Positions 1 to 33,525 of a stretch of 33,525 nucleotides of DNA are shown here, piece by piece (position 1 is the first letter of the stretch; every line of letters starts with the position of its first letter). The translations under genes were made by a program, and so were the position numbers. The notes beneath the pieces are model-generated. The model had not been told where the DNA came from. It saw nothing but the letters and a program-made list of their open reading frames with translations, and ran no database searches. This DNA is from an uncultured delta proteobacterium (GTDB lineage: Bacteria; Myxococcota; Myxococcia; Myxococcales; 40CM-4-68-19): the NCBI GenBank assembly GCA_903911145.1, contig CAIWCD010000012.1:1-33525 (forward strand). The letters run 5' to 3'.

Positions 1-224
1 CCCTGCCACAGCGCATTGTGCCAGCCGAAATCGCCGTGAATCAGCGCAGTTGGCAAGTCGGTCAGGATCGTCTCAAGCCGCGGCAGCAGCGCGCAGAGGT
101 GATCCCGCACGGCCGCCACCAAATCGTCGCGGACGCCAACCGGCGATAAGCACTTCAAGTGGCCACCCATCAAGTCGCCGCCTCGATCTGCGCGCCTTCT
201 GCTCAGAGATCTGTTCTCTGGTCG
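1..224 (-). pseudogene. 3' part of an aminoglycoside-phosphotransferase-like kinase gene, 5' end missing
   Basis: Read leftward, this frame is open from 224 to the window edge and gives ...LPTALIHGDFGWHNALWQ. That is the HGDxxxxN catalytic-loop motif of the APH/choline-kinase fold (catalytic Asp, metal-binding Asn). In this family the motif normally lies well over 150 residues from the N-terminus, but here only about 55 residues precede it before in-frame stops at 225-227 and 231-233. The N-terminal half is therefore absent. The only in-frame ATG is at about 170 and would give a protein lacking the ATP-binding lobe. The cut lies beside an IS91-type transposase, so loss through element insertion or one-ended transposition is the simplest reading (inference). 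The rest of the gene lies left of the window. The substrate cannot be judged; many APH-fold proteins are not resistance enzymes. Confidence 0.6.
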
Positions 225-298
225 CTACTCTCACCCATCGCGCGAGACGCGCGCAAGCCGAAAATAAGGCATAGGCGCGAGCGGTCCCTACGCGCCCT

Positions 299-1843
299 TC
301 AGCGGAGCGCCTGATGCAGCGAAGGTACGTCGTCTTGCCAGAGAGCCGGGTCCTGCGGGGCCGTGCTACGGGCCGGCGCAATCGGCGGCCCGGTCGTCGG
401 CAGGCCGAGGTGCTCCAGGATCGCCTTGACCACGGCGCGCTCGGTGATGAAGGCGATGACCCTCCGGCGGCCACCGCAGGGACAGGCGAGCACGTCCTCG
501 CGGAAGACGCGCTGGAGCAGCTCCGCCCACGGAATCTTGGCGTCCGGTCTGCGTGGCTTCGATGGCTCTGCCCGCCGCGCCGTCTTGTCCGGTTCGGCTG
601 GTGCCGCGAGTGTCGGTTCGGATCCTCGATGTTCGTGCGCGCTCTCGGCGAGCGCCGCCGGCACGATCTCTCTGCGCCACCTCGAAGCCGGAGCAAATGT
701 TCCGTGGAAACGAACGAGGTGCGCGCGCGGCGGAGGCACCAGCGTCGCGAGACGCCGAAGCAACTCGACCGGCTCAAGTCGCAGCTCCTGGCTGCCGTCG
801 GCGAGCGGGCGCTTCATCTGGATCGCGAGGCGCCCGTCGGGCAGCGCGGAGAGCCGATCCAGCGACAACGCAGGCCGTGCGCCATAGCCGCACAACCGAG
901 CCAAGCCCTCCCGATCGTTGCCGTGCAGATGGACACCGGCATGCAATGAGAAGCCTTCGAGGTAGGCGGAGTGCTTCTTCGTGATCGCGGCGTTGGCTGG
1001 TTTGCCGGAGAGGGTGGCCACCGAGTCCGCCTGGGCTTCGGCGAGCGCGTCGGGTGTGCGCGCGTCGTCCTGTGCGATTTCGAGGCGCGGGCGTAAGAGC
1101 TTTAGGGCTCGCGCCACGAGCTTCTGAAGGATCGCCTTCACTTCGTCGTCCGAGGGTGCGTCAAGCGACTCGAAGCGGATCTGTCCATCTTCGCGGACGA
1201 AGACTCCGTCTGGGATGACGCAGTGGAAATGGACATTGAGATTGATCGCGGAGCCAAATCGCTGAACGAATGAAATAGCTCCAGGCCGCGAGGCGCGCGC
1301 TCCTGCCTTCCGGGCCCGGCGTCTGTGGCTGTTGAAGATCTCGCGCAGGCAGAGATCGAGCGTGCGAGTGATTAGCGCCGGGTCGCGCGCGAGCAGAAAG
1401 CGCGCCCAGCGCGGCAACGAGAGCACCCACTGGCGCACCGGCACGCTCGGGATGACGCGGTCGACGAGGTGGAGCGCCGTGCCCTGCATGCGGCGCGTGG
1501 TGCACGAGGGGCAGAAGCCGCGACCGCGACACGAGAAGGCGACGAGCATGTCCTTCCCGCACGTGTCGCAATGCACCCGCGCGAAGCCGTTGGCAAGGAT
1601 GCCGCAAGCCAGGTATCGCTCGAACTCGCCGATGACGAATCCTGGGAGGCTTCCGCCGTCGGTCCGCTGGGCGACCTCGGCGAGGAGGGTGTTCCAGTGG
1701 GTGCGAACAGTCTCGTAGAGGATCGATTTCTCCGGCTCGCGACGACGATAGGACGAGCTTGGCGGTGCGCGCGCGTCGGCTGCGCGACGTTCGCAGGGCT
1801 GAACTGGTCCCGCCGCGTCGAGCATGCAGCGGCGCCACTCCAC
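299..1843 (-). CDS. IS91-family HUH transposase
   Basis: Rolling-circle (Y1/Y2-type) transposase of the IS91 group, which nicks single DNA strands and moves without terminal inverted repeats or target duplication. The N-terminal zinc region has cysteines at about 92, 95, 105, 111 and 114 ([18 protein letters not shown]). The HUH metal motif is HFH at 205-207 in [11 protein letters not shown]. The likely nicking tyrosine is Tyr320 in LCGYGARP. A final CPCGG cluster lies near the C-terminus. At 514 residues from the ATG at 1843 it is about full length for the family; the first ~37 residues look unconserved, so the true start may be further in. No obvious frameshift. It is divergent from the tyrosine recombinase that follows, with the two 5' ends about 170 bp apart. 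The element's ori and ter ends could not be placed by eye. It sits inside an apparent island. Confidence 0.93.
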
Positions 1844-2015
1844 GAAGCGTGCCGGACTCGGCGCCGCTCGGAGCGCGTCGAAGAGCCACGTGGAGGCGAC
1901 TCATTTCGAGACGCTTGAGGGTCTCACTTCGAGCCCGTGTTCGGCGCGGAGGGGCCACGCTGAGACCGCCGCCGAGTTTCGAATCACTCACCGTCGCCGG
2001 CAGGAGATGACTGCG

Positions 2016-3125
2016 ATGCGCGTCCGGGTTCGCGAGAACAAGAAGCCAAGCTGGATCATGGTGGACGTCCGCATTGGGTTGCCAGTTCCCGTGCAGCCGA
2101 AGTTCGGTGCCCAGCGGAGGGAACAACCGAAAAAGGACGCACCAACCCTCCGCGAATTTGCGCCGCGCTGGCTCGATGGTTATGCGCGCGCGAACAAGCT
2201 CAAGCCGAGCACCGTGAACACCTACGAGAACATCAGGCTGAAGCTCCACATCCTGCCTGCGCTGGGAGCGCTGCGCTTGTCCGAGGTGGACGACGCGGCC
2301 TTGCAGCGATTGAAGGGACGAATGCTTGAGCTCGACCCGAAGACCGTCAACGACGTCCTTGGGGTCCTCTCGAAGCTTCTGAAGACAGCGATCGAGTGGA
2401 AAGAGATCGATGTCATGCCGTGCATGATCAAGCCGCTGAGGCGCGACATGAACAAGGCGCCGCGCTTCCATGACTTCGACGAGTACGAGCAGCTCGTCGA
2501 GAGCGCAGCGAAAGAGGGTGCGGACGTGCTCGCGTTCCTCCTCCTTGGTGGCGAGGCTGGTCTGCGACGTGGTGAAATCATCGCGGTCGAGTGGCCCGAC
2601 ATCGACTTCAAGCGCAACCAGATCACCGTCGCGCGCGCCGATTGGGAAGGCACTGTCGGCGTGCCAAAAGGCGGGAAGACGAGGCGGGTGCCGATGACAA
2701 CGCGGCTGGTGGCGGCGCTGCAAGCCATCCGTCACCAGCGCGGGCGGCGGGTGCTCATCCAGGCGGACGGTTGTCCCGTCACCAAGGACACCGTGCGGAC
2801 CTGGATGCGGCGGGCGCTCAAGCTGGCTGGGATGCCGGAGACGAACGATATCCATATCCTGCGCCACACGTTCTGCTCGCACTTGGCGATGAGGGGCGCA
2901 TCGGCGAGGGCCATCATGGTGTTGGCTGGGCACTCCGACCTGACCACGACGATGAGGTACATGCATCTGTCATCAGCCTCGGTGAACGGCGCGATTCGGC
3001 TGCTTGAACAGCGCGGCTCACCCGATTCACCTGCCCAGCAACGTCGAGTTGCCCCAGTTGGTCGCACTGGAGAAGAGGCACGTGGGCCTGCGCCTCGTCC
3101 TCATCGACGTCGAACTGGATCGTGA
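2016..3125 (+). CDS. Tyrosine recombinase / site-specific integrase (369 aa)
   Basis: Phage-type integrase that cuts and rejoins DNA through a 3'-phosphotyrosine. The full catalytic set is present: Arg184 (GLRRGE), Lys221 in the beta-hairpin (PKGGKTRRVP), His280 and Arg283 (HILRHTF), His306 (LAGH) and Tyr315 (MRYMH). An N-terminal SAM-like core-binding domain occupies about residues 45-140 (LREFAPRWLDGYARANKL...). I chose the ATG at 2016 because AGGAG at 2002-2006 lies nine bases upstream; the frame stays open further upstream to 1824 but that stretch is low-complexity. The last ~40 residues are Pro/Arg-rich and unlike the family. It lies divergently beside the IS91 transposase. Integrase genes are often seen next to IS91-type transposases (from memory), so it may be an element passenger or an independent island recombinase. 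Confidence 0.9.
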   Translation: MRVRVRENKKPSWIMVDVRIGLPVPVQPKFGAQRREQPKKDAPTLREFAPRWLDGYARANKLKPSTVNTYENIRLKLHILPALGALRLSEVDDAALQRLKGRMLELDPKTVNDVLGVLSKLLKTAIEWKEIDVMPCMIKPLRRDMNKAPRFHDFDEYEQLVESAAKEGADVLAFLLLGGEAGLRRGEIIAVEWPDIDFKRNQITVARADWEGTVGVPKGGKTRRVPMTTRLVAALQAIRHQRGRRVLIQADGCPVTKDTVRTWMRRALKLAGMPETNDIHILRHTFCSHLAMRGASARAIMVLAGHSDLTTTMRYMHLSSASVNGAIRLLEQRGSPDSPAQQRRVAPVGRTGEEARGPAPRPHRRRTGS

Positions 3126-3275
3126 CGCCGCGCGTGGCGCGAACCCCACTGCGGTGGCCTGTCGGCAAGCCAGAAGCGGCGAGCTGCATGCGCCGTGAGT
3201 CGCGCCGAGGTGTCGAGTGCCTCGGGACACGAGCAGGATCCGAGCGGTGGTCGACGTGCGGATTGCCGTCCGCGC

Positions 3276-3304
3276 TTGACTTCTTTGCGTATTCTATTTA
3301 GACT
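3276..3304 (+). promoter_or_regulatory. Sigma70-type promoter for the excisionase-like gene
   Basis: TTGACT at 3276-3281 and TAGACT at 3299-3304 are separated by 17 bases, matching the -35/-10 consensus in five and four of six positions. The stretch is AT-rich against its GC-rich surroundings. A start near 3311 would give a leader of about 20 bases containing AGGAGG, six bases before the ATG at 3332. It is the best consensus promoter in the window, as expected for a mobile element that must be expressed in different hosts. Confidence 0.65.
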
Positions 3305-3331
3305 CTATCAAGATATACACAGGAGGCGCTG

Positions 3332-3802
3332 ATGAGTTCGCCGCGGAAGTTGAATTCAGGGGTCGTGCGGCTCGTGCACAGCGCGCTCGGCGGCCACGGG
3401 GACGCGCGCGCGACGGTGGAGTTGCCGAGGGATACTCTCGCGCAAGTCGCAGGCGAGCTGGGCCGACTCGGAAAGCTGCTCGAAGAAGAGCGCGTGAGCG
3501 AGCCCTCCGTCGAAGCGCAGGCGACCCGCTTCGATGGCCGCGAGCTGGCGGCCATCGAAAGGCTGGAAGCGAAGTTCGACAGCCTGATCCCCAAGCTCCA
3601 GCCAAAGACTCCGAGCGACGTGCCCAAGCGACGCGCCTATCCCCTGCGCGAAGCGGCGACCCTCATGGGAATCAGCCTGACCAAGCTCAAGGATCTGATC
3701 CGCGAGCGCAAGATCGCCATCGTTGTGGCCGGGGCGCGACGAAGAGTTCTCGACGCGGAGCTCGATCGCTATCTGCTCAGCAACGGCAAGCGCCGTTCCT
3801 AG
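3332..3802 (+). CDS. Excisionase-like helix-turn-helix protein (156 aa)
   Basis: The C-terminal third (about 107-153: RAYPLREAATLMGISLTKL... then VLDAELDRYL) matches the MerR-like winged HTH of the 'helix_turn_helix domain, excisionase family' group. These proteins act as directionality factors for tyrosine integrases or as element repressors. The N-terminal ~100 residues are charged and helical with no recognised domain, making it longer than a plain Xis (60-80 aa). AGGAGG six bases upstream and a good promoter support the ATG at 3332. It converges with the island integrase, and the two stop codons overlap within one CTAG palindrome (3799-3802), so the pair probably acts together. Excision control is inferred from fold and position. 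Confidence 0.75.
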   Translation: MSSPRKLNSGVVRLVHSALGGHGDARATVELPRDTLAQVAGELGRLGKLLEEERVSEPSVEAQATRFDGRELAAIERLEAKFDSLIPKLQPKTPSDVPKRRAYPLREAATLMGISLTKLKDLIRERKIAIVVAGARRRVLDAELDRYLLSNGKRRS

Positions 3803-4854
3803 CGCACGAGCGTCGGGACCCGCTTGGGCGCAGCGTGCGTCGAGTAGAACCGCTTCAGCGTCGACACCGAGCGATGGCCGAGGAACGCAGCCACCGACGC
3901 AGGATCCGCACCCGCGTTGACCGCCCACGTGGCGACCGAGTGCCTCATCTGTCCGGCGTGAAAGACGGGGATCTTGGCTGCTGCGCACGCAGAACGCAGC
4001 GCCGCGTTGAACGTGTGCGGGTCCCACGCGACACCGCGCTCTTTGAGTCGCTCCGCAGCGGCGAGCACGATCGCACCGACGCGAACCCGATGAGGCACAC
4101 CGCTCTTGTGGCCGAACATCAAGACGGCCTTTGCGTCCTTCGTGCCATTGGGGACCGGCTCGATGGAGCCCTCGCGAATGAAGCGCTCCAGCTCGCTGTA
4201 GTGGCAGCCCGTGCCGCCGAGCACGAGCAGTCCATCCCTTACCGGGCCGACGAGATGCTCCAGCGCGAGGTCGAAGTGGTCGCGTGGGATCGCCTTGAGC
4301 CTGCGCGCCTGCTCGGGCCTCGCCTGGGGCACGGGCAGATCGATGGTTGCGTCCTCGGCGGTCTTGAGCAGCCGCTTCACTTTCCGCAGCCAACCCATGA
4401 GCGCCTTGAGCACCTTGATCCGGTGCGCCTTCCCAGGAACATCGAGCAGCACGGGATCGATGTCGTCGCGCAAATTGAGCTGGCGCAGATCGCGCCCCAG
4501 GAGCTTCTCGCGCCACCACGCGAGATAGATCCTCTGGGTCGAGATCCAGTTCGGCGAGTTCTTCTTCACCTCGGTCGAGTGCTTGAGGAACTCGTCCGTC
4601 AGCTCCTCGTTCATGAAGACGGCGTCGTACTCCTCGTCCTTCTTCACGTAGCCGGATGGGTCGCCTTCGAATCGCGCGAGGTGTTTGAGCGCCGCCGAGA
4701 TCGTATGCGCGCGCGTCGAGGTTTTGTAGCGGCGACCCCGGACCATCCGCGCGATGACGAACGTAGCCCTGCCGGATGCGGTGTAGCGAATGGTGCCGCC
4801 CTCCCAGCAAGTGGGGCGCCCCTTCGCATCGGGGTTCCAGGTGAGCGAAGGCAT
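3799..4854 (-). CDS. Tyrosine recombinase, tRNA-Lys-adjacent island integrase (351 aa)
   Basis: C-terminal catalytic domain of a phage-type integrase, with Lys250 (GHKSG), Arg304 (GQMRHS), His327 (FLGHRS) and nucleophile Tyr337 (KRFYST). Two canonical positions are altered. The first catalytic Arg of the usual TGLRxxEL box is His218 (TGCHYSEL), and the position three before Arg304 is Gly rather than His/Lys. An N-terminal arm-binding region (about 1-45) and a core-binding region (about 80-160) precede it. I chose the ATG at 4854 because GGGAG sits about eight bases upstream; an ATG at 4875 adds seven residues but lacks such a site. The gene begins 150 bases from the 3' end of tRNA-Lys, the classic position for an island or prophage integrase. 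The substitutions could mean reduced activity or a divergent subfamily. Confidence 0.85.
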   Translation of the reverse strand: MPSLTWNPDAKGRPTCWEGGTIRYTASGRATFVIARMVRGRRYKTSTRAHTISAALKHLARFEGDPSGYVKKDEEYDAVFMNEELTDEFLKHSTEVKKNSPNWISTQRIYLAWWREKLLGRDLRQLNLRDDIDPVLLDVPGKAHRIKVLKALMGWLRKVKRLLKTAEDATIDLPVPQARPEQARRLKAIPRDHFDLALEHLVGPVRDGLLVLGGTGCHYSELERFIREGSIEPVPNGTKDAKAVLMFGHKSGVPHRVRVGAIVLAAAERLKERGVAWDPHTFNAALRSACAAAKIPVFHAGQMRHSVATWAVNAGADPASVAAFLGHRSVSTLKRFYSTHAAPKRVPTLVR

Positions 4855-4914
4855 CGGTGCGTCTCCCAGTTCCATGCGCCTTCGAGCCCGAATGGAACTC
4901 TATCGGCTCGATCG

Positions 4915-5003
4915 CAACTACCCCAGGATTACCCCACGTATAGATTTCAGTGCAAGGCTCCGCTAAGACAGAGCAGATAAGTTACTGAATTTATTTGTTT
5001 TAT

Positions 5004-5030
<27 letters not shown>
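4915..5030. other. Candidate attachment junction of the island (attL/attR)
   Basis: The stretch between the integrase start and tRNA-Lys is AT-rich toward the tRNA (around 4975-5003), and the island side abuts the 3' end of the tRNA. A direct repeat TACCCCA occurs at 4919-4925 and 4930-4936, an 11-base period that would suit integrase arm sites. The core att sequence is expected to overlap the tRNA 3' part (about 5004-5030). No second copy of the tRNA 3' end was found in the window, so the partner site must lie left of position 1. Att assignment is inferred. Confidence 0.4.
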
Positions 5031-5079
<49 letters not shown>

Positions 5080-5214
5080 GTCGCGCGCAGTATCCACGCC
5101 GCGCGGCTGCGCGCAATCCAGATCTGTGCGCGATGAATCGATCGCGCGCTCTTGGGGGCGGCGCGCGATTGCATGCGCGAAGCTTGACGGCGCACCTTTG
5201 CGCGATCACGCTCG

Positions 5215-6750
5215 ATGCGCTTGATCCTCTGCACCACGCATCCATCTTCGCCCGCCGGCTGGCGCTGCACGGTCTGCGGACGAGACCTCTGCCCCGACTG
5301 CACGGGCTTTCGCGTCGCCGGACAGGGCCGCGTCGAACTCTGCATGCCGTGCGGTTCTCTCGCGCACCGGCTGCGCGCGCACCGCTCCGAGCACGCGCCG
5401 CTGAGCACCACTCTCTTGTCGTCTCTGCGCTGGCCCTCTTCACGCGAAGGCCTCATCTCGCTCGCCGCCGTCTCGGTCATCGTTCATCTGCTGCAGTTGT
5501 CGGGCGGACTCGGCGGCCTCATCGGCTTCGGCGTCATGCTCGCGTACCTCTTCCAGATCGTGCGCCACACTGCGGCGGGCCACGACGACGTCCCCGCGCC
5601 GGAAGATTTCCACAACATCTTCGACGATGTGATCGGCCCCAGCTTCCGCGCGCTGCTCGCCTCGATGTGGTTCCTCGCGCCGCCGATGATCTGGATCTAC
5701 GAGAACGCGCACTCGCTGCGTGATGTGCTGGCGTTCGATGAGATCGTGCCGATCACGCCGCTCCCCGTCGCGCTGATGCTGCTCGGCGCCCTGCTCTATC
5801 CGATGTCGATCATCATCGGCGCGCTGCGCGGCCCGATGTACGCGATGCTCAACCCGATCGCGGTCATCGGCGGCGCGCTGCGTCTCGGCAGCGACTACTG
5901 GCGCTGCTCGCTGTTCTGTCTGGCCTGCTCGTTCGGAGGCGGCCTCGTCTCGGCAGGCTGCGACGCCCTCTTTGATCGCGTGCCGATCCCCTTCAGTGGA
6001 TTCCTTGGCGCGGCGATTTCGCTCTACCTCCCCTTCGTCTCGTTTCGCGCGCTGGGCCTGCTCGTGCGCGCGCGCGGCGATGAGCTCGGCTACGGCGGTG
6101 GAGACGCGTATCGCGTGGCGATCCTCGACGCGTCGCCGCGCCACGAGGTGAAGCCCGTGGAGATCGCGAGCGGCTCTGCGCACGAGCGTCTCTACGCGCC
6201 GATCGAACTCGGGCCGATGATGCACCCGATGGAGATTCAAGCGGTCGCCGAGAGCGCCGCAGAGCTCGGAACACCAACGCCGCAGCTGGAGTTCGAGGAG
6301 GAGCGCAAAGCCGCTCCAGGCGCGGTCGCGCTGCCTGAGACAGTCGACGCACAGCTGCCCTCGCGACTGGCGATGAGCATGGCCACACGGGATCTCGACA
6401 ACGCACGCGCGCTGCTGCGTGCAGGGGGCGCGTCGATCCCGGCGAGCACGCTCTCGGCGCAGAGCTGGAGCGAGCTTGCGCGCAGCATGGGCGAAGAGGC
6501 CGCGCGCACGTCGCCCGACGAGAAGCGTGCGCGGGCGGAGCTGTCGCTGCTCGCCTGCATGCGCGCCATCGAGCTCGCGCCGCAAGGAGCTCTCGCGCCG
6601 AAGATCTGGCTGCAGGCCGCGCGGCTCTGCGACGAGTTGCTCTCGAATCGCACGCGCAGCGATCGCCTGCTTCGCGAGCTTGTGCAGCGTTTCCCCGAGA
6701 CGGACGAAGGCAAGTTCGCAGCGCGCCGACTCGCAGCCGCACCGAAGTAA
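5215..6750 (+). CDS. Multi-pass membrane protein with N-terminal B-box-like zinc finger (511 aa)
   Basis: The first 46 residues carry Cys6, His9, Cys18, Cys21, Cys26, Cys29, Cys43 and Cys46. That is enough for two zinc sites, in a spacing like the B-box or other treble-clef fingers. Hydrophobic segments at about 78-112, 145-165, 182-205, 236-255 and 262-285 suggest a polytopic inner-membrane region that ends near residue 290. A soluble tail follows. Its last ~110 residues (from LARSMGEEAARTSPDEK to LVQRFPETDEGKFAARRL) look like TPR helices, the final part resembling tetratricopeptide units with LLRELVQRFP. No Shine-Dalgarno is obvious before the ATG at 5215. It is monocistronic and converges with the ZIP-like gene. 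I do not recognise a named family; a scaffold or membrane sensor is possible but unproven. Confidence 0.8.
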   Translation: MRLILCTTHPSSPAGWRCTVCGRDLCPDCTGFRVAGQGRVELCMPCGSLAHRLRAHRSEHAPLSTTLLSSLRWPSSREGLISLAAVSVIVHLLQLSGGLGGLIGFGVMLAYLFQIVRHTAAGHDDVPAPEDFHNIFDDVIGPSFRALLASMWFLAPPMIWIYENAHSLRDVLAFDEIVPITPLPVALMLLGALLYPMSIIIGALRGPMYAMLNPIAVIGGALRLGSDYWRCSLFCLACSFGGGLVSAGCDALFDRVPIPFSGFLGAAISLYLPFVSFRALGLLVRARGDELGYGGGDAYRVAILDASPRHEVKPVEIASGSAHERLYAPIELGPMMHPMEIQAVAESAAELGTPTPQLEFEEERKAAPGAVALPETVDAQLPSRLAMSMATRDLDNARALLRAGGASIPASTLSAQSWSELARSMGEEAARTSPDEKRARAELSLLACMRAIELAPQGALAPKIWLQAARLCDELLSNRTRSDRLLRELVQRFPETDEGKFAARRLAAAPK

Positions 6751-6768
6751 CGACGTCGCGAACCGCTC

Positions 6769-8358
6769 CTAGAGCGGGTCCGGAGGAGTGGAGCCCTCAC
6801 TGGCCGGCGGTCGAAGCACAGCGAAGAAGCCGCGCACGCCGGTCTGCCAGAGCGAGGCGAGCGCGAGCAGAACCAGTCCGGCCGCCGCGCAAAGAGGGAA
6901 GAGCGCGCTGTGAACCTGTTGCGCTGGCAACAACCCCTGGCTGCGCACCAGCGCTGCCACGGCGACGTGCGCGCGCTCGAGGAAGAGCGGCCGCGCGAGC
7001 AGCATCGCCGCGCAAACACCGAGCGCGAGCAGCAGGAGCGCGCCCATGAGCCGCTGCTTGAGTGCGCCTCTCCACGCAGCGCGGCGGGCGAGCAGCGGAC
7101 CGAGCGCAAGAGCAGGAACGAGCAGCGCCGCATTCGGAATCCACTCTGCGGGAGAGGAGAGAAGCGCGACCACCAGCAGCGTCGTCACGCTCGCGCTCAG
7201 GCCCGACAAGAGCAGCACAACGAGCGTCGCGATCGCGGTTGCCGCGAGGGAAAGTTCGGGCGAGGTCAGCGAAGCCGTGCGCGGCGGCAGCCAGAGAACG
7301 AGGACGAACAGGAGCGCCGCGATCACTCGCCCTGGCGCTCTCGTCGACGTGCCGGAGATCACGCGAAAGACGAAACCGCGCTCGGCCTCCTGCGGCCGGC
7401 CGTCTCCGGGAGCAAACGCCGACGACATCGCCCAGCCGCACAGCCCGATCGCCAACTGCGCGACGGCGGCGAACAGGCCAAGCGCGCGCAGAGAGACAAG
7501 GAGCGCATCGAGTTCGGGCCGCGTCGCCAGTGCACGCCGCGGGCTGCGCGGCAGGGCCACGAGCAGATCGGCGGCAAGCAGCGCCGGCGCGCAGGGAAGG
7601 AAGAGCGCACCAAGTCCGTAGAGGAGGTCGACCTGGATCGACTCGCCGAAGATCGCGCTGACGAGCGCGATGCCGACTCCGAGCAGCGCTGCGAGCAGAT
7701 CGGCCGCGCGCTCCCAGGGCTGCGCAAATGTCTGTACGCGGATCTCATCGGCGACCACGTGGAGGAGCGCGCCGGCCATCACGGCGCTCGCGATCTCCTG
7801 CGCGTGGCCGGTGGAAAATCCGCCGGGGATGAGACCGCCCGCGAGCGCGCCCACCGCGCCCGAGAGAGCGACGAGCAGCACGCGCCGCATGATGCCGCGC
7901 GCATCGAGCAATTCGAGGAACGGGAGGATGACAGCCGCGGTCAGCGGCGCATGATGCGCAACGAGCGCGATCTCGAGATCGACGTGCGAGCCGCTGCCGT
8001 CGGCCACGGCGCGCAGCGCAAGCCCCTCGAGCAGCGAATGCGCGACGAGCGCGAGGAGGCCCAGCTCCGCCGCGACGCGCGCAGGAGAGAATCCGCGCGC
8101 GCGCAGCCCCGGCCCCCAGGAGCGTGCGCGCCATTCGAGCAGTCCCGGAAGCGCAAAGCCGAGCATCGCCCAGAGCAGCCCGACCGCGCCGAGCGACTCG
8201 AGCACCTCGGGCAAGAGATGCAGCCCGACCACGCCAGCTGCGGCCGCGAACGCGAACGTCCTCGTCAACTCCAGCAGCACGCGCCGCCGACGCACCGCCA
8301 GCGCGAGCGCGCCGCCGAGCAGAGCTGAACCACTGGCGAGAAGGAGGGCGAGGAGCAT
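6769..8358 (-). CDS. ZIP-like metal transporter domain fused to an extra membrane domain (529 aa)
   Basis: The N-terminal half resembles ZIP (SLC39-type) divalent-metal transporters. It has LHLLPEV (47-), the TM4-type HSLLEG motif with His107 and Glu111, a TM5-type HHAP at 135-138 in place of the usual HExP, and HVVADE with His200 and Glu205. Typical bacterial ZIP proteins have about 250-310 residues. Here residues ~240-529 add roughly eight more hydrophobic segments that I cannot assign to a family. Transport of zinc or another divalent metal across the inner membrane is inferred. It is last in a leftward cluster, 39 bases after the aminotransferase stop. The ATG at 8358 starts a strongly hydrophobic segment. 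Confidence 0.65.
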   Translation of the reverse strand: MLLALLLASGSALLGGALALAVRRRRVLLELTRTFAFAAAAGVVGLHLLPEVLESLGAVGLLWAMLGFALPGLLEWRARSWGPGLRARGFSPARVAAELGLLALVAHSLLEGLALRAVADGSGSHVDLEIALVAHHAPLTAAVILPFLELLDARGIMRRVLLVALSGAVGALAGGLIPGGFSTGHAQEIASAVMAGALLHVVADEIRVQTFAQPWERAADLLAALLGVGIALVSAIFGESIQVDLLYGLGALFLPCAPALLAADLLVALPRSPRRALATRPELDALLVSLRALGLFAAVAQLAIGLCGWAMSSAFAPGDGRPQEAERGFVFRVISGTSTRAPGRVIAALLFVLVLWLPPRTASLTSPELSLAATAIATLVVLLLSGLSASVTTLLVVALLSSPAEWIPNAALLVPALALGPLLARRAAWRGALKQRLMGALLLLALGVCAAMLLARPLFLERAHVAVAALVRSQGLLPAQQVHSALFPLCAAAGLVLLALASLWQTGVRGFFAVLRPPASEGSTPPDPL

Positions 8359-8397
8359 GGGGCCTGAAGCGCGAATCGGCGCGAAAGGGCGCGAACG

Positions 8398-9636
8398 CTA
8401 CAGCAAAGAGGGAGCCGTGTGCGCATCCGCGCGCAGCACGTCAGCCACCAGCGCAATCGCGCGCGCGAACTCATCCTCACGAGGCAGCAGGCTGAGCACG
8501 AGATGGTTGCCGCGCGGGAAATCATAGAAGTAGCCGGGCTGCACGAGCACGCCGCGCGCGAGAAGTTGAAGCGCGAGCTCCTCTTCGCTGCACGCATCGG
8601 GGACGCGGAGGATCGCGCACCAGCCGCCTTCACTCGTGAGCACGTCCCAGCTCGCGTCATGAGGACGCGCTTCTCGCAGCGCCGCGAAATTCTTCGTGCA
8701 GCGCGCGCGCACCTGCGCCTGCAGCGCGTGCCGCGTGTCGAGCAGAGTGGAGAGTGCCAACTGGACCGGCGTCGACACCGAAAGATAGGTATCGGCGATC
8801 AGCTCGAGCCGCCGGGTCGCTTCCTCCACCAGCGCATCGGGGCCGGTGATCGCGCACCAACCGAGCTTGAGCTGCGGCAGTCCGCAGACCTTCGACAGCC
8901 CCGACAAAGTGAATGTCAGCCCGTCACCGGATCCCGCCGCCGTCGGCATCGCGTCATCGGGATTCTGCCGCGCAGATCGACCCGCGGCCGCCACCTCCAT
9001 CGGATAGTCCGCGAATACTTCATCGGAAATGAGCGCGATATTCCGGTCCGCACAGAGAGCGGCCGCGCGCATATATTCATATCTCTTGATATATGCCCCG
9101 GTCGGATTGCCCGGCGAGACGATCATCAGCGCGCGGATTCGCTCGCCTCCCGCCATGAGCGTCTCGAGCGCGGGAAGATCGACGTGCCACTCGCCATCCC
9201 AGCGCAGCGGATATTCGATCGTGCGGACCGACTCGAGCGCGGTGAGAAATCCGAAGAGCGGATAACTCGGCGTCGGCACCAGCACCGCGTCGCCCGGATC
9301 GCAGAGCAGCTTGAAGAGCAGCGAGTAGGCCTCGCTCGTCGAGGCCGTGATGAGGATGTTTTCAGGATCGACGCGTGTGCCGCGGGACTCTGCGAAATAG
9401 CGCGCGACCGCTCCCCGTGCGGCCGGGAGCCCCTTCGGGTCAGGCAGGTACGAGAGCGATTCGGGCTGCGCGAGCGCCTGGAGAATGCGCGCCTCTTCGT
9501 AGAGAAAACCCGCCCGCGTCGGATTCGATTCGGTGAGATCGATGAGCGGCAAGCCATCACGCCGCCGCCGAGTGAGCGCGAGCGCGAGCGGATTCTCGGA
9601 GAGGTTCGCCGCCACTCGGCGCGAGAAGCGCATCAC
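8398..9636 (-). CDS. PLP-dependent aminotransferase, class I/II (412 aa)
   Basis: Fold-type I aminotransferase acting on an amino acid and a 2-oxo acid in the cytoplasm. Visible motifs are ESNPTRAGF near the N-terminus, PGNPTGAYI at 175-183, ISDEVFADYP at 203-212, and the PLP-binding lysine Lys249 in SGLSKVCGLPQLKLGW. The C-terminal domain ends with GYFYDFPRGNHLVLSLL. Length is normal. The start is GTG at 9636 or the adjoining ATG at 9633, only 3-6 bases after the DUF3052 stop, so translation is probably coupled; AAGG in the upstream gene could serve as ribosome site. Substrate is unknown. An Ala/aromatic-type transaminase is plausible, and the proximity of the divergent threonine operon is suggestive only. 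Confidence 0.9.
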   Translation of the reverse strand: MMRFSRRVAANLSENPLALALTRRRRDGLPLIDLTESNPTRAGFLYEEARILQALAQPESLSYLPDPKGLPAARGAVARYFAESRGTRVDPENILITASTSEAYSLLFKLLCDPGDAVLVPTPSYPLFGFLTALESVRTIEYPLRWDGEWHVDLPALETLMAGGERIRALMIVSPGNPTGAYIKRYEYMRAAALCADRNIALISDEVFADYPMEVAAAGRSARQNPDDAMPTAAGSGDGLTFTLSGLSKVCGLPQLKLGWCAITGPDALVEEATRRLELIADTYLSVSTPVQLALSTLLDTRHALQAQVRARCTKNFAALREARPHDASWDVLTSEGGWCAILRVPDACSEEELALQLLARGVLVQPGYFYDFPRGNHLVLSLLPREDEFARAIALVADVLRADAHTAPSLL

Positions 9637-9639
9637 GCC

Positions 9640-10110
9640 CTACGCCTTGGGCAGTTGAGTCAGCTCAGGCTGCGAGCTCGGGCGATTGAGCCGCGGACGC
9701 TCCTTGAACTCAAAGCGCAGAGCAGCCCAGACATCATCGAGAGGCGTCTGCTTGTCGTCGCTCAGGCCCAGCGCGAGACCGGCCGCGCGCACCAGCTCTT
9801 CGTTGAGATCGGTGTAGACGCCCGAACTCTTGCGCGGCCACGCGGCCCAGATGCGGCCGCGCGGCGCGAGCACCTTCGCGGCCTTGGCGAACAGCTCGAC
9901 GAGCGCGGCATTCGACGAGGCAAAGAGCGCGATCACGTCGGCCTGCCCGAAAGGACGCGTACCGACGGACGCTGCGCGGGGCAGCGGCTCGAGCTTGCGC
10001 GCGAATCCGAGCGGTGGATCGAGCAGGAGCACGCGGCTCTCCTCGTGCACACCGAGCCTCGCAGCCATCGGCGACGCAGCCGGCGGTCCCTGATGTCCCT
10101 CGTCGCTCAC
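9640..10110 (-). CDS. DUF3052 family protein (156 aa)
   Basis: Matches the DUF3052 pattern: MAARLGV...SRVLLLDPPLGF near the start, DVIALFASSNAAL in the middle, then APRGRIWAAWPRKSSG, TDLNEELVRAAGLALGL and LDDVWAALRF. The fold resembles a Rossmann-type methyltransferase core, but members lack an established reaction. I chose the GTG start at 10110 because AGGAG lies seven bases upstream and the family begins near here; a longer frame back to 10242 has no such support. It lies 3 bases before the aminotransferase, in an apparent operon with the DUF4442 gene upstream. The C-terminal ~20 residues are Pro/Ser-rich and not part of the family. Confidence 0.8.
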   Translation of the reverse strand: MSDEGHQGPPAASPMAARLGVHEESRVLLLDPPLGFARKLEPLPRAASVGTRPFGQADVIALFASSNAALVELFAKAAKVLAPRGRIWAAWPRKSSGVYTDLNEELVRAAGLALGLSDDKQTPLDDVWAALRFEFKERPRLNRPSSQPELTQLPKA

Positions 10111-10266
10111 GCTCAAGCTCCTTGCTGCATCTGCTGCCCTGGAGAGCACGCAACGCGGTCTCGCGCGCGCTGGATTACTGATCGCGCCTCGGGAGTGCAA
10201 GAGACAACCGCGCACGACCTGCGCTGCGCGGCACACGGCCACGCCTCTCCTGCGCCCTCCTTGCGG

Positions 10267-10728
10267 CTATCGACTCTGCGCTCGGTCGCGCCGCTGCACC
10301 GAGAGGATCTTCTCGACCTCCGCGACCGTCTCGCCCGCCTCGTTGGTGATGAGCACGGTGAACCTGGGCGCGCTCCTCGCCTCGCGCGACAGCGTCGCGA
10401 TGATCGCGTCGCTCTCCTCCCGCGCGATGCGAAACGCCGCTCTCACCGTACCGCGCCCCGGCTTGCGAAACCGAATCGACGCGGCCTTGTCCCAGACGAT
10501 GTAATCGGGTCCGAGAATCTGCATCAGCATCATCATGAAGAAGGGATCGGCCATCGAGTAGAGCGAGCCGCCGTAGTGGGTCCCGACGAGATTGCGGTTC
10601 CACACGCGCAGCCGCATCTCGACATCGACCTCGCGATGATCCTCGGAGATGCGCCGCACGCGAATGCCCGCGCCGAGAAACGGCGGATAGAGATTGGCGA
10701 GCTTGAGCAGATGCCGCTTGAGGTCCAT
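10267..10728 (-). CDS. DUF4442 hotdog-fold protein, thioesterase-like (153 aa)
   Basis: The segment NRNLVGTHYGGSLYSMAD followed by PFFMMMLMQILG and VWDKAASIRFRKPGRGTV is typical of DUF4442, a hotdog-fold family related to PaaI/YiiD-type acyl-CoA thioesterases. Such proteins usually act as cytosolic dimers on acyl-CoA or similar thioesters; the substrate here is unknown. The ATG at 10728 (MDLKRHLL) is preferred over an upstream TTG at 10746. No strong Shine-Dalgarno is visible. First gene of the leftward cluster and divergent from hom, with 95 bases between the two starts that must hold both promoters. Confidence 0.85.
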   Translation of the reverse strand: MDLKRHLLKLANLYPPFLGAGIRVRRISEDHREVDVEMRLRVWNRNLVGTHYGGSLYSMADPFFMMMLMQILGPDYIVWDKAASIRFRKPGRGTVRAAFRIAREESDAIIATLSREARSAPRFTVLITNEAGETVAEVEKILSVQRRDRAQSR

Positions 10729-10809
10729 GCGCGGACCGTGGCGCAAGGCGCGGGGCCATGTAAAGCGGGAGCGTAGAACGACAGCGCGCAGAGTGAGGGC
10801 GACCGCTGC

Positions 10810-10815
10810 TACAGT
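10810..10815 (+). promoter_or_regulatory. Putative -10 box of hom, leaderless arrangement
   Basis: TGCTACAGT contains an extended -10 (TGnTAnnnT); TACAGT is at 10810-10815, eight bases before the hom ATG. A transcript starting 7-9 bases downstream would begin at or next to the A of the start codon. No Shine-Dalgarno is present and no -35 is evident. Confidence 0.4.
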
Positions 10816-10823
10816 CCGCCGCC

Positions 10824-12122
10824 ATGAAACCGATTCGCATTGGCATTCTGGGGCTCGGCACGGTTGGACAATCGGTCGCGCGGGCGCTGCTCGAACGGCG
10901 CGATCTTCTCGCGCGATCTGCGGGCGCGCCGCTCGTGCTCCAGCGCGCGGTCGTGCGCGATCTCGACAAGCCGCGCGCGATTCCCCGCGAGCAGCTCACG
11001 ACGGAGATCGCGCGCGTCACTGAAGCGGACGACATCGATGTCGTCGTCGAGCTGATGGGCGGCCTCGAGCCGGCGCGCACGGTGATCGAAGCGGCGCTCT
11101 CTCGCGGCAAGTCGGTGGTGACGGCGAACAAGCGCGTCGTCTCCTGGCATGGACCTTCGCTGCTGTCGCTCGCGGCGAAGAAGGGCGCGGAGCTGCGTTA
11201 CGAAGCGGCCGTGGGCGGTGGCATTCCGCTGATCGCGCCGCTGCTCGATGATCTCGCGGCCAATCGTCTCCTCGAGCTGCGCGCGATCATCAACGGCACG
11301 ACCAACTACATCCTCACGCGCATGGCCGCGGGCGACACGCTCGATGTCGCGCTCGCGGAGGCGCAGCGGCTCGGCTACGCGGAGGCCGATCCGAGCGATG
11401 ATGTGGACGCGGTTGATGCCGCCGACAAGCTCGCCATCCTCGTGCGCCACGCGTTCGGTCTCACCGTTCCTCCTCGAGAGATCTTCCGCCAGGGCCTGCG
11501 CGGACTCGATCCACGCGACATCGCGTACGGTCGCGAATTCGGCTACGCGCTCAAGCTGCTTGCGCTTGCCCGCCGCGGCACCAACGGCATCGAAGCGCGC
11601 GTGCATCCCGCGTTTGTTCCAATCGCGCATCCGCTCGCCCGCATCGATGGCGCGCAGAACGCCGTGCACGTCGTCGGCGATCTCTGCGGGCCCGTGATGT
11701 TCAGCGGACAAGGCGCGGGAGGAGACGCGACGGCGAGTGCGGTGCTGGCCGATCTGCTGCACGTCTCCCGCAGAATGGCGCTGGGAGATCCGGCCCCGAC
11801 GGTGCGCGACTTTGGACCTGAGCCAAAGCTCGCGCCGCTCGCCGAGGCCCGCACACGCTGCTACTTCCGGCTCGCCGTCGAGGATCAGCCGGGCGTGTTC
11901 GCGCAGGTGACGCAGGTGCTCGCGCAGCAGTCGATCGGGCTCGCGAGCGTGCTGCAGCGCGAGCCCGGAAAGATGGGCAGCGCCGAGGTGGTGCTGCTCA
12001 CCTATGCCGCGCCAGAGGCCGCGCTCGCGAGTGCCGAGGAGCAGCTTGCGCGCCTGTCGTGCGTGCGTGCCGTGCGTGCGCGAATCCGCGTCGAGGGCGG
12101 TGACAGCGGAGGTGCAGCGTGA
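10824..12122 (+). CDS. hom: Homoserine dehydrogenase with ACT domain (432 aa)
   Basis: Reduces aspartate-4-semialdehyde to homoserine with NAD(P)H, the branch point to threonine and methionine. Visible parts are the Rossmann motif GILGLGTVGQSVA (7-19), GGGIPLI (131-137), INGTTNYILT (156-165), the conserved EADPSDDVDAVDAADK with Lys202, and a C-terminal ACT domain at about 350-400 (EDQPGVFAQVTQVL) that normally senses threonine. Length is normal for the monofunctional enzyme. The start lies eight bases after a -10-like box with no Shine-Dalgarno. It overlaps thrC by four bases (GTGA), so the genes are translationally coupled. Likely feedback control by threonine through ACT (family knowledge). 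Confidence 0.97.
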   Translation: MKPIRIGILGLGTVGQSVARALLERRDLLARSAGAPLVLQRAVVRDLDKPRAIPREQLTTEIARVTEADDIDVVVELMGGLEPARTVIEAALSRGKSVVTANKRVVSWHGPSLLSLAAKKGAELRYEAAVGGGIPLIAPLLDDLAANRLLELRAIINGTTNYILTRMAAGDTLDVALAEAQRLGYAEADPSDDVDAVDAADKLAILVRHAFGLTVPPREIFRQGLRGLDPRDIAYGREFGYALKLLALARRGTNGIEARVHPAFVPIAHPLARIDGAQNAVHVVGDLCGPVMFSGQGAGGDATASAVLADLLHVSRRMALGDPAPTVRDFGPEPKLAPLAEARTRCYFRLAVEDQPGVFAQVTQVLAQQSIGLASVLQREPGKMGSAEVVLLTYAAPEAALASAEEQLARLSCVRAVRARIRVEGGDSGGAA

Positions 12123-13189
12123 GCCGCCAGCAGGGAGTGCTCGCGCGCTGGGCAGAGTTCCTTCCCGTCACCGCAAAGACGCCCCGCCTCACGCTGGGCG
12201 AGGGCGACACGCCGCTCGTTTCCGCTCCTGCGCTCGCGCGCGCGATCGGCTGCGACGAGCTGTGGCTCAAGTGCGAAGGGATGAACCCGACCGGCTCGTT
12301 CAAGGATCGCGGAATGGTCGTCGCGATGGCCAAGGCGATCGAGGCCGGCGCGCGCGTCGCGGTCTGCGCCTCGACGGGAAACACCTCTGCGTCTGCCGCG
12401 GCCTACTGCGCAGCTGCTGGCATCGGCTGCCGCGTCGTCGTTCCCGAGGGAAAAGTCGCTCTCGGGAAACTCGCGCAGGCGATCGTCCACGGCGCGCGCA
12501 TCGTCGTGCTGCGCGGGAACTTCGATGCCGCGCTGCAGGCCGTTCGCGTGCTCGCGGAGCGAACACCGATCGCGCTCGTCAACAGCGTCAATCCGTTCCG
12601 GCTCGAAGGGCAGAAGACGGCAGCGTTCGAGGTGATCGAGGCGCTCGGCCGCGTCCCGCATGGGCTGGCGCTTCCGGTCGGCAATGCGGGCAACATCTCC
12701 GCGTATTGGAAAGGCTTCACCGAACACGCCGCGCGCGAGGAGCAGGCCGGCCGGGCGCGCACTACACCTGTCATCTATGGCGTGCAAGCCGCGGGGGCCG
12801 CGCCGTTCCTGAGCGGCGCGCCTGTCGCGCATCCGGAGACGATCGCGACCGCCATCCGCATCGGCAACCCCGCGAGCTGGGATCTGGCGATCCGCGCGCA
12901 GCGTGAGAGCGGCGGACTCTTCGCGAGCGCCACCGACGCGGAGATCCTCTCGGCCCAGCGTCGTCTCGCAAGCGAGGCGGGAGTCTTCTGCGAGCCCGCG
13001 AGTGCCGCGCCCATCGCCGGGTTGCTCAAGCTGGCCGCGCAGACGCCGGGACGTTTTCGCGGACAGACCCTCGTCGCCGTGCTCACTGGACATGGACTCA
13101 AGGATCCGCAGACCGCGATCGCAGACGCTCCGCCGCTGCCCGAGCCGATCGAGAATGACTTCGCCGCGCTCGAGAAGGCGCTGGCATGA
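12119..13189 (+). CDS. thrC: Threonine synthase (356 aa)
   Basis: PLP enzyme that converts O-phosphohomoserine to threonine. The PLP lysine is Lys62 in MNPTGSFKDRGM. The phosphate-binding loop is at about 190 (PVGNAGNISAYWKGF). Other family blocks are STGNTSASAAAYCAAAG and the final VAVLTGHGLKDPQTA. It is the short (~350 aa) class found in actinobacteria and many proteobacteria, without the long N-terminal extension of E. coli ThrC. It starts with GTG, overlapping the hom stop by four bases, and ends with ATGA overlapping thrB, so the three enzymes are probably made in fixed ratio. Confidence 0.97.
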   Translation: MSRQQGVLARWAEFLPVTAKTPRLTLGEGDTPLVSAPALARAIGCDELWLKCEGMNPTGSFKDRGMVVAMAKAIEAGARVAVCASTGNTSASAAAYCAAAGIGCRVVVPEGKVALGKLAQAIVHGARIVVLRGNFDAALQAVRVLAERTPIALVNSVNPFRLEGQKTAAFEVIEALGRVPHGLALPVGNAGNISAYWKGFTEHAAREEQAGRARTTPVIYGVQAAGAAPFLSGAPVAHPETIATAIRIGNPASWDLAIRAQRESGGLFASATDAEILSAQRRLASEAGVFCEPASAAPIAGLLKLAAQTPGRFRGQTLVAVLTGHGLKDPQTAIADAPPLPEPIENDFAALEKALA

Positions 13190-14160
13190 GCACGCCCTTC
13201 ACCATCATCGCGCCCTGCTCCACGTCAAACCTTGGCGCCGGCTTCGACGCGCTGGGAGTCGCACTGGGCGGGCCTCGGCTCGCGATCCGTTGCACGCCAG
13301 GCGGTCCCGATCTGCGCATCGTTGCGCTCTCGGGAGAGGGAGCAAGCAGCCTCTCGCGCGGCAGCGACAATCGAATCCTCGTCGCCGCGCGTGCCGCGGC
13401 CGAGCGCATCGGCGTCCCGTTCGAGTCGCTGCGCGGAGAGCTCTCGATCGACAACACGATTCCTCTCGCGCGCGGACTCGGCTCGTCCGCAGCGGCGGCC
13501 GTCGGCGGCGCGATCCTCGCGGAGGCGCTCGCAGCGCGGCTCGGCGGAGATGCTTTGCACTCAAACGATCTCGCGGGCGCAAGCGCAACGGCGTTCAACG
13601 ACACGCGCGTGCTCGCGACGGCTCTCGCACTCGAGGGCCATCCCGACAACGTCATCGCGTCTCTTCGCGGCGGCGCGCAGGTCGCTGTCCTCGACGCGCA
13701 GGGCGTCGTGCGCGCCTGCCCTCTGAAGATTGCAGCTCCACTGCGCGCGGCGATCTTCATTCCCGATCAGGAATTGCGCACCAGCGAAGCGCGCGCAGTG
13801 ATTCCGCGCACCGTGCCTCTCTCCGACGCCGTCTTCAATCTCGGGCGGGCCGCGCTCTTCGTAGCCGCGCTGGGCGCGGGCGAGCGCGATCTGCTCGGCG
13901 AGGCGATGACCGATCGTCTGCACCAGCCGGCCCGCTCGACGCTGATGCCGTGGCTGCCCCATCTCATCGAGGCGGCGCGGAGCGCGGGGGCCTACGGCGC
14001 AGCGCTCTCCGGCGCAGGCACGACCGTCTTCGCGCTCGTGCCACCCGAGGCATCCGAGCGCGTCGTCGAAGCCCTTCGCGCACGCGCCGCAGAGTTGTCG
14101 GTTCCCGGCCGCGCGTTGAGCGTCGATGCGTTCGCTGCCGGCGCACGCATCGAGCAATGA
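13186..14160 (+). CDS. thrB: Homoserine kinase (324 aa), carries an in-frame repeat
   Basis: GHMP-family kinase that phosphorylates homoserine for ThrC. The motifs are STSNLGAGFDALG (12-24), the ATP loop PLARGLGSSAAAA (93-105), EGHPDNV (150-156) and LSGAGTTVFAL near the C-terminus. Between the ATP loop and EGHPDNV the chain carries DALHSNDLAGASATAFND (122-139), which looks like extra residues compared with the family. Its first seven residues are encoded by a 23-base repeat also found in gluQ. Rare-looking codons TTG and TCA fall inside it. The gene overlaps thrC and the following small gene by four bases each. Confidence 0.96.
   Translation: MSTPFTIIAPCSTSNLGAGFDALGVALGGPRLAIRCTPGGPDLRIVALSGEGASSLSRGSDNRILVAARAAAERIGVPFESLRGELSIDNTIPLARGLGSSAAAAVGGAILAEALAARLGGDALHSNDLAGASATAFNDTRVLATALALEGHPDNVIASLRGGAQVAVLDAQGVVRACPLKIAAPLRAAIFIPDQELRTSEARAVIPRTVPLSDAVFNLGRAALFVAALGAGERDLLGEAMTDRLHQPARSTLMPWLPHLIEAARSAGAYGAALSGAGTTVFALVPPEASERVVEALRARAAELSVPGRALSVDAFAAGARIEQ
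13548..13570 (+). repeat. 23-base coding repeat, copy 1 (in thrB)
   Basis: Identical over 23 bases to 17755-17777 in gluQ, with core GATGCTTTGCACTCAAACG. It is read in the same frame in both genes as D-A-L-H-S-N-D. The sequence is an imperfect palindrome (GAT..TTTG, loop CACT, CAAA..ATC). It sits in the segment of thrB between the ATP loop and EGHPDNV. It resembles in behaviour the palindromic elements that insert inside Rickettsia genes, though the sequence is different. Confidence 0.8.
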
Positions 14161-14345
14161 CCGGGCGCAAGCCACCAGAACGCAATCCTGATCGCGCGCT
14201 CTTCGCGCTGCTCTTCTTCATCGCGCTCGCGATCGGCTGCTGGTTTCTCGTCGATCGACTGCGGCGCGACGCGAAGATGCAGGACTGCGTGATGGCCGGT
14301 CATCGCAACTGCGATCCCGACAATCCACCGATCGACGATCGCTAG
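14157..14345 (+). CDS. Small single-pass membrane protein (62 aa)
   Basis: Translated from the ATG at 14157, which overlaps the thrB stop in ATGA, it gives MTGRKPPERNPDR, a transmembrane segment at about 14-32 (ALFALLFFIALAIGCWFLV), then a short tail with the motif MQDCVMAGHRNCDP. I recall small proteins with a similar one-TM layout and a QDCxMxGxxNC-like end in alphaproteobacteria, with no known function. The two tail cysteines (12 apart including the motif) could bind metal or form a disulfide. The tight coupling to thrB suggests joint expression rather than a role in threonine synthesis. Confidence 0.7.
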   Translation: MTGRKPPERNPDRALFALLFFIALAIGCWFLVDRLRRDAKMQDCVMAGHRNCDPDNPPIDDR

Positions 14346-14376
14346 AACCCGCGCTGGGAGCGGACGAGCGGTGTTT

Positions 14377-15144
14377 CTAATCCGGCAAGCGCTCGACGAG
14401 CACGGCCGTGCTGTTGTCGTCTCCGCCGCGATCGTTGGCGAGCTGGATCAGCGCCGTCGCGATCGTCTCGAGCGTCGTGTCCGTCGACAGCGCCTCGCAG
14501 ATCTCTTCGTTCTCGACGAGATTCGAGAGGCCGTCCGAGCAGAGCAGGAAGCGGTCGCCCGGCTTGGTCTCCACCCCCATCACGTCGACGAGCACGTCCT
14601 CTTCGAAGCCGACCGAGCGGGTGATGATGTTCTTCAATCGGCTGACGCGCGCCTCGTCGGGCGTGAGCAGCCCCGCGCGCACCTGCTCATTGACGAGCGA
14701 ATGATCTTCGCTGAGCTGCAGCACGCCGCCCTCGCGCACGAGATACGCGCGGCTGTCGCCGACGTGGCCGACGAGAGCGTGGGCCCCGTTGATCACGAGG
14801 CAGATGCAGGTGGTGCCCATTCCGTGCAGTTCGGGGTTGAGCTTGCTGGTGCGGAAGACCGCGGCGCACGCGCCCTCGACAGCTTCGCGCACTGCTCCCG
14901 CCATCGGCGAGTCCGCGAGGTTGGCCTTGCTCGCGTAGGGACTGTCGTTGCGCAGCCGCGCGGAGAGCAGCTCGCGCTCGACCGTCTGCACGGCGAGGCG
15001 GCTCGCAGTCTCGCCACCGGCGTGCCCGCCCATGCCGTCACAGACAACGTAGAGACCGAGCTCCTCGTTGATGAGGAAGCTGTCTTCGTTGTGCTCACGC
15101 TTCATGCCGACGTCGGTCAGTGCGACGCTGCGATAGTTGGCCAC
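14377..15144 (-). CDS. PP2C-family Ser/Thr protein phosphatase (255 aa)
   Basis: Metal-dependent phosphatase of the PrpC/Stp type, which reverses Hanks-type kinase phosphorylation. Motifs appear in family order: TDVGMKREHNEDSF, VCDGMGGHAGGE with metal-binding Asp, GMGTTCICLVI, GHVGDSRAYLV, EDHSLVNEQVRAG, LLCSDGLSNLV and GGDDNSTAVLV. All metal-binding Asp positions are present. I chose the GTG at 15144 (VANYRSVALTDVG) because the family begins there; the frame extends upstream to 15255 with unconserved Arg-rich sequence. Length is typical. It ends 32 bases from the convergent 62-aa gene. No partner kinase lies in the window. A structured repeat (15286-15414) separates it from recN. Confidence 0.93.
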   Translation of the reverse strand: MANYRSVALTDVGMKREHNEDSFLINEELGLYVVCDGMGGHAGGETASRLAVQTVERELLSARLRNDSPYASKANLADSPMAGAVREAVEGACAAVFRTSKLNPELHGMGTTCICLVINGAHALVGHVGDSRAYLVREGGVLQLSEDHSLVNEQVRAGLLTPDEARVSRLKNIITRSVGFEEDVLVDVMGVETKPGDRFLLCSDGLSNLVENEEICEALSTDTTLETIATALIQLANDRGGDDNSTAVLVERLPD

Positions 15145-15285
15145 GAGCCCTTGTGCCTCAGCGACGCGCTGCGAGCAAGCTCGTCGACGAGGGAGAGAGC
15201 AGGAGGCCTGCGCTTGGCCAGGTACGGGGCGGCGCAGCAAGACCGCTCGCTGCATGTGTCGTGACTCTTCTTGGTCCGGTCATAG

Positions 15286-15414
15286 CCGCGAGGCAGTCGA
15301 TGGCTGCTGCCGCGCGCAGTTCAGGAGCGGCCGCACGGCTCTCCGCAGTGAGCACATTCTGCGTCAGCCGCGGATGCATGTTTGAGCACGGCAGCAGCCA
15401 TCGATGCCTCGCGG
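15286..15414 (+). repeat. Structured intergenic repeat, copy A (129 bp)
   Basis: The outer arms 15286-15312 and 15389-15414 are complementary along 26 pairs with a single one-base bulge. Inside lie the conserved blocks GCGCAGTTCAGGAGCGGCC, a CTCCGCAG..GAGCAC segment, and CAGCCGCGGATGCATG followed by TTTGAGCACGGC. The same blocks occur in copies B and C, but the arm sequence (GGCTGCTGCCG/CGGCAGCAGCC near the core) is specific to this copy. The right arm ends five bases from the recN stop codon, with the core antisense to recN. Confidence 0.8.
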
Positions 15415-15419
15415 GGCCC

Positions 15420-17192
15420 TCACGACGCGCGGCGCGCTCGCTTCGGGCTCGTGTCGAGCGCAGCCTTCTCGAGCAACTCTCGCGCGTGGATGAGCGAGGC
15501 GTCGGTGACGTGGCCGCTGAGGAGGCGGGCGAGCTCCTGTGTGCGCACGTCGCCTTCGACGGCGGTGACGCGCGTGCGGGTGCGGCCGCGGGCGACCTCT
15601 TTTTCGACGGTCTGGTGGCGGCGCGCGAAGGCGGCGATCTGCGGCAGATGCGTGATGCAGATGATCTGCCGATCGCGCGCGACCGCGCACAGAGCGCGTC
15701 CGACCGCATCCGCGACGACGCCGCCGATGCCCGCGTCGACCTCGTCGAAGAGATAGGAGCCGACCGGATCGCTCTCGACGAGGACCCGCTTGACCGCGAG
15801 CAGCACGCGCGAGAGTTCACCGCCCGAGGCGATGCGCGCGAGCGGTTTCTGCTCTTCACCGAGGTTGGGCGAGAGCATCAGCTCGGCGCTCTCCAGACCG
15901 CGCGCACCAAGGGTCTGCGAGTTTTTCTCGACGGCGCCCGGCGGAAGATTGAGCGGCGAGCCGTCCTCGCGCAGCGCAATTCCACCCTCGGTGATCGGCG
16001 AGAAGCGAACCGAGAGTTCGCTGCGCGCCATGCCCAGACTTGCCAACTCGGCGGCGACGGCCCTGGTGAACGCGGCGGCCGCGCTCCTGCGCTTCAGAGA
16101 AAGCTCGCGCGCGAGCTGCAACGCGATAACGGCGCGCTTCTGCACCTCGACTTCGCGACGCAAAAGCTCGCCGCCGTGATCGTCGATCGAGAGCAGCTCC
16201 TGGCTCATCGCCTCGCGCCGGGCAAGCGCGGCGGAGAGAGTGCCGCCATGCTTGCGCGTGAGTTTGCGCAGGAGTTCGAGCCGCTCGTCGATCGCCTCGA
16301 GACGCTGCGGGTCGCCCCCAGCGCGGGCCGCGTAGCGCGCCAGCTCGCGCGCGGCCTCGTCAATCTCTGCCGCCGCGCCGCGCATCGACGTGGCCAGTGG
16401 CGCGAGCGTCGGATCGATCAGCGCCAGCTCCTCGAGGCGCTTCGCCGCGCGCGTCACCAGCTCGAGCGCCGCGCCCTCGGACGCGCTCAGAAAACCCTCC
16501 GCGTCCTCGGCGCCCGCGCGCAGCTTCTCTGCCGAGGCGAGCCGCTTGCGCTCCTGCGCGAGCTCGTCATCCTCGCCCGCCTTCGGATCGATCTGCGTGA
16601 GCTCCTCGAGTTGCCAGCGCAGCCACTCAGCACGCTCTGCTCGCGCGCTCTCGTCGCTGCCGAGCTGCGTGCGCGCCTTCTCGGCCTCGGCAAGGCGGGA
16701 GAAGGCCTCGCTGTAGGCCGCGCGCTCGGGAGCGAGCTGCGCGTGCGCGTCGATCAGCTCGAGGTGCACGCCCGCATCGAGCAGCCCGACGTGCTCGTGC
16801 TGGCCGCTGATGTCGAGCAGTCCGCGCGTCGCGGCCGCGAGCTGCGACGCGGTCGCGAGCTGGCCGTTGACGAAGGCGCGGCTGCGCCCTTCACGCTGCA
16901 CGGTGCGGCGCACGAGAAGCTCAGATCCTGCCGCGGGCAGGCCCAGCGCGGTCAGGCGCGCGTCGCTCGCCGCCGGATCGCGAGGAAGGAACAGCGCCTC
17001 GACCTCCGCTTCTTCTGCGCCCGTGCGCACGCAGTCGGCCTGCGCCCGTCCGCCAAGAGAGAGGTGGAGCGCGTCGACGAGGATGCTCTTGCCCGCGCCG
17101 GTCTCGCCCGTGAGCACGTTGAAGCCGGGCTCGAAGCGGATCTCCAGCTCGTCGATGATGGCGAAATTCTTCACGCGAAGTAGGTCAAGCAT
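15420..17192 (-). CDS. recN: DNA repair protein RecN (590 aa)
   Basis: SMC-like ATPase acting early in recombinational repair of double-strand breaks. Walker A is GETGAGKS at 29-36, with a long coiled-coil region between about 150 and 400. The C-terminal ATPase half has the signature and Walker B in RVLLAVKRVL and YLFDEVDAGIGG, followed by ITHLPQIAAFA. It is somewhat longer than usual (about 550-560 aa), partly through a Lys/Arg-rich tail. A TAGGGT box lies nine bases before the ATG at 17192 with no Shine-Dalgarno, so the transcript may be leaderless. Divergent from gluQ across 176 bases. No LexA-type box was recognised. Confidence 0.96.
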   Translation of the reverse strand: MLDLLRVKNFAIIDELEIRFEPGFNVLTGETGAGKSILVDALHLSLGGRAQADCVRTGAEEAEVEALFLPRDPAASDARLTALGLPAAGSELLVRRTVQREGRSRAFVNGQLATASQLAAATRGLLDISGQHEHVGLLDAGVHLELIDAHAQLAPERAAYSEAFSRLAEAEKARTQLGSDESARAERAEWLRWQLEELTQIDPKAGEDDELAQERKRLASAEKLRAGAEDAEGFLSASEGAALELVTRAAKRLEELALIDPTLAPLATSMRGAAAEIDEAARELARYAARAGGDPQRLEAIDERLELLRKLTRKHGGTLSAALARREAMSQELLSIDDHGGELLRREVEVQKRAVIALQLARELSLKRRSAAAAFTRAVAAELASLGMARSELSVRFSPITEGGIALREDGSPLNLPPGAVEKNSQTLGARGLESAELMLSPNLGEEQKPLARIASGGELSRVLLAVKRVLVESDPVGSYLFDEVDAGIGGVVADAVGRALCAVARDRQIICITHLPQIAAFARRHQTVEKEVARGRTRTRVTAVEGDVRTQELARLLSGHVTDASLIHARELLEKAALDTSPKRARRAS

Positions 17193-17201
17193 GGGGAGCG
17201 G

Positions 17202-17207
17202 ACCCTA
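17202..17207 (-). promoter_or_regulatory. Putative -10 box of recN
   Basis: TAGGGT read leftward from 17207, nine bases before the recN ATG. It fits the TAnnnT pattern seen at hom, gluQ and the DUF1460 gene. There is no Shine-Dalgarno between box and start. Confidence 0.3.
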
Positions 17208-17353
17208 GCAGGAAGGCCCGACACCTGCACAACCGTTCATGCCCGCATCATCGCGACCGCGCCCAGCCTGCTCTGGATCGTTGGGGGCGCGAGGCGATCG
17301 GAGTCGTCGCGGCGAAGGGCGTGCCCGACTCGCGCGAAGCTCTCTGGCTCACG

Positions 17354-17359
17354 TAGAGT
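17354..17359 (+). promoter_or_regulatory. Putative -10 box of gluQ
   Basis: TAGAGT at 17354-17359, nine bases before the gluQ ATG with no Shine-Dalgarno. It is the same arrangement as at hom and recN. Confidence 0.3.
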
Positions 17360-17368
17360 GCGCGGCGC

Positions 17369-18388
17369 ATGTCTGTCAGCGGCAGGACCATCGAGCGCGG
17401 ACGATTCGCGCCCAGCCCCACCGGCGAGCTGCATCTGGGAAACGCGCGCACTGCGCTCCTGGCCTGGCTCTCCGCGCGCAGCCGAGGCGCTCGCTTCACG
17501 ATGCGCATCGAAGATCTCGATCGGCCGCGCTGCAGGCCGGGGCTCGCCGAGAAACAGCTTGAGGAGCTCGCGTGGCTCGGGCTCGACTGGGACGAGGGTC
17601 CAGAGAGCGCGCCGCCGCACACAGAGGCCGGTCCGCATGGCCCGTATCGCCAATCGCAGCGCGGCCCGCTCTACGATCGCGCGATTGAGCAGCTGCGCGA
17701 GGGCGGCCACGTCTACGACTGCTTCTGCTCGCGCGCGCAGATCCGGGCGGCCGCAGATGCTTTGCACTCAAACGATCGCGCCGACGCCACGAGCGAGGCG
17801 AGCGCGCCGCACGGTCCGCAGGACGACGGCCCGCGCTATCCGGGCACCTGCGCGAACCTCACCGCTGCCGAGGTCGCGACGCGGCGGAAATCGCGCGCGC
17901 CCGCGCTGCGCCTGCGCGTGCCGCACGAACCGATTTCGTTCGACGATGCGATCGCGGGGCCGCAGCAGTTCGATCCCGCGACGGAAGTGGGCGACTTCAT
18001 CCTTCGCCGCGCAGATGGCGTGCACGCCTACCAGCTTGCGGTGGTCGTCGATGACGCCGCGATGGAGATCACCGAGGTCGTGCGGGGCGCGGACCTCCTC
18101 GCATCGACGGCGCGGCAGATGCTCCTCTATCGAATGCTCGGTCTGCGCATCCCGTCGTGGGCGCATGTTCCGCTGCTCTTCGGACCGCCCGGAATCGATG
18201 GACAGCCGCAGCGGCTCTCCAAGCGGGCTGGCGCGGAGACGCTCTCGACGATGCGTGCGCGCGGAGACGATCCGCGCACCATCGTCGCGCAGTTGGCACG
18301 CTCCTCCAGCCTCGTCGGAGACGAGATCGCAGCCTGCACGCCCGCTGAGCTGCTCCCCCGCTTTGCGTTGGCGCGCCTCTCTCGCTGA
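17369..18388 (+). CDS. gluQ: Glutamyl-Q tRNA(Asp) synthetase (339 aa), carries an in-frame repeat
   Basis: Truncated GluRS paralogue (GluQRS/YadB) that attaches glutamate to queuosine in the tRNA-Asp anticodon. The HIGH-like motif is in APSPTGELHLGNAR (14-27), the KMSKS-like motif is RLSKRAG near 275, and no anticodon-binding domain follows. The zinc ligands CxC at 118/120 and YxxxC at 157/161 are present. The spacer between them is 37 residues against about 12 in the E. coli protein. This longer spacer holds DALHSNDRADATSEA (130-144), whose first seven residues come from a 23-base repeat identical to one in thrB. The remaining spacer (SAPHGPQDDGPRYPGTC) looks like the normal family sequence. 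Divergent from recN. Confidence 0.94.
   Translation: MSVSGRTIERGRFAPSPTGELHLGNARTALLAWLSARSRGARFTMRIEDLDRPRCRPGLAEKQLEELAWLGLDWDEGPESAPPHTEAGPHGPYRQSQRGPLYDRAIEQLREGGHVYDCFCSRAQIRAAADALHSNDRADATSEASAPHGPQDDGPRYPGTCANLTAAEVATRRKSRAPALRLRVPHEPISFDDAIAGPQQFDPATEVGDFILRRADGVHAYQLAVVVDDAAMEITEVVRGADLLASTARQMLLYRMLGLRIPSWAHVPLLFGPPGIDGQPQRLSKRAGAETLSTMRARGDDPRTIVAQLARSSSLVGDEIAACTPAELLPRFALARLSR
17755..17777 (+). repeat. 23-base coding repeat, copy 2 (in gluQ)
   Basis: Identical to 13548-13570 in thrB and read in the same frame as D-A-L-H-S-N-D. It falls in the zinc loop of GluQ between the CxC and YxxxC ligands, a place where length change can be tolerated. The flanks differ from those in thrB apart from a CGCG shortly after. 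Confidence 0.8.
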
Positions 18389-18490
18389 GCGCCTCGATCG
18401 CTGCGCCGCGCCCCGGGCGAGTTGCCGCGCGAGCAGCCCCTGTGCTATGCGGCGCGCCGAAGTTCGCAGCGCACGGGGAATCGAGGATTC

Positions 18491-18712
18491 ATGTCAGAGA
18501 AGGAAGCAGGAATCGAAGTCGAAGGGACCGTTCGCGAGGAGCTCGCCGGCGGGAACTATCGCGTCGAGCTCGACAACAAGCATTCGGTGCTCGCCTACGC
18601 GAGCGGCAAGATGCGCAAGTTCCGCATCCGCATTCTCCCGGGCGACCGGGTCAAGCTGGAGCTGTCTCCGTACGACCTGACGCGCGGTCGCATCACGTAT
18701 CGCCAGAAGTAA
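18491..18712 (+). CDS. infA: Translation initiation factor IF-1 (73 aa)
   Basis: S1/OB-fold protein binding the 30S A site during initiation. The chain from the ATG at 18491 runs [18 protein letters not shown], then [20 protein letters not shown] and [13 protein letters not shown], matching IF-1 along its full length (about 72 aa). GAGG about nine bases upstream can serve as ribosome site. It follows gluQ by 102 bases. The stop is followed one base later by structured repeat copy B. Confidence 0.97.
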
Positions 18713-18713
18713 T

Positions 18714-18805
18714 GGTGCGCAGCAGGGCCGCTGTGGGTGCGGCCGTGCTCAAACATGCAGGTGCGCAGCAGGACCGCTGTGGGTGCGGCCGTGCTCAAAC
18801 ATGCA
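18714..18805. repeat. 46-bp tandem duplication within copy B
   Basis: Units 18714-18759 and 18760-18805 are identical except for one base (GGGCC versus GGACC). Each unit holds one outer arm and the GTGCTCAAACATGCA block. The second unit (GGACC) matches the distant arm exactly at the differing base; the first does not. Confidence 0.85.
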
Positions 18806-18894
18806 TCCGCGGCTGACGCAGAAATTGCTCCATTCGGAGTTGTGTAGGGCCGCTCCTGAACTGCGCGCGGCCGCTCCCACAGCGGTCCTGCTGC
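18714..18894 (-). repeat. Structured intergenic repeat, copy B (181 bp, with duplicated end)
   Basis: Read on the minus strand it has the same core as copies A and C: GCGCAGTTCAGGAGCGGCC, a CTCCG..GGAG segment, then TTCTGCGTCAGCCGCGGATG and CATGTTTGAGCACGGC. The arms 18765-18791 and 18868-18894 pair at 26 of 27 positions, yet have a sequence (GCAGCAGGACCGCTGTGGG) unlike the arms of A and C. The end next to infA is tandemly duplicated. The core is antisense to infA, as the other copies are to their neighbours. Confidence 0.8.
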
Positions 18895-19046
18895 TAATTC
18901 CGGACAAAAAGACCGTCGGGCGAGATGCGGGTTCACCGCCGTCGTGATCGTTCACGCGTGCGCGCGGCAGCGCCCAGCGCGGCTCCGCTGGGTTTCGAGA
19001 CGAAAACAAGTAACTCGCTCGGCGCTGCTTTCGACCGGCCCCCAAG
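18895..19046. other. Spacer between structured repeats B and C
   Basis: No convincing gene. A 7-base stem CCCAGCG/CGCTGGG (18973-18979, 18986-18992) followed by TTT could be a weak terminator for rightward transcription. Otherwise nothing is recognised; with the flanking repeats it completes the gene-free stretch 18713-19177. Confidence 0.4.
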
Positions 19047-19172
19047 CCGCGGGGCAGCCGATGGTGCGGGCCGCGCGCAGTTCAGGAGCGGCCGCAACCA
19101 TCTCCGCAGCGAGCACGGACGCCAGCCGCGGATGCATGTTTGAGCACGGCCCGCACCATCGGTGACCCGCGG
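19047..19172 (+). repeat. Structured intergenic repeat, copy C (126 bp)
   Basis: The arms 19047-19073 and 19147-19172 pair at 25 positions with one mismatch and a one-base bulge at the same place as in copy A. The core is nearly identical to copy A (GCGCAGTTCAGGAGCGGCC, then AGCCGCGGATGCATGTTTGA). The arm near the core (GGTGCGGGCCG/CGGCCCGCACC) is specific to this copy. It ends five bases from the stop codon of the GAF gene, with the core antisense to that gene. Confidence 0.8.
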
Positions 19173-19177
19173 CGACC

Positions 19178-20686
19178 CTACTCCTCGTGTGCCTCGAGGT
19201 AGATCGCTGCCTGGTGCGCGAGGTAGTGGAGGATCGACAGCTCCGACGCCGAGAAGCTCGTCGAGCCGTTCTTGTTGATCAGCTGGATCGCGCCGAGCGT
19301 GCGGTTGTCGTGGATGACCGGCGTCGTGATCATGCTCTTGGTGTCATAGCCGAGCCGCTGCGAGATCTCTTTGTAGAAGCGCTTGTCGCGCTGCACGTCG
19401 CTGATGGCGACGCCGACGCCTTCCTGCGCGCAGAAGCCGACGAGGCCCTTGCCCATCGGGACGCGCAGCTTGAGCGCAACGAGCTCGCCCGCCTTCGGAC
19501 CGCGCACGGCCGCGAAGCCGAGATCGCGCCGGTTGAGGTCCGCGACGTAGAACGAGCCCGACTCCGAGGGAATCTTCTCCATCGCCAGATCGAGCAGGAA
19601 GTAGAGCGCGTCGGCCTGCTCCTTGCCGAACATCTCGGGCGTGCGCTCGAACAGCTCGGAGAGAACGTCCTCGAGCTGGCCCGCCTCGGCGGCATTCGGC
19701 GTGCGCGAGAGCCGACCAATCACGGCAGGCGGCGGCGAGCGCTGGTTGTCGACCTCGACGATCTTGATCGGCGGCGGCGCGCGCAGGGCCTCGCTCATCG
19801 CCTGATCGGCAGTCGCCTTCTCGGCCGTGGCGCGCTCGGCAATCGCCCTCTCGGCAGCGGCCTTCTCCGCGGCAATCTTCTCGGCAGCGATCTTTTCCTT
19901 CGCGGCCTTCTCTGCAGCCTTCTTCTCGGCGGCCGCCTTCTCGGCAGCAGCGCGCGCGTTCGCGGCCCGCTCCGCCGCGGCCTTCTTCTGCGCGCCCTTT
20001 TCCGAGGCTGCGCGATCCGCTGCGGCCTTCTCCGCGGCGGCCTTCTCCTCCATCGCCTTCGCGTCCGCGCGCGATCCCGCGTCCTTCGCGCCGCGCGAAT
20101 CAGCGGCGGTCTTGTCGACGAACGTCTTCGCCATCTTCGCTGCAGCTTCCGCGGCAGCCTGATCGGCAGCGGCCTGCTCCGCTGCAGCCTTCTCCTGCGC
20201 AGCCAGCTCGGCAGCCTCGGCTTCCGCTGCGGCCATCTCGGCAGCCCGACGCTCGGCGGCGGCCTTCTCTGCTGCCGCCTTTTCCGCGGAGGCCCGCTCA
20301 GCCGCCGCGCGCGCGAGCGCTGCCTTCTCCTCGTCCGCGCGCTTGGACGCAACCACGGCCATCTCGCGCAGCGCAGCGTCGTTCGTCGGGGGCGGATCGC
20401 TCGGCGCCGCCATCCAGCTCGGCGTCGGCAACACCACGCCCACACCCGGATTCGAAATCTCGGGGATCTGCGCGATGCGGAAGACCCGGTTGTTGCGCGG
20501 GTCGGTGACGTGGATCGACTCGTCGTCCTGGATGTCGCAGAGAACATTCTGCGGGAGCCCGGACGTGTCGCCGATCTTCTTCAGACCCACCTTGAGCGCG
20601 GCCATCCACGTATCGGCCGTCACCCGCAGGGTCATGTTCATCTCTTCCGCAGTCGCTGCCGGAATGAACACTTCGAACCGCGCCAT
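19178..20686 (-). CDS. GAF-domain protein with long Ala/Glu-rich coiled coil (502 aa)
   Basis: There are three regions. Residues 1-78 form a small alpha/beta domain of unknown type (FEVFIPAATAEEMNMTL...VTDPRNNRVFRIAQIP). Residues ~105-300 are almost only Ala, Glu, Lys, Arg and Gln in repeats such as AAEKAAAEKAAAE, predicting a continuous helix or coiled coil of about 190 residues. Residues ~335-500 are a GAF domain (DALYFLLDLAMEKIPSESGSF, then MGKGLVGFCAQEG and TLGAIQLINKNG). GAF domains bind small molecules or tetrapyrroles; the ligand here is unknown. There is no output domain, signal peptide or membrane segment. The ATG abuts the hydrolase stop (TAGATG), with GGGAGG just upstream, so it is last in a coupled operon. 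Confidence 0.88.
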   Translation of the reverse strand: MARFEVFIPAATAEEMNMTLRVTADTWMAALKVGLKKIGDTSGLPQNVLCDIQDDESIHVTDPRNNRVFRIAQIPEISNPGVGVVLPTPSWMAAPSDPPPTNDAALREMAVVASKRADEEKAALARAAAERASAEKAAAEKAAAERRAAEMAAAEAEAAELAAQEKAAAEQAAADQAAAEAAAKMAKTFVDKTAADSRGAKDAGSRADAKAMEEKAAAEKAAADRAASEKGAQKKAAAERAANARAAAEKAAAEKKAAEKAAKEKIAAEKIAAEKAAAERAIAERATAEKATADQAMSEALRAPPPIKIVEVDNQRSPPPAVIGRLSRTPNAAEAGQLEDVLSELFERTPEMFGKEQADALYFLLDLAMEKIPSESGSFYVADLNRRDLGFAAVRGPKAGELVALKLRVPMGKGLVGFCAQEGVGVAISDVQRDKRFYKEISQRLGYDTKSMITTPVIHDNRTLGAIQLINKNGSTSFSASELSILHYLAHQAAIYLEAHEE

Positions 20687-21616
20687 CTAGCCTCCCAGAT
20701 CTGTTCTGTGCCCGAGGTGGTGCTTGCGCAGAAACCGCTCCAGCGCAAGCTGGATCAGCTCAGGTTGTTCAACCAGCGCCGCGTGAGAGCCGTCGCGCAC
20801 GACGAGCAGCTCTGCATGAGGAATCGCTTTCGCCATCTCTTCCGAGCGGAACATCGGCGTGAAGAGATCGCGCGAGCCGGCGATGACGAGCGTCGGCAGG
20901 TGCAGGCTCGGCAGGAAATCGGTCGCATCGTGCGTGAGCAGATCGCGAAAGAGCGCGAAGTAGCAGCGCAGATCGAGGCCCGCGAGATGCGCGAAGTAGG
21001 GCTCGAACTCCTCGCGCGGGCAGAGGTCGGGATGCACGAGGCCCATCGCGCGCACGAGCGGCCAGAGGCCCGGCGTCTGCAACGACCGGCGCAACACCTG
21101 CTCGGCGAGGCCCGTGCGCGAAGAAGTGAATGCCAGCGCAGCACGCACAAGCGGAAGCAGGCGGGCGCTGATCGGGAAGCTCTCGAAGATGCGCCCGGGC
21201 GCGCCCAGCATGGGCACAAAGCCGAGCGCGCGCGAAGGCGCTTGACGAATCGCCTCGAGCCCGACCTGGCAGCCCATCGAGTGTCCGAGCAGCACCGCGT
21301 GTCTGGCTCCGACTGCATCGGCGACGGTCCAGAGATCGCTCGCGCAGCCCGCGACCGTCAGTTCTTCAGGATGCGCGGGAACCGGAGACGCGCCGTGGCC
21401 GCGATAGTCCCACGTGATCACCGGCCGCTCGCCGCCGAACTGCTCCGCGATGAAGTGCCAGAAGAAGCTGCTCACGCCGATGCCGTTCGCGCAGAGCAGC
21501 GGCACGCCTGTGCCTGCACCATCGACGCGCCAGCGCAACTCGGCCCCGTCGGCCGCGCGCGCAGTTCCCACCCGGACAGGCGCGAGCCTGGCTTCGCTCT
21601 GGAGCGCTTCGCTCAC
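20687..21616 (-). CDS. Alpha/beta hydrolase (309 aa)
   Basis: Serine hydrolase with the full triad visible: Ser113 in GHSMG, Asp250 in IAGSRDLFTP and His278 in DGSHAALVEQP. The oxyanion region is LLCANGIGVSSFFW (40-53), and TWDYRGHGAS marks the usual strand 4 turn. Length and layout match esterase/lipase-like members; the substrate is unknown and there is no export signal. GTG start at 21616 overlaps the OmpA-lipoprotein stop (GTGA). The GAF gene begins directly after its stop. Position between an envelope lipoprotein and a GAF protein suggests co-regulation rather than a shared reaction. Confidence 0.92.
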   Translation of the reverse strand: MSEALQSEARLAPVRVGTARAADGAELRWRVDGAGTGVPLLCANGIGVSSFFWHFIAEQFGGERPVITWDYRGHGASPVPAHPEELTVAGCASDLWTVADAVGARHAVLLGHSMGCQVGLEAIRQAPSRALGFVPMLGAPGRIFESFPISARLLPLVRAALAFTSSRTGLAEQVLRRSLQTPGLWPLVRAMGLVHPDLCPREEFEPYFAHLAGLDLRCYFALFRDLLTHDATDFLPSLHLPTLVIAGSRDLFTPMFRSEEMAKAIPHAELLVVRDGSHAALVEQPELIQLALERFLRKHHLGHRTDLGG

Positions 21617-22770
21617 TTCTTCTCCACCATGCGGAACTCGACGCGACGATTGGACGCCTTGCCCGCGCGGGTCACATTGCTCGCGATCGGCCGCGTCGGC
21701 CCGTAGCCCTCGGACACGATCTGCTGCGGATCGACTCCCTGCTTGATCAGATATTCGCGCACCGACTCCGCGCGCGCGCTCGAGAGCTTCATGTTGTCGT
21801 CGATCGTCCCGACGTTGTCGGTGTGCCCCTCGACGCGCATTTTCACCAGCGGCGCGTCCTTGATCGCCTGCGCCACTTCACGCAGGAGCTCGAAGCTGTC
21901 CGGCAGAATTCGTGACTTGTTGGTCGCAAAATGGACCTGCTGCTTGAGCTCGATTCGATCGCGCCGGACGATGATCAGCGACTGCTTGCGAGGGCAGCCT
22001 TCGTTGTCCTTCGGGCCCGGCTCATCGGGGCACTTGTCGTCCTTGTCGGGCACGCCATCGCCATCGCGATCAGCCCAGGGGCAGCCACCGTTCTCGGCGG
22101 GACCAGCGACGAGCGGGCAGCGATCGAGCCGATCGATGAGACCATCGCCATCGGTGTCGCGATCGGGGCAGCCCTGGTTCTCCTTGGGGCCGAACTCGGT
22201 CGGGCACTTGTCGTCCTTGTCGGGGATGCCATCGCCGTCGGTGTCGGGCCACGGGCAGCCGAAGTTCTCCTTCGGGCCGGGCACATCGGGGCAGCGGTCG
22301 AGCGTGTCGGGAACGCCGTCGCCGTCCTTGTCCGTCTGCAGCGGGCAGCCGCGATTCTCCTTCGGGCCCGGGACGTCGGGGCAGAGATCGTCGATGTCCG
22401 GCACGCCGTCGCCGTCGGTGTCCTTGAGCGCCACCGGCGCGGGCGCGGGCTTCTCACGAATGAGCACCTGCACCGGCGCGCAATCTTTGGAGAGCACGAC
22501 CGCCTGCTTGGCCGCCTTCTGCGCGACGTCGAGATGCTCCTCGGCGCGGAAGCTGTCGCCCTGCTCGAGCTCGATTTCGGTAAAGCGCAGATTCGCCTCG
22601 GCCGTCGCGAGCTCGCGGGGAGCGCACTGGAGTGCGTTCGACTTGCGCGCCGCCGAGATGTCTTCGCGCACCACCCGCCCACGCCCGCGATCGGCGAGCT
22701 GCGCGCCAGTCATGCAGGAGAGGCTCGCAAGCAGCGCGATGAGGCCAGGAGCGGTCACGCGCGATTTCAC
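21613..22770 (-). CDS. OmpA-family outer-membrane lipoprotein with five TSP3 repeats (385 aa)
   Basis: An N-terminal hydrophobic segment (IALLASLSC, residues 11-19) ends in a Cys that fits an imperfect lipobox. A helical region follows (about 40-95). Residues ~117-260 hold five thrombospondin type 3 repeats of the form DxDGDGxPDxxDxCP...GCP, which bind calcium through their Asp ladder. Residues ~262-385 are the OmpA C-terminal domain (VHFATNKSRI, GHTDNVG, LSSARAESVREYL, NRRVEF), which holds peptidoglycan. GTG start at 22770 overlaps the upstream stop (GTGA). It likely links outer membrane and cell wall. Pairing with a DUF4398-type lipoprotein upstream is a common layout. Confidence 0.93.
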   Translation of the reverse strand: MKSRVTAPGLIALLASLSCMTGAQLADRGRGRVVREDISAARKSNALQCAPRELATAEANLRFTEIELEQGDSFRAEEHLDVAQKAAKQAVVLSKDCAPVQVLIREKPAPAPVALKDTDGDGVPDIDDLCPDVPGPKENRGCPLQTDKDGDGVPDTLDRCPDVPGPKENFGCPWPDTDGDGIPDKDDKCPTEFGPKENQGCPDRDTDGDGLIDRLDRCPLVAGPAENGGCPWADRDGDGVPDKDDKCPDEPGPKDNEGCPRKQSLIIVRRDRIELKQQVHFATNKSRILPDSFELLREVAQAIKDAPLVKMRVEGHTDNVGTIDDNMKLSSARAESVREYLIKQGVDPQQIVSEGYGPTRPIASNVTRAGKASNRRVEFRMVEKK

Positions 22771-23384
22771 GGCTTGCTCCCGGAAGGAATGATCGGCGTG
22801 CGCGCGGGAGCCGCAGGCGGCGGAGTTCCAGCATCGGGCGGACTCGATGCTGCCGGCGCGGTGGGTGCGCTGCTGGCCTTCGCGGTCGATGCCGCAGGCG
22901 CGGCAGAAGGCCCCGCATCGGGTGCGGTCGCAGGGGCGGTCTTCGCGGGCGCCGCGACGACAACAGGAGCGGGCGCGACCTCGATCGCCTCATGCTTGAT
23001 GGTCGCCTGGGGTGCCGGTGTCGAGGCGGAGTTGCGCGCAGCGAGTGCCTTCTGCGACGCGCTCTCCGCGAGTTCGGCGCTCTTCTTCGCAAACTCGCTC
23101 GCCGCGTCGTAGTGCGCCCGGCCCGACTCCTCACGCGCCTTCTGCAGATAGAGATCGGCCGAGGTCGTCTCGTAGATCGCCAGCTTGTCGCCGTCGGCCG
23201 CGTGGGCCTGCGCGACCGCCTGCTCCGCGTCGCTGATCACCACCGCCGACCCGATCGGCCCGCAGCCGAGCAGTGGCAGCGCCAGGGCGAGCACGAACGT
23301 CAACGGCGGGAGTCGGGGATTGTGCGCGGTCAAGAGGGGCGAGAGTCGACAACGAAGATCGGTCGGTGTCAACGAAAGCCTCAT
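22767..23384 (-). CDS. DUF4398-like lipoprotein with Pro/Ala-rich tail (205 aa)
   Basis: Signal segment PLTFVLALALPLLGCG with the lipidation Cys near residue 41. The n-region before it is unusually long for a signal peptide, so the true start may lie after the ATG at 23384. Residues ~50-115 (DAEQAVAQAHAADGDKLAIY, LYLQKAREESGRAHYDAASE) form two helices like DUF4398, found in periplasmic lipoproteins next to OmpA-like genes. The final ~90 residues are Pro/Ala/Thr-rich and probably unstructured, long enough to reach the peptidoglycan. First gene of the four-gene overlapping operon that ends with the GAF protein. Confidence 0.8.
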   Translation of the reverse strand: MRLSLTPTDLRCRLSPLLTAHNPRLPPLTFVLALALPLLGCGPIGSAVVISDAEQAVAQAHAADGDKLAIYETTSADLYLQKAREESGRAHYDAASEFAKKSAELAESASQKALAARNSASTPAPQATIKHEAIEVAPAPVVVAAPAKTAPATAPDAGPSAAPAASTAKASSAPTAPAASSPPDAGTPPPAAPARTPIIPSGSKP

Positions 23385-23449
23385 GCCGATCGACCAGGCT
23401 GACGGGAGCAGGAGCGGCCGCGCACGCCCCGCCCCTGTCTGCGAGAGCG

Positions 23450-23977
23450 CTACTTCCCCTTGATCGCCGAGATCTCGATGTCGAACTCAACCTTCTCGCT
23501 CACCAGCACGCCGCCGGCCTCGAGCGCCTGGTTCCACGAGAGGCCGTAGTCGATGCGGTTGAGGCTGCCCCGCGCCGAGAAGGCGACGCGGTCATTGCCC
23601 CACGGATCCTTGCCCGCACCCTCGCGCGAGACGTCGAATCCGATCTCCTTCGTCACGCCGTGCAGCGTGAGATCGCCCGTCACCTTGAATTTGTCACCCG
23701 AGCCCTCGAGCCGCTTGCTCGCGAACGTGATCTTGGGAAACTTCTCGGCGTCGAAGAAGTCGGGGCTCTTGAGATGTCCGTCGCGCTTGGCCTCCTGCGT
23801 GTTGATGCTGCCGACGTCGATCTCACCCTTGATGCTGGCGTGCGCGAGATCTCCTTCGTCGAACGAGATCGAGCCGGTCCAGACGCCGAAGCTGCCGCGC
23901 ACCTTCGCGATCATCATGTGGCGGACGGAGAAGGTGATGCTCGAGTGCGACGCGTCGATGTTCCACTGGGTGGCCAT
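23450..23977 (-). CDS. YceI-family lipid-binding protein, no signal peptide (175 aa)
   Basis: Lipocalin-like beta-barrel of the YceI family, which binds polyisoprenoids or other long lipids. Family blocks are WNIDASHSSITFSVRHMMIAKVRGSF, SINTQEAKRDGHLKSPDFF, FPKITFASK and LTLHGVTKEIGFD. AGGAG seven bases before the ATG at 23977 fixes the start. The chain begins directly with the barrel, so unlike E. coli YceI it lacks a signal peptide and is probably cytoplasmic. It stands alone, 66 bases upstream of the next operon start. No partner (such as a cytochrome b561) is nearby. Confidence 0.93.
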   Translation of the reverse strand: MATQWNIDASHSSITFSVRHMMIAKVRGSFGVWTGSISFDEGDLAHASIKGEIDVGSINTQEAKRDGHLKSPDFFDAEKFPKITFASKRLEGSGDKFKVTGDLTLHGVTKEIGFDVSREGAGKDPWGNDRVAFSARGSLNRIDYGLSWNQALEAGGVLVSEKVEFDIEISAIKGK

Positions 23978-24114
23978 GCGGTGTCTCCTGGGTTGCGCGC
24001 GGGTGGGGAATCTGCGCGGGGAGGAGAGCTAATCGCTGCGCTTTCATTTTGCAAGTCGCTTTACAAAAGAAAGCATCTGTCGATCGGCGCTTCGTGCTGC
24101 CGACGCAAGACGCA

Positions 24115-24151
24115 CGAAGGCCCCGCGGAGATGCATCCCGCGAGGCCTTCG
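24115..24151. terminator. Strong hairpin after the surface-lipoprotein genes
   Basis: Arms 24115-24129 and 24137-24151 (CGAAGGCC.CGCGG type) pair along about 14 bases with one mismatch around a seven-base loop. It lies 40 bases after the stop of the last surface-lipoprotein gene. No clear T-tract follows on either side, so either a GC-rich intrinsic terminator or an mRNA-end stabiliser is possible. No other gene was seen in 23978-24191. Confidence 0.6.
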
Positions 24152-24191
24152 GTTGCTTCACGATGAGGAGGCGTCAGTGCGTGCCGTCTGC

Positions 24192-26744
24192 TCAGTGCGT
24201 CCAGCTCGACGTCTCGGTCCAGCCGTCGATCTGCACCTGCCCGGCACTTCCCGGCGTGCCCGATTGCGGGGCGGTGCCGCCCGAGACGGAGATACCGGCC
24301 GGAGCTGGCACGGTCACCGACGAGAGGCCGTTCGTGCTGAAGATCCGGACGGTGCCGCCGGAGCCACCGCTGCCAGTGGCTCCGGTCGCCGCGGCGCCGA
24401 GCGCGACCAGATCGCCGATGTCGTTCACTGTCGTGCCCGTCAGCGAGATCGTGCTCGCGTTGCCTCCCTGCAAGATGCCGGGGCCGCCGCTGACGTCGAT
24501 GCTGTTCGTGCTGGTCACCGCGCCGTTGTCCGAGCCCATCGAGACCGGCCTGCCGATTCCACCGGGACCGCTCGCGCTCGCGCCTCCCCGCGCGATGATC
24601 GTCCCGCTGTTGGTCACGCCGGTCAGTCCGTAGAAGCGAACACCGGCCGGAACCAGCGTGTTCAAAGTCGCGACGAGCCGGGTCGATGCTCCGCCCGTGA
24701 TGTCGATGTTGCCGGCGTTCACCACCTGCTCGAACGAATCGCCAGCAAAGAAGTAGGCCTGCTGCGTGGAGAGGCTCACGCTCCCGCTCGTCCCGCCACT
24801 GCCCGACCCGCCTGTTCCGCCGCGCGCGATCAGATCGGCATAGTTGATGACGCTACCGCCCGGGCCGTAGCCTGTTCCGTTCACGACGGCCGCACGGTTC
24901 TGGCAGTCCACACAGCCCACGGTGGGATTGTAGTAGGTATTGATCATCTGAATCGGCGCCCCGCTGCCGCCGTTCTGCAGGCCGTCTCCGCCGCTCGCGC
25001 TGAGCTGCGAATAGCCGTAGAGGATCACCTCCTGGCCGTTGGGCTGGTAGTTGGTATCGAACCAGATCGCGACGTTGCCGGCGCCGCCACCACCGGTGCC
25101 ACCGAATCCGCCTGAGCTGTTGAGATTGCCGGAGACCATCACGTCGCCGCCGGGAACGAGTCGGTTGTTTCCCGTCACGGCGGACCGCTGGCTTCCCGAC
25201 ATCTCGATGTAGATCAGGCCGCCGCTGCCGCCCGCGCCGTTCGCCGACGAGCCGCCGCGCGTCGTGATGGCGGCGTTGTTCACCACCGTGCCGGCGTAAG
25301 CATAGACGTCGATCTCCCTGCCGTTGCCCGCCGCGCAGCCCGTCGTGCAGCTCGCGGCGACGTCGCCGCCTTTGGATGTCAGCGTGCCGGAGTTGCGCAC
25401 CGAGGCCGCCGCCTTGTCACCTCCATAGAGGGCAATTCCACCAGCGCTGCCTCCCTGGGTCATGCCCGTTCCGCCGCTCGCGTCGATGGGGCCGGAGTTG
25501 TTCAGATCGAGGTACGGGTAGAACAACACCTGCCCGCCGTTGCCGCCGCTCCCACTCGAGCCGTTGCCGCCGGTGGTCTGGATGATGCCCGTGTTGAACA
25601 TCGAAGCCGGACTTCCGTTGTAGCCATTCATGCGGATCTGGCCGCCGTTGCCGCCGCTGCTCCCGTTGCCGCCAGTCGCAGAGATCAGCCCCTGGTTCCA
25701 GAGGGGAGAGGCGACGATGTCGATCCCTCCGCTGCTGGTCCCGTTGGCGCTCGAGGCGTCGATGCCATTGTTGAGAACCGCCGAGGTGGCATCGCCGAAA
25801 TAGGAGTCGGCGAGGATCAACAGCGCGACCTGCACCCCGGCGTTGGCGAGCGCAATCGTGCCCGCGTTCAGGATCGGGCCCTTGACCCTGAAATTGACCG
25901 GGTTCGACGGGAGGGGGATGAGCGTGACCGTCACGCCGGGCGCGATCGAGAGGCCAGTCACCTCCGTCGAGCCGCCGTCCGTCGGGTTGTCGAGCAGCGC
26001 GACGATGTCGTTCTTGTCGAGGTAGAGCGTGCCCGCGCCTGCGTCGGTGCTCAACGGGTCGAGCGATTCGATCGTGGTGTTCGCGGTGATGTTCGCCGGC
26101 GTCGCGCCGAGGTCGACCGCAGGCTTCGCCGGAAAGGTGAAGCTCGGGTCGGCCGCGCCGGTCTTGAAGACCTTGACGTGCCCGCCGATGGTGCCGTTCC
26201 AGAATCCGATCTGGATCTCGCCGCCGTTTCCGCCGCTGCCGGCGTCGCTGTTGCCGCCGAGCGCGCTGATGGTCGAGTCGCCGGGCGAGCCCACCGGCGC
26301 AATGATCGAGCCGACATTCTCCGCGCTGCCGCTGCAGACGTAGCTGGTGCTGGTGATTTCGCCGGGCTGGAGAATTCCGTCGTTCGCCGTGCCGCCGTGG
26401 GCGCCGTTGTCGAGGCCGCTGTCGATCCGCTGCCCACCGCCGGCGCAGTTCGCATCGCCGACCTCCAGCGTGGTCGTCTTCACGAGCGTGGTGAAACCAG
26501 CGGCGCCGTTGGTCCCGTTGGCGCCATTGCCACCGTCGACGCCGTTCGCGCCGTTGGTCCCGTTGGTTCCATTTGAGCCGTTGCAGACGATCTGCGGCGC
26601 ACCGCTATCGACGACGATCGAGACGCCGCCCGTCGGGCACTGCGCCCCTGGCGCGATCGCCGTCATGGTCACGGTCGACTTGCCGCAGGAGAGCGCGAGA
26701 AACACCAGCGACAAAGAGGCTGCGCGAAGAAACGTTCGAGTCAT
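24192..26744 (-). CDS. Gly/Asn-rich repetitive surface lipoprotein, paralogue 1 (850 aa)
   Basis: Signal-type N-terminus MTRTFLRAASLSLVFLALSC with Cys20 likely lipidated. Residues 55-84 are collagen-like Gly-X-Y triplets, mostly GTN and GAN. Residues ~84-140 (TTLVKTTTLEVGDANC to TSTSYVCSG) resemble the domain that I recall as DUF7151 beside collagen-like stretches in myxobacterial proteins. From ~155 to the end the chain is repeats of about 30-40 residues of the form N-x-G-x-I-x-x-x-GG followed by Gly-rich turns, probably a beta-solenoid. It ends GWTETSSWTH. Few cysteines lie in the repeats (ASCTTGC, CVDC). GGGAG five bases before the ATG at 26744 supports the start. Last of three tandem paralogues. 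An adhesin or matrix role is inferred. Confidence 0.85.
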   Translation of the reverse strand: MTRTFLRAASLSLVFLALSCGKSTVTMTAIAPGAQCPTGGVSIVVDSGAPQIVCNGSNGTNGTNGANGVDGGNGANGTNGAAGFTTLVKTTTLEVGDANCAGGGQRIDSGLDNGAHGGTANDGILQPGEITSTSYVCSGSAENVGSIIAPVGSPGDSTISALGGNSDAGSGGNGGEIQIGFWNGTIGGHVKVFKTGAADPSFTFPAKPAVDLGATPANITANTTIESLDPLSTDAGAGTLYLDKNDIVALLDNPTDGGSTEVTGLSIAPGVTVTLIPLPSNPVNFRVKGPILNAGTIALANAGVQVALLILADSYFGDATSAVLNNGIDASSANGTSSGGIDIVASPLWNQGLISATGGNGSSGGNGGQIRMNGYNGSPASMFNTGIIQTTGGNGSSGSGGNGGQVLFYPYLDLNNSGPIDASGGTGMTQGGSAGGIALYGGDKAAASVRNSGTLTSKGGDVAASCTTGCAAGNGREIDVYAYAGTVVNNAAITTRGGSSANGAGGSGGLIYIEMSGSQRSAVTGNNRLVPGGDVMVSGNLNSSGGFGGTGGGGAGNVAIWFDTNYQPNGQEVILYGYSQLSASGGDGLQNGGSGAPIQMINTYYNPTVGCVDCQNRAAVVNGTGYGPGGSVINYADLIARGGTGGSGSGGTSGSVSLSTQQAYFFAGDSFEQVVNAGNIDITGGASTRLVATLNTLVPAGVRFYGLTGVTNSGTIIARGGASASGPGGIGRPVSMGSDNGAVTSTNSIDVSGGPGILQGGNASTISLTGTTVNDIGDLVALGAAATGATGSGGSGGTVRIFSTNGLSSVTVPAPAGISVSGGTAPQSGTPGSAGQVQIDGWTETSSWTH

Positions 26745-26821
26745 TGGACTCCCAAACAGAGCTGAGGCGAAAAGGGTTGGAGAGGATCGGTCCGTCGAGT
26801 GCGGTGAGCGCAGCCTCGAGG

Positions 26822-29410
26822 TCAGTGCGTCCAGCTCGACGTCAGGTTCCAGCCGTCGATGGTCACCGTCCCCACTTTGCCGGGCGTGCCCGCTTGCGCA
26901 GCCGCACCGCCCGCGACCGAAACGCCTCCGGGCGCCGCGACAGAGATGGACGACGAGCCCGCGGAACTCCCGATGACGATCGTACCTCCGGCGCCGCCTG
27001 AGCCCCCGACGGAAGCGCTCGCTGCGCCACCCTTCGCCACCAGGTCTGCGGAGACGGTGACTGTCGTTCCTTGAAGATCGAGCTGGGCAGAGCCGCCTCC
27101 CTGTGTGACGCCGTCGCCGCCACTCACGTCGATGGCGGCCGAGCTGATCACTTCGCCGTTGTCCGAGGTGAGCCTGGAACTGTTGGCGTCCGTGCCCCCG
27201 CTCGCAGCGAGGCCGACCCCACCTCTCGCGGTCAAAGGGCCGCTGTTGGTGACGCCGGTCAAACCGTAGAATTGGAAGGAGCCGCCGCTGCCGCCGCTCT
27301 GGCCGTCACCGCCACCGACATCCACGCGGCCCGTGTTGCGCACCTGCTCGAACGCGTCACCGGGGAAGTAGTAGCTCGACTGCGTAATCAGCTGAACCTG
27401 TCCGCCGCTGCCGCCGGAGCCAGCGCCGCTTGCGCCACCGCGCGAGACGAGATCGACGTCGTTGATCACGCTGCCGCCCGGTCCGTACGTCACGCTCTGC
27501 GCCTGCGCCTTGCACACGTTGCAGCCGTCCGAGCTGTAATAGGTGTTCTCGAGCTGAATCTCACCGCCGGATCCGCCTCCGATCGCCCCCGAACCACCGC
27601 TCGCGTCGATGCGCGCATATCCGTAGAGGATGATCTCCTGGCCGTTGGGCTGCACGTTCGGATCGAGATAGACGCCGAGCAGGCCCGCATTCCCGCCGCG
27701 CGTGGCCCCCGTGCCGCCGGAGCTGTCGACAGAGCCCGAAAGGACCAGATCGCCAGCCGGACTGAGCGGCACTCTCCCGGCGACGACCGCTGCGTTGCTC
27801 GCCCCCAGAGTGACGATGATCTGGCCGCCGGAGCCGCCCGCGCCGTTCGCCGACGAACCGCCACGCGACGTGAGGGCCGCGTTGTTCACCAGCGTTCCGT
27901 TGTTGGCCGCGAGGATCACCCCGCCACCGTTGCCGCCGATGCAGCTGACGACCTCGCCGAAGACGCAGCTTGCGTCGACGCTGCCGCCGATGGTGTGGAT
28001 CGTGCCGGAGTTGCGAGTCGAGCCGATGCCGCCCTCGCGGTCTCCCGCGTAGATCCCGACTTCGCCGCCGTTCCCGCCCACCGTCGTCCCCGAGCCGCCG
28101 ACAGCCGAGAGCGGTCCTGAGTTGTTCGCATCGAGCCCAACTTCGAAGACAACCGAGCCCGCGTTGCCGCCGCTGCCGAACGTGCCAGCACCGCCATTGG
28201 CCTCAACGATGCCCGTGTTGAACAGAGATGTTGGCGTCCCGCCGTTTGCGAGCAGATCGATCTTTCCGCCGTTGCCGCCGTTGCGCCCGGTGCCACCGTT
28301 GGCCGAGATGAGTCCCCGGTTCCAGATTGGCGAAGCACTGATAGAGATCCCGCCGCTGCTGGTTCCGTCGGCAACGCTCCCACTATTTCGCTGGCTCCTG
28401 GCATTGGTGAGAACTCCGTCGAGGCCGTTGTTGAGCACCTGCGACGTGCTGTCGCCGAAATAACCGCCGCTGCTCTTGACCACCAACAAGAGGCGGGCAC
28501 CGACGTTGCCGAGGACGATGGAGCCCGAGTTGAAGATCGAGCCGTTGACCCCGATCACGTAGGAGCTCCCCACTGACCCCGGGACGAGCGTGAGCGTCGC
28601 GCCCGCGCTGATCGAGAGGCTGGTCGCCTCGATCGAGCCGCCGTCGACCGCATCGTCGAGCATCGCAAGCGTGTTGTTGCTGTCGATGTAGAGCGTGCCC
28701 ACGCCGGCGTCGGTGTTCGACGGATCGAGCGGACCCACTGTGGTGTCCACCGCGATGTGTACAGGCGACGCGCCAGGATCGAACGTGGGCGCCGTCGGGA
28801 AGGCGAAGCTCGGATCGGCCGCACCGGTCTTGAAGACCTTCACGTGGCCGCCGAACGATCCGTTCCACATCTGAACGTAGACGCCATCGCTGTTGCCGCC
28901 GAAGCCGGCGTCGGCGCTGCCGCCCACCGCAGTGATCGTCGAATCTCCCGTCGCCCCCGAAGGCGCTGCGATCGAGCCGACAACGTCTCCGCTGCCATTG
29001 CAGACGTAGCTGGTGCTGGTGATCTCGCCGGCCTGGAGAATTCCGTCGTTCGCGGTGCCGCCGTGGGCGCCGTTGTCGAGGCCGCTGTCGATCTGCTGCC
29101 CGCCGCTCGCGCAGTTCGCGTCACCGACAGCAAGCATGGTCGTGCGCACGAGCGTGGTGAATCCGCTGCTGCCGTTGGTACCGTTCGTGCCGTTGCCTCC
29201 ATCGACGCCGTTGGTGCCATTGGTGCCGTTGGTGGCGTTCGACCCGTTGCAGATGATTTGCGGCGTGCCGTTGTCGATGCTGATCGACGTGCCGCCGGTC
29301 GGGCACTGCGCGCCGGGCGCGATCGGCATCACCGTCACAGTCGACTTGCCGCAGGAGATCGCGAGCACGCAGAGCAACGGCGGGACTGCACGGAGAGTGA
29401 ATCGGGTCAT
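26822..29410 (-). CDS. Gly/Asn-rich repetitive surface lipoprotein, paralogue 2 (862 aa)
   Basis: Same plan as its neighbours: signal segment (MTRFTLRAVPPLLCVLAISC), GKSTVT motif, collagen-like triplets (GTN repeats), the TTLVRTTMLAVGDANC-to-SYVCNG domain, then the Gly-rich solenoid ending GWNLTSSWTH. I chose the ATG at 29410, with a GGTGGA ribosome site about eight bases upstream, over an in-frame ATG at 29431. The cysteine pair near residue 640 is CNVC, matching CVDC and CHEC in the other two. DNA identity with the paralogues is very high in the stretch coding for GITSTSYVC-type sequence (28990-29090), which hints at recent duplication or gene conversion. The stop is 77 bases before paralogue 1. 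Confidence 0.85.
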   Translation of the reverse strand: MTRFTLRAVPPLLCVLAISCGKSTVTVMPIAPGAQCPTGGTSISIDNGTPQIICNGSNATNGTNGTNGVDGGNGTNGTNGSSGFTTLVRTTMLAVGDANCASGGQQIDSGLDNGAHGGTANDGILQAGEITSTSYVCNGSGDVVGSIAAPSGATGDSTITAVGGSADAGFGGNSDGVYVQMWNGSFGGHVKVFKTGAADPSFAFPTAPTFDPGASPVHIAVDTTVGPLDPSNTDAGVGTLYIDSNNTLAMLDDAVDGGSIEATSLSISAGATLTLVPGSVGSSYVIGVNGSIFNSGSIVLGNVGARLLLVVKSSGGYFGDSTSQVLNNGLDGVLTNARSQRNSGSVADGTSSGGISISASPIWNRGLISANGGTGRNGGNGGKIDLLANGGTPTSLFNTGIVEANGGAGTFGSGGNAGSVVFEVGLDANNSGPLSAVGGSGTTVGGNGGEVGIYAGDREGGIGSTRNSGTIHTIGGSVDASCVFGEVVSCIGGNGGGVILAANNGTLVNNAALTSRGGSSANGAGGSGGQIIVTLGASNAAVVAGRVPLSPAGDLVLSGSVDSSGGTGATRGGNAGLLGVYLDPNVQPNGQEIILYGYARIDASGGSGAIGGGSGGEIQLENTYYSSDGCNVCKAQAQSVTYGPGGSVINDVDLVSRGGASGAGSGGSGGQVQLITQSSYYFPGDAFEQVRNTGRVDVGGGDGQSGGSGGSFQFYGLTGVTNSGPLTARGGVGLAASGGTDANSSRLTSDNGEVISSAAIDVSGGDGVTQGGGSAQLDLQGTTVTVSADLVAKGGAASASVGGSGGAGGTIVIGSSAGSSSISVAAPGGVSVAGGAAAQAGTPGKVGTVTIDGWNLTSSWTH

Positions 29411-29513
29411 TGAATTTCCACCAGGCTTCAAGAAAGGGCGCGGCGCGCAATCAGTGAATGCGCAGCGCTGTCACGGAGAGATTCCAGTCGCGCAGAGAAC
29501 GAGCAGTTCACGC

Positions 29514-32123
29514 TCAGTGCGTCCAACTCGAGGTGAGATTCCAGCCGTCGATGTTCACCTGGCCCGCGGCGCCGGGCGTGCCCGACTGAAGTGCGGTGCC
29601 GCCCGCCACCGAGATACCCGCCGGCGCTGCCACCGTTACCGAGGAGAAACCAATCGTGCTGGTGATCTGGACGCCGCCGCCGGTGCCGCCGTTGCATTCT
29701 GCGGCGGTGGACACACCGCCCGCCGCGATCAGCGCGCCCGTATCGACCGCGGTCGTGCCTGCGAACACGATCGTGCCGGCCCCTCCACCGTTGGACCAGG
29801 AGCTTGCACCGCCGCTGACGTCGATGGTGTTCGAGTTGGTCACCACGCCATTGTCCGAGCCCAACCAGACCCCTTTGACGGAGCCCCCATTCAAACCCGC
29901 GCTCGCGCCGCCGCGCGCCGTGATCCCGCCGAGGTTGGTTACGCCAGTCAGGCCATAGAACCGGACCCCTGACGAATCCCCTCCATTCGACTCGGCGCCG
30001 GGCACCGTCGATGCACCGCCCGAGACGTCGATGTTGCCGGCGTTGATCACCTGCTCGAAGGCGTCGCCGCCGAAGTAGAACTGCGCCTGCGTGGAGAGAT
30101 TCAGCAAGCCGCCGCTGCCACCGATGCCGGTGCCGCCGGTGCCTCCTCGCGCGACGAGATCGGCGTAGTTGATCACGCTGCCTCCCGGTCCGTTGTTGGC
30201 GCCGTTCACGAGTGCCGAACGGAGCGCCCTGCACTCGTGGCAGATTCCCGGCGCGTAGTAGGTGTTGACCAGATCAAGCTCGGCGCCATTGCCGCCGTTG
30301 GTCGCGCCCGTACCGCCACTCGAGTTGAGCTGCGCGTAGCCGTAGAGGATCACCTCCTGGCCGTTGGGCTGGTAGTAGTTGTCGAAGGAGATCTGGACCG
30401 GCCCGGCGGCGCCGCCGTTCACGCCGCCGAACCCGCCAGAGCTGTCGATACTGCCGGAGAAGAGCAGGTCTCCCGGCGCGGTCAGGCGGGCGTTTCCGGT
30501 CACGGGCGAATTCTCTCCGGCGTCGACCAGGACGAAGACGCGAGCACCGGCGCCTCCCCTCCCGCCCCGTGAAGAGCCGCCGCGCGTCGAGATCGCGGCG
30601 TTGTTCGTCAGTGTGCCGCCCCAGTCCTGGACGTCGATTTCCGCGCCATTGCCCCCCGCGCAGGAGATGCCGTTCAACTGGGCGCAGCTCGCGGCAACGT
30701 CGCCGCCCTTTGCCGTCAGCGTGCCGGAATTGCGCAGCGCGGCCGAGACCCCGTAACCGCCGTAGAGGCCGATCTGTCCCGCCCATCCGCCTGCCGTCGT
30801 TCCGGCTCCGCCGCTCGCATCGATCGGGCCCGAGTTGTTCAGGTCGAGGTATGCCGCCAGGTGCACGTCGCCTCCGCTGCCGCCCGCGCCGTGTGCACCG
30901 ACGCCGCCCGTAGCCTGGATGATGCCGGTGTTGAACATCTCCGCCGCAGCGCCACGGTTTCCCTGGAGCGTGATGCCGCCGCCGTTGCCGCCGCTGGCCC
31001 CGTTGCCGCCTTTGGCCGAAAGAAGTCCCTCGTTCCAGATCGGCGAAGCGGTGATGACGATCCCGCCGCTGTGGCTTCCATTGGAGCTTGCACCGGCGTT
31101 CTGCAGCGCCCTGCCGGGAGGGAGCGCGGCGCCGTCGATGCCGTTGTTCAGGATCGCCGAGGTGATGTCGCCGAAGTAGGCGTTGGCGTTGATCTGCAGC
31201 GCGATCGCAGCGCCGACGTTGGCGAGCGTGATGGTGCCCGCGTTCACAATCGCGCCGTTGACCCCGAAGTAGGTCGTCGTCGCGTTGATCGCTGGGGTCA
31301 TGAAGACTGTCACGCCGGCCGCGATCGAGATGCCCGTCACCTCCGTCGAACCGCCGTCCTCCGGGTCGTCGAGTCGAGCAATCATGTTGTTGCCATCGAC
31401 GTAGAGCGTGCCCCTGCCCGCGTCGGTGCTCGATGGATCGAGCGAATCGATCGTGGTGTCTGCCGTGATGTTTGCAGGCGTCTCGCCGAGATCGACAACG
31501 GGCTTCTCCGGGAAGATGAAGCTCGGATCGGCCGCGCCGGTCCTGAAGACCTTCACGTGTCCGCCGATGGTGCCATTCTCGAAGCCGATGAAGATCACGC
31601 CGCCATCGCCACCAGCGCCCGCGTCGCTATCGCCACCCACCGCAGCGATCGTCGAGTCGCCCGCGGAGCCCGAGGGCGCAACGATCGAGCCGACGTTCTC
31701 GGCGCTGCCGTTGCAGACGTAGCTGGTGCTGGTGATCTCGCCGGCCTGGAGGATGCCGTCGTTCGCCGTGCCGCCGTTGGCGCCGTTGTCGAGGCCGCTG
31801 TCGATCCGCTGCCCGCCACCGGCGCAGTTCGCGTCGCCAACCAGCAGCGTTGTCGTCTTCACCAGCGTGGTGAACCCGTTGCTGCCATTGGTCCCGTTGG
31901 TGCCGTTGCCGCCGTCGACGCCGTTGGATCCGTTCGTGCCATTGGTCCCGTTCGTCCCGCTGCAGACGATCTGCGCCGCGCCGTTGTCGACAACGATCGA
32001 GATGCCGCCCGTCGGGCACTGCGCACCGGGCGCGATCTGCGTGACCGTCACAGTCGACTTGCCGCAGGTGATGGCGAGGCAAACGAGCGCCAGCGGCGCC
32101 ACGCGAAGAGACATACGAGTCAT
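29514..32123 (-). CDS. Gly/Asn-rich repetitive surface lipoprotein, paralogue 3 (869 aa)
   Basis: First of the three in transcription order. Signal segment MTRMSLRVAPLALVCLAITC, GKSTVT motif, collagen-like triplets (GTN, GSN, GVD), a VGDANCAGGGQRIDSGLDNG domain, then the Gly-rich solenoid ending GWNLTSSWTH. I chose the ATG at 32123 because the paralogues begin with the same MTR motif; the frame extends to 32204 with unrelated sequence. The conserved cysteines are at ASCAQLNGISC and CHEC. The upstream gap (32124-32259) is shared with a divergent DUF1460 gene. TATCAA, with TTGCGC 16 bases before it, is a possible promoter. A shared transcript with paralogues 2 and 1 is likely, since gaps are 103 and 77 bases. 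Confidence 0.85.
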   Translation of the reverse strand: MTRMSLRVAPLALVCLAITCGKSTVTVTQIAPGAQCPTGGISIVVDNGAAQIVCSGTNGTNGTNGSNGVDGGNGTNGTNGSNGFTTLVKTTTLLVGDANCAGGGQRIDSGLDNGANGGTANDGILQAGEITSTSYVCNGSAENVGSIVAPSGSAGDSTIAAVGGDSDAGAGGDGGVIFIGFENGTIGGHVKVFRTGAADPSFIFPEKPVVDLGETPANITADTTIDSLDPSSTDAGRGTLYVDGNNMIARLDDPEDGGSTEVTGISIAAGVTVFMTPAINATTTYFGVNGAIVNAGTITLANVGAAIALQINANAYFGDITSAILNNGIDGAALPPGRALQNAGASSNGSHSGGIVITASPIWNEGLLSAKGGNGASGGNGGGITLQGNRGAAAEMFNTGIIQATGGVGAHGAGGSGGDVHLAAYLDLNNSGPIDASGGAGTTAGGWAGQIGLYGGYGVSAALRNSGTLTAKGGDVAASCAQLNGISCAGGNGAEIDVQDWGGTLTNNAAISTRGGSSRGGRGGAGARVFVLVDAGENSPVTGNARLTAPGDLLFSGSIDSSGGFGGVNGGAAGPVQISFDNYYQPNGQEVILYGYAQLNSSGGTGATNGGNGAELDLVNTYYAPGICHECRALRSALVNGANNGPGGSVINYADLVARGGTGGTGIGGSGGLLNLSTQAQFYFGGDAFEQVINAGNIDVSGGASTVPGAESNGGDSSGVRFYGLTGVTNLGGITARGGASAGLNGGSVKGVWLGSDNGVVTNSNTIDVSGGASSWSNGGGAGTIVFAGTTAVDTGALIAAGGVSTAAECNGGTGGGVQITSTIGFSSVTVAAPAGISVAGGTALQSGTPGAAGQVNIDGWNLTSSWTH

Positions 32124-32247
32124 GGAAATCCCGCCCGATGAATTTGATAGAGGCCGCGAAGAGCGGCGCAACCTACAGTCATCGTCCGACGGCGTGGGAG
32201 ACAAATTACTCGCGCGAAATCGATCGCAACGCCGCGAGCGGGAAGAC

Positions 32248-32253
32248 TAGACT
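32248..32253 (+). promoter_or_regulatory. Putative -10 box of the DUF1460 gene, leaderless arrangement
   Basis: TAGACT at 32248-32253, six bases before the ATG at 32260, with no Shine-Dalgarno between. The same hexamer is the -10 of the well-formed promoter at 3299-3304. Confidence 0.4.
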
Positions 32254-32259
32254 CGCCGC

Positions 32260-33090
32260 ATGATCGCGATCGCTCTCGCCCTCCTCGCCGCCGCGCCAAT
32301 CGCGCAACTCTCCGACGCACAACTCGATCAGAAGCTTGCAGGCGTGCAGAAGATGCTCGTCGTCGGCGACCGCATCGACGCTGTGAGTTCGCTCTTCGTC
32401 GGCACCCCCTACGTCGAATTCCCCCTCGGCGAAGGCGGCGACGGGCCGGAACCGCAGGCGCGCTGGCGGCTCGACGGCGTCGACTGCCAGACCTTCGTCG
32501 AGACGGTTCTCTCGCTCGCGAACGCGAAGTCGACCGCGCACGCCAAGGCGCTGCTCGATGACATCCGCTACAGCAAGCCGCCCCTCTCGTTCGCGCACCG
32601 CAATCACTTCACCGAGGCGCAGTGGCTGCCGGCGAACATCGAGAAGGGGTATCTGCGCGACGAGGTTCCTTCGATCGACGGGCGCGCGCCGGCGGCCGAC
32701 CTGCACCTCGCGCGCGCGAAGTGGAGCAAGCTGCCAGGCCTCGCGCGCCTCGCGAGCGCGGACATTCCCGAGGGGAAATTTCCCATCCGCTACCTCACTC
32801 CGGCGCAGCTCAAGAAGCGCGCGTCGAGCATCGAGATCGGCTCGGTGATCCTCGTGGTGCGCGAAGATGATCCGAAACGCATCGTGCGCACGAGCCACAT
32901 GGGATTCGTGCTGCGCGGCCCGCGCGGGCTCTTCGTGCGGCACGCGACCAGCGGCGCGGAGCACAAGGTGATCGACGAGCCACTCGATGACTATCTGACG
33001 CGCATGGACAGCTTCAAGAAGTGGCGCGTGATCGGCTTCGGTCTGGCAATGCCTCTCGACGCGAAGGTGCGCGCGGGGCAGGTGCAGTAG
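32260..33090 (+). CDS. DUF1460 protein, NlpC/P60-like amidase (276 aa)
   Basis: Exported enzyme of the DUF1460 family, whose members have a cysteine-peptidase fold and are thought to act as N-acetylmuramoyl-L-alanine amidase-like enzymes on cell-wall fragments. A short hydrophobic N-terminus (IAIALALLAAAPIA, residues 2-15) is a likely signal peptide. The nucleophile is Cys76 in GVDCQTFVETVLSL and the general base His213 in TSHMGFVLRG; SFAHRNHF and EIGSVILVV are further family blocks. Length is normal. Divergent from the surface-lipoprotein genes. The start lies six bases after a -10-like box and lacks a ribosome site. Confidence 0.9.
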   Translation: MIAIALALLAAAPIAQLSDAQLDQKLAGVQKMLVVGDRIDAVSSLFVGTPYVEFPLGEGGDGPEPQARWRLDGVDCQTFVETVLSLANAKSTAHAKALLDDIRYSKPPLSFAHRNHFTEAQWLPANIEKGYLRDEVPSIDGRAPAADLHLARAKWSKLPGLARLASADIPEGKFPIRYLTPAQLKKRASSIEIGSVILVVREDDPKRIVRTSHMGFVLRGPRGLFVRHATSGAEHKVIDEPLDDYLTRMDSFKKWRVIGFGLAMPLDAKVRAGQVQ

Positions 33091-33193
33091 CCTTCCCGCC
33101 CGCGACACGAGCCGCCGGCCCGGTGTAGAATTACCGCTCGATTTTTCTGCCCCGCCCAGGTGCGATTCGGCGGCGGGCAGCGGGGACCGGACC

Positions 33194-33525
33194 ATGGGCG
33201 AATCCAGCAGCGACTCTTCTGCGTCGGAGTCGAGCGCATCGAGCTCTGATCAGTCCTCCTCAAGCAGCGGCGCGTCGAGTTCGAGCAGCGACTCCTCGAG
33301 CAGCGACTCCTCGAGCAGCGGCGCGTCGAGTTCGAGCAGCGACTCCTCGAGCAGCGGCGCATCGAGTTCGAGCAGCGACTCCTCGAGCAGCGGCGCATCG
33401 AGTTCGAGCAGCGACTCCTCGAGCGGCGGCGCATCGAGTTCGAGCAGCGACTCCTCGAGCAGCGGCGCGTCGAGTTCGAGCAGCGACTCCTCAGGCAGCG
33501 GCGCGTCGAGTTCGAGCAGCGACTC
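33194..33525 (+). CDS. Ser/Asp-rich low-complexity protein, 3' end beyond the window
   Basis: The frame from the ATG at 33194 stays open for 110 codons to the window edge. After MGESSSDSSASESSASSSDQ it becomes repeats of GASSSSSDSSSS. Only Ser, Asp, Gly and Ala occur past residue 25, which gives a very acidic, extended chain. GC-rich sequence with GGGGA before the ATG may act as ribosome site. It begins 103 bases after the DUF1460 gene. Such SD-type repeats serve as flexible stalks in some surface proteins (family analogy only). No signal peptide is visible at the N-terminus. The rest of the protein, and so its type, is unknown. Confidence 0.6.
   Translation, partial: MGESSSDSSASESSASSSDQSSSSSGASSSSSDSSSSDSSSSGASSSSSDSSSSGASSSSSDSSSSGASSSSSDSSSGGASSSSSDSSSSGASSSSSDSSGSGASSSSSD
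33269..33525 (+). repeat. 36-base tandem repeat, about 7 units
   Basis: In-frame units start at 33269, 33320, 33356, 33392, 33428, 33464 and 33500 and encode GASSSSSDSSSS. The first unit carries an extra 15 bases coding DSSSS. Single changes (AGC to GGC, GCG to GCA, TCG to TCA) mark the units. The window ends inside the last one. Confidence 0.9.

Follow-up and report, generated by a model that had tools for sequence, protein, structure and literature searches.

A short DNA motif recurs throughout one genome, with a probable total of a few hundred copies, and is nearly absent from its relatives. The motif was met as a 23-base repeat in the window, i.e. the whole stretch of 33,525 nucleotides that was analysed, and this repeat is a member of a family of 20-24 base DNA signals specific to the genome. 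Its two copies, at positions 13548..13570 and 17755..17777 of the forward strand, both read AGATGCTTTGCACTCAAACGATC. As originally predicted, each encodes DALHSND, by codons 13549-13569 in the frame of thrB and codons 17756-17776 in the frame of gluQ; the 24-nt unit of the thrB copy extends to 13571 (AGATGCTTTGCACTCAAACGATCT). Sharing by chance is indeed very unlikely, with 2 matches where 100 shuffled versions of the window gave a mean of 0.00 (<=3 mismatches). The enzyme names also stand. The best solved relatives of the product of thrB (13186..14160, forward strand, Pfam GHMP kinase domains) are homoserine kinases, and those of the product of gluQ (17369..18388, forward strand, Pfam tRNA-synt_1c, glutamyl-Q tRNA(Asp) synthetase type) are glutamyl-tRNA synthetases, including the glutamyl-Q tRNA(Asp) synthetase 1nzj.

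Both copies lie in sequence missing from relatives, as had been suspected. ThrB is longer by 17 residues than 9/9 orthologs, approximately 14 codons without counterpart being placed at 13549..13590 (forward strand, limits alignment-dependent) and 3 more just upstream. GluQ is longer by 13 to 18 residues than 16/16 orthologs, and the 13 codons absent from the same-genus ortholog L045 lie at 17753..17791 (forward strand, limits again alignment-dependent). The CxC-to-YxxxC spacer of GluQ is 36 residues by recount, a small correction to the 37 claimed; it is 23 residues in the same-genus ortholog. The codons of the copies stand out from their surroundings, with a geometric-mean synonymous usage of 0.208 in both against 0.400 in the flanks in thrB and 0.495 in gluQ.

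The two copies are part of a dispersed, near-palindromic family. A count in the own genome that allowed up to 3 mismatches returned 33 copies, with none in the control, and 1.23 Mb of it contain 22 occurrences of the inner 12-mer TTTGCACTCAAA, for which 0.007 are expected. The degenerate 20-bp dyad ATVVTTKGNRYNCMAABBAT has 169 exact matches in the own genome (control 0) and 0-8 exact sites in each of 20 relatives, a lineage-specific excess of the kind seen for DNA uptake sequences. The few copies in relatives often carry another centre, AGCA or AGCT. In 400 kb of one relative (G004), no comparable family was seen among the most over-represented 10-mers and 12-mers. Among the papers listed by literature searches, none was recognisable as describing the motif of this genome. 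Three listed papers, on a mushroom assay, zebrafish and duckweed, contain one of the literal motif strings.

The motif is sharply defined. In a 1.63 Mb sample, 75, 67 and 32 sites were found at 0, 1 and 2 mismatches, where permuted patterns averaged 0, 0.1 and 2.9; at 3 mismatches an excess can no longer be claimed with confidence, the 63 sites comparing with a permuted mean of 41 and a maximum of 98. The sample held 140 cores grouped in 103 clusters, and these core counts are lower bounds because variants such as TTTGCATAGCAA escape the TTKG-N4-CMAA core rule. Tandem cores are separated by a linker of exactly 3 or 9 nt in 34/37 cases. The flank profile of 74 clusters ends in A-R-A-T on one side and A-T-Y-T on the other, with background beyond. 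The half-sites do not pair as the arms of a stem would: outer dinucleotides are equal in 12/73 (13.7 expected), pairs show no covariation, and the T/G arm position differs between the halves in 81/140 cores. Centres that form a perfect palindrome are avoided, with 2 observed where 30 would be expected. The sample is non-random, consisting of contigs already known to bear hits and of pieces of C39, C44 and C46 picked around hits, so density was taken only from five long contig runs (C13, C24, C48, C2 and C18). It is 5.5 clusters per 100 kb, about one per 18 kb, which extrapolates to ~290 clusters in the genome.

Clusters are placed unevenly with respect to genes. By our own simple model of gene calling, 49/101 placed clusters lie inside genes, though genes make up ~89% of the sequence. 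The 52 intergenic clusters comprise 29 in co-directional, 22 in convergent and 1 in divergent spacers, so that divergent spacers are nearly avoided (1/101 clusters); 41/52 are closer to a 3′ end and 11/52 to a 5′ end. Clusters lying within called genes without a stop number 31/74, and these 31 are spread over the three frames (14, 10 and 7). At some sites stop codons are found within the motif. Motif codons are less common than their neighbours in 40/41 in-gene cores.

In-gene sites were compared with orthologs of at least 45% identity covering 12 residues on each side of the motif. Of 23 sites entered, GltB and L012 had no row past the filter, leaving 21; in a single same-genus alignment GltB hardly differs in length. 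For PurK no alignment crossed the motif, nor did any for PriA (L003) and L021, the latter two not being entered. The outcome is bimodal: 10 sites have extra sequence (>=5 residues), 8 show no length change (median within 2 residues, e.g. AstB, PurM and LpxI) and 3 are unclear. MetG (+4) and TrpE (+2.5) fall between the classes, and EpmA measures -8. These median classes are unaffected by the partial dependence of rows from overlapping neighbouring loci (the six LpxI and six LpxB rows represent three genomes each, the seven RibD rows six genomes), and C44_16627 and C48_194079 are each based on one ortholog. Extra residues at 10/21 motif sites compare with 5/75 control tiles (p 5e-5); the lengths range from +5 to +30 residues with no constant unit. 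HemF is classed as extra (+6 to +8), yet does not exceed its Pfam family in length (195 residues aligned to 195 positions), and a loss of residues in its relatives may therefore account for the difference; RibD is also classed as extra, although two of its orthologs, of which one is same-genus, have about its length (+1, -1). Several in-place sites retain residues of the protein family itself. SecA and DeoB, selected for their conserved look and so examples rather than a frequency, are ungapped against solved relatives. SecA, whose site has one flank mismatch, reads FRLYSKL for FRLYEKL, and in DeoB the motif residues themselves are not conserved.

The explanation to which we give about even weight is that the repeat is a site of a genome-wide double-strand DNA motif for a putative dimeric protein, multiplied at the DNA level under a presumed drive and function. 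The motif would be a pseudo-palindrome of 20-24 bp, roughly A-R-A-T-SS-TTKG-NRYN-CMAA-SS-A-T-Y-T, its sites standing alone or repeated every 15 or 21 bp in arrays, and its two halves may be contacted by a dimeric (or pseudo-dimeric) sequence-specific protein. Copies would be favoured at the DNA level, some arising in place through substitutions within coding DNA already there and others in extra sequence of permissive loops and gene ends, and the peptide DALHSND would then be a by-product. The excess of exact sites, the sharpness of the motif, the in-place sites and the rare codons argue for this, as do the non-pairing half-sites, the fixed array steps and the avoidance of divergent spacers. 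The motif overlies, in part, conserved codons of essential enzymes, and the agent that enforces it would act on DNA, in opposition to constraints on protein and codons. The family makes a testable case of whether a motif spreads by point change, recombination or insertion. Against a duplex site, no cognate protein was found, beyond a MarR lead in the sister genus. Plain in-place change alone does not predict the 10/21 sites with extra residues, and avoidance of perfectly palindromic centres is odd for a symmetric dimer.

The repeat was originally proposed to be a mobile protein-coding element comparable to the Rickettsia palindromic elements. Part of this holds, as the motif is multi-copy, is read in frame inside unrelated genes and, in thrB and gluQ, occupies extra sequence. 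The part that does not hold is the general rule: non-coding and gene-end positions predominate relative to their genome share, all three frames are used, and only 10/21 sites look inserted against orthologs, whereas 8/21 do not. In-frame repeats in loops are thus not necessarily mobile coding elements. Rickettsia palindromic elements are also much longer than the present motif. A broader version, in which a palindromic micro-element (of the Rickettsia, REP or cyanobacterial small dispersed repeat type) enters gene ends and loops that tolerate it and decays afterwards, with arrays as nested or dimeric insertions, is possible but unlikely. The extra residues above control level suit it. So do the co-directional and convergent placement, the nearness to 3′ ends and the stops within the motif, which match REPs, described in the available text of PMC3733652 as many-copy short near-palindromes between co-directional or convergent genes and sometimes in genes. 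However, mobile insertion cannot create the in-place sites, including the ungapped SecA; extra lengths are not constant, the HemF loop is not extra relative to its Pfam family, and no target-site-duplication signal was seen beside the unit, the strongest diagonals, with z of at most 3.9, lying away from its edges. Simple insertion was rejected as the general mechanism on the in-place sites and this missing signal. A folded hairpin was rejected on the lack of covariation between half-sites, and REP/RAYT because the RAYT transposase family PF01797 has 0 matches in the own genome (98.96% complete), against 12/14 relatives with one. The flank profile also lacks the GTAG or CGTC tag of REPs. Cyanobacterial HIP1, in the part of PMC4390886 available, is likewise a palindrome over-represented genome-wide in coding DNA, but it has 8 bp (GCGATCGC), whereas the present motif has 20-24 bp, is degenerate and is much rarer.

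By analogy with the uptake sequences of Neisseriaceae and Pasteurellaceae, the motif might instead be a self-DNA tag spread by biased uptake and recombination. We rank such a role, of uptake or recombination type, second among possible functions and consider it doubtful. The sections available of PMC2397512 describe near-matches or gaps in relatives and permissive placement for neisserial DUS, resembling the split between in-place and extra sites here, and the AGCA/AGCT centres of relatives recall the DUS dialects of PMC3630211, as far as its available text goes. Rare codons placed in conserved genes suggest a drive that bears a cost. However, DUS are 10-12 bases long and far denser, roughly one per 1.1-1.5 kb in the same part of PMC2397512 against one cluster per ~18 kb here, and the present dyad is long and degenerate and forms phased direct arrays. 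There is a small chance that a third self-DNA tag or DNA-level drive evolved independently, outside Neisseriaceae and Pasteurellaceae, as a long pseudo-palindrome in phased arrays that overwrites SecA, PurM and LpxI codons and has few-copy variants in a sister genus. Ordinary operators or terminators of a large regulon, e.g. of a MarR-family regulator, are very improbable. A 3′-end bias could suit termination, and in 5/5 sister-genus genomes in which it was found, the start of the same MarR-family gene (Pfam MarR) is overlapped by a motif-like dyad, four of which fit TTKG-N4-CMAA while the fifth (G007) has one arm mismatch; 4/5 of these were first met through the motif search. Promoter operators were rejected on placement, as few intergenic clusters are divergent or nearer a 5′ end and about half of all clusters lie within genes. 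Neither of the two MarR relatives found in the own genome (on C35 and C3) has the motif within 300 bases upstream, and MarR is suggestive as the cognate protein in the sister genus only.

If the repeats are duplex sites, the family points to a putative site-specific DNA-binding protein, and the most likely role, tentatively, is as sites on the chromosome for a protein of the segregation or nucleoid type. Palindromic chromosome-organising sites are known for MatP (matS), Noc and SlmA, and here too a dyad motif is dispersed chromosome-wide, genes included. Archaeal SegB offers a close comparison: the accessible portion of PMC12284271 gives 46 motif sites, palindromic, dispersed over the chromosome, often in genes (83.7% of enriched sites intragenic) and sometimes several together. 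In contrast, the present motif is longer and more degenerate, with phased arrays and ~290 extrapolated clusters, and the smaller size of known site sets such as SegB counts against the duplex-site explanation. So does the spacing of clusters, which looks random, fitting an exponential on three contigs, and no domain pattern emerged (the 53 contigs of the genome are unordered). The densest run, 11 clusters within 38 kb of C18, comes close to the 5% limit of the scan.

The 23-mers at 13548-13570 in thrB and 17755-17777 in gluQ are identical and are read in the same frame in both genes (DALHSND), as originally observed; shuffled windows contain no match. Copies also lie elsewhere: the genome holding the window (G000; 5.30 Mb in 53 contigs, 98.96% complete, 0.24% contamination) contains 33 matches with up to three mismatches (20 forward, 13 reverse), compared with none for the pattern read backwards. 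The underlying motif is degenerate, the 23-mer being one of its forms. In a 1.23 Mb sample of G000, the most over-represented 12-mers were TTTGCACTCAAA (22 found vs 0.007 expected) and TTGGCACTCAAA (23 vs 0.012), with TTGGTGTTCAAA (12 vs 0.028) and TTGGTATGCAAA (9 vs 0.004) in the same list. Flank profiles of 74 clusters, each of one or more tandem TTKG-N4-CMAA cores, give the unit A-R-A-T-SS-[TTKG-N4-CMAA]-SS-A-T-Y-T, with background beyond. Exact matches to ATVVTTKGNRYNCMAABBAT number 169 in G000 and zero for its control. Within 1.63 Mb of contigs already known to carry hits, 75, 67, 32 and 63 sites carry 0, 1, 2 and 3 mismatches; the excess is clear only up to two, because symmetric permuted patterns (means 0, 0.1, 2.9 and 41; largest 0, 1, 8 and 98) reach comparable numbers at three. 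TTTGCATAGCAA (five found vs 0.001 expected in contig C24 and part of C2) appears to be another variant of the motif, with a GCAA arm that the core rule misses.

The 140 cores of the 1.63 Mb sample form 103 clusters, of which 73 are single, 23 double and 7 triple. The 37 linkers between cores are mostly 3 nt (22) or 9 nt (12), with one each of 8, 10 and 15 nt, and the usual step between cores is therefore 15 or 21 bp. Matching of the two half-sites above chance was not found in the 73 single-core clusters, whose outer dinucleotides are equal in 12 (13.7 expected, p = 0.87). Moreover, the T/G arm position differs between halves more often than expected (81/140 cores, p = 0.017), perfectly palindromic centres number 2 vs 30 expected, and 56/140 cores have the centre AGTG. 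A folded stem would require the opposite of such unmatched halves and scarce palindromic centres, and was rejected. Such an asymmetric centre is odd for a symmetric dimer.

The motif is nearly peculiar to G000. A lone three-mismatch match to the 23-mer was found in 1/59 relatives, and ATVVTTTGAGTGCMAABBAT (up to one mismatch) occurs 127 times in G000 and as single copies in 10/146 other class members. Among 20 relatives, the degenerate 20-bp pattern was found in G010 (8), G011 (4), G006 and G012 (3 each), G004 and G007 (2 each), and G002 and G009 (1 each), with twelve having none; G002 also has one match to the control pattern. In many of the relatives' copies the centre is AGCA or AGCT (3 and 0 of the 140 G000 cores, respectively), possibly a dialect of the motif. 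The narrow form GATSSTTTGAGTGCMAASSATC had no match in genome_contigs or viral_contigs, from which records close to this genome may be absent. Five sister-genus genomes carry a motif-like dyad across the start of a MarR-family gene (Pfam MarR); four of these genomes were first met via the motif search itself. The dyad's arms fit TTKG-N4-CMAA in four of the five, with one arm mismatch in G007; in those four the arms change symmetrically (TTGG/CCAA or TTTG/CAAA) and the centre is not conserved. The gene's two relatives in G000, at 46% and 49% identity, have no motif copy within 300 bases upstream.

Orthologues from the same genus, family and order allowed 21 in-gene sites to be scored. The median length difference is within two residues of zero at eight (amidase, AstB, an amidohydrolase, LpxI, C46b_12406, PurM, a cytosine/purine permease and a DUF4340 protein) and +5 to +30 at ten (C44_16627, HemF, PGM, C48_77, RibD, C39a_8170, GluQ, LpxB, ThrB and C48_194079); the remainder are MetG (+4), TrpE (+2.5) and EpmA (-8). 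Control tiles from the same alignments gave zero in 63/75 and at least +5 in 5/75 (Fisher p = 5e-5). Most host names were checked in Pfam, where PurM corresponds to AIR synthase domains; EpmA, TrpE, GltB and PurK are presumed names. The extra sequence originally suspected at the repeat in ThrB and GluQ holds for both; the eight sites without length change lack it. HemF equals its Pfam profile in length (195 residues on 195 positions) and so is longer only than its kin, whilst LpxB also exceeds its profile (126 residues on 110 positions); AstB (146/146) and LpxI (98/98) equal theirs in length. Several in-place sites retain family residues: 7/8 in LpxI are identical in two of three genomes (3/8 in the third), PurM keeps 7-8 of 9, AstB 4-6 of 8 and, more weakly, the permease 2-3 of 8. 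SecA aligns ungapped with solved SecA at the motif (FRLYSKL for FRLYEKL), as does DeoB with its solved relatives, its motif residues not being conserved. Geometric-mean synonymous codon usage is 0.184 in the motif vs 0.373 in its flanks, and lower in 40/41 in-gene cores. Given the in-place sites and these rare codons, what recurs is a DNA string rather than a peptide.

Our own, approximate gene calls put 49 of 101 placed clusters within genes, which cover 1,459 kb. Co-directional spacers (107 kb) hold 29, convergent ones (23 kb) 22 and divergent ones (41 kb) one. The gene end nearest to intergenic clusters is the 3′ end in 41/52. In a smaller sample of 74 clusters, 22 overlap a called gene's end, with the stop inside the motif in several cases, and all three frames occur among the 31 in-gene clusters (14, 10 and 7).

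The mobile element originally proposed would account for the loop sites; however, simple insertion does not explain the in-place sites, and the extra lengths vary. A REP-type mobile element is unlikely, and its transposase was not found: Y1_Tnp (PF01797) has no match in the whole of G000, compared with 1 to 21 in 12/14 relatives searched. Propagation as DNA through permissive sequence would yield both loop and in-place sites, provided that the motif is favoured as DNA. Our preferred reading, at perhaps an even chance, is a duplex recognition motif of a putative dimeric protein. By analogy, it might serve as chromosome-organising sites, the likelier of two roles though well short of an even chance, which the low density, dyad form and phasing favour; SegB sites are likewise described in PMC12284271 as scattered duplex palindromes, often intragenic. 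A DNA tag resembling uptake sequences is somewhat less likely, although overwritten conserved codons and bimodal orthologue alignments speak for it, and neisserial uptake sequences show a similar split in PMC2397512, lying in permissive regions and facing near-matches or gaps in other genomes.

Other repeats were also observed. Another dispersed repeat, about 100 nt long and containing CAGTTCAGGAGCGGC and TGCATGTTTGAGCACGG, occurs in the window at 15301-15400, 18717-18879 and 19069-19179, has inverted copies around gluQ and looks MITE-like. It includes the half-site string TTTGAGCA; of the 10 copies of TTTGAGCACGG in the 1.63 Mb sample, four are in the window. The 10-mer CTGGGCGCGG, separate from the DALHSND motif, was found 129 times vs 16.9 expected in the 1.23 Mb sample, and an 18-nt tandem array containing CACTGGATTAACCGGCAG units lies at about 55,000-55,350 of contig C13 (locus L066). 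Elsewhere in the window are an 87-90 nt coding-length repeat in five copies (21991-22423), three successive paralogous ORFs of about 2.5 kb each on the minus strand, sharing many repeat blocks at 2.6-2.7 kb spacing (24195-32114), and a 36-nt tandem repeat reaching near the contig end (33209-33511).

Follow-up and report, generated by a model that had tools for sequence, protein, structure and literature searches.

Does a tandem array of three related genes for putative surface lipoproteins serve as material for recombination, or is it the outcome of an old duplication, and what kind of protein do such genes encode? The question is raised by a locus in the window analyzed here (33,525 nucleotides, contig C12 in its entirety, from the 5.3 Mb, 99% complete genome of an uncultured relative of the myxobacteria), where the genes P3, P2 and P1 follow each other head to tail in this order, separated by 103 and 77 bp (Table 1). 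No intrinsic terminator was found between them; each is intact, has a start of its own and is preceded by a plausible ribosome site. A preliminary description of the locus had given coordinates, strand, codon counts (850, 862 and 869) and the C-terminal end TSSWTH common to P1, P2 and P3, all of which were exact when the translations were re-checked. Its view of the trio as paralogues with one architecture also holds: protein identity is 58% for P1 vs. P2, 68% for P1 vs. P3 and 57% for P2 vs. P3, and nucleotide identity over aligned codons is 67–74%. The word 'giant' was an overstatement, a paralogue elsewhere in the genome reaching 1122 aa.

The site between the AmiA-like gene and the DUF4398-OmpA genes (positions 23385–32259 of the window) is variable. 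Here it holds a YceI-like gene and the trio; in G002 and G004, the AmiA and DUF4398 genes are adjacent and the site is empty; in G001, a genome of the same genus, it is occupied by two unrelated genes, one phosphodiester-glycosidase-like and one acetyltransferase-like (annotation by eye). In the relatives examined, the YceI-like gene was not found at this site, and no functional gene was seen adjoining every paralogue.

Table 1 Features of the locus (positions in the window).
Feature	Position	Strand	Remarks
OmpA/TSP3 protein	21613–22770	minus	Thrombospondin type 3 repeats; beside the DUF4398-like gene; conserved in the family
DUF4398-like protein	22767–23384	minus	Part of the other conserved border of the site (21613..23384)
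YceI-like gene	23450–23977	minus	PF04264, 1.5e-50; downstream of P1
P1	24192–26744	minus	850 aa; last gene of the trio; AlphaFold2 model made for P1
P1 residues 151–846, predicted right-handed beta-helix	24207–26294	minus	AlphaFold2; P2 and P3 equivalents by alignment
DUF7151 of P1	26334–26486	minus	44.0 bits; most conserved DNA patch of P1
P1 Gly-X-Y (GSN/GTN/GAN) segment, residues 56–85	26490–26579	minus	10 triplets, counted from residue 56; P2 and P3 have equivalents
P1 two-cysteine module CPTGG...CNG, residues 36–56	26577–26639	minus	Conserved in the family; same in P2 and P3
P2	26822–29410	minus	862 aa; middle gene; at the protein level the most diverged of the trio
DUF7151 of P2	29000–29152	minus	44.2 bits; most conserved DNA patch of P2
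P3	29514–32123	minus	869 aa; leads the trio in the direction of transcription
DUF7151 of P3	31713–31868	minus	42.0 bits, cut-off 27.2 (genome search)
AmiA-like gene	32260–33090	plus	PF07313, 1.2e-27; conserved border of the site, divergent from P3

The long stretches of near-identical DNA that had been described in the three genes exist at the named places and encode a single domain, DUF7151 (PF23657), which is matched in P1–P3 at 45–51 bits in a protein Pfam search and at 42–44 bits in the genome search, in all three above the curated Pfam cut-off of 27.2 bits. Their extent was overstated, however: each gene has a single main patch of ~90–150 bp, which coincides with DUF7151; 90-nt windows inside it are 94–96% identical among the trio, and the longest exact nucleotide runs between the genes are 39, 40 and 41 nt. 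DUF7151 is the most conserved part of the trio in protein sequence, too. In an alignment of 47 copies from bacteria and archaea, a Cys, an Asp, a Glu and a further Cys are invariant (47 of 47), and the trio has the same Cys pair and Asp..Glu loop. In many relatives, this loop reads DxNxNGxLxxxE, the pattern of an EF-hand-type calcium loop; in the trio, six extra residues stand between the same Asp and Glu, and this form is also present outside the trio. The domain has two forms (L058–L083), one with the compact loop and one with the six-residue insertion, and both can share one protein (L061). Judging by the Asp and Glu, which look like the ends of an EF-hand-type loop, DUF7151 may bind calcium. 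Modeled alone from the 47 sequences, the domain forms a three-strand sheet (pLDDT 86), for which fold searches returned no convincing solved relative (best Z = 2.9); this does not demonstrate a new fold. A viral structure library gave one match, to a phage tail fibre, which is not meaningful (TM-score 0.06–0.08). In the literature searched, no mention of DUF7151 was found.

Conversion between the copies was analyzed using sliding silent divergence, codon-match scans with permutation within amino-acid classes, and triplet runs and MaxChi tests; these numbered dozens over pairs and window sizes, and lone p values of 0.001–0.03 carry little weight. Silent sites show a dip in the DUF7151 patch (pS = 0.10–0.14 vs. 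a mean of ~0.45) that is weak evidence for conversion at best, because codon-match permutation in the trio gave uncorrected p values of 0.16–0.71 with 25-codon windows and 0.03–0.17 with 50-codon windows. The triplet tests were mostly non-significant. Two nominal signals emerged, one where sites with P1 = P2 cluster at P1 residues 494–511 (p = 0.001) and one from silent sites, which place a breakpoint near residue 442 (p = 0.002); neither was repeated by other window sizes or data types, and the cluster is explained equally well by a fast-evolving stretch of P3. No consistent conversion signal results from these tests; a small conversion long ago may have occurred. Silent informative sites are spread nearly evenly over the three pairs (59/63/61), whereas amino-acid informative sites favour P1–P3 (145 vs. 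60 and 57), which fits duplications in short succession and, after them, a faster-changing P2 protein. The dS values between the trio copies (0.62–0.73, similar for all three pairs) match those of orthologous genes in two congeneric species (0.62–0.75, G000 vs. G001); the copies thus date from roughly the time of the species split in the genus, with no ongoing homogenization.

The preliminary description had proposed that the array offers material for recombination and for antigenic or adhesive variation; in its full form, the array would be a recombination cassette in which repeated conversion among the three copies generates variants. Tandem paralogy with locally near-identical DNA and the two isolated nominal signals are compatible with such a cassette, but the exact runs are short, the codon-match permutations gave nothing firmer, and the patch codes for a domain that is likewise the most conserved in protein sequence. 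Divergence at the between-species level, alike in all pairs, also argues against it, as does the fact that all copies are intact and hence give no sign of silent donors; the 494–511 cluster would be expected from rapid evolution of P3 as well. Comparison of DNA identity in pairs revealed no consistent tract or mosaic signal among the three copies of this one genome; divergence is roughly uniform. The proposal of recombination is thus unsupported, and we consider a cassette very improbable. Tandem paralogy with a conserved DNA patch need not imply recombination; in this locus, a conserved domain accounts for the patch.

At the N-terminus, the trio proteins have a conserved Cys-Gly-Lys at the end of the signal peptide. 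P1 and P2 fit the PROSITE-type lipobox pattern, P3 has Thr at −1, and the strict L-[AST]-[GA]-C lipobox matches no member of the trio; the paralogue on contig C13 has Pro at −3 of its candidate lipobox. Lipidation of the Cys is probable, although the lipobox is not clean, in P3 least so, and the lipid anchor proposed earlier is accordingly plausible but imperfect. In M. xanthus, sorting of lipoproteins to the extracellular matrix follows a rule of Ala at +7 (PMC3222651). P1–P3 carry Thr at +7 and have no Lys at +2; they do not follow this rule, by which the outer membrane would then be the default location. Between the anchor and the solenoid lies a Gly-X-Y segment of 8–10 triplets, mostly GTN and GAN, with no proline. 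The 'collagen-like neck' of the preliminary description survives as this short segment, but Pfam Collagen (PF01391) has no match in P1–P3 and the likeness is one of sequence; the same family does match the paralogue on contig C23. The CPTGG...CNG module ahead of the spacer resembles DUF7151 minus its Asp..Glu loop.

The expectation that the Gly-rich NxGxI repeats form a long beta-solenoid was borne out. The motif NxGx[ILV] occurs 9–14 times per trio gene, compared to a shuffle mean of ~2, and the stricter N.G-type motif 8–9 times, compared to ~0.3 (maximum 4). In the AlphaFold2 model of P1 (mff0cbf8a90d7, five sequences; mean pLDDT 73.5, pTM 0.74), the first 150 residues are poorly predicted, whereas residues ~151–846, mostly at pLDDT 80–95, consist of regularly recurring short strands that make up a predicted right-handed beta-helix; the repetitive fold thus holds. 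On realignment with VIA-align, the best solved structures were the secretion domains of HMW1, HxuA and EtpA (Z = 15.1, 15.1 and 15.0; rmsd 2.5, 3.0 and 2.6 Å; 221–268 residues; 16–21% identity), with other beta-helices trailing in a band at Z = 8–12. Foldseek alone gave no PDB match with E < 0.001 for the P1 model, and the likeness to two-partner-secretion (TPS) domains rests on the realigned predicted model. A sequence search of solved structures yielded chance matches only, and NCBIfam and PHROGs yielded no match.

The NPNG motif is a mark of two-partner-secretion exoproteins (PMC5422565). It is absent from P1–P3, and the Pfam TPS domain (PF05860) has no match in them at E up to 1; because both the family profile and the motif are missing, the trio is not classed as TPS, and the resemblance is a likeness of fold, not membership. 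Descent of the beta-helix from TPS exoproteins of the FHA/HMW type, with the TPS export route swapped for a lipid anchor, would explain why three TPS domains top the list of solved structures. Against this stand the missing profile and motif and the ability of Gly/Asn-rich beta-helices to converge; searches of the genome with PF05860 and PF03865 (TpsB) were also without a match, to be read with the fact that the control for the former and all control genomes for the latter had none either. We regard such descent as unlikely. Slightly less so, but still doubtful, is a reading of the trio as a class of lipid-anchored, non-TPS beta-helix surface rods with a TPS-like fold and a DUF7151/Gly-X-Asn stalk that would reach the surface by a non-TpsB route. 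It is also conceivable that ice or a regular polysaccharide, not cells, is the ligand of the helix: a Ca-dependent beta-helical antifreeze protein appears in the VIA-align list at Z = 12.2, with polysaccharide epimerases and lyases further down. The antifreeze match, however, is weaker than the TPS matches (rmsd 4.1 Å, 9% identity) and Pfam gives no lyase or epimerase family match, and we find this quite unlikely.

Beyond the locus, the genome contains two further paralogues, each single, one of 897 aa on contig C13 and one of 1122 aa on contig C23. In the latter (L047:5760-9125), collagen-like Gly-Ala-Thr stretches alternate with four DUF7151 units ahead of the same beta-helix; together with the trio, this paralogue offers a natural series in which one head sits on stalks of different length. 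Within the family, genus g2 (G002, contig JANYKT010000084.1) carries a tandem pair at another locus, and nine other genomes had no match. The architecture is conserved over P1–P3, the two extra genomic paralogues and the two copies in the G002 genus. When contigs of relatives were searched, a single-protein query found none and an alignment query found 26 loci; in other families of the order (G137, G144, G039, G022), there are more distant relatives, either full-length or limited to the solenoid. In a tree without the most distant rows, P1–P3 group together (support 98/97); with two divergent outgroups added, this grouping loses resolution. Independent tandem growth in the two genera is likely. 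Instead of the beta-helix form, G001 encodes at L053:5085-7480 another long protein, collagen-like (GPQGPKGDTG type), in which short CxxGG..YVCNG modules recur.

Taken together, we consider it fairly probable that the trio proteins are rod-shaped outer-membrane surface lipoproteins, with an adhesive or coat role, that arose by old tandem duplication. The proteins would be exported; their signal peptide ends at Cys-Gly-Lys, where they are probably lipidated, and the lipid would keep them in the outer membrane. The anchor is followed by the CPTGG...CNG module, then by a flexible Gly-X-Asn spacer and a single DUF7151, a small three-strand, disulphide-capable domain; the remainder is a predicted Gly-rich right-handed beta-helix of ~700 residues with the conserved TSSWTH end. 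The lipid would hold the base of the rod, the spacer and DUF7151 would keep it at a distance from the membrane, and contacts, in adhesion or in a coat, would be made by the variable Gly/Asn/Ser-rich helix faces. The analysis shows the sequence architecture, the DUF7151 membership, the predicted fold, and the age and distribution of the copies; lipidation and calcium binding we infer, as we do surface exposure and adhesion, the last two from fold and composition. The trio itself probably arose when a gene at a variable site between other genes was duplicated in tandem long ago, with the copies then diverging independently. A fold and a domain plan are hereby supplied for proteins labeled only by a domain of unknown function, for which a calcium-loop reading is suggested. 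If located at the surface, a 700-residue beta-helix would have to cross the outer membrane without a TpsB partner.

Compared to known systems, the trio shares with the TPS exoproteins HMW1, HxuA and EtpA a predicted right-handed beta-helix, for which they are the best structural match (Z = 15), but differs from them in family profile, in the NPNG motif and in its probable lipid anchor; among the neighboring genes of the trio that were examined, there is no TpsB gene. DUF7151 proteins of Myxococcota, Poseidoniales archaea, Flavobacteriales and others have the same two-cysteine domain beside Gly-X-Y stretches, often in multiple copies; most of those found carry several units and another C-terminus, whereas the trio has one full unit and the long beta-helix. 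With bacterial collagen-like proteins, the trio has the 8–10 Gly-X-Y triplets in common, but not recognition by Pfam Collagen. The solenoid lipoproteins of G039 and G022, from another family of the same order, share the Gly-rich helix and the Cys after the signal peptide, but are without DUF7151 and the Gly-X-Y spacer, and their C-terminus is unlike that of the trio. The trio adds modestly to a known kind of bacterial surface protein, rather than forming an antigen-shuffling device.
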